Shown: positions 1 to 64,000 of the stretch, piece by piece
Layout: each line of letters opens with the position of its first letter
How positions within the stretch are numbered: the first letter of the stretch is position 1
Assembly (NCBI RefSeq): GCF_009176725.1
Contig: NZ_AP020337.1
Span: forward strand, 4,099,501 to 4,163,500
DNA from: Pseudomonas sp. KUIN-1
GTDB lineage: Bacteria > Pseudomonadota > Gammaproteobacteria > Pseudomonadales > Pseudomonadaceae
Direction: 5' to 3'
DNA: 64,000 nt
Notes under the pieces: model-generated
Seen by the model: the letters and a program-made list of their open reading frames with translations, nothing else
What the model was told of the DNA's origin: nothing
The model's database searches: none
Made by a program: the position numbers and the translations under genes

Positions 1-2013
1 GTCAATGATGAACGGCAGACCAATGAGCTAAGCCAGTCAGCCCGGGATCTGGCTACGCAGATATTCAACCTGCGCCGCAGCCTCTTCGATTCACAGATCA
101 GCACGCGCACCGCTAGCCCGCTCAGTTCGGCATTCTGGTCCACGCTGATTCGCCCGACCGATGACGACCTGGGACGCCTGAACAGGCTTCTGGTGGACGT
201 GCGCCAGGTACTCAACAACGCGATGGCACCGGAAAACCGTGTGCAATTCATCAGCGTGGTGCTGGGCGCGTTGTTCATCTGGGTAGTTGTCCGGCGCCTG
301 CTGGAGCGCCTGCTGATCTGGGCAATGATTCGCTGGCTGCCCGAAGGCCGCCTGCGCCGCAGTGCTCTGGCCCTGGCTGTCGGGCTGTCGACCATTCTCA
401 CCATCACCATTGCCACTTCTTTGCTGCGCTGGGGGATCGTCCACAACGCGGTACTCAGCAACGACGTAGTCAATCTGCTCGATCAGGTGCAGACGCTGAT
501 TACCTTCTGCGCCTTCATCGTCGGTCTGGGCCGTGCGCTGTTGATGCTGGCACACGCCTCGTGGCGCCTGCCGCAAATTCCTGACCAGATCGCCACCGCA
601 TTGGGTCGCTTCCCCCCTGCCCTGGCGCTGGCACTGATGGTCATCGGCACGCAGGAACGAATCAACAGCGTGATTGCCAGCAGCCTGGCCCTGACAGTTG
701 CGGTCAATGGCCTGACGGCACTGGCGGTTTCGCTGGTGTTCTTCTACGCCCTGTTGCGCTACCGCCGCACCCGCCGACGCTTTGAGCTGGAGCGCCCGGC
801 GGGCTTCGCCGGGCTGATTCCGTTTATCGTTGCGGTGTGGGTCGGCCTGAGTTTGCTGGCGTTGTTGAGCGGCTACCTGACGCTGGCGTACTTTCTGGCA
901 GTGAAACTGCTCTGGGTGAGCGTGGTAGCGTCCACTGCGTACCTGCTGATCGCCTGCTTCGGTGACATCTGCGAAACCCTGCTGTCGCCGAAACAGCCCG
1001 GTGGTCTGGCGCTGGGGTCGGCGCTAGGCTTGTCCACTCGCCATCAGGCGCAGGCAAGTACCGTACTGGCCGGCATAGGCCGTACCTTGCTGCTGCTCAC
1101 CGCTGTACTGCTGGCGTTCCTGCCTTCGGGGTCAAGCCCGGGGGATCTGCTCGCCAGCTTTACTCAGCTGGATGTCACGTCCAAATCCATGGGCAACCTG
1201 AACATCGTCCCCGGCGACATTCTGGTGGCATTGGTGTGCTTGGTCGTCGGCCTGCTGAGCGTGCGTGTACTCAAGGAATGGTTTGGAGAACGCCTGCTGC
1301 CCGAAACCAACATGGACGCGGGCATGCAGGCCTCGCTGGTGACCCTGATCGGATACATCGGCTTTGTGCTGGTGGTGGCCGTGGTGATGTCCACACTCAA
1401 CATCAGCCTTACCAACCTGACCTGGGTGGTCAGTGCGCTGTCGGTGGGGATAGGTTTCGGCCTGCAAGCCATTGTGCAGAACTTCATCTCCGGCCTGATT
1501 CTGCTGACCGAGCGTCCGGTCAAAGTCGGCGACTGGGTGAGCCTGGCGGGGGTCGAAGGCGATATTCGCCGGATCAACGTCCGCGCGACCGAAATCCAGA
1601 TGGGCGACCGCTCGACAGTGATCGTGCCGAACTCGCAGTTCATCACTCAGAACGTCCGTAACGTGACCATGGGCAATGCGCTGGGCGTAGTCGGAATCAC
1701 CCTCACCCTGCCCCTGGAAACAGACGTTCTGCAAATACGCGAACTGCTGTTGCAGGCCTTCACCGAGCATGAAGCCATACTCGATGCGCCAGCGCCTTCA
1801 GTCACCTTCAAGGACTTGACCAATACCGGTTTGATCATCAGCGCCAGCGGCTATGTGAACAGCCCACGCTCGGTGGGTGGCGCACGGAGTGATCTGTTGT
1901 TTACCGTTCTGGGACGTCTGAGGGAATTGGGTGTAGCGCTGTCTGCACCGCAGAGCATGGTGTTGATTAATGAGGGGGCTGGGAAGGATGCGGCGGCGGA
2001 GGAGAGTCAGTGA
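1..2013 (+). CDS. MscS-superfamily mechanosensitive channel, 5' end cut by window edge
   Basis: The reading frame is open from base 1, so the start lies outside the window; 670 residues remain. The protein has a soluble N-terminal stretch, many hydrophobic segments (roughly residues 80-400), then the MscS pore and beta domain near residues 470-540, marked by GFGLQAIVQNFISGLILL followed by a VGDWV turn. This layout is that of large MscK/YbiO-type or DUF3772-containing channels, which sit in the inner membrane and release solutes on hypo-osmotic shock. The C-terminal cytosolic domain looks complete. An internal ATG or GTG near base 193 is not the real start because coding sequence continues upstream of it. 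Confidence 0.9.
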   Translation, partial: VNDERQTNELSQSARDLATQIFNLRRSLFDSQISTRTASPLSSAFWSTLIRPTDDDLGRLNRLLVDVRQVLNNAMAPENRVQFISVVLGALFIWVVVRRLLERLLIWAMIRWLPEGRLRRSALALAVGLSTILTITIATSLLRWGIVHNAVLSNDVVNLLDQVQTLITFCAFIVGLGRALLMLAHASWRLPQIPDQIATALGRFPPALALALMVIGTQERINSVIASSLALTVAVNGLTALAVSLVFFYALLRYRRTRRRFELERPAGFAGLIPFIVAVWVGLSLLALLSGYLTLAYFLAVKLLWVSVVASTAYLLIACFGDICETLLSPKQPGGLALGSALGLSTRHQAQASTVLAGIGRTLLLLTAVLLAFLPSGSSPGDLLASFTQLDVTSKSMGNLNIVPGDILVALVCLVVGLLSVRVLKEWFGERLLPETNMDAGMQASLVTLIGYIGFVLVVAVVMSTLNISLTNLTWVVSALSVGIGFGLQAIVQNFISGLILLTERPVKVGDWVSLAGVEGDIRRINVRATEIQMGDRSTVIVPNSQFITQNVRNVTMGNALGVVGITLTLPLETDVLQIRELLLQAFTEHEAILDAPAPSVTFKDLTNTGLIISASGYVNSPRSVGGARSDLLFTVLGRLRELGVALSAPQSMVLINEGAGKDAAAEESQ

Positions 2014-2025
2014 TGCTTGTTTATA

Positions 2026-2102
2026 TGGTGTCCCAGGCGGGGTTCGAACCTGCAACCTTCCCCTTAGGAGGGGGATGCTCTATCCAATTGAGCTACTGAG
2101 AC
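2026..2102 (-). tRNA. tRNA-Arg (anticodon CCT)
   Basis: On the minus strand a full cloverleaf can be drawn: acceptor GTCTCAG pairing with CTGGGAC, a D-arm with AGCTC, an anticodon stem TCCCC/GGGGA around loop CTCCTAA (anticodon CCT), a T-loop TTCGAAC, and an encoded 3' CCA. Anticodon CCT reads AGG arginine codons. The gene lies just after the channel gene, on the opposite strand. Confidence 0.93.
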
Positions 2103-2346
2103 ACTGCGTGCCGACACACCGATCGGTGCCAGCGAGGACGGCGTGCATCTTAGCGGCATGTGGCGCTTTTGTCATGTCGTCATTGCCCTTCGACCCTGTA
2201 GCCGATGTCGCCTGGAAACACGGCCCGATAAACCGATCATGCAATTTGCAACACCCCAAAAAGCCATCATTGCAAAACGCACTGCAGGGCACTTTTTTTG
2301 ATTTAATAAGTAATTGATTTAAAAGGATTTTTTATCATTTTCTGAT

Positions 2347-2362
2347 TGGCATGCAGACTGCA
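2347..2362 (+). promoter_or_regulatory. candidate sigma-54 promoter (-24/-12)
   Basis: TGGCATGCAGACTGCA has GG and GC separated by exactly 10 bases, as sigma-54 promoters do, with two departures from the TGGCACG-N4-TTGCA consensus. It lies 58 bases before the start of a small secreted or membrane protein gene. The rest of the 2103-2419 gap is AT-rich and holds nothing else I recognise. No activator site was identified, so this is a pattern match only. Confidence 0.35.
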
Positions 2363-2419
2363 TTATTGATATCTGTGGAACACATCTCATCCCAAACGGT
2401 CGGGCACAGGTACTGGAAA

Positions 2420-2659
2420 ATGAACAAGACTCTCTCAGCGTTGAATGCGGCAGCTCTGGTGGCTCTGGTGGCATTTCATTTCCAGGATTCCGGTATCAAG
2501 GACGCTCAGGCCATCACGCCTGCTCCTGTGCACCACCAGATCAGTCAGGCGCCAAAGCTGGCAATCATGACTGACCGCGTTGCAAGCGCAGCGATGCTGG
2601 CCAATGACGATGATGAGTCACTTCAGTTTCCACGCGCCGAACAGCGCTGGGTTTTCTGA
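2420..2659 (+). CDS. small hypothetical protein with N-terminal hydrophobic segment
   Basis: The predicted product is 79 residues. I chose the ATG at 2420, which begins MNKTLSALNAAALVALVAF, rather than the upstream in-frame ATG at 2351, because this start places a lysine and then a hydrophobic stretch at the N-terminus, and a purine-rich TACTGGAAA precedes it. The rest is polar, with an acidic patch (NDDDES) and a C-terminal RWVF. I do not recognise the family. The hydrophobic segment suggests a membrane anchor or an exported protein. It is followed 36 bases later by another tiny membrane protein gene on the same strand, and the two may be co-transcribed. Confidence 0.6.
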   Translation: MNKTLSALNAAALVALVAFHFQDSGIKDAQAITPAPVHHQISQAPKLAIMTDRVASAAMLANDDDESLQFPRAEQRWVF

Positions 2660-2695
2660 TAACGCCCGCAACGAGCCTTTCAAGAGAGAGTAGCC

Positions 2696-2881
2696 ATGTC
2701 AAAATCCGCGTTGTCATTTCTGGTCCTGGCTATCATGGCTGTCGTTGCCGACCTTTTGCTTCCTGCTAATGCACAAGCCATGAGTATCGCTGCGAATATC
2801 GCCGCCGGTATGTTCGCCAGTCTCTTCGTGGTTGCGCTGTTCGTCGGTCGTCGCTTCAAGTTCGACCCGGTGCTTCGCTGA
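2696..2881 (+). CDS. small two-helix membrane protein (PA3371-like)
   Basis: The product is 61 residues with two hydrophobic segments (about residues 5-22 and 32-52) and a basic C-terminal tail GRRFKFDPVLR, which suggests a small inner-membrane hairpin protein. A purine-rich AAGAGAGAG lies upstream of the ATG. From memory it resembles the short conserved Pseudomonas family typified by PA3371, whose function is unknown. It sits directly behind another very small gene and upstream of amrZ. Confidence 0.7.
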   Translation: MSKSALSFLVLAIMAVVADLLLPANAQAMSIAANIAAGMFASLFVVALFVGRRFKFDPVLR

Positions 2882-3225
2882 CAGCGAAGCTACCTGCAGC
2901 AATTTGCCCGGTCGTCTGACCGTTCGCATCCAGAATTTCCCCCTCCTTTAGAAGAAACCTCCTGCATCGCAGCCAACCCTTGGTCGGCTAACCTCGCTCA
3001 CGCTGAATTTAGACGCATACTCAGAGTCAAATGGCCATGATCGTTAAAAAGGCTCGGTGGCGTGCCCTTTTATCCGGGGACAAATGCGATGACTTTGCAA
3101 ATTCGCTCGCATTTCTGATAATTGGTGCTGGCAATACGCCGCTACCTGAGTCAATATTTGTCACAGAATTGACGCCAAGGATTCGACGTAATACGGCATG
3201 ATGTCGGCCCCTTGGAACCCCGGTT

Positions 3226-3252
3226 GAACATTTGGCCAAAATGATTGTCAGA
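3226..3252 (+). promoter_or_regulatory. candidate AlgU (sigma-22)-type promoter of amrZ
   Basis: GAACAT, 16 bases, then TCAGA, lies about 60 bases before amrZ. Each half differs by one base from the AlgU/RpoE consensus GAACTT-N16-17-TCTGA. In P. aeruginosa amrZ (algZ) is known to be transcribed through AlgU, so the site is plausible. The rest of the 2882-3312 gap contains no gene that I can support. Confidence 0.45.
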
Positions 3253-3312
3253 CTGTGACAATCTTGCGGCCACTTGCTAGAACCGCTTCCCCTGAACTAA
3301 CCGGTTAAATAT

Positions 3313-3639
3313 ATGAGCCCTATGAAACAGGCTACTTATTCCAGCCGCACGGCTGACAAGTTCGTCGTTCGCCTACCAGACGGCATGCGTAATCGCGTGC
3401 AAGAGGTAGCCAAGAATCATCACCGCAGCATGAACTCGGAGATCATTGCTCGTCTCGAACAAAGCCTGATTCAGGAAGGTGCTCTTGGTGATGAACCAAG
3501 CCTGCGTCTCGATAGTCCTGAGCTGTCCTTGCACGAACGCGAGCTGCTGCAACGCTTTCGTCAGCTTTCACATCGTCAACAGAACGCCCTTGTTTCGCTG
3601 ATTGCTCATGACACGGAACTCGCTTCCGAAGAGTCCTGA
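3313..3639 (+). CDS. amrZ: AmrZ/AlgZ ribbon-helix-helix transcription regulator
   Basis: The 108-residue product closely matches AmrZ of P. aeruginosa as I recall it. An extended N-terminus precedes the beta strand [13 protein letters not shown], which inserts in the DNA groove; K16 and R20 correspond to known DNA-contact residues. The helix [14 protein letters not shown] completes the Arc-type fold, and a C-terminal oligomerisation segment follows. In pseudomonads AmrZ controls alginate or exopolysaccharide, flagella, c-di-GMP genes and twitching, both as repressor and activator. It appears monocistronic: an AlgU-like promoter lies upstream and a perfect 13-bp terminator hairpin follows. The first ATG is used here; a second (MKQ) lies three codons in and is equally possible. 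Confidence 0.93.
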
Positions 3640-3652
3640 GATTTGACGTAAC

Positions 3653-3685
3653 AGACAAAGGCCAGCGAAAGCTGGCCTTTGTCGT
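3653..3685 (+). terminator. rho-independent terminator of amrZ
   Basis: GACAAAGGCCAGC and GCTGGCCTTTGTC form a perfect 13-bp stem around a GAAA tetraloop, 15 bases after the amrZ stop codon. The A-rich and T-rich bases are inside the stem. Confidence 0.8.
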
Positions 3686-3766
3686 TATAGCCTTTTTGTA
3701 GTCTTTTTCTTTATTAGTCGTCGGCTTATTGTGTTACACAGCGACATGAAGACTTGGCCGAAGCAT

Positions 3767-3797
3767 AAAAAAACCGCCTGATCACGGCGGTTTTTTA
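3767..3797 (-). terminator. bidirectional terminator downstream of mgtE
   Basis: A run of A, then ACCGCC, a short loop, GGCGGT and a run of T form a symmetrical hairpin with a T-tract on either strand. It lies 29 bases beyond the mgtE stop and can also stop read-through from amrZ. Confidence 0.8.
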
Positions 3798-3825
3798 TTT
3801 CAAAAGACTGTAAGAGTCGCGAGAC

Positions 3826-5268
3826 TTAGAGCAGAAAGATCGTCGCCAGCCCTAGAAAGATAAAGAAGCCGCCGCTGTCGGTCATCGCCGTAATCATGAC
3901 GCTTGCCCCCATCGCCGGATCTCGTCCCAGGCGGGAAAGCGCCATGGGAATGGAAACGCCCATCAGCGCTGCCAGCAACAGATTCAGCGTCATGGCTGCG
4001 GTCATGACCACACCCAGCGACCAGCTGTCATAAAGCAGGTAGGCGACCACGCCGATCACACCCCCCCAGATCAGGCCGTTGATCAGGCCGACAGCGAGCT
4101 CCTTGCGCAGCAATCGCGCGGTATTCCCGGTATTGACCTGGTCCAGCGCCATCGCGCGCACGATCATGGTGATGGTCTGATTACCGGAGTTGCCACCGAT
4201 CCCGGCCACGATAGGCATCAGCGCAGCGAGCGCCACCAGCTTCTCGATGGAGCCTTCGAACAGGCCGATCACACGCGAGGCCAGAAACGCGGTTACCAGA
4301 TTGACTGCCAGCCAGGCCCAGCGGTTGCGCAGCGAACGCCATACCGACGCGAAGATGTCTTCTTCTTCACGCAGACCCGCCATGTTGAGGACTTCGCTTT
4401 CGCTTTCCTCACGGATCAGGTCGACCATTTCATCGATGGTCAGACGGCCGATCAGCTTGCCGTTCTTGTCCACGACCGGCGTGGAGATAAGGTCGTAACG
4501 CTCGAACGCCTGTGCCGCATCGTAGGCATCGTCTTCCGGGTGAAAGCTGACCGGATCGTTGGCCATGACTTCGCCAACCTGCTTCTCCGGATCATTGACC
4601 AGCAGACGCTTGATCGGCAGCACGCCCTTGAGCACGCCCTCGGAATCGACTACGAACAGTTTGTCGGTGTGACCGGGCAGCTCTTTGAGCCTGCGCAGGT
4701 AGCGCAGCACGACTTCAAGGCTGACGTCCTCACGGATCGTCACCATCTCGAAGTCCATCAGCGCACCGACCTGATCCTCGTCATAGGACAGGGCCGACCG
4801 CACGCGCTCACGCTGCTGTGAATCCAGTGTTTCCATGAGCTCGTGAACGACGTCGCGGGGCAACTCGGGAGCAAGGTCGGCCAGTTCGTCGGCGTCCATG
4901 TCCCGTGCCGCCGCGAGCAACTCATGATCGTCCATGTCGGCGATCAGGGTTTCACGAACGGAATCGGATACTTCAAGAAGAATGTCGCCGTCGCGATCGG
5001 CCTTGACCAGCTGCCAGACGGTCAGACGGTCTTCCAGGGGCAAGGCTTCAAGGATATAAGCGACGTCGGCAGAGTGAAGGTCTTCGAGCTTGCGTTGCAA
5101 CTCGACGAGGTTCTGCCGGTGAACCAGGTTTTCTACACGGTCCTGATGCTGACCTTCCTGACGGTGGGTCAGGTCTTCAACAATACGCTGGCGCTGCAGC
5201 AGATCGACAACCTGAGCCAGGCGATCCTGCAAGCTTTCCTGCGTTTTTTTTACTTCTCTTTCGGTCAT
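3826..5268 (-). CDS. mgtE: magnesium transporter MgtE
   Basis: The product of 480 residues has the standard MgtE architecture: an N-terminal superhelical domain of repeated short helices (about residues 20-130), a CBS pair (about 130-255) with VVDKNGKLIGRLTIDEMVD in the second CBS, a connecting helix and five transmembrane helices at the C-terminus containing GGNSGNQT, the pore-lining signature. It is a Mg2+ channel of the inner membrane, gated by Mg2+ binding to the cytosolic domains. I start at the ATG (MTEREVKK), which follows a good GGAGTGGAG ribosome site, rather than at the upstream codon ten residues earlier. It is transcribed alone. Confidence 0.95.
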   Translation of the reverse strand: MTEREVKKTQESLQDRLAQVVDLLQRQRIVEDLTHRQEGQHQDRVENLVHRQNLVELQRKLEDLHSADVAYILEALPLEDRLTVWQLVKADRDGDILLEVSDSVRETLIADMDDHELLAAARDMDADELADLAPELPRDVVHELMETLDSQQRERVRSALSYDEDQVGALMDFEMVTIREDVSLEVVLRYLRRLKELPGHTDKLFVVDSEGVLKGVLPIKRLLVNDPEKQVGEVMANDPVSFHPEDDAYDAAQAFERYDLISTPVVDKNGKLIGRLTIDEMVDLIREESESEVLNMAGLREEEDIFASVWRSLRNRWAWLAVNLVTAFLASRVIGLFEGSIEKLVALAALMPIVAGIGGNSGNQTITMIVRAMALDQVNTGNTARLLRKELAVGLINGLIWGGVIGVVAYLLYDSWSLGVVMTAAMTLNLLLAALMGVSIPMALSRLGRDPAMGASVMITAMTDSGGFFIFLGLATIFLL

Positions 5269-5593
5269 AGGCGAACTCCACTCCCAGCAGCGGGGCACGC
5301 CGGGAGATCAATCAGTTAATTCATGATTGTTGAAAAACATTATCGAGTAACGACTGGGTATGTCCATGGAGGTGTTCCACAAGCCCCGGCGGAGCTGACG
5401 GGCGCAATGATACACCGCTTTGAGCGAAGCGCACGCGAGAAAATTCAGCTCAGAACAACCGTTTGCAGTGCAAACCTGCACAACTCCGTAAGCCAGCCAG
5501 GGTTCGACGTCACATTCAGCCAATAAAACACGCTCGCCCCGTCCAAAGGCGGGCGTTAGCCTTTGCTGACACCCGTCACGGAGGACCCTGGGC
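5269..5593. other. divergent intergenic region mgtE / DUF4124 gene
   Basis: This 325-base gap separates divergently transcribed genes and must carry both promoters. I see no tRNA, recognisable riboswitch or repeat in it. A GGAGG ribosome site lies directly before the plus-strand gene. Confidence 0.5.
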
Positions 5594-6085
5594 ATGCGAC
5601 CTGCCAATCATCTGCTGCTGTGGAGCGCCCTGCTCTGCCTACCTGCAACTGCAACCGCCAGCAACGTGCATCGCTGCGAGGATGCATCCGGAAAGATTAC
5701 GTTTACCACCCTGGGATGCCCGGATGGGCACAGCAGCCGTCTGCAGAAAGCCTTCAATGCGCCGCCGGGAACCCTTATCGATGTGCTTCCGCCCGCCGAC
5801 ACTGCGCATACTGTGCGTGAAAAACCGGCAGACCGGACAGTTGTCGTGGTCGGCACACGCGATGATGGCTGCGGCAACCGCCTGAGCGCCGAACAGCGCC
5901 GGACTGCGATCATCAACCAGCGCACCCCTCCCGGTATGACGCAGCGTGATGTCGAGAGCCTGCTGGGGCGCCCCGACAAAGTCACCCACCGCAACGGAGA
6001 ATTGCATTACGTGTACAACCAGAAAAAAGGCCGCAGCCATAAGGTGACATTTGACGAGCACGGATGCGTTAAAGGAAAACGCTAG
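5594..6085 (+). CDS. DUF4124-type exported protein
   Basis: The 163-residue product has a signal peptide (about residues 1-23, ending ATATAS) and then HRCEDASGKITFTTLGCPDG, which fits the DUF4124 fold of periplasmic pseudomonad proteins. The second half (about 110-160), with PPGMTQRDVESLLGRPDKVT and a YVYNQ segment, resembles the SmpA/OmlA-type BamE repeat. Four cysteines in the mature protein could form disulfides. The function is unknown; periplasmic location is inferred. A strong GGAGG site precedes the ATG and a terminator hairpin follows the stop. Confidence 0.85.
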   Translation: MRPANHLLLWSALLCLPATATASNVHRCEDASGKITFTTLGCPDGHSSRLQKAFNAPPGTLIDVLPPADTAHTVREKPADRTVVVVGTRDDGCGNRLSAEQRRTAIINQRTPPGMTQRDVESLLGRPDKVTHRNGELHYVYNQKKGRSHKVTFDEHGCVKGKR

Positions 6086-6091
6086 AAAGCA

Positions 6092-6122
6092 AAAAGCCCA
6101 CATCTTTCGATGTGGGCTTTTC
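6092..6122 (+). terminator. rho-independent terminator
   Basis: AAAAGCCCACAT and ATGTGGGCTTTT form a perfect 12-bp stem around CTTTCG, directly after the DUF4124 gene. On the minus strand it also lies just beyond the tRNA-Arg and so may end the tRNA transcript. Confidence 0.8.
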
Positions 6123-6129
6123 GTTTGTA

Positions 6130-6206
6130 TGGTGCACTCGACAGGATTCGAACCTGTGACCGCTCGGTTCGTAGCCGAGTACTCTATCCAGCTGAGCTAC
6201 GAGTGC
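6130..6206 (-). tRNA. tRNA-Arg (anticodon ACG), copy 2
   Basis: The cloverleaf reads on the minus strand with acceptor GCACTCG pairing CGAGTGC, anticodon loop CTACGAA (ACG, read as ICG), T-loop TTCGAAT and encoded CCA. It is identical in the mature part to the copy 164 bases away. Confidence 0.95.
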
Positions 6207-6293
6207 ATTGGTGTTTTTAGACCAGATCACCTCTGGTTGGAGCCAGTTATCGGAAACCTTGTAATTGCTTACAACACTTCAAACAACTTTAAA

Positions 6294-6370
6294 TGGTGCA
6301 CTCGACAGGATTCGAACCTGTGACCGCTCGGTTCGTAGCCGAGTACTCTATCCAGCTGAGCTACGAGTGC
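6294..6370 (-). tRNA. tRNA-Arg (anticodon ACG), copy 1
   Basis: This has the same sequence as the tRNA-Arg at 6130-6206. It lies downstream of tRNA-Ser on the minus strand, so the three tRNAs probably form one transcript behind csrA. Confidence 0.95.
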
Positions 6371-6479
6371 ATGTGTTGGTGCCGCGCATTATAGGTCGTA
6401 AGATTGTTTAGTCAAGCACTTTTTCTAGTAAATTCAACAACTTACAGATCAAGCCCAATCTTACGCACTACATAAATAA

Positions 6480-6570
6480 TGGCGGAGAACGGGGGATTCG
6501 AACCCCCGACACCCTTTTGAGGTGTACTCCCTTAGCAGGGGAGCGCCTTCGGCCACTCGGCCAGCTCTCC
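6480..6570 (-). tRNA. tRNA-Ser (anticodon GCT)
   Basis: The minus strand encodes acceptor GGAGAGC pairing with GTTCTCC, anticodon loop CTGCTAA (GCT, for AGC/AGU), a long variable arm typical of tRNA-Ser, T-loop TTCGAAT and a 3' CCA. It lies 62 bases after csrA, a common pseudomonad order. Confidence 0.95.
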
Positions 6571-6632
6571 GCAACACGGGGCGTATAATAACCACCCTTT
6601 TCCCCGTTTGCAAACCAAAAATTCAATAAAAA

Positions 6633-6821
6633 TTAATGGCTTGGTTCTTCGTCCTTCTCTTTCTTGATACGCAGGTAAATCTCTTCACGGTGGACAGCGA
6701 CTTCCTTGGGCGCATTGACACCAATACGCACCTGATTACCCTTCACTCCGAGCACGGTGACGGTGATTTCACCATCCCCAATGATCAGGCTTTCCGCGCA
6801 CCGACGAGTCAGAATCAGCAT
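6633..6821 (-). CDS. csrA: carbon storage regulator CsrA/RsmA
   Basis: The 62-residue product begins [16 protein letters not shown], the hallmark of CsrA/RsmA, with the core [14 protein letters not shown] and the RNA-binding VHREEIY strand. The dimer binds GGA motifs in mRNA leaders and represses or stabilises them, in pseudomonads under control of the Gac/Rsm small RNAs. It lies between lysC and tRNA-Ser, the conserved location of rsmA. Several Rsm paralogues usually exist in P. syringae, so the exact paralogue letter is not assigned. Confidence 0.96.
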
Positions 6822-6990
6822 ACTTTTCTCCTTACGCCTTTATTCAGGGACAACAGTCTGCAACCTATAGGCAGTGACACTAGCAAAACGCCATGACCAC
6901 TACCTGTATATCGACTAACGCAAAGAAAACAAAAGCCCTTCTGCGCAGCACCCGAAAGACGCGGTCACGCCGCGCCCTTCGATGACAGGG

Positions 6991-8223
6991 TCATTCACCC
7001 TGCCGCGGAGCATCCAGCTCAAAGGCCGTGTGCAATGCGCGCACAGCCAACTCCAGGTATTTCTCTTCGATGACCACGGAAACCTTGATTTCCGATGTGG
7101 AGATCATCTGGATATTGATGCTCTCCTTGGCCAGCGCTTCGAACATACGACTCGCAACGCCGGCATGCGAGCGCATGCCGACGCCGACGATGGACACCTT
7201 GGCGATCTTGGTATCGCCGGACACTTCACGCGCGCTGATTTCACGCGCGGTGGCTTCGAGCACCTGCAAGGCCGCCTGATAGTCGTTGCGATGGATCGTG
7301 AAGGTGAAATCGGTGGTGTTATCGTGCGAGACGTTCTGCACGATCATGTCCACTTCGATATTGGCCGCGCTGATCGGGCCGAGAATCTTGAACGCCACGC
7401 CGGGGGTGTCTGGCACACCACGGATGGTCAGCTTGGCTTCATCGCGGTTGAAGGCGATGCCGGAAATGATCGGCTGTTCCATGGATTCCTCTTCATCGAT
7501 TGTAATAAGGGTGCCCGGCCCCTCTTTGAAGCTGTGCAGAACGCGCAGCGGGACATTGTATTTGCCGGCGAATTCGACCGCACGGATCTGCAGCACCTTG
7601 GAACCGAGGCTGGCCATTTCCAGCATCTCTTCGAAGGTGATCTTGTCGAGGCGCTGGGCCTGCGACACGACACGCGGATCGGTGGTGTAGACGCCATCGA
7701 CGTCGGTGTAGATCTGGCACTCGTCCGCTTTCAGCGCCGCCGCCAGGGCAACACCGGTCGTGTCCGAGCCACCACGGCCGAGGGTGGTGATATTGCCGTG
7801 TTCGTCGACACCCTGGAAACCGGCGACCACCACCACGCGACCCGCTTTCAGGTCGGAGCGGATCTTCTGGTCGTCGATCTGCAGAATGCGCGCCTTGTTG
7901 TGCGCGCTGTCGGTGAGAATACGTACCTGATTGCCGGTGTAGGACACCGCCGGAACGCCACGCTTCATCAAGGCCATCGCCAGCAGCGCGATGGTGACCT
8001 GCTCGCCCGTGGAGACAATGACATCCAGCTCACGGGGAACCGGCTGATCACTGATCTGCCTGGCCAGCTCGATCAGACGATTGGTTTCACCGCTCATGGC
8101 CGACAGCACGACCACCAGGTCGTCACCCGCCTCACGGAATTTCTTGACCTTGTCGGCCACCTGCTCGATGCGCTCTACAGAGCCCACGGAGGTGCCGCCA
8201 AATTTCTGTACGATTAAAGCCAT
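6991..8223 (-). CDS. lysC: aspartate kinase
   Basis: The 410-residue product starts MALIVQKFGGTSVGS, the aspartokinase nucleotide/aspartate-binding motif, and has the kinase domain to about residue 245 followed by two ACT domains (about 265-400) for feedback control by lysine and threonine. It phosphorylates aspartate in the first step towards lysine, methionine, threonine and diaminopimelate. The length fits the monofunctional alpha-type enzyme; such genes often also make a beta subunit from an internal start. It lies 91 bases behind alaS on the same strand. Confidence 0.96.
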   Translation of the reverse strand: MALIVQKFGGTSVGSVERIEQVADKVKKFREAGDDLVVVLSAMSGETNRLIELARQISDQPVPRELDVIVSTGEQVTIALLAMALMKRGVPAVSYTGNQVRILTDSAHNKARILQIDDQKIRSDLKAGRVVVVAGFQGVDEHGNITTLGRGGSDTTGVALAAALKADECQIYTDVDGVYTTDPRVVSQAQRLDKITFEEMLEMASLGSKVLQIRAVEFAGKYNVPLRVLHSFKEGPGTLITIDEEESMEQPIISGIAFNRDEAKLTIRGVPDTPGVAFKILGPISAANIEVDMIVQNVSHDNTTDFTFTIHRNDYQAALQVLEATAREISAREVSGDTKIAKVSIVGVGMRSHAGVASRMFEALAKESINIQMISTSEIKVSVVIEEKYLELAVRALHTAFELDAPRQGE

Positions 8224-8314
8224 CTCAAAGCCGCCTCAAATCCCGTTAAGAGCACCCATTAACATTCGAGCCCAGGTACGGCCTGCCGGTGTGCGGCAGG
8301 CCCGCTGACCCGAC

Positions 8315-10939
8315 TCAGATACCCTGCTCTACAAAAGGAACGGCCAGTGCCAGCGCTGAATCCAGCGCACCGGCATCGACACCACCGCCTTGAGCCATGT
8401 CAGGACGGCCACCACCTTTACCACCCACGGCGGCAGCTGCCTGCTTCATCAAATCACCGGCTTTGAGTTGGCCAGTCAGGTCCTTGGTCACGCCTGCGAC
8501 CAAGACAACCTTGTCCTCATGAACACTGCCGAGCAGGATCACTGCGCGGCCGAGCTTGTTCTTCAACTGATCGACAAGCGCCAACAGCGCCTTGCCGTCC
8601 TGACCATCCAGGCGCGTGGCCAGAACCTTGACCCCTTTGACATCCAGCGCCGCTGACGACAGGTCGTCACCGGCGGCACTGGCTGCCTTGGCTTGCAGTT
8701 GTTCCAGTTGTTTTTCCAGCAGACGGTTGCGTTCAATCACCGCCGTCAGCTTGTCCAGCAGGTTGTCGCGATTGCCTTTGACCAGCGTCGCGGCTTCCTT
8801 GAGTTGATCCTCGGCCGAATTCAGCCAGGCCAGCGCCGCAGCGCCGGTGACGGCCTCGATACGGCGCACGCCTGCTGCAACACCGCCCTCACTGACGATC
8901 TTGAACAGCGCGATGTCACCGGTACGGCTGGCGTGAATGCCACCGCACAGCTCGACGGAGAACTCGCCGCCCATGCTCAGCACACGAACGCTGTCACCGT
9001 ACTTCTCGCCGAACAGCGCCATGGCGCCCTTCTTCTTCGCCGTGTCGATATCGGTTTCTTCGGTCATTACCTCGGTGTTCTTGCGAATCTCGGCGTTGAC
9101 GATATCTTCCAGCGCGCGCAGTTGCTCGGCCTTGATCGCTTCGAAGTGGCTGAAGTCGAAGCGCAGGCGCTGACTGTCAACCAGCGAGCCTTTCTGCTGA
9201 ACGTGCTCACCCAGCACCTGACGCAATGCGGCGTGCAGCAAGTGAGTGGCCGAATGGTTCAATTTGGTTGCATCGCGAACTTCATCAGCCACTTGTGTTT
9301 CAACCTGCGCGCCAACGCTCAGGCTGCCGGACGCCACAACGCCGTGGTGCAGGAAGGCACCGCCGGTCTTGGTGGTATCACTGACGTCAAAGCGCGCGTC
9401 ACCGGCCTGCAGGAAACCGCTGTCACCGATCTGACCGCCCGACTCGGCGTAGAACGGGGTGATGTCGAGAATCACCACGCCCTCTTCGCCTTCATTCAGG
9501 TGAGAAACCGACTGGCCTTCCTTATAGAGGGCCACGACGCTGGCGCTGCCAGTGGTCGCCGAGTAACCGGTAAACTGCGTGGCCACATCGACCTTGACCA
9601 GGCTGTTGTAATCCATGCCGAACGAGCTGGCCGAACGGGCGCGCACGCGCTGGGCGTCCATTTCACGCTCGAAGCCTGCTTCGTCGAGGGTCAGGTTACG
9701 CTCGCGGGCGATGTCACCGGTCAGGTCCATCGGGAAACCGTAGGTGTCGTACAGCTTGAACACCACTTCGCCCGGAACCACCGTGCCTTTGAGGTCGGCC
9801 AGATCCTGCTCGAGAATTTTCAGACCTTGCTCGAGGGTCTTGGCGAACTGCTCTTCTTCGCCTTTCAGCACGCGTTCGATGTGCGACTGCTGTTGCACCA
9901 GCTCAGGGAACGCAGACCCCATCTCGGCAACCAGCGCGGCAACGATCTGGTAGAAGAAGCTGCCCTTGGCGCCCAGCTTGTTGCCGTGACGGCAGGCGCG
10001 ACGAATGATGCGGCGCAGCACATAACCACGCCCTTCGTTGGACGGCAGCACGCCGTCGGCGATCAGGAAGCCGCACGAGCGAATGTGGTCAGCCACGACT
10101 TTCAGCGAAGCCTGATTGTCATTGCTGCAACCAATGGCCTTGGCCGACGCAGCCAGCAGGCTCTGGAACAGATCGATTTCATAGTTGGAATGCACGTGCT
10201 GCAGCACCGCACTGACGCGCTCCAGGCCCATGCCGGTATCGACCGACGGTGCCGGCAGCGGGTGCAGCACGCCATCCGCAGTCCGGTTGAACTGCATGAA
10301 TACGTTGTTCCAGATTTCGATGTAACGGTCGCCGTCTTCTTCCGGCGAGCCTGGCGGGCCGCCCCAGATTTCCGGGCCGTGATCGAAGAAAATCTCGCTG
10401 CAAGGACCGCACGGGCCGGTATCACCCATGGTCCAGAAGTTATCGGAGGCGTACGGTGCGCCTTTGTTGTCGCCAATACGGACCATGCGCTCGGCGGGCA
10501 CGCCGATCTCCTTGGTCCAGATGTCGTAGGCTTCGTCGTCAGTGGCGTACACCGTGACCCAGAGTTTTTCCTTGGGCAGGTTGAGCCATTTTTCGGAGGT
10601 CAGGAAGGTCCAGGCGTAGGTGATGGCATCACGCTTGAAATAGTCACCGAAGCTGAAGTTGCCCAGCATTTCGAAAAAAGTATGGTGACGAGCGGTATAG
10701 CCGACGTTTTCCAGGTCGTTGTGCTTGCCACCGGCACGCACGCATTTCTGACTGGTAACGGCGCGGGTGTAGGCACGCTTTTCCTGGCCCAGGAAGCAAT
10801 CCTTGAACTGGTTCATGCCTGCGTTGGTGAACAGCAGGGTTGGGTCATTGCCCGGAATCAAGGAGCTTGAAGCGACACGGGTGTGGCCTTGCTCTTCGAA
10901 GAAGCCAAGGAAGGCTTCACGGATTTCTGCGCTTTTCAT
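8315..10939 (-). CDS. alaS: alanyl-tRNA synthetase
   Basis: The 874-residue product has the usual AlaRS order: class II catalytic core (motif 2 near residues 60-90, with [20 protein letters not shown]), a tRNA-recognition domain, the editing domain with [12 protein letters not shown] and the [12 protein letters not shown] zinc site, and the C-terminal C-Ala domain with coiled coil and glycine-rich end ([15 protein letters not shown]). It charges tRNA-Ala and hydrolyses mischarged Ser/Gly. I start at [10 protein letters not shown], the conserved AlaS N-terminus, 25 codons inside the longest frame. It is followed by lysC and csrA. Confidence 0.97.
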
Positions 10940-11083
10940 AGGTTCTTCCACGGAGACTGCGGCCAGAGGCAAGTGCAAAACGTCAAATGACGTAGCGACG
11001 GCAAAGGGCCGCATTATATAGGCGTTGCGCCCTCGGTACAGTGTGTTTGTGCGATAGAAACAAGTAACTGGATTATCGGCATG

Positions 11084-12088
11084 TCATGAATGTTCAAAGG
11101 CTGCGAATGCGGCGATGACCTGTTCGACCTGAGCGCGCGACACGTTCAGGTGGGTCACCATGCGTAGCCGCGACGCGGCCGTGAGTACGATGCCCCGCTC
11201 GGCGCAGAACGCTTTGAGCGATGCCGCGCGTTCGCCGATCTGCACATAGACCATATTGGTCTGTACCGGCTCGACAGGGTAGCCAAGCCCGCTCAGGCCT
11301 TCAGCCAGAAACGCCGCGTTGGCATGATCATCCGCCAACCGCTCGACCTGATGATCCAGCGCATAGAGCCCTGCAGCAGCCAGCCCTCCAGCCTGACGCA
11401 TGCCACCGCCAAGCATCTTGCGCAAGCGGCGGGCCTTGGCGATCAACGGCTGCGAACCGCACAGCACCGAGCCGATCGGCGCGCCCAGCCCCTTGGAAAG
11501 GCAGACCGAAACCGAATCGAAGTGCCGGGTGACCTCATGGACATCGACACCCAGCCTGACCGCGGCGTTGTACAGCCTCGCGCCGTCCAGATGCAGGGCG
11601 AGCCCCTTTTCCAGGGTCAGGGTACGCGCGGCAGCCAGGTAGTCCAGGGGCAGCACCTTGCCCTGCATGGTGTTTTCCAGGGCCAGCAGGCGCGTACGGG
11701 CGAAGTGAAAGTCATCGGGTTTGATGGCGTCGAGCACCTGCTGCAGGTCCAGGGAGCCGTCGGCCTGCACCTCCAGCGGCTGCGGCTGAATGGAGCCCAG
11801 CACTGCCGCACCACCACCCTCGTACTTATAGGTGTGGGCCTGCTGACCGACGATGTACTCATCGCCACGCTCACAGTGCGCCATCAGTGCCAGCAGATTG
11901 CTCATGGTGCCCGACGGCACGAACAGCGCGGCATCGAACCCGAGGCGTCCGGCAAGCGTCGCTTCGAGCAGATTGACGGTAGGGTCCTCGCCGTAGACGT
12001 CATCGCCAACGGGCGCACGTGCCATGGCATCGAGCATGCCGGCCGTGGGCAGAGTCACTGTGTCGCTGCGCAGATCGATGACAGTCAC
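11084..12088 (-). CDS. ltaE: low-specificity L-threonine aldolase
   Basis: The 334-residue product is a fold-type I PLP enzyme. The N-terminus [15 protein letters not shown] and the segments [12 protein letters not shown] and [12 protein letters not shown] are typical, and the PLP lysine lies in [13 protein letters not shown]. It cleaves threonine or allo-threonine to glycine and acetaldehyde, and may act on other beta-hydroxy amino acids. The start is GTG at 12088 with a GGGAGC ribosome site; the longer frame upstream runs across the divergent FMN riboswitch region and is not credible. Transcribed divergently from ribH2. Confidence 0.93.
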
Positions 12089-12301
12089 GAAAAAGCTCCC
12101 TGAAGTTGAAGATCGATAATGCATGCAACCTTTGGCTTGCAACAAGGCATTACTGAGGCTGCAGTACATGATAATCAAGCGCCGCCGCTCTCGATACTCC
12201 GAGCCCTTATAAGAAAAAGGCAGGTATACCGTACGAAAGTGTCCATGCATGATCCAGCGAACTATGATAAAAATCTCGCGCCGGCCACGTAAAGTGACGG
12301 C

Positions 12302-12463
12302 AACGTTCTCAGGGCGGGGTGCAATTCCCCACCGGCGGTAATGACGCGCAATGCGTCTAGCCCGCGAGCGCTTGGGGGTCGTGGCTTTGGCTGCTATCTG
12401 CAAGGTCAGCAGACCCGGTGTGATTCCGGGGCCGACGGTCATAGTCCGGATGAAGAGAGAGCG
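12302..12463 (+). promoter_or_regulatory. FMN riboswitch (RFN element)
   Basis: Conserved RFN blocks appear in order on the plus strand: AGGGCGGGGTGCAATTCCCC and ACCGGCGGTA near 12311-12340, AGCCCGCGAG near 12359, GTCAGCAGACCCGGTGTGA near 12404, GATTCCGGGGCCGACGGTCA just after, and AGTCCGGATGAAGAGAGA near 12443. Binding of FMN would turn down the downstream lumazine synthase gene. The leader continues about 130 bases to the GTG start and holds a small hairpin over the ribosome site. Confidence 0.95.
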
Positions 12464-12560
12464 GGATTGGTGTCAGCAAGAACGTCTGTAAAACCTATCC
12501 ATGAACGACATCGTTCAGGAGGCTTTCCTACGCAGCTTGAATCCCTTTCGATCCAAATGC

Positions 12561-12583
12561 CCTGTTTTTTCCATAAACAGGAG
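12561..12583 (+). promoter_or_regulatory. hairpin overlapping the ribH2 ribosome-binding site
   Basis: CCTGTTT and AAACAGG pair around TTTCCAT. The AGG of the AGGAG ribosome-binding site (12579-12583) is inside the stem, nine bases before the GTG start. This could be the translational expression platform of the upstream FMN riboswitch; the alternative pairing partner was not established. Confidence 0.4.
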
Positions 12584-12592
12584 TCAGAACAC

Positions 12593-13105
12593 GTGCAACC
12601 AACTGCAATCGACAGCAAAAGCAAAAGTCACGCAAACGAGCGTGTCGCGTTCATCCAGGCCTGTTGGCACAAGGATATCGTCGACCAGAGCCGTAAAGGT
12701 TTTATCGCCGAGATGGCCAATCAGGGCTACGCCGAAAGCGATATCGACATCTTTGAAGTGGGCGGCGCCTTTGAAATCCCGCTGCATGCAAAACTGCTGG
12801 CCAATACCGGCCGCTACGCTGGCATCGTCGGCGCCGCACTGGTAGTGGACGGCGGCATCTATCGTCACGAGTTCGTCGCGCAGTCAGTGGTCAGCGCATT
12901 GATGCAGGTTCAGCTGGAAACCGAAGTACCGGTGTTCTCCGTGGTCCTGACACCGCATCACTTCCATGCGGGCGAAGAGCATCAGAAGTTCTTCTTCGAT
13001 CACTTCGTGCACAAGGGCGAAGAAGCGGCCAAGACCTGCGCTGACACCCTGACCAAGGTACGCAGCCTGCGCCGTCTGGATGCACAGCAGAAAGCGGCCT
13101 GCTGA
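12593..13105 (+). CDS. ribH2: 6,7-dimethyl-8-ribityllumazine synthase, type II (RibH2-like)
   Basis: The 170-residue product has lumazine synthase landmarks: IFEVGGAFEIPLHAKLL (substrate site), GAALVVDGGIYRHEFVA, and PVFSVVLTPHHFHAGEEH. The replacement of the usual TEQA segment by histidine-rich TPHHFHAGEEH resembles the type II (decameric) enzymes described in Brucella and rhizobia. The reaction joins 5-amino-6-ribitylaminouracil and dihydroxybutanone phosphate in riboflavin synthesis. The GTG start is preceded by AGGAG. Standing alone behind an FMN riboswitch, it is probably a second copy besides a housekeeping ribH elsewhere; that is inference. Confidence 0.92.
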   Translation: MQPTAIDSKSKSHANERVAFIQACWHKDIVDQSRKGFIAEMANQGYAESDIDIFEVGGAFEIPLHAKLLANTGRYAGIVGAALVVDGGIYRHEFVAQSVVSALMQVQLETEVPVFSVVLTPHHFHAGEEHQKFFFDHFVHKGEEAAKTCADTLTKVRSLRRLDAQQKAAC

Positions 13106-13113
13106 GACGCAGC

Positions 13114-13168
13114 ATCGGTAGGTGTCCTCCCGGACACCTATCGTTCTCACGCTCCAGCGTGGGAATGC
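13114..13168 (+). terminator. hairpin pair after ribH2 (terminator plus CACGCT...AGCGTG repeat)
   Basis: GGTAGGTGTCC and GGACACCTATC form an 11-bp stem with a TCCC loop just after the ribH2 stop, though the T-tract is weak. A second hairpin, CTCACGCTCCAGCGTGGGA, follows at once; it belongs to the same short repeat family as copies near 48.9 and 49.1 kb. The genes on either side converge here. Confidence 0.55.
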
Positions 13169-13210
13169 CGTTCTGGACGCTCTGCGCCCGGTCCTGAGGG
13201 TGCGGAGCGA

Positions 13211-14218
13211 TCAGCCGAGGCTATCCGCATCAGTGGGTACGATCAGAATTCCCGCACGCAGGCCGTTTTTGACCCTGGGATTGGGGAAGATGATCCTCGC
13301 GCCCTCTTCTTCCACTACCCAGCGTGAACCACCCGCGTCTTCGGCCAGCACGTAGCCTTTTTCCAGCGGGGAGAAGTTCTCGACGTCATCGGCCAGGTTG
13401 AACGTGAACGCATCGGTGCGCTTGATCACTTCCCGCGCCACGCTGAACAGTTGCAACCCTTCAAGATCGTCATCCCGCTCGGGCTCGGTGCCCTCGATGA
13501 GCTGCTCGAGACACAAGCGCAGCGGCCCAAGATTGACCTGCTGGTTCTGCCCGAACGGCCGCGCCTTGCCCAGTTCCAGAGTGAAAGCCTCGGCCCCCAA
13601 TTGATCGTAGGTGTAGGCGCTGAACACAATGGACGGCTTGTTCTGCAGCAGCACCGCACTCATGCCCGCCGCCCGCAGCCGGGCCAGCTCGAGCCGGGAA
13701 TGCTGACGTCCTTCCTTCCACGGGTACAGCGCGAACTGCTCGATCGTCGAGCCACGAATGGCGGTGTGCAGATCGTAGTGCAGCCGATAGCGCTCCGGCA
13801 GGCTGAAAAAGCTGGCGGCCAGTCGTTCCAGCTCGCAGGCCCGCAAGGCCTCGGCACCACCGCTTTGCAGATGACGGCCGTTGAACAGCCGGTTGACATC
13901 CTGCTCGACAAAACGCGCCCCGCGTCGCATCGCATCGGGATTGCCGAACAGGAACAGAATACGTGCGCGCGGTTTCAGGTCGCCGCGCGCGATGCTGCGG
14001 ATCAATTCATCCAGCAGCTCGATGGGTGCAGTCTCGTTGCCGTGGATACCGGCAGACAGCAGCAGGTCAGTGCCATTGTCACGAGCCTCTGGCGGGCGGA
14101 CTTCCAGTGCGCCCTCGCCCATCCAGCGCATGCGCACGCCTTCGACGGTCAGTTGAGTCTTCTCCGCCGGCTCACGTCCAGCCAGGGTCAGTTCAAGCAG
14201 TTTGCCGAGGGCGAGCAT
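13211..14218 (-). CDS. astE: succinylglutamate desuccinylase
   Basis: The 335-residue product is an AstE/aspartoacylase-family zinc hydrolase: [18 protein letters not shown] carries zinc ligands H59 and E62, and [11 protein letters not shown] gives the third, H151. It releases succinate from N-succinylglutamate, the last step of the arginine succinyltransferase pathway. It is the final gene of the aru run, 11 bases after a small conserved gene. Confidence 0.95.
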
Positions 14219-14229
14219 GGCGCGCTTCC

Positions 14230-14517
14230 TTAGTGGTTGCAGTCAGGACCGTGAACGTGACCGTCTTCCTCGACGCCCATGTCGGCTGGCTCCATTTCCA
14301 GTTGCAGGCTGACCAGGTTGGTCGCCAGCGGACGCAGCAGCAGGTTGGCGTATTCGGCATCGTCTTCTTCGACGTCAACGCCGATCAGCAACTGGCCACG
14401 GCCATCCTGCTGAATCCACAATTCCTTGCCCTGCCAGATGACGGCAACGCGGGTGCAGGACGTTTCCAGCTGGGTGCCATCAGTGTCTTCAAGGATCAGT
14501 TGCAGGGCGTCGCTCAT
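14230..14517 (-). CDS. small acidic protein conserved in aru operons (PA0900-like)
   Basis: The 95-residue product is acidic and has no membrane segment. It ends in HVHGPDCNH, a His/Cys-rich tail that could bind metal. From memory the same gene sits between aruB and aruE in P. aeruginosa and is sometimes labelled topoisomerase II; nothing in this sequence supports that label. The position suggests a role tied to arginine catabolism. Function unknown. Confidence 0.8.
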
Positions 14518-14578
14518 ATAAAAATGCTCTCTATCAAGGAAATAGTGCGCCGGACAGCGGCCCGACGCGCAGGATGCT

Positions 14579-15925
14579 TCAATTCAGTTGAAACGGATAA
14601 ACCGCGCCCAGTTTAAGGATTTGCGTCAGTTCATCCAATGCCGTGCGGCATTCGTTGAGTAATCGGGGGTCGGCCAGATCGCTTTCACTCATGCGGTCCC
14701 GGTAGTGCCTGTCGACCCACTGCGTCAACGTTTCGTACAACGGCGCAGTCATGATTACCCCCGGATTCACCGCCGCCAGCTCGGTGTCATTGAGCGCCAC
14801 CCGCAGGCGCAGGCAGGCCGGGCCGCCGCCGTTCTGCATGCTTTGCTTGAGGTCGAACACCTTGACCTCGGCAACCGGGCTGTCATCGGCGATCAGTCGT
14901 TGCAGGTAAGCCCAGACATTCGCGTTCGCCTGGCACTCCTGCGGCACGATCAGCAGCATCGAGCCATCGGGACGCGACAACAGCTGGCTATTGAACAGGT
15001 AGGAGCGCACGGCATCCTGAACCGAAACCTCGGCACGCGGTACGCAAATCGCGCGCAACTGCCCGCCGACACGACCGAGTTTGTCGCGCAGCTCATTGAG
15101 CATCGGTTCGGTATTGAGGAACGCGTCCTGGTGATAGAACAATACCTCACCGTTGCCGACCGCAATCACATCGTTATGGAACACACCCTGATCAATGACC
15201 GCCGGGTTCTGCTGACCATAAACCACGCCGGCTTCGCTCAGACCGTGCAGCCGCGCAACGGCGCGTGACGCCTCCAGGGTCTGACGGGCCGGGTACTTCT
15301 GCGGTGCCGGGTAACGCGTGTCGAACGCACTGCGGCCAAACACGAAAAACTCCACACCGGCCTCGCCGTAATCACGACAGAAACGGGTGTGGTTGGCAGC
15401 GCCTTCATCGCCAAACTGCGCGACAGCCGGTAACGCAGGGTGATGAGCGAAATGTTTTGCATCAGCGAACATGGCGCCGAGCACGCGAGTGGTGGTCGGA
15501 TGCTCGATGCTGCGGTGGTATTTGCAGTTGAGGTTGGCCGCCGTGAAATGCACACGCCCATCGGCAGTGTCGGCACTGGGGCTGACCGTGGCCGCGTTGG
15601 CCACCCACATGCTGGAAGCCGAGCAACTGGCGACCAGCAGCGGCATGTCCTGCCGGGCCGCTTTTTCAATGACCTGCTCATCGCTGCCGGTGAAGCCCAG
15701 ACGGCGCAGGCCGGACACATCAGGACGCTCCTGCGGCGCCAGCACGCCCTGGGTAAACCCCAGGTCCATCAGCGCTTTCATTTTCGCCAGGCCTTGCAGC
15801 GCCGCCTCACGCGGGTTGGCGCTTTGCTGGCTGTTACTCTGGGAGGCAACGTTACCGTAGGACAACCCGCCGTAGTTGTGGGTTGGCCCGACCAGACCGT
15901 CAAAATTCACTTCACAGGACTTCAT
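14579..15925 (-). CDS. astB: N-succinylarginine dihydrolase
   Basis: The 448-residue product matches AstB/AruB from end to end: the N-terminal [20 protein letters not shown], the central [20 protein letters not shown], and [14 protein letters not shown] near the C-terminus, which holds the catalytic cysteine. It hydrolyses N2-succinylarginine to succinylornithine, CO2 and two ammonia. I start at [10 protein letters not shown]; an extra in-frame ATG two codons upstream is less usual for the family. It lies 48 bases behind astD. Confidence 0.96.
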
Positions 15926-15973
15926 CGGCAAGGCTCCGTGGATCTGTTTTTATAAGCAATCGTGCGCACACTG

Positions 15974-18465
<2,492 letters not shown>

Positions 18466-18528
18466 GTTATCTCCTCAGCGGCTCATCGAGAGCCTTGAAA
18501 CTCGCTAATCGGCTATCGAACGTCCGGT

Positions 18529-19560
18529 TCAGACCGCGACAATCCGCACACTGGCACCTTCACCAACACCCAGGGCATCGGCAGCCTGGAGGCTCAACAC
18601 CACCGGCCTGCCGGGCGCCCAGTCCAGTTCCAGCAGCACCGCGCGGTAGTCCTGCAACAGGCCATTGGCGATCAGATACAGACGCCCGCCCTTGCCGACA
18701 TCGCTGCTTTGCCCGGCCTCGACCTTGACCGGAACCAGACGGCTCTGGGCAATCGAGCGAATCCCGGACACCCGCGCATGCAGCGTCGGCCCACCGTCGA
18801 AAATGTCGATGTAGTGATCGGTTTCAAAGCCCTCGCGCATGAGGATGTCGAAGGTGATCTGCGCACGCGGATGCACCTGCCCCATGGCTTCCTGCGCCGC
18901 GTCGGGCAGCAGTGGCACGTAGATCGGGTAATGCGGCATCAGCTCGGCGAGGAAGGTCCGGCTTTTCAGCCCGCACAGGCGTTCGGCAGCGGCGTAATTG
19001 ATATCGAAGAAGTTGCGCCCGATGGCATCCCAGAACGGTGAGTCGCCCTGCTCATCGCTGTAACCGACGATCTCGGTGACCACCGAATCGGCAAAGCGCT
19101 CGGGGTGACTGGCGACAAACAGCAGGCGGCCGCGCGAATTGAGCTCCGACCATGCCGTGCCGACCAGCTCCGGGACCACGTAGAAACTGGTCAACAGGCT
19201 GTTACCGGTCAGGTCATGACACTGCGACAGCACGTGAATCTTGTTATGGATCTTCAGCTCGCGGGAAGCATGCACGAAGGTTTCGTTACGAAAACTGTAG
19301 AACGGCTCGGAGTAGCCCGCCGAGGCCACGATGCCCGAGCAGCCCACCAGCTTGCCGCCTTCGCTGTCTTCGAGCACGAAGAAGTAGGTTTCTTCGCCGT
19401 TGAAGCTGACCTCGGCGGCAAACGACGCCTCCGACGAGCCGATCTTGTCGGTCAGGCGGCCAGCATCGTCGGGCAAGGACGTGACACCGATAGGGCTGTC
19501 GGCAGCGAGGCGTTGAACCTCGGCCAGATCAGCCATTTGCGCAGGGCGCATTACCAGCAT
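18529..19560 (-). CDS. aruF: arginine/ornithine N-succinyltransferase, alpha subunit
   Basis: The 343-residue product is a paralogue of the next gene, sharing the AstA landmarks LAADSPIGVTSLPDD near residue 20 and EIVGYSDEQGDSPFWDAIG in the middle. As AruF it partners AruG and is thought to give ornithine activity. I start at MLVMRPAQMADL, 19 codons inside the longest frame, because AstA proteins begin with this strand. Confidence 0.95.
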   Translation of the reverse strand: MLVMRPAQMADLAEVQRLAADSPIGVTSLPDDAGRLTDKIGSSEASFAAEVSFNGEETYFFVLEDSEGGKLVGCSGIVASAGYSEPFYSFRNETFVHASRELKIHNKIHVLSQCHDLTGNSLLTSFYVVPELVGTAWSELNSRGRLLFVASHPERFADSVVTEIVGYSDEQGDSPFWDAIGRNFFDINYAAAERLCGLKSRTFLAELMPHYPIYVPLLPDAAQEAMGQVHPRAQITFDILMREGFETDHYIDIFDGGPTLHARVSGIRSIAQSRLVPVKVEAGQSSDVGKGGRLYLIANGLLQDYRAVLLELDWAPGRPVVLSLQAADALGVGEGASVRIVAV

Positions 19561-19693
19561 GGTGCCACTCCTTGTAGATCGACCAGCCTTTACGACCGGC
19601 GCTAGTAAAAGCACCACACGGCGTCAGGCCGCATGGCGCAGGAAACAGGTGCGGCACCCGCCATCAGGCGGACGCCGCAAGGCTGCCATCGAG

Positions 19694-21015
<1,322 letters not shown>

Positions 21016-21050
21016 GCGCAAAACCGGGTTTTTTCAAGGTTTTCGGCAAT

Positions 21051-21068
21051 GCGACAATTTGCGTCACA
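21051..21068 (-). promoter_or_regulatory. putative ArgR operator, aruC promoter, site 2
   Basis: On the minus strand the site reads TGTGACGCAAATTGTCGC, with two ArgR-like half-sites and TGTCGC at the end. It lies 51 bases further upstream of site 1, about five helical turns, so dimers on the same DNA face could cooperate. Confidence 0.45.
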
Positions 21069-21147
21069 AAGGCGCAGTTTAAACGGATTGAAGCCGGCCT
21101 GTCTGGACCTGAGCTGTCGCGGCAGCACTTCTATCGCGACAAGACAA

Positions 21148-22140
21148 TCAACCGCGTTCGGCAGGCACAGGGGAAAGTTCGAACGGGCTGCTGCTGCGTC
21201 GCTGATTGCGGTCTTCACGCGGCGTGGCACCGAAGAAATTGCGGTAGGCGCTGGAGAAGTGCGGCCCCGAGGAAAAACCGCACGAAAGGCCGATCTGAAT
21301 GATCGACTTGCTGGTCTGCATCAGCATCTGGCGCGCCTTGTTCAAGCGCAGTTCCAGGTAATACTGGCTGGGTACACGGTTGAGGTACTGCTTGAAGATC
21401 CGCTCCAGTTGGCGACGAGACACGCACACATGCTGGGCGATTTCGTCGGTGGTCAGCGGCTCTTCGATGTTGGCTTCCATCAGCAGCACCGCCTGGGTCA
21501 GCTTGGGATGGCTGGAGCCCAGACGGTTCTGCAGCGGAATGCGCTGACGCTCGCCGCCTTCGCGAATGCGCTCGACCACCAGCTCTTCGGACACCGCCCC
21601 GGCCAGTTCGGCCCCATGGTCGCGGGACAGCACCGCCAGCAGCAGGTCGAGCACCGACATGCCACCACAGGCGGTCAGGCGATCCCGATCCCAATCGAAC
21701 AAATGGCTGGTGGCGATGACCTTGGGGAAGCGCTCGGCGAAGTCGTCCTGCCAGCGCCAGTGCACGGCGGCACGGTAGCCATCCAGCAGGCCCAGTTGCG
21801 CAAGCGGGTAGACGCCCGCCGACAGCCCGCCAATCGAACAGCCGGCACGCACCAGTTGCTTGAGTGCACTGCCCAGCGCCGGGGCCACGCCCGCCGGAGG
21901 TTCGTCAGCCAGTAAAAACAGCTTCTGAAAGCCCTCCAGTCGCCCGGCCCAGGGCTCACCCGGCAACTGCCACGCACCGGCAAGCGCCGCTGGCTCCGCG
22001 GCCTCGGCCTGTAGAAACGACAGCTCATAGACCACTTCAGGGTGAACGCGCTGCGCAACGCGCAAGGCTTCCTCGGCCAGTGCCAGGGTCAGGGCTCTGG
22101 TGCCAGGCCAGACGAGGAAACCTATTCGATGGGCAGTCAT
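21148..22140 (-). CDS. argR: ArgR, AraC-family arginine-responsive regulator
   Basis: The 330-residue product joins an N-terminal DJ-1/GATase1-like domain (about residues 5-190) to a C-terminal AraC/XylS DNA-binding domain (about 215-320, with TDEIAQHVCVSRRQLERIFK and GLSCGFSSGPHFSSAYRNFF). Pseudomonad ArgR is of this type rather than the E. coli type; it activates arginine uptake and catabolism and represses synthesis. I start at MTAHRIGFLVWPG, where the domain begins, 21 codons inside the longest frame. It is the last gene of the aot run and is followed by the aru operon it should control. Confidence 0.94.
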   Translation of the reverse strand: MTAHRIGFLVWPGTRALTLALAEEALRVAQRVHPEVVYELSFLQAEAAEPAALAGAWQLPGEPWAGRLEGFQKLFLLADEPPAGVAPALGSALKQLVRAGCSIGGLSAGVYPLAQLGLLDGYRAAVHWRWQDDFAERFPKVIATSHLFDWDRDRLTACGGMSVLDLLLAVLSRDHGAELAGAVSEELVVERIREGGERQRIPLQNRLGSSHPKLTQAVLLMEANIEEPLTTDEIAQHVCVSRRQLERIFKQYLNRVPSQYYLELRLNKARQMLMQTSKSIIQIGLSCGFSSGPHFSSAYRNFFGATPREDRNQRRSSSPFELSPVPAERG

Positions 22141-22275
22141 TGGGAGATCCGATACGTATTGCCGCAAAAGCCGAGCCTTGGAAGATAGCTCGATCTGGAA
22201 CATCCAGGTCGTGTCGCGCGTCGCGCAGCATGCCCTGTTCTGGCATAAAAAGGCATCGTCATGCGCTGCCGATCG

Positions 22276-23040
22276 TCACTTCAGGCTGCCGGACAGGAAT
22301 TGCTGCAAACGCTCGGTCTGCGGATTGGCCAGCACTTCGCGCGGATTGCCACGTTCCAGAACGACGCCCTGGTGCAGGAAAACCAACTGGTTGGAGACCT
22401 CACGGGCAAAACCCATTTCGTGAGTCACCACCACCATGGTGCGGCCTTCCTGAGCCAGCCCTTGCATGACCTTGAGCACATCACCGACCAGCTCCGGGTC
22501 CAGCGCCGAGGTCGGCTCATCGAACAGCATGACCTCGGGCTCCATCGCCAGTGCGCGGGCAATCGCCACACGCTGCTGCTCACCGCCGGACATGTGCCCA
22601 GGGTAAGCGTCCTTGCGATGGGACACGCCGACCTTGGCCAGATAGTGTTCGGCCTTTTCCAGCGCTTCCTTTTTCGACACACCCAGCACATGGACCGGCG
22701 CTTCGATGATGTTCTGCAGTGCAGTCATGTGCGACCACAGGTTGAAGTGCTGAAACACCATCGACAGGCGTGAACGCATGCGCTGCAACTGCTTGGCATC
22801 GGCAGCTTTCAGGCCGCCTTCCTTGTTCGGCACCAGCTTTAACTCTTCGTTGTTGAGCAGGATCTTGCCGGCATGGGGCTGTTCGAGCAGGTTGATGCAG
22901 CGCAGAAAGGTGCTTTTGCCCGAGCCGCTGGAGCCGATGATGCTGATGACATCGCCGGCCTTGGCGGTCAGGGACACGCCCTTGATCACTTCGTGACTGC
23001 CATAGCGCTTGTGCAGATCCTGCACTTCCAGTTTGTTCAT
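22276..23040 (-). CDS. aotP: arginine/ornithine ABC transporter ATP-binding protein AotP
   Basis: The 254-residue product is a HisP/GlnQ-type ATPase with Walker [11 protein letters not shown], signature [15 protein letters not shown], Walker [15 protein letters not shown] and an H-loop VTHEMGF. It powers the AotQM permease. I start at [14 protein letters not shown], since the longer frame adds an implausible N-terminus. It lies 22 bases after aotO. Confidence 0.95.
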
Positions 23041-23062
23041 GCTTTGGGTTTCCACAGTACGG

Positions 23063-24175
23063 TCAATCACTGAGCAGACGTCCGTGACGCAGCGCCGTGC
23101 GCCCCGCCACCTTGGCCAGCCAGAAACCGGGTTGAGCGTAACGAAGCCGCTCGATGGCGAACAACACCCCGGCAGTATTCGCACAAATGGTACTGACCTG
23201 ATCGGACAGCGGGTCGATCACTTCGAACAGCGGATCGCCCACCTCGACCCTGTCGCCTGCAGCGCGCAGGAACGTCACCACACCAGGGTGCGGCGCATAG
23301 AGCAATTCGGTGCCTTCGAACGGCAAGCCTTCGCAGGCTTGGTGCACCGGCTGCGGCCAATCACCACTGATGAAGCCCTGCTCGGCAAGGAACGCCAGGA
23401 TACCTTCGGCATGCGCGATTGCCTGCGGCTTGCCGGTGTCGGCCTGACCGCCCAGTTCAAGGGTGGTGGCGAGGCAGGCCAGCGGGATCTGCGCCTGCGG
23501 GAAAATCCGCGAAAGACGCAACCACGGCAGCGAGCAGGCCTCATCGAAGGAGCTGCCACCGGAATCTTCGGCGAGCAGCGCTACCTGAATATTCAGATGT
23601 GCCGACAGCGACCGCCATTGTGGCCAGTGCTGCGGCAAGGCGTACATGTGCAGCGCGGCATCGGCATCACAATGCAGATCGAGCACCACATCAGCGACGC
23701 AGGCATGACGGAGCAGGATGCGCTGCATGCCTTGCAATTCGCTCTGCGGCACGGGCAGCCCTTCGAGCGCAGCGCTCATCGCCTGGCGAATCAGCCGGGT
23801 ATTGGCGCGCGGGTCATCGCCCAACTGACCTTCCAGCAACTCGGCGACCGGCTCGCTCAGCTCGGTGAAGTCACGGTTGAAGTTCTTGCCACTGCCGAAC
23901 TCGAAACGGCCCTGATGCGCGCCTTGCAGCAACTGCCCCAGGCCCAGCGGATTGGCCACCGGTACCAGTTCGACAACACCTTTGAGGAGGCCTTGCTGCT
24001 CCAGCTCGGTCAGGCGTTTTTTCAGTTCCCAGGCCGTGCGCATGCCGGGCAGTTCGTCGGCATGCAGGCTGGCCTGGATGTAAGCCTTGCGCTCGCCGGT
24101 GCCGAAGCGAAAGACACTCAGCGTGCGCTCGGTGCCGAGGGTGCTCCACGGCAATACATGATCGGTTCTTTGCAT
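23063..24175 (-). CDS. aotO: AotO, zinc-peptidase-like protein of the aot operon
   Basis: The 370-residue product belongs to the succinylglutamate desuccinylase/aspartoacylase branch of the M14 fold: zinc ligands H38 and E41 in ASLHADELPG and H168 in VVLDLHCDAD. A C-terminal beta-barrel of biotinyl/lipoyl-like type (about residues 297-335, with PHPGVVTFLRAAGDRVEVGD) follows. It starts one base after aotM. In P. aeruginosa AotO was reported as not needed for arginine uptake, so its substrate is unresolved; hydrolysis of an acylated or peptidyl arginine derivative is a guess. Confidence 0.9.
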   Translation of the reverse strand: MQRTDHVLPWSTLGTERTLSVFRFGTGERKAYIQASLHADELPGMRTAWELKKRLTELEQQGLLKGVVELVPVANPLGLGQLLQGAHQGRFEFGSGKNFNRDFTELSEPVAELLEGQLGDDPRANTRLIRQAMSAALEGLPVPQSELQGMQRILLRHACVADVVLDLHCDADAALHMYALPQHWPQWRSLSAHLNIQVALLAEDSGGSSFDEACSLPWLRLSRIFPQAQIPLACLATTLELGGQADTGKPQAIAHAEGILAFLAEQGFISGDWPQPVHQACEGLPFEGTELLYAPHPGVVTFLRAAGDRVEVGDPLFEVIDPLSDQVSTICANTAGVLFAIERLRYAQPGFWLAKVAGRTALRHGRLLSD

Positions 24176-24176
24176 T

Positions 24177-24875
24177 TCAGACCTTCCGTGGGGCGAGGTA
24201 GCCCAGCCAGCGGCGTTCGGCGATCTTGAACAGCCGCACCAGAATGAATGTCAGGCCCAGATAGAAAACACCTGCGGTGATATAAGCCTCGAAAGGCAGG
24301 TAGAACTGCGCGTTGACCGTACGGGCCGCGCCCGTGATGTCGATCAGGGTCACGATGGACGCCAGACTGGTAGTCTGCAGCATCATGATGACCTCGTTGC
24401 TGTACTGCGGCAGTGCCCGGCGCAAGGCCGAGGGCAGCAGAATGCGCCGGTACATCTTGGCTTTCGACATGCCCATGGCCCGCGCGGCCTCGATTTCACC
24501 CGCTGGTGTGGCCTTGAGGCTGCCGGCGATGATTTCCGCCGTGTAGGCGCTGGTATTGATGGTGAATGCCAGGCACGCACAGAAGGTGGCGCTGGACAGC
24601 CAGGGCCACAAAAAGCTTTCGCGCACCGCGTCGAACTGGGCCAGCCCGTAGTAGATCAGGAACAGCTGCACCAGCATCGGCGTGCCGCGAATCACGTAGG
24701 TGTACAGCCAGGCCGGCATGTTCACCCAAGGGTTTTTCGAGACCCGCATCAAGCCCAGCGGCAATGCCGCCAGCAGCCCGAACGCGAGCGAAATCGCCAG
24801 CAGCTTCAGGGTGGTCAGCAGGCCGCCGAAGTACAGCGGCAGACTGTCCCAGATCACGTTGTAGTCAAAGATCAT
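24177..24875 (-). CDS. aotM: arginine/ornithine ABC transporter permease AotM
   Basis: The 232-residue product is a polar amino acid permease of the HisM type, with five hydrophobic segments and the EAA loop EIEAARAMGMSKAKMYRRIL, where the ATPase docks. Its ATGA start overlaps the end of aotQ by four bases, so the two permease subunits are translationally coupled. Confidence 0.95.
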   Translation of the reverse strand: MIFDYNVIWDSLPLYFGGLLTTLKLLAISLAFGLLAALPLGLMRVSKNPWVNMPAWLYTYVIRGTPMLVQLFLIYYGLAQFDAVRESFLWPWLSSATFCACLAFTINTSAYTAEIIAGSLKATPAGEIEAARAMGMSKAKMYRRILLPSALRRALPQYSNEVIMMLQTTSLASIVTLIDITGAARTVNAQFYLPFEAYITAGVFYLGLTFILVRLFKIAERRWLGYLAPRKV

Positions 24876-25561
24876 AGGTCAGCCGCCCTCACGCCTACCG
24901 AGTAGCGTTTTTCGAGGTAACGCAAAGCGAGCAGCGACACACTGGTGATCACCAGGTACATCGCCGCAACCGCCAGAAAGAAGGTGAAAGGCTCGCGGGT
25001 GGCATCGGCCGCCTGCTTGGCCTTGAACATCATGTCCTGCAGACCGACCACGGAGATCAGCGCAGTCGCCTTGGTCAGCACCAGCCAGTTGTTGGTGAAA
25101 CCGGGAATCGCCAGACGAATCATCTGCGGCACCAGAATGCGGAAGAACACCTTGCCACTGCTCAGGCCATACGCCATGCCCGCCTCGGCCTGCCCCTTGG
25201 GGATGGCCATGAACGCACCGCGAAAGGTTTCCGAGAGATACGCGCCGAAGATGAAGCCCAGCGTGCAGATGCCGGCCATCAACGGATCGAGGTCGATGTA
25301 GTCGTCAAACCCCAGCAAAGGGGCGACGCGATTGAGCAGGTCCTGGCCGCCGTAGAAAATCAGCAGAATCAGGACCAGATCGGGAATGCCACGAATCACC
25401 GTGCTGTACAGATCGCCCAGCCAGGCGATCCAGCGTACCGGAGACAGTCTCAGCGCCACGCCGATCAGACCGAGAACGATCGCCAGAGCCATCGACGACA
25501 GGGCCAGCTGCAACGTCAGCCAGGCACCTTCGAGGATGACAGCTCCGTAACCTTTCAACAT
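24872..25561 (-). CDS. aotQ: arginine/ornithine ABC transporter permease AotQ
   Basis: The 229-residue product is a HisQ-type inner-membrane permease with five hydrophobic segments and the EAA loop GQAEAGMAYGLSSGKVFFRI. It pairs with AotM. It begins 76 bases after aotJ, a gap that commonly lets the binding protein be made in excess. Confidence 0.95.
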   Translation of the reverse strand: MLKGYGAVILEGAWLTLQLALSSMALAIVLGLIGVALRLSPVRWIAWLGDLYSTVIRGIPDLVLILLIFYGGQDLLNRVAPLLGFDDYIDLDPLMAGICTLGFIFGAYLSETFRGAFMAIPKGQAEAGMAYGLSSGKVFFRILVPQMIRLAIPGFTNNWLVLTKATALISVVGLQDMMFKAKQAADATREPFTFFLAVAAMYLVITSVSLLALRYLEKRYSVGVRAADL

Positions 25562-25637
25562 GATGTGCGGTCCTCAAGCGTGGAATAAAAATGGCGCAAG
25601 CCAGGCAACCCTGTTTGCGCCATCTCGTTGCGACGAC

Positions 25638-26414
25638 TTATTTGCCGAAGATATCGAAGTCGAAATACTTGTCCTGGATAGCCTTGTACTTGCCGTTGGC
25701 GCGGATCGCGGCGATGGCGGCGTTGAGACGGTCAAGGTTTGCCTTGTCGCCCTTGCGCACGGCAATGCCGATGCCGTCACCGAAGTATTTCGGATCGAAG
25801 AACGACGGGCCTACGAACGCATAGCCTTTGCCAGCATCGGTTTTCAGGAAGCCGTCCTGCAACAGCGTGGCGTCGGCGATAGTACCGTCAAGGCGCCCTG
25901 CACTGACGTCCAGATAGATTTCGTTCTGCGAACCGTACGGCGTCACTTCGACACCCTGCGGGGCCAGCACTTCACGGGCGAAACGCTCGTGAATCGTGCC
26001 ACGCTGTACGCCGATCTTCTTGCCCTTGAGTTCAGCCAGGCTGTCGCTGACCGTAGTGCCGTCCTTCATCACCAGACGCGCCGGTGAATTGTAATACTTG
26101 CCGGTGAAGTCCACGGACTTCTTGCGGTCGTCGGTGATGGACATCGACGACAGGATCGCATCGATCTTGCGCACTTTCAGCGCCGGAATAAGCCCGTCGA
26201 ATTCCTGCTCGACCCAGGTGCACTTGACCTTCATTTCTTCACACAGCGCATTGCCGATGTCGTAATCAAAGCCGACGATGCTGCCATCCGGGGCCTTGGA
26301 CGCGAACGGAGGGTAAGCCGCTTCGATACCGATTTTCAGTGGTTTTTCATCAGCAAAGATCGGCTGGGCGAGCATGGACAACGCCATCGCGCCAATAAGC
26401 ATGAGCTTTTTCAT
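25638..26414 (-). CDS. aotJ: arginine/ornithine-binding periplasmic protein AotJ
   Basis: The 258-residue product has a signal peptide (about residues 1-21, [20 protein letters not shown] then A) and the class 3 solute-binding fold: [20 protein letters not shown] near the mature N-terminus and [18 protein letters not shown] in the middle, typical of HisJ/ArgT proteins. It captures arginine and ornithine. I start at MKK because it gives a clean signal peptide; an ATG five codons upstream is possible. It heads aotJQMOP-argR and has a putative ArgR site upstream. Confidence 0.95.
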
Positions 26415-26592
26415 TTCCAGGGACTCCATCGGTAAAGCACGACAAATGGCAAAGTGAGCAAGCGCCCAATGTGCGAAAGGACAATCTCGGGGAGGAGCGA
26501 CGCTGGATGCGTGACACCGCGCTGGCGGTTCACAGCCCTCCGGCGAATGAGAGGCATTTTAACGACAGGCTCAAAGTCGATATTTCTTCAAT

Positions 26593-26608
26593 GCGACAAC
26601 TAGTTACA
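26593..26608 (-). promoter_or_regulatory. putative ArgR operator, aotJ promoter
   Basis: On the minus strand TGTAACTAGTTGTCGC matches the aruC site 1 at 14 of 16 positions and is followed by ATTGAAGAAA, giving the reported TGTCGC-N8-AA form. It lies about 180 bases before aotJ. The remaining 26415-26944 gap holds no gene that I can support; the acs terminator lies at its far end. Confidence 0.5.
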
Positions 26609-26891
26609 GAAGCACCTGAAAACCCGCTACACGGTATTGACGGGACCTGTTTCTGCTGATCCAGCAACGCAGACTTAACCTGTCATAACAGCAAAAAGTG
26701 CGCCCATTATTGGCAAACCCTTTTAATCCGGCAAGCCCGGCGTGCCACATGGCGGTTTTAAAGCCCTGCTGCGTCGTACTTTCCTACACAGAAAGCCCGG
26801 ACATGTCCCACAACGAAGCACCGCGCGACAACACCGTGTAAACCGGTAACAACCCGATATATATCCCGTTTCTCGCTTAGCCCCTGGAAAC

Positions 26892-26931
26892 AAAAGCGCC
26901 CCGATCGGCTCTCACCGAACGGGGCGCTTCA
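26892..26931 (-). terminator. rho-independent terminator of acs
   Basis: AAGCGCCCCG and CGGGGCGCTT form a stem around a partly paired loop, with TTTTG following on the minus strand. It lies shortly after the acs stop codon. Confidence 0.75.
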
Positions 26932-26944
26932 GTCACAGGAACGC

Positions 26945-28900
<1,956 letters not shown>

Positions 28901-28920
28901 CTTGGTTACCTCGGTGGATA

Positions 28921-28931
28921 GTTGTTGTTTT
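28921..28931 (-). promoter_or_regulatory. possible Hfq/Crc (CA-motif) site in the acsA leader
   Basis: On the minus strand the leader reads AAAACAACAAC, containing AACAACAA, which fits the AANAANAA motif of Pseudomonas catabolite repression, about 20-30 bases upstream of the ATG. Acetate use is a plausible catabolite-repressed function. The match is short and could be chance. Confidence 0.35.
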
Positions 28932-28995
28932 ATGCCCCTGTTGTATCCCGCCCCACCCGCAGGGGCCATTCGACGTTGGTATTACCGGGCGGGGC

Positions 28996-29094
28996 CGGAG
29001 CCGGAGCCGGAGCCGCAAGCCGCAAGCATGAAGCTTGAAGCATGAAGCTTGAAGCTTGAAGCTTGAAGCTTGAAGCTTGCAGCTTGCAGCTGCC
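28996..29094. repeat. short tandem repeats: GGAGCC hexamers then eleven TGAAGCT-type heptamers
   Basis: About three hexamers of GGAGCC run into a perfectly phased heptamer array (29015-29091): GCAAGCC, GCAAGCA, then TGAAGCT units with one TGAAGCA, ending in two TGCAGCT. The array is in the acs to DUF2790 gap (28901-29305), where I see no gene. A degenerate relative of the 3' part occurs near 44.63 kb. Confidence 0.9.
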
Positions 29095-29305
29095 CTCAAG
29101 ATTATTACCATTTTGATAAAAGCGCTTATCCAAAGTCTTTATATATGCGCTGTCACAACAGGCATAGAATTCGATCCGCCAACAAGGCAGACATCAACTG
29201 CCCCCACGCAGTGTTGTTCCAACTCGAAAAACGTATCAGACCGCCTGAGCCCATGACGTCAAAAACGTGATGCGACGGCGCTCACTTTGAAAAAGGTAAA
29301 CGACA

Positions 29306-29572
29306 ATGAAAGTTTTATTAGTGGCATTGGCCCTGTGCGGCGTCAGTAGTCTGGCCATGGCCGAAGAATCGCAGACCAAAGTGGCTGCGCAACAGGCGCG
29401 TGTCGAGCAATATACCTACGGCACTCATCTGGATATCGCTCGGGTTATTTCCATCAGCCAGATACCCAATGTCTGCGAAGTGGTCCCGGCGCGCATGGTG
29501 TATGAAGATTCGCAGGGCGCACGCCACACCATGGGCTATCAGGTGATGGGCAACGGCTGCAGCAACGGTTGA
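29306..29572 (+). CDS. DUF2790-type small exported protein
   Basis: The 88-residue product has a signal peptide (about residues 1-19, ending SLAMA) and a mature part with YTYGTHLDIARVISIS and two cysteines that may form a disulfide. This is the DUF2790 pattern, a family of small periplasmic proteins expanded in pseudomonads, often near metal or stress genes. Function unknown. An AAGG ribosome site lies ten bases before the ATG. Transcribed alone. Confidence 0.85.
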   Translation: MKVLLVALALCGVSSLAMAEESQTKVAAQQARVEQYTYGTHLDIARVISISQIPNVCEVVPARMVYEDSQGARHTMGYQVMGNGCSNG

Positions 29573-29682
29573 GGCTTCTTGCCGTTGCAACCTGTGCACG
29601 ACGCCTCGCAGCTATAGCCTCGCCGCTATATAAGGTGCGAGGCGCATGCACGAAGTGGGTGACGGAACTATCAATGAGCGAG

Positions 29683-31260
29683 TTATTTATCCGTTGAATG
29701 CGGATCTGATTCGCGCCCCACTTCATAGTCGCGCAACTTGTTGGCAATTGTTGTATGAGACACTCCCAGGCGTTTGCCTAATTGGCGACTGCTGGGATAT
29801 TGCGCATAGAGTTGTTCCAGCACCGACTTTTCAAAGCGCCCGATAATAGCGCCCAGCCCGCCCTCCAGCGACACCTCACTCAACCCCTGTCGCATGCCGT
29901 AGTCCGGCAAACGAATATGCTCGGCCTGCACCTTGCCGCCGTCACACAGCGATACGGCCTGAAACAATACATTTTCCAATTGCCGCACATTACCGGGCCA
30001 GTGGTACTGACCAAGGCGTTTGATGGCCGCAGGTGATATGCCGGGCAGCGCACAGCCGATCTGCCGGCTGGCCTGATCGAGAAAATGCTCCACCAGCGGC
30101 TCAAGACCGTCCAGACAGTCGCGCAGTGGTGGTATATGCAGTGAAAGCACGTTAAGGCGATGATAAAGGTCCTGCCTGAACATGCCCTTGGCGCACAGCT
30201 CCGAGAGATCGACCTGGGTCGAACACATCACCCGCACATCGAGAAACATGTCCTCGTCGCTGCCGACCCGGCGAAAACTGCCGTCCTGAATGAAGCGCAG
30301 CAGCTTGGCCTGCATGCGGGCACTCAGCTCACCCACGCCATCGAGAAACAGCGTGCCGCCCGCGGTCAGCTCCAATAGCCCCAGCCGCCCTTCCGCACGC
30401 GCACCTTCGAACGCGCCGGGGTCATAGCCGAACAGCTCGATCTCGGCCATCGACTCCGACAACCCGGCGCAGTTGAGCGCCATCAGCGGTGACTGGCCGC
30501 GCGGGCTGGCCAGGTGGCAGGCGCGGGCCAGCAATTCCTTGCCGGTGCCGGTCTCACCCTCGATCAGCAGCGGCGCATCGAGGGGCGCCATGCGCCGCGC
30601 CTCGCGAACCACAGCGGCCATGACCTTCGAGCTCTGAAAGATACTGTCGAAGCCGCGCAACTCCTGCTTGCGCACATGGTAGATGCGCTCGCCGACCCGA
30701 TCAGCGCGGTGCAGCGTCAGCACGGCCCCGGCCATGGCCTCGCTGTCGTCATGCTCCGATTGCAGGGGCGCGATATCGGCAAGAAACACATCGCCGCATA
30801 CCTTGACCCGCAGGCCGTTGATCCGCGACTGGCTGGCGCGCACCAGTTCAGGCAGGTCGAAATCTTCGGCGTAACGCGACAAGGGCATGCCCGGCACTTC
30901 ATCGACCCGCACACCCAGCAATTGCGCAGCGGCACGATTGGCCGCAACTATCGCCCCGCCCATGTCGATGGACAACACCGGGAATTCCAGCGCGCCGAGC
31001 AAGGCATTGAGCTCCATGTGCCGGCGCTCGCTGGGCATCAGCCCGACACGCTTGACGCCGAATACCCCGGTGATCGCCTCGAACTTCGGGCGCAGGGCCT
31101 GGAACTGCAGGTTGATCAGGTTCGGGCAATGCAGATAGATCGCATCACCGTGCTCGCCCCCCACTTCACCGCGCGCCACGTTGACGCCGTAAGCCACCAG
31201 CAGGTCGAGAATGTCGCGAAGAATGCCGATGCGGTTCTGGCAGTGCACCTTGATGCGCAT
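29683..31260 (-). CDS. phhR: PhhR, TyrR-type regulator of aromatic amino acid catabolism
   Basis: The 525-residue product has an N-terminal ACT domain (about residues 1-75), a PAS-like domain (about 80-190), an AAA+ domain (about 215-440) with Walker A GETGTGKELLA and Walker B GGTLFLDGVGEL, and a C-terminal helix-turn-helix. The sigma-54 contact loop reads GAFEGA, not GAFTGA, consistent with TyrR-type proteins that act on sigma-70 promoters. It is divergent from phhA and should activate phhAB in response to phenylalanine or tyrosine. I start at MRIKVHCQNRIGIL, where the ACT domain begins. Confidence 0.94.
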   Translation of the reverse strand: MRIKVHCQNRIGILRDILDLLVAYGVNVARGEVGGEHGDAIYLHCPNLINLQFQALRPKFEAITGVFGVKRVGLMPSERRHMELNALLGALEFPVLSIDMGGAIVAANRAAAQLLGVRVDEVPGMPLSRYAEDFDLPELVRASQSRINGLRVKVCGDVFLADIAPLQSEHDDSEAMAGAVLTLHRADRVGERIYHVRKQELRGFDSIFQSSKVMAAVVREARRMAPLDAPLLIEGETGTGKELLARACHLASPRGQSPLMALNCAGLSESMAEIELFGYDPGAFEGARAEGRLGLLELTAGGTLFLDGVGELSARMQAKLLRFIQDGSFRRVGSDEDMFLDVRVMCSTQVDLSELCAKGMFRQDLYHRLNVLSLHIPPLRDCLDGLEPLVEHFLDQASRQIGCALPGISPAAIKRLGQYHWPGNVRQLENVLFQAVSLCDGGKVQAEHIRLPDYGMRQGLSEVSLEGGLGAIIGRFEKSVLEQLYAQYPSSRQLGKRLGVSHTTIANKLRDYEVGRESDPHSTDK

Positions 31261-31380
31261 GAGTCGTTGCCCCTGTGAGGGTAGTTTTTTATGAGGCGGC
31301 AAAATTAATGTCAACAATACGTTACGCACGCACGCTTCGCGAGCGGCAGGAGGACTGATTTCAGGCCTCACCCACCGTGA

Positions 31381-31400
31381 TCGTAAACTTTTCGTTACGA
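31381..31400 (+). promoter_or_regulatory. putative PhhR/TyrR box upstream of phhA
   Basis: TCGTAAACTTTTCGTTACGA resembles the TGTAAA-N6-TTTACA operator with the right spacing (CGTAAA, six bases, GTTACG) and lies between the divergent phhR and phhA genes, about 130 bases before phhA. Match is imperfect in the right half. Confidence 0.4.
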
Positions 31401-31525
31401 ACCAGTGATCAAACCCTCGCACGGCCCTGCTCACCGCCGCTGACGCGCCCTCGAAACCGGGTTATTCCTGAACACAGGCTTTTACAAGAACACTTTAAAA
31501 ACAGCAGCCTTTCGAGGACATCAGC

Positions 31526-32323
31526 ATGGCCCAGACGCTTTACGTGGCACGCGAGCCGGACGCTTCGGGTTTCATCGATTACACGGCGGACGAACATGCG
31601 GTATGGAACACCCTGATCACCCGGCAGATGGAGATCATCGAAGGGCGTGCCTGCCAGGAGTATCTGGACGGCATCGAGCAACTGGGCCTGCCGCTTGATC
31701 GCATTCCTCAGTTAGGCGAAATCAACAAGGTTCTGGGCGCGACCACGGGCTGGCAGGTCGAGCGAGTGCCTGCGCTGATCCCCTTCCAGAGGTTTTTTGA
31801 ACTGCTGGCCAGCAAGCGTTTTCCGGTGGCGACGTTCATCCGTAGCGCAGAAGAACTGGACTACCTGCAAGAACCGGACATCTTTCATGAAATATTTGGC
31901 CACTGCCCGCTGCTGACCAATCCGTGGTTTGCCGAATTCACCCATACCTACGGCAAACTCGGCCTGAGCGCGAGCAAGGAACAACGCGTGTACCTGGCCC
32001 GGCTGTACTGGATGACCATCGAGTTCGGCCTGGTCGATACACCACAAGGGCGGAAAATCTACGGCGGCGGCATCCTTTCTTCACCGAAGGAAGCGCTGTA
32101 CAGCTTGTCGTCAGCCCCCGAACACCAGCCTTTCGATGCGCTTGAAGCGATGCGCACGCCTTATCGCATCGACATTCTGCAACCGCTGTACTTTGTCCTG
32201 CCGGATCTGAAGCGCCTGTTCGACCTGGCGCAGCAGGACATCATGGCGCTGGTCGGGCAAGGCATGCAGTTGGGCTTGCACGCACCCAAATTTCCACCTA
32301 AAACCAAAAGCCACGCCGCCTGA
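31526..32323 (+). CDS. phhA: phenylalanine 4-monooxygenase
   Basis: The 265-residue product is the single-domain bacterial phenylalanine hydroxylase. The iron ligands H121 and H126 lie in [11 protein letters not shown] and E166 in MTIEFGLVD. With tetrahydropterin and O2 it turns phenylalanine into tyrosine. A GAGGAC site precedes the ATG. It is followed 35 bases later by phhB and controlled by the divergent phhR. Confidence 0.97.
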
Positions 32324-32358
32324 CACTCGGCCAGCTCTCCGAAAAGGACTCTCTGGTT

Positions 32359-32715
32359 ATGACCACCTTGAATCAAGCTCACTGTGAAGCCTGCCGTGCC
32401 GATGCGCCGCAGGTCAGCGAAGCCGAATTGCCGGAACTGCTCAAGCAGATCCCGGACTGGAACATCGAGGTCCGCGACGCGGTGATGCAGCTGGAAAAAG
32501 TCTTTCTGTTCAAGAATTTCAAATGGGCGCTGGCGTTCACCAACGCAGTGGGTGAGATTGCCGAAGCGGAAGGCCATCATCCCGGCCTGCTGACTGAGTG
32601 GGGCAAGGTGACCGTGACCTGGTGGAGCCACTCGATCAAGGGCCTGCACCGCAACGACTTCATCATGGCGGCGCGCACTGATGAAGTGGCCAAGGGCGCA
32701 GAAGGCCGAAAATAA
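32359..32715 (+). CDS. phhB: pterin-4a-carbinolamine dehydratase
   Basis: The 118-residue product has the PCD/DCoH core: [20 protein letters not shown], then [19 protein letters not shown] with the catalytic histidine pair. It dehydrates the carbinolamine made by PhhA so that the pterin cofactor can be recycled. It forms an operon with phhA. The aminotransferase gene phhC, next in P. aeruginosa, is not found here. Confidence 0.96.
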
Positions 32716-32939
32716 AATGATTGGTGGGCCATGGACCTTGCCAGAGCGGTCCGGCCCAATGAAATCAAGCTGCTCAGCACCTCGCAAGGTGAAAAGCCGG
32801 ACAGTAAAAACGCGATTTTGTTTCACGATCAGGGCAATCAGGGTAAAAAAATATCCTGATTGTCATTTTCAGTGGGTTATCCTGCGCAGGCTTTTTAAAG
32901 CACGGTTCTATCTGCAACCCCTTGCGAGGAGCGACGACG

Positions 32940-33080
32940 ATGCATGAAATCCCTAACTTCCCACCAGGCCAACAGGAACCACAACAGTCGACTCTGGCTC
33001 AGAAAGAGCTTGGTCAACCTGTCGCAATGAAAGCAGCACCCTCGGCTCAAGACAGCCAGAAAGCCGGAAGCAAAGACTGA
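32940..33080 (+). CDS. very small hypothetical protein (46 residues)
   Basis: A frame from ATG at 32940 to TGA at 33080 encodes MHEIPNFPPGQQEPQQSTLA followed by a lysine- and glutamine-rich tail. A strong GCGAGGAGCGACGACG ribosome site precedes it, the main reason to believe it. Proline/glutamine-rich and probably disordered. No family recognised. It lies in the gap between phhB and a second tiny gene, on the same strand. Confidence 0.5.
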   Translation: MHEIPNFPPGQQEPQQSTLAQKELGQPVAMKAAPSAQDSQKAGSKD

Positions 33081-33168
33081 AGGCGATTGTTTTCAGGCGT
33101 ATCGAAAAACGGTTTTGCCGGTTTTCAATACGCCTGGAAAACCAGCAACAGGCAAACAGCAGATTTTT

Positions 33169-33348
33169 ATGAGCGACTTCACTGAAACCCAAGCCAGCGC
33201 CCTGATTGGCACCGCCGAGAAAATGATCGAGATCTGGTCACGCCTCAGCCCGGAAAAACAGAGCGCCCTGCTCGCCCGTTTCGGTACTCAGGAAAACGCC
33301 TTGGCCGCTCTCGTGACCACACACCTTGTGGCCCCCAGGGACAAATAG
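33169..33348 (+). CDS. small hypothetical protein (59 residues)
   Basis: The predicted product, starting MSDFTETQASALIGTAEKMI, looks like a soluble helical protein; RLSPEKQSALLARFGTQENA is amphipathic. The ATG at 33169 is chosen over an upstream one, although the ribosome site is weak. Composition is that of a real gene and differs from the flanking non-coding DNA. Family and function unknown. Confidence 0.6.
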   Translation: MSDFTETQASALIGTAEKMIEIWSRLSPEKQSALLARFGTQENALAALVTTHLVAPRDK

Positions 33349-33486
33349 CCCCTCCATTCAGGTTTATTTCAATCTGTTGCACCTGCATCGCCCGATGCAT
33401 CGGTATGATGAGCACTTCGAGAGCTTGCTAAGGGTTTTCCCTGCCCGCTCGAACGCCATGCCCGCAAAAGAACGAAAGCCCGCCCC

Positions 33487-34686
33487 ATGTCCGAGACACA
33501 GCAAAACACACCGCAAACCCCGATGGCCGTTACCCTGACCGTCGTGTCCATCGTGATGTTCACCTTTATCGGCTACCTGAACATCGGCATTCCCCTCGCC
33601 GTTCTGCCCGGCTATGTCCACAGTGATCTGGGCTTTGGTGCAGTCATCGCCGGGCTGGTCATCAGCGTGCAATACCTGGCCACGCTGATCAGTCGGCCCT
33701 GGTCGAGTCGCATCATCGACAATCTGGGCAGCAAGAAAGCTGTGCAGATCGGGCTGACCGGTTGCGGGCTGAGCGGTGTGTTCATGCTGGTGCCGGTGTG
33801 GCTGGACAGCTGGCCGATGGCGAGCCTGGTGATTCTGCTGATTGGCCGGGTGATCCTCGGTGCTGCGGAAAGCCTGGTCGGTTCTGGTTCGATTGGCTGG
33901 GGCATCGGCCGGGTCGGCGCACAGAACACCGCCAAGGTCATTTCCTGGAATGGCATCGCCAGCTACGGCGCGCTGGCCATCGGTGCGCCACTGGGCGTGT
34001 GGATGGTTGACGAACTCGGCCTGTGGACAGTGGGCGTGAGCATCATGCTGCTGTGCGGGCTGGGCCTGTACCTGACCTGGCATAAAGAGCCGGCGCCTAT
34101 TGTGCAGGGTGAGCGACTGCCATTCATGCATGTGCTGGGGCGAGTGTTTCCGCATGGCATGGGCCTGGCATTGGGCGGTATCGGTTTCGGCACTATCGCG
34201 ACGTTCATCACCCTGTATTACGCGAGCAACCACTGGCCGAATGCCGCGCTGTGCCTGACGCTGTTTGGTGGCAGTTTCATCGCCGCGCGCCTGCTGTTCG
34301 GCAACCTGATCAATCGCCTGGGCGGCTTTCGAGTGGCGATTGTCTGCATGTCCGTGGAAAGCCTGGGGCTGTTGCTGCTGTGGCTGGCACCTACTCCGGA
34401 CCTGGCACTGGCTGGCGCGGCGCTGACCGGCTTCGGATTCTCGCTGGTGTTCCCGGCGCTGGGCGTGGAAGCGGTCAATCTGGTCCCGGCGTCGAGCCGA
34501 GGCGCGGCAGTGGGCGCCTACTCGCTGTTCATCGACCTGTCACTGGGCATCACCGGTCCACTGGCAGGCGCCATTGCCGCCGGCTTCGGCTTCGTCTCGA
34601 TCTTCCTGTTCGCGGCACTGGCGTCACTCACCGGGCTGGCGTTGAGCGTTTATCTGTACAAACAGGCGCAGGTGCTGCGCCAGTAA
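33487..34686 (+). CDS. MFS transporter (YhhS/UPF0226-like)
   Basis: The 399-residue product has twelve hydrophobic segments in two six-helix halves. The first loop motif is replaced by [18 protein letters not shown], which fits the A-type motif of MFS exporters, and [15 protein letters not shown] lies in helix 4-5. Similar proteins (YhhS, YfcJ, UPF0226 group) are arabinose or drug efflux candidates; the true substrate is unknown. It ends 75 bases before the large REP array. Confidence 0.88.
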
Positions 34687-34760
34687 TGATCGGTGCTCAT
34701 AGTCATACAGGTCCTGAAGAGCCCGAAAAGCGGAGTTTTCAGGCTGCTGCCCGCAGGGCG

Positions 34761-35655
34761 TAGGAGCGAACTTGTTCGCGAAGACATTGTTTTGAACGCA
34801 AAATCTTCCGCGACGGTACGGGCCCTTTCGCGAACAAGTTCGCTCCTACGTTCGAGCGTGGGAACGGGGCTTTTGTAGGAGCGAACTTGTTCGCGAAGGC
34901 ATTGTTTTGAACGCCAAATCTTCCGCGACGGTACGAGCCCTTTCGCGAACAAGTTCGCTCCTACGTTCGAGCGTGGGAACGGGGCTTTTCTAGGAACGAA
35001 CTTGTTCGCGAAGGCATTGTTTTGAACGCCAAATCTTCCGCGACTGTACGGGCCCTTTCGCGAACAAGTTCGCTCCTACGTTCGAGCGTGGGAACGGGGC
35101 TTTTGTAGGAGCGAACTTGTTCGCGAAGGCATTGTTTTGAACGCCAAATTTTCTGCGACTGTACGGGCCCTTTCGCGAACAAGTTCGCTCCTACGTTCGA
35201 GCGTGGGAACGGGGCTTTTCTAGGAGCGAACTTGTTCGCGAAGGCATTGTTTTGAACGCCAGATCTTCCGCGACGGTACGAGCCCTTTCGCGAACAAGTT
35301 CGCTCCTACGTTCGAGCGTGGGAACGGGGGCTTTTGTAGGAGCGAACTTGTTCGCGAAGACATTGTTTTGAACGCTAAATCTTCTGCGACGGTACGGGCC
35401 CTTTCGCGAACAAGTTCGCTCCTACGTTCGAGCGTGGGAACGGGGCTTTTGTAGGAGCGAACTTGTTCGCGAAGGCATTGTTTTGAACGCCAGATCTTCC
35501 GCGACGGTACGAGCCCTTTCGCGAACAAGTTCGCTCCTACGTTCGAGCGTGGGAACGGGGCTTTTGTAGGAGCGAACTTGTTCGCGAAGACATTGTTTTG
35601 AACGCCAAAATTTCTGCGACTGTACGGGCCCTTTCGCGAACAAGTTCGCTCCCAC
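34761..35655. repeat. tandem array of eight REP pairs (BIME-like), period 115 bases
   Basis: Eight units begin at 34761, 34876, 34991, 35106, 35221, 35337, 35452 and 35567; all spacings are 115 except one of 116 (an extra G). Each has a REP arm TAGGAGCGAACTTGTTCGCG, a spacer of about 40 bases, the inverted arm CGCGAACAAGTTCGCTCCTA, and a linker ending GGGAACGGGGCTTTT. The last inverted arm ends CTCCCACG. The array fills the gap between the convergent MFS and arfB genes (34687-35728); no gene is supported in it. Confidence 0.97.
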
Positions 35656-35728
35656 GGCCTGCGGCCAGAATCAAGCGTAGACTTTTGTATAGCGCTGAGC
35701 ACTGCGTGGCACGAGACTGAAAAACACC

Positions 35729-36142
35729 TCAGAAATCCACTTTCCCGCGTCCGGCCTTGATCGAGCCACGTTTGCTCTTGGACTCCAGGCGCCGGGTCTT
35801 GGAGCCGAGGGTCGGGCGTGTCGGGCGGCGTTTCTTTTCGACCTTGGCCGCGTTGACGATCAGCTCGCTCAGGCGCAGCAAGGCATCGGCACGGTTCTGC
35901 TCCTGGGTTCGATACTGCTGAGCCTTGAGCACAATTACGCCGTCGCTGGTGATCCGGCTGTCACTCAACGCCAGCAGCCGCGCCTTGTAGAACGGCGGCA
36001 GCGACGAGGCGTTGATGTCGAAACGCAAATGCACGGCGCTGGAGACCTTGTTGACGTTCTGCCCACCCGCGCCCTGGGCACGGATAGCGGTCAACTCGAT
36101 CTCGGCGTCGGGCAGATGAACGTTGTTGGAAATCACCAGCAT
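35729..36142 (-). CDS. arfB: alternative ribosome-rescue factor ArfB (YaeJ)
   Basis: The 137-residue product has the release-factor domain with GGQ at residues 26-28 ([20 protein letters not shown]) and a lysine/arginine-rich C-terminal tail ([13 protein letters not shown]) that would enter the empty mRNA channel. It hydrolyses peptidyl-tRNA on stalled ribosomes. The start at [12 protein letters not shown], with a GAAGAAGAGAC purine stretch before it, is the family's usual one. It lies 31 bases after the AroP-like gene. Confidence 0.94.
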
Positions 36143-36173
36143 CGGGGTCTCTTCTTCTCGGAAACAGACAAGG

Positions 36174-37583
36174 CTATTTGCCAGACTCGGCAGGCACGAC
36201 AACGCTACGCCTGTTTTTGGCCCGGTAACAGACCCACATCACCGCCAGCCACACCGGGATCGCATACACCGAGATCTGGATGCCGGGGATCATCAGCATG
36301 ATGCCGAGGATGAACACCACGAAGGCCAGGCACACATAGTTGCCATAGGGATACCACAGCGCCTTGAACAGCGGCACTTGTGCGGTGCGGTTCATGTGCT
36401 GGCGGAATTTCAGGTGCGAGTAGCTGATCATCGCCCAGTTGATCACCAGCGTGGCCACCACCAGCGACATCAACAGTTCCAGCGCCTGCTGCGGCACGAA
36501 ATAATTGAGCAGCACCGCGACCAGTGTCACCGCGGCAGAGGCGAAGATAGCCTTGACCGGCACCCCGCGTTTGTCGACCTGGGCCAGCGCCCTGGGCGCA
36601 TCACCCTGCTCGGCCATGCCCACCAGCATGCGGCTGTTGCAATAGGTGCCGCTGTTGTAGACCGACAGCGCTGCCGTCAGCACCACAAAGTTGAGGATGT
36701 GCGCCGCCGTGTCGCTACCCAGCATCGAGAACACCTGCACGAACGGGCTGCCGCTGTAGGAATCGCCAGACGCATTCAGGCTGGCCAGCAGGCTGTCCCA
36801 CGGCGTCAGTGACAACAGGACCACCAGCGCGCCGATGTAGAAAATCAGGATGCGGTAGATGACCTGGTTGATCGCCTTGGGAATTACGGTCTTCGGCTGT
36901 TCGGCTTCGGCAGCAGTGAAACCGAGCATTTCCAGGCCGCCGAAGGAGAACATGATGATTGCCAGCGCCATCACCAAACCGCTGACACCATTGGGAAAGA
37001 ATCCGCCATGCTCCCAGAGGTTGCTGACCGAGGCCTGCGGGCCACCGCTACCGCTGACCAGCATGTAGCTGCCCAACGCAATCATGCCGATGATCGCCAC
37101 CACCTTGATGATCGCGAACCAGAATTCGGTCTCGCCGAAGACCTTGACGTTGGTCAGGTTGATGGCATTGATCAGCACGAAGAAGGCTGCCGCGGATACC
37201 CAGCCCGGGATGTCCGGCAACCAGTAATGGATGTATTTGCCGACGGCAGTCAGCTCGGACATGCCGACCAGGATGTACAGCAGCCAGCAATTCCAGCCCG
37301 ACAGAAACCCGGCGAAACCGCCCCAGTAGTTGTGGGCGAAGTGGCTGAACGAGCCGGCGACCGGCTCTTCGACGATCATCTCGCCCAACTGGCGCATGAT
37401 CATGAAAGCGATGAAGCCACAGATGGCATAACCGAGAATCATCGACGGCCCGGCTGATTTCAGCACGCCCGCCGAACCGAGAAACAGGCCTGTCCCGATG
37501 GCACCGCCCAAGGCGATCAACTGGATGTGTCGATTCTTCAGGCCACGTTTCAGTTCGCCCGAGGGTGAGGTTGTTTCACTCAT
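36174..37583 (-). CDS. amino acid permease, AroP/AnsP type (AroP2-like)
   Basis: The 469-residue product has twelve hydrophobic segments and the APC signature [20 protein letters not shown] in helix 1, with [20 protein letters not shown] after helix 2. It is a proton symporter of the AroP/PheP/AnsP/GabP family; because phhRAB is nearby, an aromatic amino acid substrate (as for P. aeruginosa AroP2) is most likely, though sequence alone cannot fix it. It is followed by arfB, with a possible shared transcript. Confidence 0.88.
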
Positions 37584-37854
37584 TCAATAGCCACCTGATC
37601 GATCGTGTTCTGTGACGGAATAGAACCTGTTGCGCTCGTGGCGCAACAGAATTGCAGCGTTCGAGGCGGATGGCCCGGAGCGTTGAACAGCACTGTTTCA
37701 CAGAAAAAAGCGCAGCATTGTACACGTGCATCCCGGCTGAGGTTCAAAACAGGGGGGTCGAGGTGCCGCGGCTGTGTGACCGCACTTTTCAGAGCGCCGA
37801 AAACGACAACGCCAGCCCTGTGGACTGGCGCTGCCATTCATTCACACCGCGCGA

Positions 37855-39084
37855 TCACTCGGGCTTGCGACGACCGAAGCCCGGACGCTGACCTGAACCT
37901 GCCGGTGGGCCACGACGCTTGCCTGACGGCGCATCATCGTTGACCAGCTTGATGCCGACACGCTTGGGGCCCGGCTTGGCCGGACGCTTGTTCATGTCGC
38001 TCGGACGCTCGGCGACCGGCGTGCCACGGCTGTTGTCGGCCGGACGCGGCGCGCGCGAACCGGGCTTGCCCGAATCCTTGCGCGGCGAAGGACGCTGAGT
38101 CGAATCGCCACCGCGCGGGCGATCACGCTCGCTGCCGGTGATTTGTGGCTGACGCGGTGCGCGCTCGCCGCCGGTCGCCGGAGCACCAGCAGCCGGACGC
38201 AAGGTGCGAACGCGCTCGCCTTTGCCCAGAGGGCGCGACGATTGACGCTGCAGACGCTCCATCTTGTCCTTGGTCTTGGCATTCATCTGCGGCTGGGCCA
38301 CAGGTTGCAGACCGACTTCAGCGGCCAGAATATCGACTTCGTACTGGCTCATTTCGCGCCAGCGACCCATCGGCAGGTCGGAGTTGAGGAACACCGGCCC
38401 GTAACGCACGCGCTTCAGGCGGCTGACCACCAGCCCCTGGGATTCCCAGAGACGACGTACTTCGCGGTTGCGGCCTTCCATCACCACGCAGTGATACCAG
38501 TGGTTGAAGCCTTCGCCGCCCGGTGCCTGCTGGATATCGGTGAAGCGCGCAGGACCGTCTTCGAGAATCACACCGTTCTTGAGGCGCAGCAGCATGTCGT
38601 CATCGACTTCGCCACGCACGCGAACCGCGTATTCACGGTCCATTTCAAACGACGGGTGCATCAGGCGGTTGGCGAGTTCACCGTCGGTGGTGAACATCAG
38701 CAGGCCGGTGGTATTGATGTCGAGACGACCGATGTTGATCCAGCGGCCTTCTTTCGGGCGCGGCAGACGATCAAACACGGTCGGACGGCCTTCAGGGTCG
38801 TCACGGGTGCAGATTTCACCATCGGGCTTGTTGTACATGATGACGCGACGGACCGTTTCGGCCGCTTCTTCGCGCTTGATGACGCGACCATCGACACTGA
38901 TGGCGTCATGCAGGTCGACGCGTTGACCGAGGGTCGCGTCCTTGCCGTTGACCTTGATACGGCCTTGGGTAATCCAGGCTTCCACGTCGCGGCGTGAACC
39001 CACGCCAATGCGCGCCAGAACCTTCTGCAGCTTTTCGCCTGCGGGTCCGATTTCCTGGCTGTCCTGCTTGTCTTTTTCACTCAT
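37855..39084 (-). CDS. rluB: 23S rRNA pseudouridine(2605) synthase RluB
   Basis: The 409-residue product has an S4 RNA-binding domain (about residues 18-75), the catalytic core with D122 in GRLDINTTGLLMFT and the RluB/E/F-type segment GRNREVRRLWESQGL, then a long basic, low-complexity tail (about 260-409) rich in R, K, P and G. It forms pseudouridine in helix 89 of 23S rRNA. The tail is longer than in E. coli RluB, as is common in pseudomonads. It lies downstream of scpB and a DUF1289 gene. Confidence 0.93.
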   Translation of the reverse strand: MSEKDKQDSQEIGPAGEKLQKVLARIGVGSRRDVEAWITQGRIKVNGKDATLGQRVDLHDAISVDGRVIKREEAAETVRRVIMYNKPDGEICTRDDPEGRPTVFDRLPRPKEGRWINIGRLDINTTGLLMFTTDGELANRLMHPSFEMDREYAVRVRGEVDDDMLLRLKNGVILEDGPARFTDIQQAPGGEGFNHWYHCVVMEGRNREVRRLWESQGLVVSRLKRVRYGPVFLNSDLPMGRWREMSQYEVDILAAEVGLQPVAQPQMNAKTKDKMERLQRQSSRPLGKGERVRTLRPAAGAPATGGERAPRQPQITGSERDRPRGGDSTQRPSPRKDSGKPGSRAPRPADNSRGTPVAERPSDMNKRPAKPGPKRVGIKLVNDDAPSGKRRGPPAGSGQRPGFGRRKPE

Positions 39085-39268
39085 CTGGGCACCTCCCGGT
39101 GTGTCGAATCAGGGCTGGCCGAGAACCGGCAAGACCTGTGCCCGGCGCGCTGTGGATAGCGGCAAGGCGAAATACTTGAAAGCCCGGGCGACACTTGATC
39201 GCCGAGGGTCGGCCATCATACGCCCCTGCGCCGGTTTACGCATCCGGCGTCAGCGGCAAATGCCCGGA

Positions 39269-39460
39269 TCACTTCTTCTTTTTACGACCGGCGGTCTTGA
39301 GCTTCGCCAGCCGCTTGGCAGACTCATCGAGCACCGTGCGTTTGTCGTCCTTGTCGAGCTTCTTCCAGGACTTGATTTCGCGCTTGCTGCGGCCGCATCC
39401 CAGACAAATGTCATCATCGAACTTGCACAGGCTGATGCAGGGGTTCTTGGTCGAACTCAT
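39269..39460 (-). CDS. DUF1289 small cysteine protein
   Basis: The 63-residue product opens MSSTKNPCISLCKFDDDICL then GCGR, giving four cysteines of DUF1289 spacing (C-x3-C...C-x2-C) likely to bind zinc or an Fe-S cluster, followed by a basic tail ending KKKK. Function unknown. It lies between scpB and rluB. Confidence 0.88.
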   Translation of the reverse strand: MSSTKNPCISLCKFDDDICLGCGRSKREIKSWKKLDKDDKRTVLDESAKRLAKLKTAGRKKKK

Positions 39461-39626
39461 GGGCAGCGAATCTCGTGGCGAGTGGTATCAGATGTGACCC
39501 TGGGCTGGCGTATGAATTCGACCGAAGTGCATCGGGCGTTGGCAGGGCAGTTCTGATTGTCGTTCCGCACGCTCCAGGACGAGGTATCAAGAGGACGCAG
39601 ATCGCTCATGGCTACATACAGGTCTT

Positions 39627-39716
39627 GTGGGAGCGAGCTTGCTCGCGAAAGGGCCCTTACAGAATCCGAAAATAGCGAGCCTGCACCATCGCCTTCGCGA
39701 GCAAGCTCGCTCCCAC
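39627..39716. repeat. REP pair (single BIME-like unit)
   Basis: GTGGGAGCGAGCTTGCTCGC at 39627 faces its exact inverted copy ending at 39716; both arms are 23 bases with a 44-base spacer. It lies in the gap between scpB and the DUF1289 gene (39461-39764). The core GAGCGAGCTTGCTCGCGAA differs from the GAGCGAACTTGTTCGCGAA core of the large array. Another hairpin, CGCTTCAGCG, follows near 39738. Confidence 0.95.
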
Positions 39717-39764
39717 GAGACTTGTGTATCACGCTGAACGCTTCAGCGTGGGAGCGCTAGTCAA

Positions 39765-40532
39765 TCAGACCTCATCGTCGCCTTTGTCGTCTTCAGGCTC
39801 TGGCTCCGCGCGTAGCAGGTCATCGAAGTCGGTCTTGAGGCCCTGCTCCATCGAGTCCAGTTCCACCAGCAGGCTGCGGAAGCTGGTTTCGTCACGCGGG
39901 GCTTCGGGCTCTGCGTCCGGGTCGAGGCTGGCGTCGGCCAGGGCTTGCAGGTGCGCAGGCACCGGCGCCTCTTCGAAATCCAGCACTGGCTCGGTTTCCA
40001 TTTCGCGCAGGTCGGCCAGCGGCGGAAGTTCGTCGAGGCTTTTGAGGTTGAAGTGGTCGAGAAAGCCCTTGGTGGTCGCGAACATGGCCGGTTTGCCGGG
40101 CACATCACGGTAGCCCACCACGCGAATCCACTCGCGCTCGAGCAGGGTCTTGACGATGTGGCTGTTGACCGCGACACCGCGCACATCTTCGATCTCGCCC
40201 CGCGTGATCGGCTGGCGGTAGGCGATCAGCGCGAGGGTTTCCAGCATGGCCCGGGAGTAACGCTGCGGCCGCTCTTCCCACAACCGCCCGACCCACGGCG
40301 AAAAGCGGTCACGAATCTGCAGACGATAACCCGACGCCACTTCCTTGAGCTCGAAGGCGCGCCCGTCACAGGACTTGCGCAGCACCTCGAGTGCCTTTTT
40401 GAACACCGGAGGTTCAGGGCGCTCGCCTTCCTCGAACAGCTCATACAGCCGCTCCAGCGTCTGCGGTTTTCCGGAGGCCAGCAGAAATGCTTCAAGCAAC
40501 GGGGCCAGTTCGCGAGGTTCGTTGAGATTCAT
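39765..40532 (-). CDS. scpB: chromosome segregation/condensation protein ScpB
   Basis: The 255-residue product has the tandem winged-helix ScpB fold (about residues 8-170), including LETLALIAYRQPITRGEIED and an acidic tail ending DDKGDDEV. With ScpA it bridges SMC heads. It is 15 bases after scpA. The acidic C-terminus of about 80 residues is longer than in Bacillus ScpB but usual for gammaproteobacteria. Confidence 0.95.
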   Translation of the reverse strand: MNLNEPRELAPLLEAFLLASGKPQTLERLYELFEEGERPEPPVFKKALEVLRKSCDGRAFELKEVASGYRLQIRDRFSPWVGRLWEERPQRYSRAMLETLALIAYRQPITRGEIEDVRGVAVNSHIVKTLLEREWIRVVGYRDVPGKPAMFATTKGFLDHFNLKSLDELPPLADLREMETEPVLDFEEAPVPAHLQALADASLDPDAEPEAPRDETSFRSLLVELDSMEQGLKTDFDDLLRAEPEPEDDKGDDEV

Positions 40533-40547
40533 GGGTGTGTTTTAGCT

Positions 40548-41366
40548 CTACTCGGCTCGCGCCCGGACATGGATCGCCGCAAAGGGCTCGTTTTGGACCA
40601 GCTCGACAAGGGACTCCTTGACCAGCTCAAGCACCGCCATAAACGTCACGACCACACCCAGACGCCCTTCTTCGGCAGTGAACAGCTCGGCGAACGGCAC
40701 AAAACCGCCGCCCTTGAGACGTTCCAGCACATCGCTCATGCGCTCGCGGGTGGACAGTGCCTCGCGGCTGACCTGGTGGCTTTCGAACATGTCGCCGCGG
40801 TGCAGCACTTCGGCCATCGACATCAGCACTTCTTCGAGACTGACATCCGGCAGCAACTTGCGTGCACGGGCTTCTGGAGCGTCCAGTTTTGGCACGATGA
40901 CATCGCGCCCCACCCGGCTCAGGCCATCGATGCCCTCGGCGGCCGCCTTGAAGCGCTCGTATTCCTGCAAGCGGCGAATCAGCTCGGCGCGCGGATCGCC
41001 TTCTTCCTCTTCGACTTCCGCCGAACGCGGCAACAGCATGCGCGATTTGATCTCGGCCAGCATGGCGGCCATGACCAGATACTCGGCAGCCAGCTCCAGC
41101 CGCACGGTTTTCATCAGCTCGACGTAACCCATGTACTGCTTGGTGATCTCGGCCACGGGAATATCGAGGATGTCGATGTTCTGTTTACGGATCAGGTACA
41201 GCAGCAGGTCGAGCGGCCCTTCGAACGCTTCGAGAAAAACCTCCAGCGCGTCGGGCGGGATGTACAGGTCCAGCGGCATCTGCGTGACAGCACGCCCATA
41301 GACCAGCGCGAACGGCAGTTCCTGCTGGGCGTCTGCCTGGCTGTCCACCGACTCGACGGCTGTCAT
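40548..41366 (-). CDS. scpA: segregation and condensation protein ScpA
   Basis: The 272-residue kleisin has an N-terminal SMC-binding region (LEAFEGPLDLLLYLIRKQNI) and a C-terminal winged helix with FMAVLELVKESLVELVQNEP. It joins ScpB and SMC in chromosome organisation. Its ATG overlaps the TGA of the upstream YciO-like gene by one base. A later in-frame Met (MPLDLYIPPDA, residue 30) would also keep the whole core. Confidence 0.95.
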   Translation of the reverse strand: MTAVESVDSQADAQQELPFALVYGRAVTQMPLDLYIPPDALEVFLEAFEGPLDLLLYLIRKQNIDILDIPVAEITKQYMGYVELMKTVRLELAAEYLVMAAMLAEIKSRMLLPRSAEVEEEEGDPRAELIRRLQEYERFKAAAEGIDGLSRVGRDVIVPKLDAPEARARKLLPDVSLEEVLMSMAEVLHRGDMFESHQVSREALSTRERMSDVLERLKGGGFVPFAELFTAEEGRLGVVVTFMAVLELVKESLVELVQNEPFAAIHVRARAE

Positions 41367-41995
41367 CAGGCGCGTTCACCGAAAGGCGTCGGATCACCGC
41401 AACCAACCCGAACGATCTGGGGTTCACCCTCAGCCAGGTTAATGACCGTGGACGCCGAAATACCGCCGATCCCGCCATCGATGATCAGGTCGACCTGATG
41501 CTCGAGAACCTGGCGCATCTCATAGGGATCGCTGAGGGGCACGCTGTCGCCCGGCATGATCAGGCTGACGCTCATCAGCGGCTCGCCCAATTGCTCCAGC
41601 AGGGCCTGGGCGATGGGATGGCTTGGCACACGCAGGCCGATGGTGCGGCGCTTGGGGTGCAGCACCAGACGCGGCACCTCGCGGGTGGCGTTGAGAATGA
41701 AGGTGTATGGCCCTGGCGTGTGCGCCTTCAGTGCGCGGAACGCGCCGGTGTCGACCTTGGCAAACAGCCCCAGTTGCGACAGATCACAGCACATCAGGGT
41801 GAAGTTGTGCTTGTCGTCCAGCTGGCGCAGGCGGCGGATACGCTCGATGGCGCTCTTGTCACCGATCTGGCAACCCAGTGCATAGGACGAATCTGTCGGG
41901 TACACCACCAGCCCGCCGGCCTTGATGATTTCAGCGGCCTGTTTGATCAGGCGCGGCTGCGGGTTTTCCGGATGGACCTGGAAAAATTGACTCAC
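41366..41995 (-). CDS. Sua5/YciO/YrdC-family protein (YciO branch)
   Basis: The 209-residue product has the YrdC-fold motifs KAGGLVVYPTDSSYALGCQI, KRRTIGLRVPSHP and SLIMPGDSVPLSDPYEM. Such proteins make or bind threonylcarbamoyl-AMP for tRNA t6A; the scpA-linked copy is usually the YciO paralogue, whose cellular role is less clear. The start is GTG at 41995 (VSQFFQVHPENPQPRL) with AGGAAG upstream; the longer frame reads into the PHP gene and is wrong. Confidence 0.9.
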   Translation of the reverse strand: MSQFFQVHPENPQPRLIKQAAEIIKAGGLVVYPTDSSYALGCQIGDKSAIERIRRLRQLDDKHNFTLMCCDLSQLGLFAKVDTGAFRALKAHTPGPYTFILNATREVPRLVLHPKRRTIGLRVPSHPIAQALLEQLGEPLMSVSLIMPGDSVPLSDPYEMRQVLEHQVDLIIDGGIGGISASTVINLAEGEPQIVRVGCGDPTPFGERA

Positions 41996-42008
41996 GATTA
42001 CTTCCTGT

Positions 42009-42872
42009 TCAGACGGAGGCAGTAGGCTGTTCATGTTTGAATCTGCACCACAAAGGCGGTAGATCTTCAGGCACGGGGCGATAAGTGCCGATTTCGCCCC
42101 AGGTGCCAGGACCGTGGAAGTCGCTGCCGGCGGAAACCAGCAGACCGAACTCGCGGGCAAGGATGGCCAGGGTGCCGACCTGATCGGCAGGCTGCATGCC
42201 ATTGACCACTTCTATGGCGTGCCCACCGGCCTGGACGAAATCGCCGACCAGTTTACGCCGTTTACTGCGGGTAAAGTCATAATGTGAAGGATGTGCGAGG
42301 CTGACCCATGCACCCGACGCCCGCAAGGTGGCTACCGTGTCTTCCAGCGTCGGCCAGTGCTGTTTCACATCGCCCAGTTTGCCCGCGCCCAGCCATTTGC
42401 GAAATGCCTCGGCGCGATCCTTGACGAAGCCCGAGCGCACCATGAAGTCGGCAAAGTGCGGACGCGCAGGCGCATTACCGCTGTCACCCAGCTCCTGCTG
42501 AATCGCGCGCGCGCCTTCCAGCGCCCCTGGCATACCTTTGATCGCCAGTTTGCGGCTGATTTCTTCCGCACGCAGCCAGCGTCCTTCGTGCAAACGGCTG
42601 ATGGCTTCGGTCAGCGCCGGGGCCCGGGTATCGAATCCGTACCCCAGAATATGAATGGTCGCCCCGCCCCAGGTGCAGGACAGCTCCACCCCGTTGACCA
42701 GTTGCATACCCAATGAATGCGCGGCCGCACGGGCCTCTTCAAGCCCTTCGAGGGTGTCGTGGTCGGTCAGCGAAAGGACGCGCACGCCGTTTTCATGAGC
42801 ACGCGCAACCAGTGCCGTGGGCGAGAGCGCCCCGTCGGAAGCGGTGCTGTGGCAGTGCAGGTCTACATTCAT
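42009..42872 (-). CDS. PHP-domain phosphoesterase (RNase AM/YciV/TrpH-like)
   Basis: The 287-residue product has PHP metal motifs: VDLHCHSTASDGALSP, LSLTDHDTLEG, SLAHPSHYDF and the final SAGSDFHGPG. E. coli YciV (RNase AM) is a 5'-nucleotidase/5'-3' exonuclease that finishes rRNA 5' ends; this is the likely role. It is the first gene of the set running to scpB, 13 bases ahead of the YciO-like gene, and is divergent from yciB. Confidence 0.92.
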   Translation of the reverse strand: MNVDLHCHSTASDGALSPTALVARAHENGVRVLSLTDHDTLEGLEEARAAAHSLGMQLVNGVELSCTWGGATIHILGYGFDTRAPALTEAISRLHEGRWLRAEEISRKLAIKGMPGALEGARAIQQELGDSGNAPARPHFADFMVRSGFVKDRAEAFRKWLGAGKLGDVKQHWPTLEDTVATLRASGAWVSLAHPSHYDFTRSKRRKLVGDFVQAGGHAIEVVNGMQPADQVGTLAILAREFGLLVSAGSDFHGPGTWGEIGTYRPVPEDLPPLWCRFKHEQPTASV

Positions 42873-42937
42873 AGTGATGCTTTCGTGTTCATTGATGTTT
42901 GTTATTATGCCGCCACATCCTGCTTCTGGCTGCCATT

Positions 42938-43534
42938 GTGAAACAATTCATCGACTTCATCCCGCTGCTGCTGTTTTTCATCGTTTACAAAACCGAGCCG
43001 CGCGCCGTGGATATCCTCGGCAATACCTATATGGTAGGCGGCATTTTCAGTGCAACGGCGATGCTGATCATCAGTTCGGTGGTGGTCTACGGCATTCTCT
43101 ACGTCAAACAGCGCAAGCTGGAAAAAAGCCAGTGGCTCACCCTGGTGGCGTGCCTGGTGTTCGGCAGCCTGACCCTGGCCTTCCACAGCGAAACCTTCCT
43201 TAAATGGAAAGCACCGGTGGTCAACTGGCTGTTTGCAGTCGCCTTCGCCGGCAGTCATTTCATCGGCGACCGTCCGCTTATCCAGCGCATCATGGGTCAT
43301 GCACTGACCCTGCCGGCGGCGATCTGGACGCGGCTCAACATCGCCTGGATCATATTCTTCCTGTTCTGTGGCGCAGCCAACCTGTATGTGGCGTTCACTT
43401 ATCAGGAATTCTGGGTCGACTTCAAAGTATTCGGCAGTCTGGGCATGACCCTGATCTTCCTGGTCGGCCAGGGGATCTACCTGTCACGCCACCTGCATGA
43501 CACCACTCCCAATACGCCCAAATCCGAGGACTGA
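42938..43534 (+). CDS. yciB: YciB/IspZ inner-membrane protein
   Basis: The 198-residue product starts with [18 protein letters not shown] (GTG start), the conserved N-terminus of YciB, and has five to six hydrophobic helices with [14 protein letters not shown] in a loop. In E. coli YciB (formerly septation protein A) affects envelope integrity and interacts with division proteins. No good ribosome site is seen before the GTG; the 13-codon extension to ATG is not family-like. The next gene begins one base after its stop. Confidence 0.93.
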
Positions 43535-43535
43535 C

Positions 43536-43835
43536 ATGCTCTACGCAATCATCGCCACCGACGTCGAAAACTCGCTGGAAAAACGCCTCAGCGTTCGCCC
43601 GGCACACCTGGAGCGCCTCAACGCGCTCAAGGATGAAGGCCGTCTGGTGCTGGCCGGTCCACACCCGGCAGTCGACAGTAACGACCCGGGCGCTGCCGGT
43701 TTCAGCGGCAGCCTGATCGTTGCCGAGTTCGAATCGCAAAGCGCCGCCAAGGCGTGGGCCGAAGCCGATCCGTTCGTGGCCGCAGGCGTCTACGCCAACG
43801 TCGTGGTCAAGCCGTTCAAGCAGGTTATGCCCTGA
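43536..43835 (+). CDS. YciI-like protein
   Basis: The 99-residue ferredoxin-like product has the YCII-family landmarks [21 protein letters not shown] and [18 protein letters not shown], including the H-D pair thought to be catalytic. Function is unsettled. It begins one base after yciB, a conserved pairing in many proteobacteria. Confidence 0.92.
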
Positions 43836-43921
43836 GCCTGCCCGACCGACTTCTTAACAGCTCTGCTTTCTGATCGAGGCAGAGTCACGCTGCACCCCGG
43901 TAGTGGCCAATTGAGTGAGTC

Positions 43922-44599
43922 ATGAGCGAGCTGTTACTAATTGATGATGATCAGGAGCTGTGCGAGCTGCTGAGCAGTTGGCTGAGCCAGGAAGGCTTTC
44001 AGGTACGCGCCTGTCACGACGGGAACAGCGCGCGCAAGGCATTGGCCGACGCTGCCCCGGCGGCCGTGGTGCTGGACGTGATGCTGCCCGATGGCAGTGG
44101 TCTGGAATTGCTCAAGCAATTACGCGCCGAACACCCTGACCTGCCGGTGGTCATGCTCTCGGCACGCGGCGAGCCGCTGGACCGTATTCTGGGTCTGGAG
44201 CTGGGCGCTGACGACTACCTGGCAAAGCCCTGCGACCCTCGCGAACTCACCGCCCGCCTGCGCGCCGTGCTGCGCCGCAGCCATCCGGTGGCGTCGTCCA
44301 GCCAGCTCGAACTGGGCGACCTGACTTTCAGCCCGATGCGCGGCGTGGTCAGTGTCGACGAGAAGGAACTGACCCTCACCGTGTCCGAAAGCCGTTTGCT
44401 GGAAGCGCTGATGCGCCAGCCCGGCGAGCCGTTGGACAAGCAGGAACTGGCGCAACTGGCCCTGGGCCGCAAACTGACCCTGTACGACCGCAGTCTGGAC
44501 ATGCACGTCAGCAACCTGCGCAAGAAAATCGGCCCGCACGCCGACGGCCGCCCGCGCATCGTCGCACTGCGCAGCCGCGGCTATTATTATGCTCTTTGA
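43922..44599 (+). CDS. OmpR-family response regulator (CpxR-like)
   Basis: The 225-residue product has a receiver domain with the acidic pair D8/D9, phospho-acceptor D52 in VVLDVMLPDGSG, and K102 in YLAKPCDP, followed by an OmpR-type winged helix (about residues 130-225) with LDMHVSNLRKKIG. Its gene precedes a periplasmic LTXXQ protein and a sensor kinase, the arrangement of Cpx-like envelope stress systems. Target genes are not identified. Confidence 0.93.
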   Translation: MSELLLIDDDQELCELLSSWLSQEGFQVRACHDGNSARKALADAAPAAVVLDVMLPDGSGLELLKQLRAEHPDLPVVMLSARGEPLDRILGLELGADDYLAKPCDPRELTARLRAVLRRSHPVASSSQLELGDLTFSPMRGVVSVDEKELTLTVSESRLLEALMRQPGEPLDKQELAQLALGRKLTLYDRSLDMHVSNLRKKIGPHADGRPRIVALRSRGYYYAL

Positions 44600-44602
44600 G
44601 CA

Positions 44603-44665
44603 GCTGCAAGCTACAAGCAGAGCGCTTCTGGCTTGAAGCTTGAAGCTGACAACTTGCAGCTGCCC
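44603..44665. repeat. AGCTTGAAGCTTGAAGCT-type intergenic repeat
   Basis: GCAAGCTACAAGC followed by GGCTTGAAGCTTGAAGCTGA and CTTGCAGCTGCCCC resembles the end of the heptamer array near 29.06 kb, including the final TTGCAGCTGCCC. It lies between the response regulator gene and the LTXXQ gene and could form hairpins through AGCT palindromes. Confidence 0.7.
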
Positions 44666-44763
44666 CTTACACAAGCTTTACCAAGCGCTGACTGCGCTTG
44701 ACCTTGATCTCCCTAGACTGGGCTCATCGGCATCGAGCCGCACTAGAGACAAGGAGATACACA

Positions 44764-45249
44764 ATGCGCAAGACCCTGATCGCTTTGATGTTTGCCACTG
44801 CCCTGCCGACCATTGCCATGGCTGCACCACCAGCACCACCTGCCGGTGGCCCGGATGCTGACGGACCTGCCATGCACATGGATCGCGATGACCGCGGCCC
44901 AGGCCCTGGCCCACGTATGGATCGCGGCCCTGGCCCGATGGGACCGATGGCTGAGCTGGACCTGACACGTGAACAGCGTCAGCAGATCGAACGCCTGATG
45001 CGCGAGCAAAAGCATGAGCGCCGCGAAATCACTCAAAGCTACCTGGAAAAAATGCCTGCTGCCGACCAGAAAGCAATGCACGACGAAATCGAAGCCAAAC
45101 GCTCCAAGACCGACAGCGAAGTTCGTGCACTGCTGAGGCCTGACCAGCAGAAGCTGTTTGACGAAATCAAGAAGAAAGAAGATGAGCGTCGCGCCGAATG
45201 GGCCGAGTTCAAGGCCTGGAAAGCGGCAAAAGCAGCAAAAACGCTGTAA
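44764..45249 (+). CDS. periplasmic LTXXQ (Spy/CpxP-like) protein
   Basis: The 161-residue product has a signal peptide (about residues 1-20, ending AMA), a Pro/Gly/Asp/Met-rich segment, then LDLTREQRQQIERLMREQKH, an LTXXQ motif, and long charged helices; a second relative LLRPDQQKLFDEIKKKEDE follows. Spy and CpxP are periplasmic chaperones or feedback inhibitors of CpxA. Placed between regulator and kinase genes, it likely plays the CpxP part. A rich AAGGAG site precedes the ATG. Confidence 0.9.
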   Translation: MRKTLIALMFATALPTIAMAAPPAPPAGGPDADGPAMHMDRDDRGPGPGPRMDRGPGPMGPMAELDLTREQRQQIERLMREQKHERREITQSYLEKMPAADQKAMHDEIEAKRSKTDSEVRALLRPDQQKLFDEIKKKEDERRAEWAEFKAWKAAKAAKTL

Positions 45250-45284
45250 CCATCAGGCCTCGCGGCCCGGTGAGTTGAACACAA

Positions 45285-45315
45285 CCCGGCATGCGCGCGC
45301 ATGCCGGGCTTTTTT
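45285..45315 (+). terminator. strong rho-independent terminator before the sensor kinase
   Basis: CCCGGCATGCGC followed at once by its perfect inverted copy and CTTTTTT make a 24-base palindrome with a T-tract. It lies 36 bases after the LTXXQ gene and only 20 bases before the GTG start of the kinase. Confidence 0.88.
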
Positions 45316-45335
45316 ACTGAGACCGAGGAAATCCC

Positions 45336-46685
45336 GTGCGTTCATTGTTCTGGCGAATCCTGGCCAGCTTCTGGCTGGCCATCGCTCTGGTAGGCGGCCT
45401 GTCGGTGCTCATGGGGCATATGCTCAATCAGGATGCGTGGATCCTCAGTCGTCATCCGGTGCTCAACTCGTTGCCCGAACAGTGGACGCAACGCTTCGAG
45501 GACAAGGGCGCGGATAACGCTCAGGAATTTCTTCAGGACATCAAACGACGCAATCGTATCGACACGCAAGTGCTCAGCGACAGCGGCGAGCCGATGGTGC
45601 GCGGCACCTTCCCGCCCCGCGCCGCAGCCCTGGAAGCGCGGCAGCGGGAAGACGACGATCAGGGGCGCAAACTGCCCTGGCGCCGCCTGGCCACCGAGTA
45701 CAGCAGCCCGAAGACCGGCGAAACCTACCTGTTTATCTACCGCGTTCCGCACCCGGAGCTCGACGAGTGGCACCGTCAGAGTCTGATGTGGCCGTTGAGC
45801 GCGCTGGGCATTGCCCTGGTGGTGCTGACCCTGTTCAGCCTGTTCGTGACGCTGTCGATTACCCGACCGCTGAGCCGCCTGCGCGGCGCAGTGTACGACC
45901 TGGGGCAAACCAGCTATCAACAGCACAGCCTCGGACAGCTGGCCAACCGCCGTGACGAATTCGGCGTGCTGGCCAAGGACTTCAACCGCATGGGTGCGCG
46001 CCTGCAAAGCCTGATTGGCAGCCAGCGCCAGTTGCTGCGCGATGTGTCTCATGAACTGCGCTCACCGCTGGCCCGGTTGCGCATCGCTCTGGCGCTGGCG
46101 GAACGCGCGGAGCCTGCCGAGCGTGAAAAGCTCTGGCCACGGCTGGGTCGTGAATGTGACCGGCTGGAGGCGTTGATCAGCGAGATTCTGGCCCTCGCAC
46201 GCCTCGACGCCGAGCTTCGTGGCCCTGAGCCCGTCGACATCGAAGCCCTGCTGCAGCGCCTGAAGAGTGACACACAGCTGGACGGTGTCGACCAGAATAT
46301 TCGCGTCGAGGTGCAGGACAACCTGCAGTTCAAAGGCTGGCCGGACATGATCGAACGTGCGCTGGACAACCTGCTGCGCAACGCGTTGCGCTTCAACCCG
46401 AGCGGCCAGAGCATCGATCTGCAGGCAACGCTGGTGGGCGATCACATCCGTCTGAGCGTTCGTGATCATGGCCCGGGGGTTGCCGACGAACACCTGACAC
46501 AACTGGGAGAGCCGTTTTACCGCGCCCCCGGCCAGACCACGCCGGGTCACGGTCTGGGGCTGGCGATCGCCAAACGCGCAGCGGAACGACATGGCGGCAC
46601 TCTGATGTTGGGCAATCACCCGGACGGCGGGTTTATCGCCACGCTGGATCTGCCCAGAGAGCCGCTCGGTTCATCGTCGGTCTGA
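45336..46685 (+). CDS. sensor histidine kinase (CpxA-like)
   Basis: The 449-residue product has an N-terminal helix (about residues 7-27), a periplasmic domain to about 150, a second helix (about 150-172), a HAMP domain, an HisKA domain with H239 in RDVSHELRSPLARLRI, and an HATPase domain with DNLLRNALRFNPSG, RDHGPGVADEHL and TPGHGLGLAIAKR. GTG start with GAGGAA upstream. It pairs with the regulator encoded two genes upstream; because of the intervening terminator it may need its own promoter or read-through. Confidence 0.93.
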   Translation: MRSLFWRILASFWLAIALVGGLSVLMGHMLNQDAWILSRHPVLNSLPEQWTQRFEDKGADNAQEFLQDIKRRNRIDTQVLSDSGEPMVRGTFPPRAAALEARQREDDDQGRKLPWRRLATEYSSPKTGETYLFIYRVPHPELDEWHRQSLMWPLSALGIALVVLTLFSLFVTLSITRPLSRLRGAVYDLGQTSYQQHSLGQLANRRDEFGVLAKDFNRMGARLQSLIGSQRQLLRDVSHELRSPLARLRIALALAERAEPAEREKLWPRLGRECDRLEALISEILALARLDAELRGPEPVDIEALLQRLKSDTQLDGVDQNIRVEVQDNLQFKGWPDMIERALDNLLRNALRFNPSGQSIDLQATLVGDHIRLSVRDHGPGVADEHLTQLGEPFYRAPGQTTPGHGLGLAIAKRAAERHGGTLMLGNHPDGGFIATLDLPREPLGSSSV

Positions 46686-47246
46686 TCAGCCCTGCCACTC
46701 GCTGACAAACCCGCCCGTATCGACTTTTGGTGCTTCGCGCGGCGGGTTCAGCGGGGTGCCCAGATACAGAAAGCCGAGCACTTCTTCGCCGGCTTCAAGG
46801 CCGAAGCCTTTGGCTACCTGCGGCGCATAGGACAGCTCGCCAGTCCTCCAGACCGCACCGATACCCAGTGCATAAGCTGCCAGCAACACACCATGGGCGG
46901 CGCATCCGGCGGTGATCCGTTGTTCTGAGTGCGGGACTTTGAAGTGGTCCTGCAAGCGCGCGATCACGACCACCACCAAGGGTGCGCGAAACGGGCCAAG
47001 ACGGGCCTTTTCCAGCGCCTGCGGGGTAACTTCTGCGCCACTCTCCTGCAGCGCCTGCGCCAGCATCTCGCCCATGCGCTCACGGGCCGCGCCTTCGACC
47101 GTCAGAAAACGATACGGCTTGAGCTGTCCATGATCCGGGGCGCGCAATGCGGCACCGAACAGGATTTCCCGCTGCGCAGCGTCCGGGGCCGGGTCGACCA
47201 GTCGTGGAACCGATACACGATTGAGCAAAACGTCGAGCGCCTGCAT
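46686..47246 (-). CDS. nitroreductase family protein (YdjA-like)
   Basis: The 186-residue product is a short nitroreductase with FMN-binding features: LFGAALRAPDHGQLKPYRFL near the N-terminus and YALGIGAVWRTGELSYAP. Size and motifs fit YdjA-type flavoproteins whose physiological substrate is unknown. Start at MQALDVLLNRVS with an AAGGAGA site. It converges with the sensor kinase; their stops are adjacent. Confidence 0.92.
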   Translation of the reverse strand: MQALDVLLNRVSVPRLVDPAPDAAQREILFGAALRAPDHGQLKPYRFLTVEGAARERMGEMLAQALQESGAEVTPQALEKARLGPFRAPLVVVVIARLQDHFKVPHSEQRITAGCAAHGVLLAAYALGIGAVWRTGELSYAPQVAKGFGLEAGEEVLGFLYLGTPLNPPREAPKVDTGGFVSEWQG

Positions 47247-47419
47247 GGACTGTCTCCTTGAAAAGTGATCGAGCATTCTAGAGCCTGTTTAGCGTCAATA
47301 ACGAGTGCGACGGACAATTCGTTACCTCTGCGCTTGCAGCCGGTCCTCGGCCGCGCCGGTTTACATGCCCTCAAGCGCAGGTAGAATGGCGCCTTTCCTC
47401 ACACCAGCCAGAGCCTGTC

Positions 47420-48874
47420 ATGTCGTTGCCGACCTTGCGTATCATCGGTTTCATTATCGGCATCTTCCTGATCACCCTGGCCGTTGCCATGATCGTACCC
47501 ATGGCCACGCTGGTCATCTACGACCGTTTCGAAGACCTGCGCGAGTTTCTCTGGGCCAGCGCCATCACCTTTATCGCCGGCCTGGCGCTGGTGGTGCCCG
47601 GACGTCCCGACAACGTTCAGTTGCGCCCGCGGGACATGTACATGCTGACCGTCTCCAGCTGGATCGTGGTGTGCATTTTTGCCGCCCTGCCCTTTCTTCT
47701 GACCCAGCACATCAGTTACACCGACTCGTTCTTCGAGAGCATGTCCGGCATCACGGCCACCGGCTCGACAGTACTCAGCCATCTCGACAGCATGTCACCG
47801 GGCATTCTGATCTGGCGTTCGATGTTGCACTGGCTGGGCGGTATCGGCTTCATCGGTATGGCCGTGGCGATTCTGCCCTTGCTGCGCATCGGCGGCATGC
47901 GTCTGTTTCAGACCGAGTCCTCGGACCGCTCGGAAAAGGTCATGCCCCGCTCGCACATGGTGGCCAAGTTCATCGTGCTCGCCTACGTGGGCTTTACCGC
48001 GCTGGGCAGCCTGGCTTTCTGGGCGGCGGGCATGAGTCTGTTCGACGCGATCAACCATGCGATGTCGGCGATTTCCACCGGCGGGTTCTCTACCTCCGAC
48101 CAGTCGCTGGCCAAATGGCCGCAACCGGCGGTGCACTGGGTGGCGATCGTGGTGATGATCCTCGGCAGCCTGCCCTTTACCCTGTATGTCGCGACCCTGC
48201 GCGGCAACCGCAAGGCGTTGATCAAGGATGAGCAGGTTCAGGGCCTGATCGGGTTGCTGTTGATTACCTGGCTGGTCATGACCGTCTGGTACGCCAACAC
48301 CACGGACCTGCCGTGGACCGAGGCGCTGCGCCATGTCGCGCTGAACGTGACTTCGGTGGTGACGACGACGGGTTTTGCACTCGGTGACTACAGCCTGTGG
48401 GGCAACTTCTCGCTGATGTTGTTCTTTTATCTGGGCTTTATCGGCGGCTGTTCCGGCTCGACAGCGGGCGGAGTGAAGATCTTCCGCTTTCAGGTGGCCT
48501 ACATTCTGCTCAAGACCAACCTCAATCAACTGATCCATCCGCGCGCGGTGATGAAGCAGAAATACAACGGCCATCGGCTGGACGACGAGATCGTGCGCTC
48601 GATCCTGACCTTTTCGTTTTTCTTCACGATCACTATCTGTCTGATCGCGCTGATGCTGTCGCTGCTCGGGCTGGACTGGATGACTGCGCTGACTGGCGCT
48701 GCCAGTACGGTATCGGGTGTGGGACCAGGGCTGGGTGAGGTCATCGGGCCGGCGGGCAATTTCTCTACCCTGCCGGATGCGGCCAAATGGATTCTGTCCG
48801 GCGGTATGCTGCTTGGCCGTCTGGAAATCATTACTGTGCTGGTGCTCTGTGTACCGGCATTCTGGCGGCATTGA
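47420..48874 (+). CDS. trkH: Trk system potassium uptake protein TrkH
   Basis: The 484-residue product shows the repeated M1-P-M2 organisation of TrkH/KtrB: selectivity-filter-like loops near ITATGSTVLSHLDSM, AISTGGFSTSD, VTTTGFALGDYS and VSGVGPGLGEV, with about ten transmembrane segments. It imports K+ with NAD-binding TrkA encoded elsewhere. The first ATG is used; the ribosome site is weak. It is transcribed alone, followed by a 650-base repetitive gap. Confidence 0.94.
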   Translation: MSLPTLRIIGFIIGIFLITLAVAMIVPMATLVIYDRFEDLREFLWASAITFIAGLALVVPGRPDNVQLRPRDMYMLTVSSWIVVCIFAALPFLLTQHISYTDSFFESMSGITATGSTVLSHLDSMSPGILIWRSMLHWLGGIGFIGMAVAILPLLRIGGMRLFQTESSDRSEKVMPRSHMVAKFIVLAYVGFTALGSLAFWAAGMSLFDAINHAMSAISTGGFSTSDQSLAKWPQPAVHWVAIVVMILGSLPFTLYVATLRGNRKALIKDEQVQGLIGLLLITWLVMTVWYANTTDLPWTEALRHVALNVTSVVTTTGFALGDYSLWGNFSLMLFFYLGFIGGCSGSTAGGVKIFRFQVAYILLKTNLNQLIHPRAVMKQKYNGHRLDDEIVRSILTFSFFFTITICLIALMLSLLGLDWMTALTGAASTVSGVGPGLGEVIGPAGNFSTLPDAAKWILSGGMLLGRLEIITVLVLCVPAFWRH

Positions 48875-48888
48875 GGCCTGGCAGAGGC

Positions 48889-49440
48889 CGCGGGCAAGGC
48901 ATTATTTATCGTCCCCATGCTGCGCGTGGGCATGCAGTTCGTGACGCTCCGCGTCACACCCCGGCTCTGCGATGTCAGGTGGATTGGTGTTCAGCTCAGG
49001 TCACCTTTTCGCCCCTCGGCGACTCACGTTGAGGGACCAAGTGAGCAACGTCAGTGCCATCGTGTTCGAAAAGCACCTTAGAGTAGTTTTGCTAGAGGCA
49101 CGGTTCGGAAACTGATGACTATCGTCCCCACGCTCCGCGTGGGAATGCAGTTCGTGACGCTCCGCGTCACACAGCGGTTCTGTGACATCAGCTGGATTGA
49201 CGTTCGGCTCAGGTCACCTTTTCGCCCCTCGGCGAGTTACTTGATGAGGCCAAAGTAACCAAATCCTTTCGCTCCTGTTTCCGGCCCGACTTCGTCGGGT
49301 TCCTTCGCCCTGTCACTGACGTCGCACTATGCGTCGTCAGTGCCATTGCGGTTGAAAAGCGCTTTTGCGGCAGTGGCTGCGGGCAAGGCATTAGATTGTT
49401 TTGCTATCGTTCCAACGCTGCGCGTGGGCACGATAGTCGT
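48889..49440. repeat. duplicated intergenic element with paired hairpins (copies A and B plus a partial)
   Basis: Copy A (core 48909-49022) and copy B (core 49122-49235) are both 114 bases and clearly homologous: hairpins CACGCTCCGCGTG and GTGACGCTCCGCGTCAC, then TCAGGTCACCTTTTCGCCCC. Both continue to CGTCAGTGCCAT, but B carries about 90 extra bases (TGAGGCCAAAGTAACCAAAT onward). A third start, GCGGGCAAGGCATTA plus the first hairpin, lies at 49379-49430. The 48875-49532 gap has no gene that I support. Confidence 0.85.
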
Positions 49441-49532
49441 AAACATGAGCACGACTCGAATACTCCACATCGGCACGACAGTCGGCTAAATGTGTGTGTA
49501 TAACAACAAGAGCCCACACGAGGACAGGCACC

Positions 49533-49844
49533 GTGGATACCATCAGGCGTTTTTCGAGCTTTGCCGAGTTCTATCCTTTTTATCTTGCCGAGCACAGCAG
49601 TGCTACCAGCCGACGCTTGCATTTTGTCGGTACGTCTCTGGTGATTTTCCTGTTGGCGTTTGGTGTGGGCAGCGGTCGGTGGGGGTTGTTATGGTTATTG
49701 CCGGTCGCGGGTTACGGCTTCGCGTGGGCCGGGCATTTCTTCTTCGAGAAGAACCGCCCGGCCACGTTCAAGCATCCGTTTTACAGTCTGCTCGGCGACT
49801 TCGTGATGTATCGCGACATGCTCTTGGGCAAGGTGCCGTTCTAG
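49533..49844 (+). CDS. DUF962/Mpo1-like membrane protein
   Basis: The 103-residue product has RRFSSFAEFYPFYLAEHSSA and LHFVGTSLVIFLLAF, then two more hydrophobic stretches and GHFFFEKNRPATFKHPFYSL, the pattern of DUF962. The yeast relative Mpo1 is an Fe(II) dioxygenase acting on 2-hydroxy fatty acids, with conserved histidines seen here. The GTG start follows GAGGA. Bacterial function is unproven. Confidence 0.9.
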   Translation: MDTIRRFSSFAEFYPFYLAEHSSATSRRLHFVGTSLVIFLLAFGVGSGRWGLLWLLPVAGYGFAWAGHFFFEKNRPATFKHPFYSLLGDFVMYRDMLLGKVPF

Positions 49845-49854
49845 GCCGGTTGCT

Positions 49855-50676
49855 TCAGGCAAGCGTTTCGCTGGCGGGTTCTTCGACCGCAACCTGTTGC
49901 GCCTTCAAATACGCATCCGCCAGGCGGAACAGTTCGATGTTGCCGTCCAGGTGTTCGATCAGGGCGGTACAGGATTCGACCCAGTCGCCGCAGTTGAGGT
50001 ATTCCACGCCGCCCACCTGGCGAATTTCCGCATGGTGTATGTGCCCGCAGACCACCCCGTCCAGCCCGCGCTTCACGCATTCGTGGGCGATGGCTTCCTC
50101 GAAATCGCTGATGAAGTTCACTGCACTCTTGACCTTGTGCTTGAGGTACGCCGACAGCGACCAGTAGCCATAGCCGTATTTGGCGCGCCAGTGGTTGAGC
50201 CAGCGGTTGAGGGTCAGGGTGAATTCATAGGCCGAGTCGCCCAGAAAGGCCAGCCAGCGGTGGTAGCGGGTGATCACGTCGAACTGGTCGCCGTGAATGA
50301 CCAGAAAGCGACGTCCATCGGCCGTGACGTGCTCGACTTCGTCGACCAGCTGGATGTTGCCCAGCACCAGCTTGGAGTAACGGCGCAGGAATTCATCGTG
50401 ATTGCCGGTGACATAAATGACTTCGGTGCCGCGCTTGCTCATGGTCAGCAAGCGGCGAATCACGTTGGTGTGTGCTTGTGGCCAGTACATGCCGCCGCGC
50501 AGTTTCCAGCCATCGATGATGTCGCCGACCAGGTACACCTTGTCAGCCTGATAGCGCTTGAGAAAAGCGGAAAGGTGCTCGGCCTGGCAATCACGTGTAC
50601 CCAGATGAACGTCGGAAATCCACAAGGTGCGCACGCGCTGTTTGCGGCTGGGTGTGGCGAGCTGAGCACTGGTCAT
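49855..50676 (-). CDS. LpxH-like metallophosphoesterase
   Basis: The 273-residue product has the calcineurin-like metal motifs DVHLGTRD, VGDIIDGW, VTGNHDEFLRR, VIHGDQFD and CGHIHHAEI in order. UDP-2,3-diacylglucosamine hydrolases (LpxH/LpxH2) have this set, but pseudomonads also carry a separate LpxH, so the substrate may differ. The start MTSAQLATPSRKQRV is chosen over an upstream one. It converges with the DUF962 gene. Confidence 0.88.
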   Translation of the reverse strand: MTSAQLATPSRKQRVRTLWISDVHLGTRDCQAEHLSAFLKRYQADKVYLVGDIIDGWKLRGGMYWPQAHTNVIRRLLTMSKRGTEVIYVTGNHDEFLRRYSKLVLGNIQLVDEVEHVTADGRRFLVIHGDQFDVITRYHRWLAFLGDSAYEFTLTLNRWLNHWRAKYGYGYWSLSAYLKHKVKSAVNFISDFEEAIAHECVKRGLDGVVCGHIHHAEIRQVGGVEYLNCGDWVESCTALIEHLDGNIELFRLADAYLKAQQVAVEEPASETLA

Positions 50677-50769
50677 GTAACGACCTCCGGCAGGGTTTCC
50701 AGAAGAGTGGAGCATGCCGGTTAACCGAATGTGACACGTGCGTGGCGATGTCGTGACAGCGGCCCTGTA

Positions 50770-51072
50770 TTACTGAGGGCTTGCCGGAGTATGACGGTCG
50801 TTATGGCCCAGATCGCGGGCCGGGTCGATCTGGTCCCGCAGCCGTTGCTTGAGCACTTTGGCTTCGGGAAAGCCGCCGTCGGCCTTGCGCTCCCAGAGTT
50901 GTACGCCGTCGCAGGTAATGCGGAACACGCCGCCGGTGCCTGGCTGCAGCGAGACTTTACCCAGATCGTCACTGAAGGTGCTCAGCAGTTCCTGGGCCAG
51001 CCAGGCAGCGCGCAACAGCCACTGGCATTGAATGCAATAGGTGATGATGACTTCAGGCTTTTCGGCAGGCAT
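50770..51072 (-). CDS. SelT/SelW/SelH-family thioredoxin-like protein
   Basis: The 100-residue product has a CxxC redox motif, C13 and C16 in ITYCIQCQWLLRAAWL, and GTGGVFRITCDGVQLWERK further on: the Rdx/SelW pattern with cysteine in place of selenocysteine. A role in thiol redox chemistry is likely but unproven. It sits beside the organosulfur genes, 52 bases ahead of the ATPase gene. Confidence 0.9.
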   Translation of the reverse strand: MPAEKPEVIITYCIQCQWLLRAAWLAQELLSTFSDDLGKVSLQPGTGGVFRITCDGVQLWERKADGGFPEAKVLKQRLRDQIDPARDLGHNDRHTPASPQ

Positions 51073-51124
51073 GGGCGTCCCTCTTCGGAAATTCAGACGA
51101 CCATGATACGCAGCGTGCGCCGAA

Positions 51125-51949
51125 TCAACGAGCGTTGGCGAAGCGGCGCAATGCGCTGAGGGTCACGTCCTGTTCTGGCGCTTGCGGTGCGCTATCGACA
51201 GCCGCGTGCACCTTGACGCCCAGCAAGCCCAGCAAGCGGCTGCGAATCAGCTGAAACCCGGCCTGCCCGCTGTCGCGCTGGCGCGGCAGGTCGACGCGGA
51301 TGTCGTCGGCAATCCTGCCGTCGGCCAGCACGTTGACCCGGTCAGCGAGCAGGATCGCCTCATCGACATCGTGCGTCACCAGCAGCACCGCCGGGGTGTG
51401 TTTGCGCCACAGGTCGATGATCAACTGATGCATGCGAATGCGCGTCAACGCATCGAGTGCGGCAAAAGGCTCGTCGAGCAGCAACAGTTTTGGCTCACGG
51501 ACTAGCCCTCGCGCCAGCGCCACACGCTGCGCTTCGCCGCCGGACAAGGTGGCAGGAAAGGCATTCAGCCGATGCGCCAGGCCAACCTCGGTCAACGCCG
51601 CTTCGGCCCGAGCCTTGGCATCGTTGATACGCAAGCCGAGAACCACGTTCTTCCAGGCGCTTTTCCACGGCATCAGGCGCGGTTCCTGAAACACCGCCGC
51701 ACGTGCCACCGGCACACGCAGTTCGCCGCTGTCGATCTCGTCCAGCCCGGCCAGGGTGCGCAGCAAGGTGGTCTTGCCGGAGCCACTGGCGCCGAGCAAG
51801 GCGACAAATTCGCCAGAAGCAATGTCCAGATTCAGCCCGTCGATGACCCGTTGCCGGCCAAACTGGCGCACCACGTTGCGCAGTTGTACAGGCGCCTGCC
51901 CCGCCTCGGGAGACACGGATGGAGTGTTGCGCAGATCAGGAGTCGCCAT
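51125..51949 (-). CDS. sulfonate-type ABC transporter ATP-binding protein (SsuB-like)
   Basis: The 274-residue product has Walker A LLGASGSGKTTLLRTL, signature LSGGEAQRVALARGL, Walker B LLLDEPFAALD and H-loop VTHDVDEA, and belongs to the SsuB/TauB/NrtD group importing sulfonates, taurine or nitrate. It begins four bases after the permease gene and surely works with it and with a periplasmic protein, probably the one encoded near 57.7 kb. Confidence 0.92.
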   Translation of the reverse strand: MATPDLRNTPSVSPEAGQAPVQLRNVVRQFGRQRVIDGLNLDIASGEFVALLGASGSGKTTLLRTLAGLDEIDSGELRVPVARAAVFQEPRLMPWKSAWKNVVLGLRINDAKARAEAALTEVGLAHRLNAFPATLSGGEAQRVALARGLVREPKLLLLDEPFAALDALTRIRMHQLIIDLWRKHTPAVLLVTHDVDEAILLADRVNVLADGRIADDIRVDLPRQRDSGQAGFQLIRSRLLGLLGVKVHAAVDSAPQAPEQDVTLSALRRFANAR

Positions 51950-51953
51950 GTGT

Positions 51954-52811
51954 TCAATGCCTCACGAAGGTCGGTCGCCAGGCCAGCGCATAGCGCTCCA
52001 GCGTGCGAATGATGGCGTCGATCACCAGGCCAAGGACGCTGTAGATCAACAGGCAGATAACGATCACATCAGTGCGCATGAAGTCCCGTGCATCACTGGC
52101 CAGATAACCGATGCCAGCGGTGGTGTTGATTTGCTCGACAAAGACCAGGGCCAGCCACGAAATACCCAGTGAATAGCGCAGCCCGACAAAAAACGCAGGC
52201 AGCGAACCGGGCAGGATGACGTGCCAGATCAGTTCGCGGCGGCTCAAGCCGAGCGTATTGGCAGCCTCGATCAGTTTCGGGTCGATATTGCGGATGCCGG
52301 AAAACAGGTTCAGGTAAACCGGAAAGGTGGTGCCCATGACGATCAGCGCCACTTTGGTGAACTCGCCAATGCCGAACCAGAGGATGAACAGTGGCACCAA
52401 TGCCAGCGAGGGAATGGTGCGCAACATCTGCATGGGCGAGTCGAGAACGATTTCGCCGCGCCGGGAAAGCCCGGTCACCAGCGCAGCGACCACGCCGATG
52501 CTGACGCCAATGCTCAAGCCCAACAGTGCCCGTTGCAACGAGACCCACAAGTGGTGGGCCAGTTCGCCCGAAACGATCATCGACCAGAGCGTACCGCCGA
52601 TCTGCGATGGCGCGGCAATCACGCGGACGGGCAGCAGGCCGGTTTGTGAGGCCAGTTCCCAGAGCAGCAACAGCACCAGCGGGCTGAGCAGACGCAAGAC
52701 AAAGCCCGGCACTTGCCAGCGCGGGCGACCCGATTGCGAGACGCGCCCCTGTTCGGGTTTGTTCACCACCAGAAAACCGGGTTCTGCGGGGTTGAGCGTT
52801 GTGTCAGACAT
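51954..52811 (-). CDS. sulfonate-type ABC transporter permease (SsuC-like)
   Basis: The 285-residue product has six hydrophobic helices and the EAA loop NTLGLSRRELIWHVILPGSL of the SsuC/TauC family. I start at MSDTTLNPAEPG behind an AAGGATG site. It is divergent from the flavin monooxygenase gene across a gap with a large inverted repeat. Substrate not fixed by sequence. Confidence 0.92.
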   Translation of the reverse strand: MSDTTLNPAEPGFLVVNKPEQGRVSQSGRPRWQVPGFVLRLLSPLVLLLLWELASQTGLLPVRVIAAPSQIGGTLWSMIVSGELAHHLWVSLQRALLGLSIGVSIGVVAALVTGLSRRGEIVLDSPMQMLRTIPSLALVPLFILWFGIGEFTKVALIVMGTTFPVYLNLFSGIRNIDPKLIEAANTLGLSRRELIWHVILPGSLPAFFVGLRYSLGISWLALVFVEQINTTAGIGYLASDARDFMRTDVIVICLLIYSVLGLVIDAIIRTLERYALAWRPTFVRH

Positions 52812-52885
52812 GGGTACATCCTTCCTGGACAAACCGGGCAGGACGCACCCGATGCATTATGAAGGCCATATTATGAGCATAAGAA

Positions 52886-53000
52886 CGCTGCGTGAAATTC
52901 GATTTAGACCTAAGCTAATAGTTAAAATATTTGATCACATGACGATACCATAATGCATATTTTTTATAATTAACTTAGACCGAAATCGAATTTCACAGCG
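52886..53000. repeat. 115-base interrupted inverted repeat in the divergent promoter region
   Basis: The left arm, CGCTGCGTGAAATTCGATTT then AGACCTAAGCTAA, pairs with the right arm, whose complement reads CGCTGTGAAATTCGATTT then CGGTCTAAGTTAA. Arms of about 31-33 bases differ by a few bases and short indels and flank about 50 bases that are nearly all A and T, unlike the rest of the window. It lies between divergent permease and monooxygenase genes. Confidence 0.85.
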
Positions 53001-53068
53001 TCTGCCCCTTGCCTTTATGGTGCCTCTCGACAAGGTCGAACGGACCTCAACCATTGGCAGGAGTTTTC

Positions 53069-54157
53069 ATGAGCATCGAATTCATTGGCTATATCGCCAC
53101 GCAACCCGGTTCTGAAATTCACCCGCGCAGCGGCGCGACCATCCAGCCCGACTACGTGAAGACCGTCGCCAAGGCTCATGAAGATGCCGGTTTTGATCGT
53201 GCACTGATCGCCTACCACTCCAACAGCCCGGACAGCACGCTGGTCGCAGCGCATGCCGCCAGCGTCACCACCAAGCTGAAGTTTCTGGTCGCCCATCGCC
53301 CTGGCTTCATCGCCCCTACTGTAGCGGCACGCCAGTTCGCGACGCTGGACGTGTTCAATGGCGGGCGCACCGCCGTGCATATCATCACCGGTGGTGACGA
53401 CAAGGAACTGCGCGCCGACGGCAGCCACATCGGCAAGGACGAACGCTACGCACGCAGCGACGAGTACCTCAGCGTAGTGCGTCAGGAATGGACCAGCGAC
53501 AAGCCGTTCGATCATAACGGCACCTACTACCAGCTCGAGGGTGCGCATTCACTGGTCAAATCCCCTCAGCAGCCACATATCCCGCTGTACTTCGGCGGCT
53601 CCTCGGCAGCGGCGATTGCGGTGGCCGGCAAGCACGCCGATGTTTATGCGTTGTGGGGCGAGACATACGAACAGGTGCGTGAAGTGGTGAAGCAGGTTCG
53701 CGCCGAAGCCGCCAGACATGGGCGGACCATTCGTTTCAGCCTGTCACTGCGCCCGATTCTGGCCGAGACCGAGGAACAGGCCTGGGCACGCGCCGACAGT
53801 ATTCTGGAAAAGGCCAAGGCCCTGGCAGACCGCAACGGCTTCGTACGTCGCGAACCACCGAATGAAGGATCACGCCGCCTGCTCGCCGCCGCTGCACAAG
53901 GATCGCGCCTGGACAAGCGCCTGTGGACCGGCATCGCCGGCCTGCTCGGCGCACAGGGCAATTCGACCTCGCTGGTCGGCACCCCGGAACAGGTCGCCGA
54001 AGCGCTGCTGGATTACTACGATCTGGGGATTACCACCTTCCTGATTCGCGGCTTCGATCCACTGGAAGATGCCATCGACTACGGCAAGAAGCTGATCCCG
54101 CTGACCCGCGCATTGGTGGCGCAGCGTGAACAGCAGGCTCGCGAACAGGTCGCCTGA
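53069..54157 (+). CDS. LLM-class FMNH2-dependent monooxygenase (SsuD-like)
   Basis: The 362-residue product is a bacterial luciferase-fold protein: GSEIHPRSGATIQPDYVK, RPGFIAPTVAARQFATLD, HIITGGDDKEL and PLYFGGSSAAAIAVAGKHAD follow alkanesulfonate monooxygenase SsuD. It should release sulfite from a sulfonate or oxidise a related C-S bond with reduced FMN from a partner reductase. No reductase gene is found in this cluster. The ATG follows AGGAG. Confidence 0.9.
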   Translation: MSIEFIGYIATQPGSEIHPRSGATIQPDYVKTVAKAHEDAGFDRALIAYHSNSPDSTLVAAHAASVTTKLKFLVAHRPGFIAPTVAARQFATLDVFNGGRTAVHIITGGDDKELRADGSHIGKDERYARSDEYLSVVRQEWTSDKPFDHNGTYYQLEGAHSLVKSPQQPHIPLYFGGSSAAAIAVAGKHADVYALWGETYEQVREVVKQVRAEAARHGRTIRFSLSLRPILAETEEQAWARADSILEKAKALADRNGFVRREPPNEGSRRLLAAAAQGSRLDKRLWTGIAGLLGAQGNSTSLVGTPEQVAEALLDYYDLGITTFLIRGFDPLEDAIDYGKKLIPLTRALVAQREQQAREQVA

Positions 54158-54222
54158 TTCAACTCATACCCTGCGGGCCGGTCTGACGCCCGGCGCCGGA
54201 CTGCCTGCCCGCGATGCGGTAT

Positions 54223-55128
54223 TCAGGCGGCTGCCGAGACCGGCTTGAGCGACCGCGCCACCAGTGCGCCAAAGGCTTCGACCGGCGCTTGCAGGTTACC
54301 CAGGAAGCGCGGGTAGAACAGCCACAAGTCCATCACCGGCTTGAAATCCTTGAGCGGCAACGCCACCAACTGCTCGCGGTGCGCGCTGCGTTCCAGCAAC
54401 GGCCTGGGCACCAGGCCAAGCCCCATGCCATCGGCCACCAGCCCGAGTTGCAGCTCGGTGCCGAAAGTTTCCAGATTGACCTTCATGCTCAGGCCCTGAT
54501 CGGTCAGCGTGCGCTGCAAGCCTGCACGAAAGCCGCAGCCGTCCGGATTCAGCACCCAGCCCTGCTCATAACAGTCCGCCAGCTTGCCGGGCTTTTTCGG
54601 GGCCAGCCCCCTGGCGCAGACCACCACCAGCTCCATCTTGCCAATCGACTGACCGATGATGTTGTCCGGAAATATCTTGCCTGCCGGAAACAGCGCAGCC
54701 GCCGCATCCAGCTCGCCGTTTTCGATCTTGCCGATCAGGTGGCTGCCCCAACCGGTGCTGACCTGCGCACGCAGGTCCGGAAATTCCCCACGCAACTGCT
54801 TGAGCGCATCGAGCAGCACCACGTCACCGATGGTTTGCGGCACGCCCAGACGCAACAGACCGCTGGGCGGCGTGTCACTGGCCACCAGCTCGCGCAACGA
54901 ATCCATCTCGCGCAGGATCGCCAGGCACTTCTGGTAAACCTGAAGCCCCATCGGAGTCGGCTTGAGCGGCTTGGTATTGCGGTCGAACAGCTCGACTCCG
55001 AGGGCTTGCTCGAAATTCTGCACCCGGCGCGTTATGGCTGGCTGGGTCAGATCCAGCGATTCAGCGGCGTGGCTGATCGACTGGCAGCGGATGACTGCAA
55101 CGAACGCATCGATATCATCAATTTTCAT
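54223..55128 (-). CDS. LysR-family regulator, divergent from the thiol dioxygenase
   Basis: The 301-residue product has the N-terminal LysR helix-turn-helix (SISHAAESLDLTQPAITRRV, about residues 15-40) and an effector domain. It starts at MKIDDIDAFVAV; the longer frame adds an unlikely hydrophobic extension. It is divergent from the dioxygenase gene, like PA2601 beside PA2602 in P. aeruginosa (recalled), so it likely controls the dioxygenase-rhodanese pair. Confidence 0.9.
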   Translation of the reverse strand: MKIDDIDAFVAVIRCQSISHAAESLDLTQPAITRRVQNFEQALGVELFDRNTKPLKPTPMGLQVYQKCLAILREMDSLRELVASDTPPSGLLRLGVPQTIGDVVLLDALKQLRGEFPDLRAQVSTGWGSHLIGKIENGELDAAAALFPAGKIFPDNIIGQSIGKMELVVVCARGLAPKKPGKLADCYEQGWVLNPDGCGFRAGLQRTLTDQGLSMKVNLETFGTELQLGLVADGMGLGLVPRPLLERSAHREQLVALPLKDFKPVMDLWLFYPRFLGNLQAPVEAFGALVARSLKPVSAAA

Positions 55129-55329
55129 TCGGACCGCACATAAAAAAGAGATTAAACATAGGCAAAAAGCATAGTACCAGCCGGCGCTCATGGATAGCCC
55201 GAGCGTAGATTTCGCGGATTACGACAAAGAAGTAAAAGACGTTTTCGTTATAACCTAATCATTAAAAAATAGCATATTAAATATCAATATTATGATTATA
55301 TCGAACCATTCCCCGACTTTGATCTGGAA

Positions 55330-55941
55330 ATGGACATGACTCAGAACCGACACCCGGAACGACTCGGGGCGTTTATCGATGCCCTCACCGAACTGCTTGG
55401 CAGCGAGCCGCACGAAGGCGATCTGTTGCGTCGCGGCGGCAAGCTGCTGGCGCAGCTGGTCAGCCACGATGACTGGCTGGCGGAAGAATTCACCGTACCC
55501 GACGCCAACCGCTATCAGCAATTTCTGCTGCATGCCGATCCGCAGCAGCGCTTTTCGGTGGTCAGTTTCGTCTGGGGACCGGGGCAGCGCACGCCGATTC
55601 ACGACCACCGCGTCTGGGGGCTGATCGGCATGCTGCGCGGCGCGGAAGACGCCCAGGGCTACCGTCGCAACGCGCAAGGGCGCCTGGAAACCAGCGGCCC
55701 GGCGATTCGCCTGCAACCCGGGCAGGTCGAGGCGCTGTCACCGCACAGCAACGATGTCCATCAGGTCAGCAACGCCTTCAGCGATCAGGTGTCGATCAGC
55801 ATCCACGTTTACGGCGCCGATATCGGCACCGTCAAGCGTGCGGTCTATGACCTCGACGGCAGCGAAAAACTGTTCATCTCCGGCTATTCGAACGCCGCCA
55901 CTGCCCATCAGGATCAGCCAACAGGGAGCCCGACCCCATGA
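55330..55941 (+). CDS. 3-mercaptopropionate/cysteine dioxygenase (thiol dioxygenase)
   Basis: The 203-residue cupin has iron ligands H91 and H93 in TPIHDHRVWGLIG and H144 in NDVHQVSN, plus the Ser157-His159-Tyr161 triad in SISIHVYGADIG. Its FSVVSFVWGPGQ region matches PA2602 of P. aeruginosa, a 3-mercaptopropionate dioxygenase, as I recall it; true cysteine dioxygenases differ in the substrate-binding arginine. It oxidises a thiol to a sulfinic acid with O2. The last four bases overlap the rhodanese start. Confidence 0.92.
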   Translation: MDMTQNRHPERLGAFIDALTELLGSEPHEGDLLRRGGKLLAQLVSHDDWLAEEFTVPDANRYQQFLLHADPQQRFSVVSFVWGPGQRTPIHDHRVWGLIGMLRGAEDAQGYRRNAQGRLETSGPAIRLQPGQVEALSPHSNDVHQVSNAFSDQVSISIHVYGADIGTVKRAVYDLDGSEKLFISGYSNAATAHQDQPTGSPTP

Positions 55942-57521
55942 CCACACCTGCCACCCGATCATTCGCCGACATTCGCCAGGCCTTGCTGGACCGTCAGGAG
56001 CTGGCCCTGGTAGACGTCCGCGAAGAGGCACCCTTTGCCCAGGCTCATCCGCTGTTTGCCGTGAACATCCCGTTGTCGAAGCTGGAGCTGGAGGTTTTCT
56101 CCCGCATCCCGCGACGCGACACGGCCGTGACGCTGTACGACGATGGCGAAGGCTTGGCCCAGATCGCCCTGCAACGCCTGCAGACACTGGGCTACAGCGA
56201 CGTGAAACTGCTCGACGGCGGCCTGCAGGGCTGGCGCGCGGCTGGCGGCGAGCTGTTCATCGACGTGAATGTGCCGAGCAAGGCGTTTGGCGAGCTGGTG
56301 GAGCATCACCGCGCCACCCCGTCGCTGGCCGCAGAAGAGGTCAAGCGCCTGCTCGACAGCAATGCCGACGTGGTGGTGCTCGATGCCCGGCGCTATGACG
56401 AATACCAGACCATGAGCATTCCCGGCGGCATCAGCGTGCCGGGTGCCGAACTGGTGCTGCGGGCACGTGAGCTGGCACCGGATCCCACTACTCGAATCAT
56501 CGTCAATTGTGCCGGTCGCACGCGAAGCATCATCGGCACCCAGTCGCTGGTCAACGCGGGTCTGCCCAACCCGATCAACGCACTGCGCAACGGCACCATT
56601 GGCTGGCTGCTGGCCGGCCAGACGCTGGACCATGGCCAGAACCGGCGTTTTGCGGCAGTCAGTGAAGAGACCCGCGAAACCGCCAGTGCCGATGCCCGCA
56701 AGGTGGCCGATCGCGCCAGCGTCAAACGTGCCAGCCGTGCCGATCTGCAACGCTGGCAAGCCGAGGCTTCACGCACCACTTACCTGTTCGATGTACGCAC
56801 CCCGGAAGAGTTTGCCAAAGGCCACCTGCCCGGCGCGCGCTCTACACCGGGCGGGCAACTGGTGCAGGAAACCGATCATTTCGCCAGCGTACGCGGTGCG
56901 CGAATCGCTCTGCTGGACGACGACGGCGTACGCGCCAACATGTCGGCCTCCTGGCTGGCACAGTTGGGCTGGGACGTGGCGGTGATCGATGACCTGGATG
57001 CGGCCGACTTCAGCGAACAGGGCGACTGGGACGCGCCCTTCCCGACGCCGCCGCAGGTGGAGGCGATCAGCGTCGAGACTCTCACCCAGTGGCAGACACA
57101 GGTAAAGGTGGCGGTGCTGGATTTCACTGCCAGCGCCAACTATGTCAAACAGCATATTCCCGGCGCCTGGTGGACCTTGCGTGCCGACCTGAAACAGGCG
57201 CTGCACAAGCTGCCGGCTGCTGACCGCTATGTCTTGACCTGCGGCAGCAGCCGTCTGGCGCGCTTCGCCGTGGCCGACCTCGAAGCGTTGACCGACAAGC
57301 CGGTGTTCCTGCTCGAAGGCGGCACCGCCAGCTGGATCAAGGCAGGTCTGCCGCTGGAGCACGGCGAAAGCCGACTGGCCTCGCCACGCATCGATCGCTA
57401 CCGCCGCCCGTACGAAGGCACCGACGCACCGCGCGAGGCCATGCAGGCGTATCTGGACTGGGAATTTGGCCTCGTAGAACAGCTGGGACGTGACGGGACA
57501 CATGGGTTTTACGTGATTTGA
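55938..57521 (+). CDS. four-domain rhodanese (thiosulfate sulfurtransferase-like)
   Basis: The 527-residue product holds four rhodanese repeats (about residues 1-105, 128-235, 262-360, 375-480). The active cysteine is present in repeats 2 (C191, VNCAGRTRS) and 4 (C435, LTCGSSRLA) but missing in 1 (YDDGEGLA) and 3 (LDDDGVRA). It therefore looks like two copies of an inactive-active pair. It overlaps the dioxygenase gene by four bases (ATGA), so the two are translated together; substrate is likely sulfane sulfur derived from thiols. Confidence 0.93.
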   Translation: MTTPATRSFADIRQALLDRQELALVDVREEAPFAQAHPLFAVNIPLSKLELEVFSRIPRRDTAVTLYDDGEGLAQIALQRLQTLGYSDVKLLDGGLQGWRAAGGELFIDVNVPSKAFGELVEHHRATPSLAAEEVKRLLDSNADVVVLDARRYDEYQTMSIPGGISVPGAELVLRARELAPDPTTRIIVNCAGRTRSIIGTQSLVNAGLPNPINALRNGTIGWLLAGQTLDHGQNRRFAAVSEETRETASADARKVADRASVKRASRADLQRWQAEASRTTYLFDVRTPEEFAKGHLPGARSTPGGQLVQETDHFASVRGARIALLDDDGVRANMSASWLAQLGWDVAVIDDLDAADFSEQGDWDAPFPTPPQVEAISVETLTQWQTQVKVAVLDFTASANYVKQHIPGAWWTLRADLKQALHKLPAADRYVLTCGSSRLARFAVADLEALTDKPVFLLEGGTASWIKAGLPLEHGESRLASPRIDRYRRPYEGTDAPREAMQAYLDWEFGLVEQLGRDGTHGFYVI

Positions 57522-57563
57522 TGCCGTTGAGTACACCGCGCAGCGCATTGGCACAAGCGCCAA

Positions 57564-57653
57564 GTGGGAGCGAGCTTGCTCGCGAAGAGGGCGCTACATT
57601 CAGTGCATTTTCTGCGTCTGGAACAGGGTCTTCGCGAGCAAGCTCGCTCCCAC
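57564..57653. repeat. REP pair, flanked by short direct repeats
   Basis: GTGGGAGCGAGCTTGCTCGC begins a 25-base arm (57564-57588), repeated exactly in inverse at 57629-57653. The core is the same as in the pair near 39.65 kb. The pair sits between related direct repeats, ATTGGCACAAGCGCCAA at 57547 and ATTGGCACAAGCGTCAA at 57685. The gap (57522-57745) holds no gene. Confidence 0.93.
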
Positions 57654-57745
57654 AAGGCTGCGTCCGACTCTAAAGGTGAGGCGTATTGGCACAAGCGTCA
57701 AAGGCTCATCAGGACTATTCATCACCCTATTGGAGACACACTTAA

Positions 57746-58735
57746 ATGCTGCCTTTTTTCAAATCCCCCCTGCCCTTCAAAAGCCTGTTGCTGGGCGCGC
57801 TGTTGAGCGTCATGGCAGGTCAGCAGGTTCTGGCCGCTGAGCTGGCACCGTTGCTGGTGGCCAACCAGAAGTCACTGCTCAAAGTGCTGTTGCAGGTCTC
57901 CGGCGAACTCAAGGGTGTGCCGTACGAAATCAAGTTCTCCGAGTTCCCTTCGGCCGCGCCTTTGGGTGAAGCGCTGAATGCCGAGGCAGTGGATATCGGT
58001 GCACTGGGTGATGCACCTTATGTGTTTGCCCTCGGCGCAGGTGCACCGTTGAAAGTGGTCAGCATCACCCACGCCCAAGGCCGATTCACCACCGCCGTGC
58101 TGGTGGCGAAAGATTCGCCGATCCAGACCGTGGCCGACCTCAAAGGCAAGCGCATCGTCACCGGGCGTGGCTCCATCGGCCACTATCTGGCGATTCGCGC
58201 GCTGCACCAGGCGGGGCTCAAGACCAGCGATGTGACCTTCATCTACCTGTTGCCCAGCGAATCACGGCTGGTGCTGGCCAATGGCGACGCCGATGCCTGG
58301 GCAACCTGGGACCCCTACACCACGATCTCCATCAGCCAGAACGATGCGCGCGTATTGGTCAGTGGTAACGAACTGCTGAGCAACCACCTGTACCTCGCCG
58401 CAACCAGCAAGGCCATTGACAGCAAACGCGTGCAACTGGAGGACTTCGTGGCCAGGGTCGAGCGCGCCTTCGACTGGACCAACAATCATCCAGAGGAGTA
58501 TGCCGCTGCGCAGGCCAAAGTCACCGGCCTGCCAGTAGACGTGCATCTGGCCGTGGCGAAGGCCACAAAGATGCAGCGTACGCCGATTGATGACCCGATT
58601 ATTCAGGGCCTGCAAGAAACCGCCAACACCTACCTGGCGGAAGGCATCGTCAGCAAGCCCATCGACGTCTCGACCGGCTTCGATAAAAGCTTCAACACAT
58701 CGCGTGCCCGGATTGCCCAGGCCAACGCTCACTAA
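57746..58735 (+). CDS. sulfonate-type ABC transporter substrate-binding protein (SsuA-like)
   Basis: The 329-residue product has a signal peptide (about residues 1-30, ending VLA) and the SsuA/TauA/NrtA fold: KFSEFPSAAPLGEALNAEAV, VDIGALGDAPYVFALGAGAP, LKGKRIVTGRGSIGHYLAIR and DADAWATWDPYT. It should deliver a sulfonate or organosulfur compound to the permease encoded at 51-53 kb, or to one elsewhere. It lies 32 bases ahead of the acyl-CoA dehydrogenase-like gene. Confidence 0.93.
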   Translation: MLPFFKSPLPFKSLLLGALLSVMAGQQVLAAELAPLLVANQKSLLKVLLQVSGELKGVPYEIKFSEFPSAAPLGEALNAEAVDIGALGDAPYVFALGAGAPLKVVSITHAQGRFTTAVLVAKDSPIQTVADLKGKRIVTGRGSIGHYLAIRALHQAGLKTSDVTFIYLLPSESRLVLANGDADAWATWDPYTTISISQNDARVLVSGNELLSNHLYLAATSKAIDSKRVQLEDFVARVERAFDWTNNHPEEYAAAQAKVTGLPVDVHLAVAKATKMQRTPIDDPIIQGLQETANTYLAEGIVSKPIDVSTGFDKSFNTSRARIAQANAH

Positions 58736-58767
58736 CCCTCGGATATCCGCTGCGAAAAGGACCCCGC

Positions 58768-59946
58768 ATGAAACTTTCACCGCTTCGTCAGCACCGTGAG
58801 CTGTCCGAATCAGCAGCAGATTTCGCCACCCGGCTGGAAGGGATTACCGCAACGCTGGCCGAAACCGCAGAGCACTACGATGCCAGCGGAGCATTCCCCC
58901 ACGCCAACTTTGCCTTGCTGCACAGCCATGGCCTGCTGGGCTTTACCGTGCCCGCCGAACTGGGCGGCGGCGGTGCCGATCTGGCGCGAGCGCAACAGGT
59001 CGTCAGCGCAGTGGCCAGGGGCGAACCGTCGACAGCGCTGATTCTGGTGATGCAGTACCTGCAGCATTCGCGCCTGCAAGAGAACAGCCAATGGCCGACT
59101 GATCTGCGCATTCGCGTGGCCGAAGAGGCGGTTCGCGACGGCGCGCTGATCAACGCCCTGCGCGTGGAGCCGGACCTGGGCACACCCGCACGCGGCGGCC
59201 TGCCGGGCACCATCGCCTGCCGTACCGCCGAGGGCTGGCGGATCAGCGGCAGCAAGATCTACTCCACCGGCAGCCAGGGTCTGACCTGGTTTGCCGTGTG
59301 GGCGCGCAGCGATGACGATGACCCGCTGGTGGGCAGCTGGCTGGTTCACAAGGACACGCCGGGCATCACCATCATTGAGGACTGGGACCATCTGGGCATG
59401 CGCGCCACCAGCAGCCACGAAGTCAGATTCGACAACGTGATGGTGCCGCTCGATCACGCGGTCAGCGTCAGCCCGTGGAGCGCCCCGCAATCCGAACTGG
59501 ATGGATCGGGCCTGCTGTGGATGGCGGTGCTGCTGTCGTCGGTCTACGACGGTATCGCCCATTCCGCCCGCGACTGGCTGGTGCACTGGCTGGAACAGCG
59601 CAAACCGTCCAATCTCGGGGCGGCACTTTCGACGCTGCCGCGTTTTCAGGAAACCGTCGGGCATATCGACACACTGCTGTTCGCCAACCAGAACCTGCTG
59701 CAATCCGCAGCACAGGGACACACGTCCGCCGAACATGCCGCGCAGATCAAATTTCTGGTGACCGGCAATGCCATACGCGCCGTGGAGCTGGCCGTCGAAG
59801 CCTCGGGCAACCCGGGCCTGTCGCGCAGCAACCCGCTGCAGCGTCATTACCGCAATGTACTGTGCGGTCGGGTGCATACGCCGCAGAACGATGCGGTGCT
59901 CATCGGTGTGGGCAAAGCGGCTTTTGCCAGGCGCAATAAAGGGTAA
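58768..59946 (+). CDS. acyl-CoA dehydrogenase-fold flavoprotein (DszC/SfnB-like)
   Basis: The 392-residue product has the acyl-CoA dehydrogenase fold: LGFTVPAELGGGGADLARAQ, ISGSKIYSTGSQGLTWFAVW, DWDHLGMRATSSHEVRFDNV and the C-terminal bundle. Absence of an obvious CoA-enzyme base and linkage to a sulfonate-type binding protein point to DszC/SoxC/SfnB-type flavin monooxygenases acting on sulfur compounds. [10 protein letters not shown] precedes the ATG. It converges with a LysR gene. Confidence 0.9.
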   Translation: MKLSPLRQHRELSESAADFATRLEGITATLAETAEHYDASGAFPHANFALLHSHGLLGFTVPAELGGGGADLARAQQVVSAVARGEPSTALILVMQYLQHSRLQENSQWPTDLRIRVAEEAVRDGALINALRVEPDLGTPARGGLPGTIACRTAEGWRISGSKIYSTGSQGLTWFAVWARSDDDDPLVGSWLVHKDTPGITIIEDWDHLGMRATSSHEVRFDNVMVPLDHAVSVSPWSAPQSELDGSGLLWMAVLLSSVYDGIAHSARDWLVHWLEQRKPSNLGAALSTLPRFQETVGHIDTLLFANQNLLQSAAQGHTSAEHAAQIKFLVTGNAIRAVELAVEASGNPGLSRSNPLQRHYRNVLCGRVHTPQNDAVLIGVGKAAFARRNKG

Positions 59947-59961
59947 CCTGGGGCGCACCGA

Positions 59962-60870
59962 TCAACCCTGCTGGCCATCCAGTTCGATACTCGAATCCAG
60001 ACGCTCGCGCAGAAACTCGATGAACATCTGTACCAGTCGCGAAGCCTGACGGTGTTGCGGGTACACCGCTGACAGCGTCAGTGGCTCGGGCCGCCTGTCG
60101 TCCAGCACGCGCACCAGACTGCCAGCGCGCAGGGCTGCACCGACGATGAACGTCGGTAGATAAGTGATCCCCAGCCCGGCAACGGCTGCATCTCTGAGCA
60201 ACTCGCCGTTATTGACCCGCATTCGCCCACTGACGTTCAGGCTCGACGCTTTGCCCGCGCCTTGAAAACGCCATTGCACCTGGCGGCTGTGACCATACGG
60301 CAGGCAGTCGTGCTGGTGCAGGTCTTCAGGCTCTAGCGGCGTGCCGCGCTCGGCGAGGTAGCCCGGGCTGGCGCAGTAGACCCGGTCAATTGCAGCGATG
60401 CGACGTGCGATCAGGCTGGAGTCTTCCAGCACGCCGATGCGCAGCACCAGATCGTAGCCCTCGCTGATCACGTCCACCGGTCGGTCGCTCAAGTCGACCT
60501 CCACCGCTACATCACGGTAGCGCTGTAAAAACTGTGGCAACAGGCAGCCCAGGTGGGCGACGGCAAACGTCAAGGGGGCGCTCAGGCGCAATGTGCCCCG
60601 CGGTTCGCTGCTCTGCCCGGTGATGCCCTGCTCGACCTGTTCGACTTCGGCCAGCAAGCGCAAGGCCGATTCGTAATAGCTTTGGCCCAGAGGTGTAGCA
60701 TCCAGACGCCGCGTCGAGCGGTTGAGCAAACGCACGCCAAGCCGCTCCTCCAGTTGCATCAGGCGGCGACTGACAAACTGCTTGGACAGCCCGAGCTTGT
60801 CGGACGCGGCCGTGAAGCTGCCGGATTCCATCACCTGGCAAAAGATACGCATGTCTTCAAAAGGGTTCAT
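59962..60870 (-). CDS. LysR-family transcription regulator
   Basis: The 302-residue product has the LysR helix-turn-helix (SFTAASDKLGLSKQFVSRRL) and a CrgA-like effector domain (LRLSAPLTFAVAHLGCLLPQ, GYDLVLRIGVLEDSSLIARR). It starts at MNPFEDMRIFCQVM. It is divergent from the pirin gene and may control it; pirin or YhhW genes often lie beside such regulators. A role in the neighbouring sulfur genes is also possible. Confidence 0.9.
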   Translation of the reverse strand: MNPFEDMRIFCQVMESGSFTAASDKLGLSKQFVSRRLMQLEERLGVRLLNRSTRRLDATPLGQSYYESALRLLAEVEQVEQGITGQSSEPRGTLRLSAPLTFAVAHLGCLLPQFLQRYRDVAVEVDLSDRPVDVISEGYDLVLRIGVLEDSSLIARRIAAIDRVYCASPGYLAERGTPLEPEDLHQHDCLPYGHSRQVQWRFQGAGKASSLNVSGRMRVNNGELLRDAAVAGLGITYLPTFIVGAALRAGSLVRVLDDRRPEPLTLSAVYPQHRQASRLVQMFIEFLRERLDSSIELDGQQG

Positions 60871-61054
60871 CGGCATGGCCTGAGTGAGCTGGACAGCATT
60901 CAACAAAGCCTAATCCTTCACTGAGCACTGTCAACCAGAACGAGACGGTGATTCGTGTTTCAGCTACTTATTGCATCGAAAGATAACCAGTAATCTTGAT
61001 CTCACTTGATCGATTGCTGAATGTGCAGCGTCGATATCCGATGGAGAAAGAATC

Positions 61055-61777
61055 ATGCTGACTCTTCGCAAAGCTTCCGATCGCGGCGCGGCTGATCATG
61101 GCTGGCTGAAATCCTTTCATACCTTTTCCTTCGCCAGCTATCGTAATGCGCAGGAACAGGGCTTTTCCGATCTGCTGGTCATCAATGACGACCGTGTGAC
61201 TGCAGGTAAAGGCTTTGGCCAGCATCCGCACCGCGACATGGAAATTTTTTCCTATGTGCTGGAAGGTGCGCTGGAACATAAGGACACGCTGGGCACCGGC
61301 TCGGTGATACGCCCTGGCGACGTGCAGTTGATGAGTGCCGGTAGCGGCGTGGCGCACAGCGAGTTCAACCACTCGCAGACCGAAGGCGTGCATTTTCTGC
61401 AGATATGGATCGTGCCGAATGTCGCCGGTGCCACGCCCAACTATCAGCAGGAACACTTCAGCCCTGAACAGAAACGCGGCCGTCTGCAACTTATCATCGC
61501 CCCTGAAGGCGAGAATGGCGCACTGAAAGTTCGTCAGGACGCCCGTGTGTACGCAGGTCTGTTCGATGGTGATGAAACCGCCGCGCTTGAGCTGGCTGCC
61601 AATCGCTATGCCTACGTGCATGTCGCCCGTGGCAGCGTGGTGCTCAATGGCGAGCGACTTGGCGAAGGTGACGGGGTGCGCGTGCGTAACGAGCGGCTGA
61701 TCAGCCTGAGCGAAGGGGTTGATGCGGAAGTGCTGGTGTTTGATATGCGGCCTAATGAATTGCCGCAGATGCCTTGA
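61055..61777 (+). CDS. pirin family protein (YhhW-like)
   Basis: The 240-residue bicupin has the pirin metal site in FGQHPHRDMEIFSYVLEGAL and EFNHSQTEGVHFLQIWIVPN, and a C-terminal cupin with HVARGSVVLNGERL. YhhW of E. coli has quercetin 2,3-dioxygenase activity in vitro; the natural substrate is unknown. GGAGAAAG precedes the ATG. It is divergent from a LysR gene. Confidence 0.93.
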   Translation: MLTLRKASDRGAADHGWLKSFHTFSFASYRNAQEQGFSDLLVINDDRVTAGKGFGQHPHRDMEIFSYVLEGALEHKDTLGTGSVIRPGDVQLMSAGSGVAHSEFNHSQTEGVHFLQIWIVPNVAGATPNYQQEHFSPEQKRGRLQLIIAPEGENGALKVRQDARVYAGLFDGDETAALELAANRYAYVHVARGSVVLNGERLGEGDGVRVRNERLISLSEGVDAEVLVFDMRPNELPQMP

Positions 61778-61924
61778 TGCATCGATTGATATCAGGAAAA
61801 CCTAGCGTTTCTTTCACTTGATTGGTGCTGCGAGGTAACCCACGCTCCCGCCCTCCACCAGTCGCTCGCGGCACTGACCGGGCCGCATTGGGCTAGCCGA
61901 TCAGACATCAAGTGAGGAAAAACC

Positions 61925-62350
61925 ATGCCCCATGATCAACACTATGATTGTGTTCTTCTGAAGCCCGCCCGCACCTTTCAAGGTAAGCAGGGCCTGGATT
62001 ATCAAGTCGGTATTTCAGCCCAAAGTGCGGGCGCGCGTCACATTCATATGCAGTTGCTGACGATCCCGCCCGGAGGTAAAGGCAAGGCACACAAACATCA
62101 GGAGCATGAAACAGCTATTTACGCACTGAGTGGAGCTACCGGCTGCTGGTATGGCGAGTCGCTGGAAAAACATGCAGTCGTGGAAGAAGGCGACTTCTTT
62201 TACATCCCGGCGGGCATGCCGCATGTGCCTTATAACCGCAGCAGCGAGAATGCAGCCACAGCTTTGATTGCGCGTACCGATCCAAATGAGCAGGAAAGCG
62301 TGACCTTGCTGCCGGAACTAGACGAGGTATTGGCTTCCAGGCAGAGCTGA
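61925..62350 (+). CDS. single-domain cupin protein
   Basis: The 141-residue product has cupin motif 1, KAHKHQEHETAIYALSGATG, with three histidines and one glutamate for metal binding, and motif 2, FFYIPAGMPHVPYNRSSENA. It could be an oxygenase, isomerase or sugar/auxin-binding cupin; nothing narrows this down. A GTGAGGAAAAACC ribosome site precedes the ATG. A terminator follows the gene. Confidence 0.9.
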   Translation: MPHDQHYDCVLLKPARTFQGKQGLDYQVGISAQSAGARHIHMQLLTIPPGGKGKAHKHQEHETAIYALSGATGCWYGESLEKHAVVEEGDFFYIPAGMPHVPYNRSSENAATALIARTDPNEQESVTLLPELDEVLASRQS

Positions 62351-62385
62351 GCATGACTGTCGGAATACGTTCAAAACGCACAAAC

Positions 62386-62415
62386 AAAAACGCCGCTCTG
62401 TTGAGCGGCGTTTTT
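62386..62415 (+). terminator. rho-independent terminator
   Basis: AAAAACGCCGCT and AGCGGCGTTTTT form a stem around CTGTTG. It can end both the cupin transcript and, on the minus strand, the tRNA operon. Confidence 0.8.
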
Positions 62416-62422
62416 GTGAATT

Positions 62423-62498
<76 letters not shown>

Positions 62499-62502
62499 AA
62501 TA

Positions 62503-62578
62503 TGGCGTCCCCTAGGGGACTCGAACCCCTGTTACCGCCGTGAAAGGGCGGTGTCCTAGGCCACTAGACGAAGGGGAC
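62503..62578 (-). tRNA. tRNA-Glu (anticodon TTC), copy 2
   Basis: The minus strand has acceptor GTCCCCT, D-arm CGTCTAGTGGCCTAGGACA, anticodon loop CTTTCAC (TTC) and CCA. It is followed 4 bases later by tRNA-Gly. Confidence 0.95.
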
Positions 62579-62678
62579 ACTGCCTGAAACACAATGGTGT
62601 GTGTTTCAGTTCCAGACATCATCCGAAGACGTGTTCTGGTTTCACTCAACCCTGCCCAAAGGCAAAGCTGCTTAAAAT

Positions 62679-62754
<76 letters not shown>

Positions 62755-62756
62755 AA

Positions 62757-62832
62757 TGGCGTCCCCTAGGGGACTCGAACCCCTGTTACCGCCGTGAAAG
62801 GGCGGTGTCCTAGGCCACTAGACGAAGGGGAC
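62757..62832 (-). tRNA. tRNA-Glu (anticodon TTC), copy 1
   Basis: First tRNA of the minus-strand set. The anticodon loop CTTTCAC and acceptor GTCCCCT match the copy at 62503, 254 bases away. Confidence 0.95.
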
Positions 62833-63124
62833 ACACGTACAACATTCACTACTTATTGGCGCTACGCTGTGTGCTTTACGCTGTAAGTGGCGCGCATTCT
62901 ATGGATGGATTGAGGGGTCGTCAACCCCCATGTGAAAATTTATTGAAATCAATAACTTCGATGCCGTTCGGACGCTGACCGACTGTCGCCAGGCGCGCGG
63001 CTGATCAATCTCCCCTCATCTATATAGAAGAGATGCCGACAAACTCCGAGAGGGACATCTATGCGCAGTAGTGCTTAGCCACTACACTCGCACTAAAACT
63101 AATTGAACGAATGAGGTTTGCACA

Positions 63125-63895
63125 GTGACTCCACTCATGATCACGCTGATGGTAGTAGCAGGTATCGCACTGCTCATCGCGATCGGCTACCTGAATCACG
63201 TCGCTGAAAACGGCAAACTGGAGAAGGCTCGCACCAAGGTCGAACTGGGCGATCGCCTGCGTCGCTGCAGCGAGATCACCGAAGTGTTCCCGGGCCAGCT
63301 GATGTCCCCCGCCTTGAAGCTGTTGCTCGCGCGGCTGGAGCTGAACGTCGTGCAGCGCATGCTGAACATGGAGAAAGGCAACGCTCAGCTCAAGCACCGT
63401 ATTGGCGAACTGGAAGAGCAGATTGCCAAGGGCGAAGGCATCGACATACCCAACCCGGTCACACCGATCCAGACCGAAGCCAAGGCCAAGGACGTGCGTT
63501 TTCTGCTGGAAGCCCTGCATGGTCAGGTGACGCGTGCTGCACATGACGGCTTTCTGCAGACCAGCGAAGCGAAACACTGGATCCGTGAAATCCGCACGAT
63601 CCTGGTCAACCTGCACATCGAATTCTTCAACAACCTTGGCCAGACTGCACTTTCTCAGGATCAGCCAGGTCAGGCACGTCTGGCATTCGAGCGCGGCGTA
63701 CAGTATTTGCGCAACCAGCCGGACCCGGTCACTTATCAACAGCAACTGCTGGCGATGGAAAAACAACTGGCCCGTGCCAACTCCGTAGTGCTGACCAACA
63801 CCGCGCCGACCGAAGACGACGACAACGCACTGACCGAAGGCCTCAAGCAGGACGACACCGAATCGGAATGGAAGAAGAAAGTCATCTACGATTGA
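63125..63895 (+). CDS. membrane-anchored coiled-coil protein of unknown function
   Basis: The 256-residue product starts with GTG (TGAGGT ribosome site) and has one N-terminal transmembrane helix (about residues 4-22, MITLMVVAGIALLIAIGYL), then a charged, coiled-coil-prone soluble part (about 30-110) and an acidic C-terminal tail. No enzymatic motif is seen. The gene is complete. It is divergent from the Gly/Glu tRNA set; the 292-base gap between them holds the tRNA promoter and nothing else that I recognise. I do not know its function. Confidence 0.8.
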   Translation: MTPLMITLMVVAGIALLIAIGYLNHVAENGKLEKARTKVELGDRLRRCSEITEVFPGQLMSPALKLLLARLELNVVQRMLNMEKGNAQLKHRIGELEEQIAKGEGIDIPNPVTPIQTEAKAKDVRFLLEALHGQVTRAAHDGFLQTSEAKHWIREIRTILVNLHIEFFNNLGQTALSQDQPGQARLAFERGVQYLRNQPDPVTYQQQLLAMEKQLARANSVVLTNTAPTEDDDNALTEGLKQDDTESEWKKKVIYD

Positions 63896-64000
63896 TGACT
63901 GCCCCGCCGCTGCCGGACTTGTGCTCCGGGCAGCGGCCGACCGGATCAGCAGTCGGTCGATGCCAGAAAGATCGCCACAAGACGCTCGATCCCTGCCTGA

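Follow-up and report, generated by a model that had tools for sequence, protein, structure and literature searches.

The window, a 64,000 nt stretch of the Pseudomonas sp. KUIN-1 genome (NZ_AP020337.1, positions 4,099,501 to 4,163,500), contains a gene for a protein with four rhodanese domains directly downstream of a thiol dioxygenase gene. Two of the four domains have a cysteine at the catalytic position. The locus raises the question whether both cysteines form active sites, and which step the protein carries out beside the dioxygenase.

Gene pair and domain architecture

Four rhodanese repeats in the order dead-live-dead-live had been proposed for this protein, and both points were confirmed. 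PF00581 was found in four stretches of the 527-aa sequence (E 2.9e-48, Pfam profile search), and phmmer matched residues 5-527 to PDB 1YT8 (E 3.2e-261), deposited as P. aeruginosa thiosulfate sulfurtransferase, a match that puts the four-domain build well above chance. Residues 191 and 435 of the window translation are Cys; in the MAFFT domain alignment the catalytic-Cys position is occupied by Asp68 in domain 1 (DDGEGL) and Asp327 in domain 3 (DDDGVR). The boundaries of domain 1 were placed by hand, and its YDDG loop recurs in the N-terminal half of conventional two-domain rhodaneses.

The chain of a tandem-domain TST/MST rhodanese is about 280 aa with two domains, and this build was not matched by the four-domain, 527-aa window protein. 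The curated 3-mercaptopyruvate sulfurtransferase model NF008557 gave 27 bits and did not reach its cut-off of 250. Full-length homology including the tail, together with the CAGRTR loop in domain 2, connects the window protein with 1YT8, which we take to be PA2603. The protein is a member of this four-domain family, an already known protein type, with predicted sulfurtransferase activity.

The upstream gene matched structures deposited as 3-mercaptopropionate dioxygenase (3MDO) (3uss/4tlf, E 2e-72, residues 10-190 of 203); it is a 3MDO homologue, predicted to oxidize 3-mercaptopropionate. The four-base overlap of the two genes noted earlier is present as ATGA (Table 1). Promoter and terminator scans gave 1 hit versus 0.6 expected and 1 versus 2.1 expected, none exceeding shuffles.

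Table 1. Features of the rhodanese locus, with positions in the window.
Feature	Position	Strand	Evidence
ABC transporter ATP-binding protein	51125..51949	-	
ABC transporter permease	51954..52832	-	
SsuD-like flavin monooxygenase (ORF from TTG; searched from 53066)	53009..54157	+	
LysR-type regulator, divergent, often beside the pair	54223..55191	-	
3-mercaptopropionate dioxygenase (3MDO) homologue, 203 aa	55330..55941	+	profile and PDB matches
ATGA stop/start overlap, dioxygenase/rhodanese	55938..55941	+	
Four-domain rhodanese (1YT8 homologue), 527 aa	55938..57521	+	ORF, PF00581, phmmer, structure match
Domain 1, aa 6-106, Asp68 at catalytic position, no Cys there	55953..56255	+	
Domain 2, aa 127-232, Cys191, loop CAGRTR	56316..56633	+	alignment
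Domain 3, aa 259-354, Asp327 replaces catalytic Cys, Arg332 kept	56712..56999	+	alignment
Domain 4, aa 373-477, Cys435, loop CGSSRL; Cys and entire domain variable across family	57054..57368	+	
C-terminal tail, aa 478-527, conserved, retained in 410-aa three-domain relatives	57369..57518	+	
SsuA-family aliphatic sulfonate binding protein	57746..58735	+	TIGR01728, 202.8 bits, cut-off 163.5
Acyl-CoA-dehydrogenase-fold flavoprotein	58768..59946	+	NCBIfam matches far below cut-off

Residue conservation in the family

Family members were collected from 80 contig loci, 10 close-relative loci, phylum-wide genomes and further stretches. The contig set represents the best 80 of 570 relatives, that is the closest ones, mostly Pseudomonas. 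From 169 loci, ten (L011-L020) with a best rhodanese match under 120 bits were dropped, and collapsing identical proteins reduced the remaining 159 to 134 distinct proteins. Among them are a frameshifted protein (L010), a fragment from the end of a contig (L090) and three fusions; loci L170-L175 stand outside this set. A 78-row conservation set omits L090 and one row collapsed as identical.

In rhodanese loops the first position is catalytic and the closing Arg helps to bind anions. Cys191 was present in 134/134 proteins, as was Arg196, in a loop reading CAGRTR in 133 and CAGLPR in one. Domain 3 retained Asp327 and Arg332 in 134/134 each. With both the Asp at the Cys position and the loop Arg invariant, domain 3 is not decaying. 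Position 68 was Asp in 129 proteins and Gly in 5.

Domain 4 behaved otherwise. Cys435 was found in 106/134 proteins; Ser and Ala each take the position in 8, Leu in 1 and Val in 1 (the frameshifted L010), and the domain is missing in 10. In all 106 proteins with Cys435 the loop closes with Leu, never with Arg. Mean pairwise identity among 15 diverse members was 0.746 for domain 2, 0.711 for the tail, 0.638 for domain 3, 0.565 for domain 1 and 0.481 for domain 4, making domain 2 the best and domain 4 the worst conserved of the four domains.

The preliminary description had seen two active sites in one chain. Both cysteines are indeed present in the window protein, but the two-site reading is weakened, as domain 4 lacks the constancy of domain 2 (Cys435 in 106/134 versus Cys191 in 134/134). 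In favor of the second site, Cys435 was kept in 79/79 distinct proteins of the 80-locus contig set and may matter in this mostly-Pseudomonas group. Against the wider family, two duplicated active sites appear doubtful as regards domain 4. The conservation pattern thus corrects the tempting equation of two cysteines with two duplicated active sites.

History of domain 4

A tree of 43 of the 134 proteins was built with the domain 4 columns left out; it is unrooted, and the long branches L140, L125, L126 and L138 are uncertainly placed in it. All 13 rows outside a main branch of 30 rows are without Cys435, 12 having another residue and one having no domain 4. Inside the 30-row branch, 21 rows carry Cys435. 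It is absent from L124 and from a group of four that come from small genomes of a single genus, and a further four rows, all from one genus, have no domain 4. At least three changes between Cys and not-Cys at position 435 are needed on this unrooted tree, which fits gain or multiple loss alike; the pattern counts against two equivalent sites.

Nine genomes with a match, all coded to one genus (g122), encode a 410-aa protein composed of domains 1-3 and the tail (four of the nine were aligned), and a Novosphingobium plasmid carries a rhodanese built alike, with the tail present and domain 4 absent. In L171, outside the 134-protein set, both domain 4 and the tail are absent and the loop is CAGLPR. 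Domain 4 would be accessory, and Cys435 is probably a trait of one family branch, judging from conservation.

Test of pair duplication

Duplication of an inactive-active pair had been offered as the origin of the four domains, with an alignment of repeats 1-2 against repeats 3-4 as its check. The domain tree covered 15 of the 134 proteins in 69 rows and only 103 columns. Each position formed its own clade (D1 99/97, D2 100/100, D3 100/100, D4 100/97) on an unresolved backbone, and the D1+D3 and D2+D4 groupings were not recovered. Constraining them was cheap, however, at 0.25 log units for D1+D3 (p-AU 0.376) and 1.84 for D2+D4 (p-AU 0.174). These were the cheapest pairings tried and were not rejected; constraining D1+D2 cost 7.35 (p 0.283) and D3+D4 4.97 (p 0.159). 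D1, D3 and the N-terminal domain of two-domain rhodaneses fell on one side of the tree with weak support (73/54); this last domain also shares the YDDG loop of domain 1.

Pairwise comparison of the domains within the window protein gave D2-D4 as the best match (Z 10.8); D1-D2 scored 8.4 and D1-D3 5.6. Against the duplication, D1-D2 was best in two other family members (Z 8.8 and 10.6), and in profile comparison all six domain pairs scored from 65 to 84 with no pair pattern, D1-D2 being top at 83.8. The domain data lean slightly toward a pair duplication, which they neither establish nor reject. An enzyme in which such a duplication produced two equivalent active sites seems quite unlikely to us, given that Cys435 is absent in 28/134 proteins (10 without domain 4, 1 frameshifted) and in all 13 rows outside the main branch, and that its loop is without the closing Arg.

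Association with thiol dioxygenases

The preliminary description had suggested from the overlap that the two products keep a fixed stoichiometry or pass a sulfur intermediate directly. The tight pairing itself was upheld. The spacing is -4 in 71/80 contig loci, in 10/10 close-relative loci (window genome included) and in 13/27 phylum-wide four-domain loci, the last with flanks of 1.5 kb for 26 of the 27 and about 5 kb for the other. Among loci of other spacing, 1/80 and 10/27 had no 3MDO match and the rest were spaced -8 to +208; start codons were taken nearest to the expected position, and the spacings depend on that choice.

Through a search of 398 phylum-sample genomes (3MDO at E 1e-20 or better, rhodanese at E 1e-40, G345 counted by a partial 3MDO match), the rhodanese was found in 24/24 genomes with 3MDO and in 39/398 overall. 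By genus, it occurred in 15/15 with 3MDO versus 22/212 (hypergeometric p 5e-18, with no phylogenetic correction). Both genes are patchy in distribution; within the genus of the window genome the rhodanese has a full-length match in 10/25 genomes including its own, and it is therefore not a core function.

The link between the rhodanese and thiol dioxygenases is strong, yet it is not exclusive. G187, G239, G329 and G418, all small genomes from a single genus, have their rhodanese and 3MDO genes separated by about 3.6 to 315 kb. In L155 an SsuD-like gene stands directly upstream of the rhodanese; neither this locus nor its genome, G286, has a 3MDO match. In L175, on an Agrobacterium Ti plasmid, the rhodanese likewise lies beside a flavin monooxygenase; the order is monooxygenase-SsuA-SsuC-ATPase-LysR, then rhodanese, then a cupin protein, with 3MDO not annotated in the stretch.

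The equivalent genes of P. protegens CHA0, c14110-c14100 (3mdo-tst), are described as homologues of PA2602-PA2603 and apparently form one transcription unit (PMC12947264). According to the available text of that report, deletion of 3mdo raised extracellular 3-mercaptopropionate, while deletion of tst caused no significant change, with 1716 +/- 128 against 1457 +/- 94 pg/OD600 at 4 h and 1968 +/- 128 against 1750 +/- 125 pg/OD600 at 8 h (PMC12947264). The tst assay followed extracellular 3-mercaptopropionate only and is blind to sulfite and thiosulfate, and in that text tst was not followed up (PMC12947264).

A complex or channel between the rhodanese and 3MDO, passing a sulfur intermediate in either direction and held at a fixed stoichiometry by coupled translation, would agree with the frequent -4 overlap and the complete co-occurrence. 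Nevertheless, overlaps of the ATGA kind are common among bacterial operons, and no fused 3MDO-rhodanese ORF was found in the loci examined. Relatives with separated genes or with other partners, as well as the tst deletion, weaken an exclusive hand-over. Direct channelling to 3MDO is possible and the evidence does not require it; we rate it as very unlikely.

Neighboring genes

Neighbors were scored by tblastn with defined queries, as greedy ORF calling was too noisy in GC-rich loci. With flanks of at most 5 kb, some clipped at contig ends, the 80 contig loci had matches above 150 bits for 3MDO in 78, LysR in 68, SsuA in 53, the SsuD-like monooxygenase in 47 and the acyl-CoA-dehydrogenase-like protein in 36. 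The two loci without such a 3MDO match are truncated where their contigs stop, L023 within the dioxygenase and L090 within the rhodanese. The nearest solved relatives of the SsuD-like monooxygenase are alkanesulfonate monooxygenases, and against the curated model for this enzyme it scored 264.6 bits, where the cut-off is 510. Among NCBIfam models the flavoprotein scored best to SfnB (109 bits against a cut-off of 431) and to 3-sulfinopropanoyl-CoA desulfinase (100 bits against 600).

The 13 deep relatives outside the main branch have other neighbors. A mercaptosuccinate-dioxygenase-like gene was found in 8 of their loci and a cystathionine-beta-lyase-like gene in 6, counts which take in L130, L136 and L145/L125, the source of the queries. 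In L130, L131 and L135 the beta-lyase-like part (PF01053) is fused to the rhodanese to make a protein of 917-923 aa, and the L130 dioxygenase is nearest to PDB 8vni, a mercaptosuccinate dioxygenase (E 2.7e-36). In Variovorax and Advenella the mercaptosuccinate dioxygenase gene clusters with genes for a rhodanese-domain protein and cystathionine beta-lyase, and sulfite is a product needing disposal in that pathway, according to the text available from PMC5373536.

These neighbors could point to a clean-up of persulfides. The rhodanese would strip sulfane sulfur from R-S-SH that a beta-lyase makes from mixed disulfides. This would leave the free thiol on which the dioxygenase acts, and downstream sulfite would accept the sulfur. 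The fused proteins and the 8vni match speak for it. On the other hand, loci with 3MDO beside the rhodanese gave no match above 100 bits to three beta-lyase queries, and a lyase step is therefore foreign to the locus type of the window. Four of the 13 (L137, L138, L139 and L140) have neither partner gene, and the tst deletion left 3-mercaptopropionate not significantly altered in the available text (PMC12947264). We consider this clean-up unlikely.

Proposed function

The analysis showed how the domains are laid out, which residues are conserved, how the genes are arranged and which of them co-occur. To account for this, our best explanation would assign catalysis, substrates, the direction in which sulfur moves and the parts played by domain 3, domain 4 and the tail as follows. 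The protein would be a sulfurtransferase whose one essential Cys lies in domain 2, acting at the sulfite/sulfane-sulfur step when organosulfur compounds are scavenged; we give this reading about an even chance. The single site for sulfite transfer is proposed because Cys191, Arg196, Asp327 and Arg332 are invariant in 134/134 proteins and domain 2 has the highest identity. The organosulfur role is proposed because of the 24/24 co-occurrence with 3MDO, the sulfonate-type neighbors and the gene order of the Agrobacterium plasmid.

Domain 2 would be the catalytic center, with Cys191 carrying the persulfide within the CAGRTR loop. Judging from their conservation, the Asp/Arg pseudo-site in domain 3 and the C-terminal tail probably give shape to the place where substrate binds, or cover it. 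In the proposed course, 3MDO would turn 3-mercaptopropionate into a sulfinate, and breakdown of the sulfinate or of a sulfonate would give sulfite. The rhodanese would then shift sulfane sulfur to or from sulfite, persulfide and sulfite giving thiosulfate or the reverse, by which sulfur would be made usable or harmless. What unites the rhodanese loci is likely that sulfite is produced, out of a sulfinate or a sulfonate, next to a protein that has an invariant persulfide-type Cys. Points against this explanation are the null result of the tst deletion, the patchy distribution, the 10/27 loci without 3MDO and the constancy of Cys435 in 79/79 proteins.

A broader scheme, which we think rather improbable, would make the four-domain rhodanese a common partner of the mercapto-acid thiol dioxygenases, both 3MDO and mercaptosuccinate dioxygenase. 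The single Cys of domain 2 would take the sulfur of a mercapto-acid persulfide and free the thiol, and the Asp/Arg of domain 3 would bind the acid group or the accepting sulfite. Fixed Cys191, optional Cys435 and fixed D327/R332, taken with neighborhoods of two dioxygenase classes, beta-lyase and sulfonate genes, lead to a testable proposal.

Comparison with known systems

No enzymology or activity report was found for the 1YT8 four-domain family in the open-licence literature; its fold is solved, yet its function is not established in the open-licence papers searched. The AlphaFold model of the window rhodanese was made from 14 rows, and the best model had a mean pLDDT of 80.1 (the other four 57.6 to 64.2). 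Tail residues 486-498, 504-518 and 523-527 had pLDDT under 50, and therefore we make no statement on tail packing. The list of structural matches mostly concerns domains 2 and 4, and domains 1 and 3 are barely covered.

Tandem-domain rhodaneses such as bovine TST and A. vinelandii 1E0C have an inactive N-domain followed by an active C-domain. This order, as well as the YDDG loop, matches D1-D2 of the window protein, but these enzymes have two domains, whereas the window protein has four and its active loop is CAGRTR. The persulfide dioxygenase-rhodanese fusion 5VE3 is alike in its rhodanese fold (Z 14.2, rmsd 2.4, 103 residues) and in being tied to a dioxygenase. Unlike the window pair, its genes are fused and it has a single rhodanese domain, and its dioxygenase belongs to another family than 3MDO.

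The closest counterpart is 1YT8, of the same four-domain architecture, which superimposes on the AlphaFold model over 522 residues (rmsd 2.0, Z 50.1, 73% identity). The Asp loops and both cysteines are also seen in its alignment to the window rhodanese, and at the sequence level ordinary substitutions alone distinguish the two. For the gene pair, 3mdo-tst of P. protegens CHA0 is the equivalent in another species, likened through its description in the available text as PA2602-PA2603 homologues (PMC12947264). The Variovorax/Advenella gene set, as far as the available text describes it, recurs in some of the deep relatives found here, a likeness of gene content and not of sequence (PMC5373536).

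Domain variation among rhodanese relatives

Relatives of the four-domain rhodanese that have three domains, lacking domain 4 and retaining the C-terminal tail, were found at L141, L164-L169 and L170; the three-domain protein is 410 aa long in nine genomes, all of one genus. The copy at L010, from the same genus as the window, carries a frameshift close to the border of domains 3 and 4, which shifts domain 4 and the tail into a different frame; this could be a genuine break or a sequencing error.

At L130, L131 and L135, a cystathionine-beta-lyase-like enzyme and a four-domain relative form one chain of 917-923 aa, and a mercaptosuccinate-dioxygenase-like gene lies upstream.

Gene neighbourhood

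The rhodanese gene of an Agrobacterium Ti plasmid (L175) stands within a run of genes on one strand, and no 3-mercaptopropionate dioxygenase was among the annotations of this stretch (1071-8110). In the window, a stretch of about 24 bases was seen by eye in inverted copies between the rhodanese and SsuA genes; it has the appearance of a REP-type element. Beyond the sulfur cluster come genes of the Pirin family and small cupin genes.

Coordinates of the features, within each locus or the window
Feature	Location
Three-domain rhodanese	L141:5000-6232
Three-domain rhodanese, open frame	L170:6755-8218
Frameshifted rhodanese	L010:1501-3079
Lyase-rhodanese fusion gene	L130:4758-7529
Same-strand run: rhodanese, flavin monooxygenase, SsuA, SsuC, ATPase, LysR, cupin protein	L175:1071-8110
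Inverted copies	window 57550-57660
Pirin-family and small cupin genes	window 61055-62350
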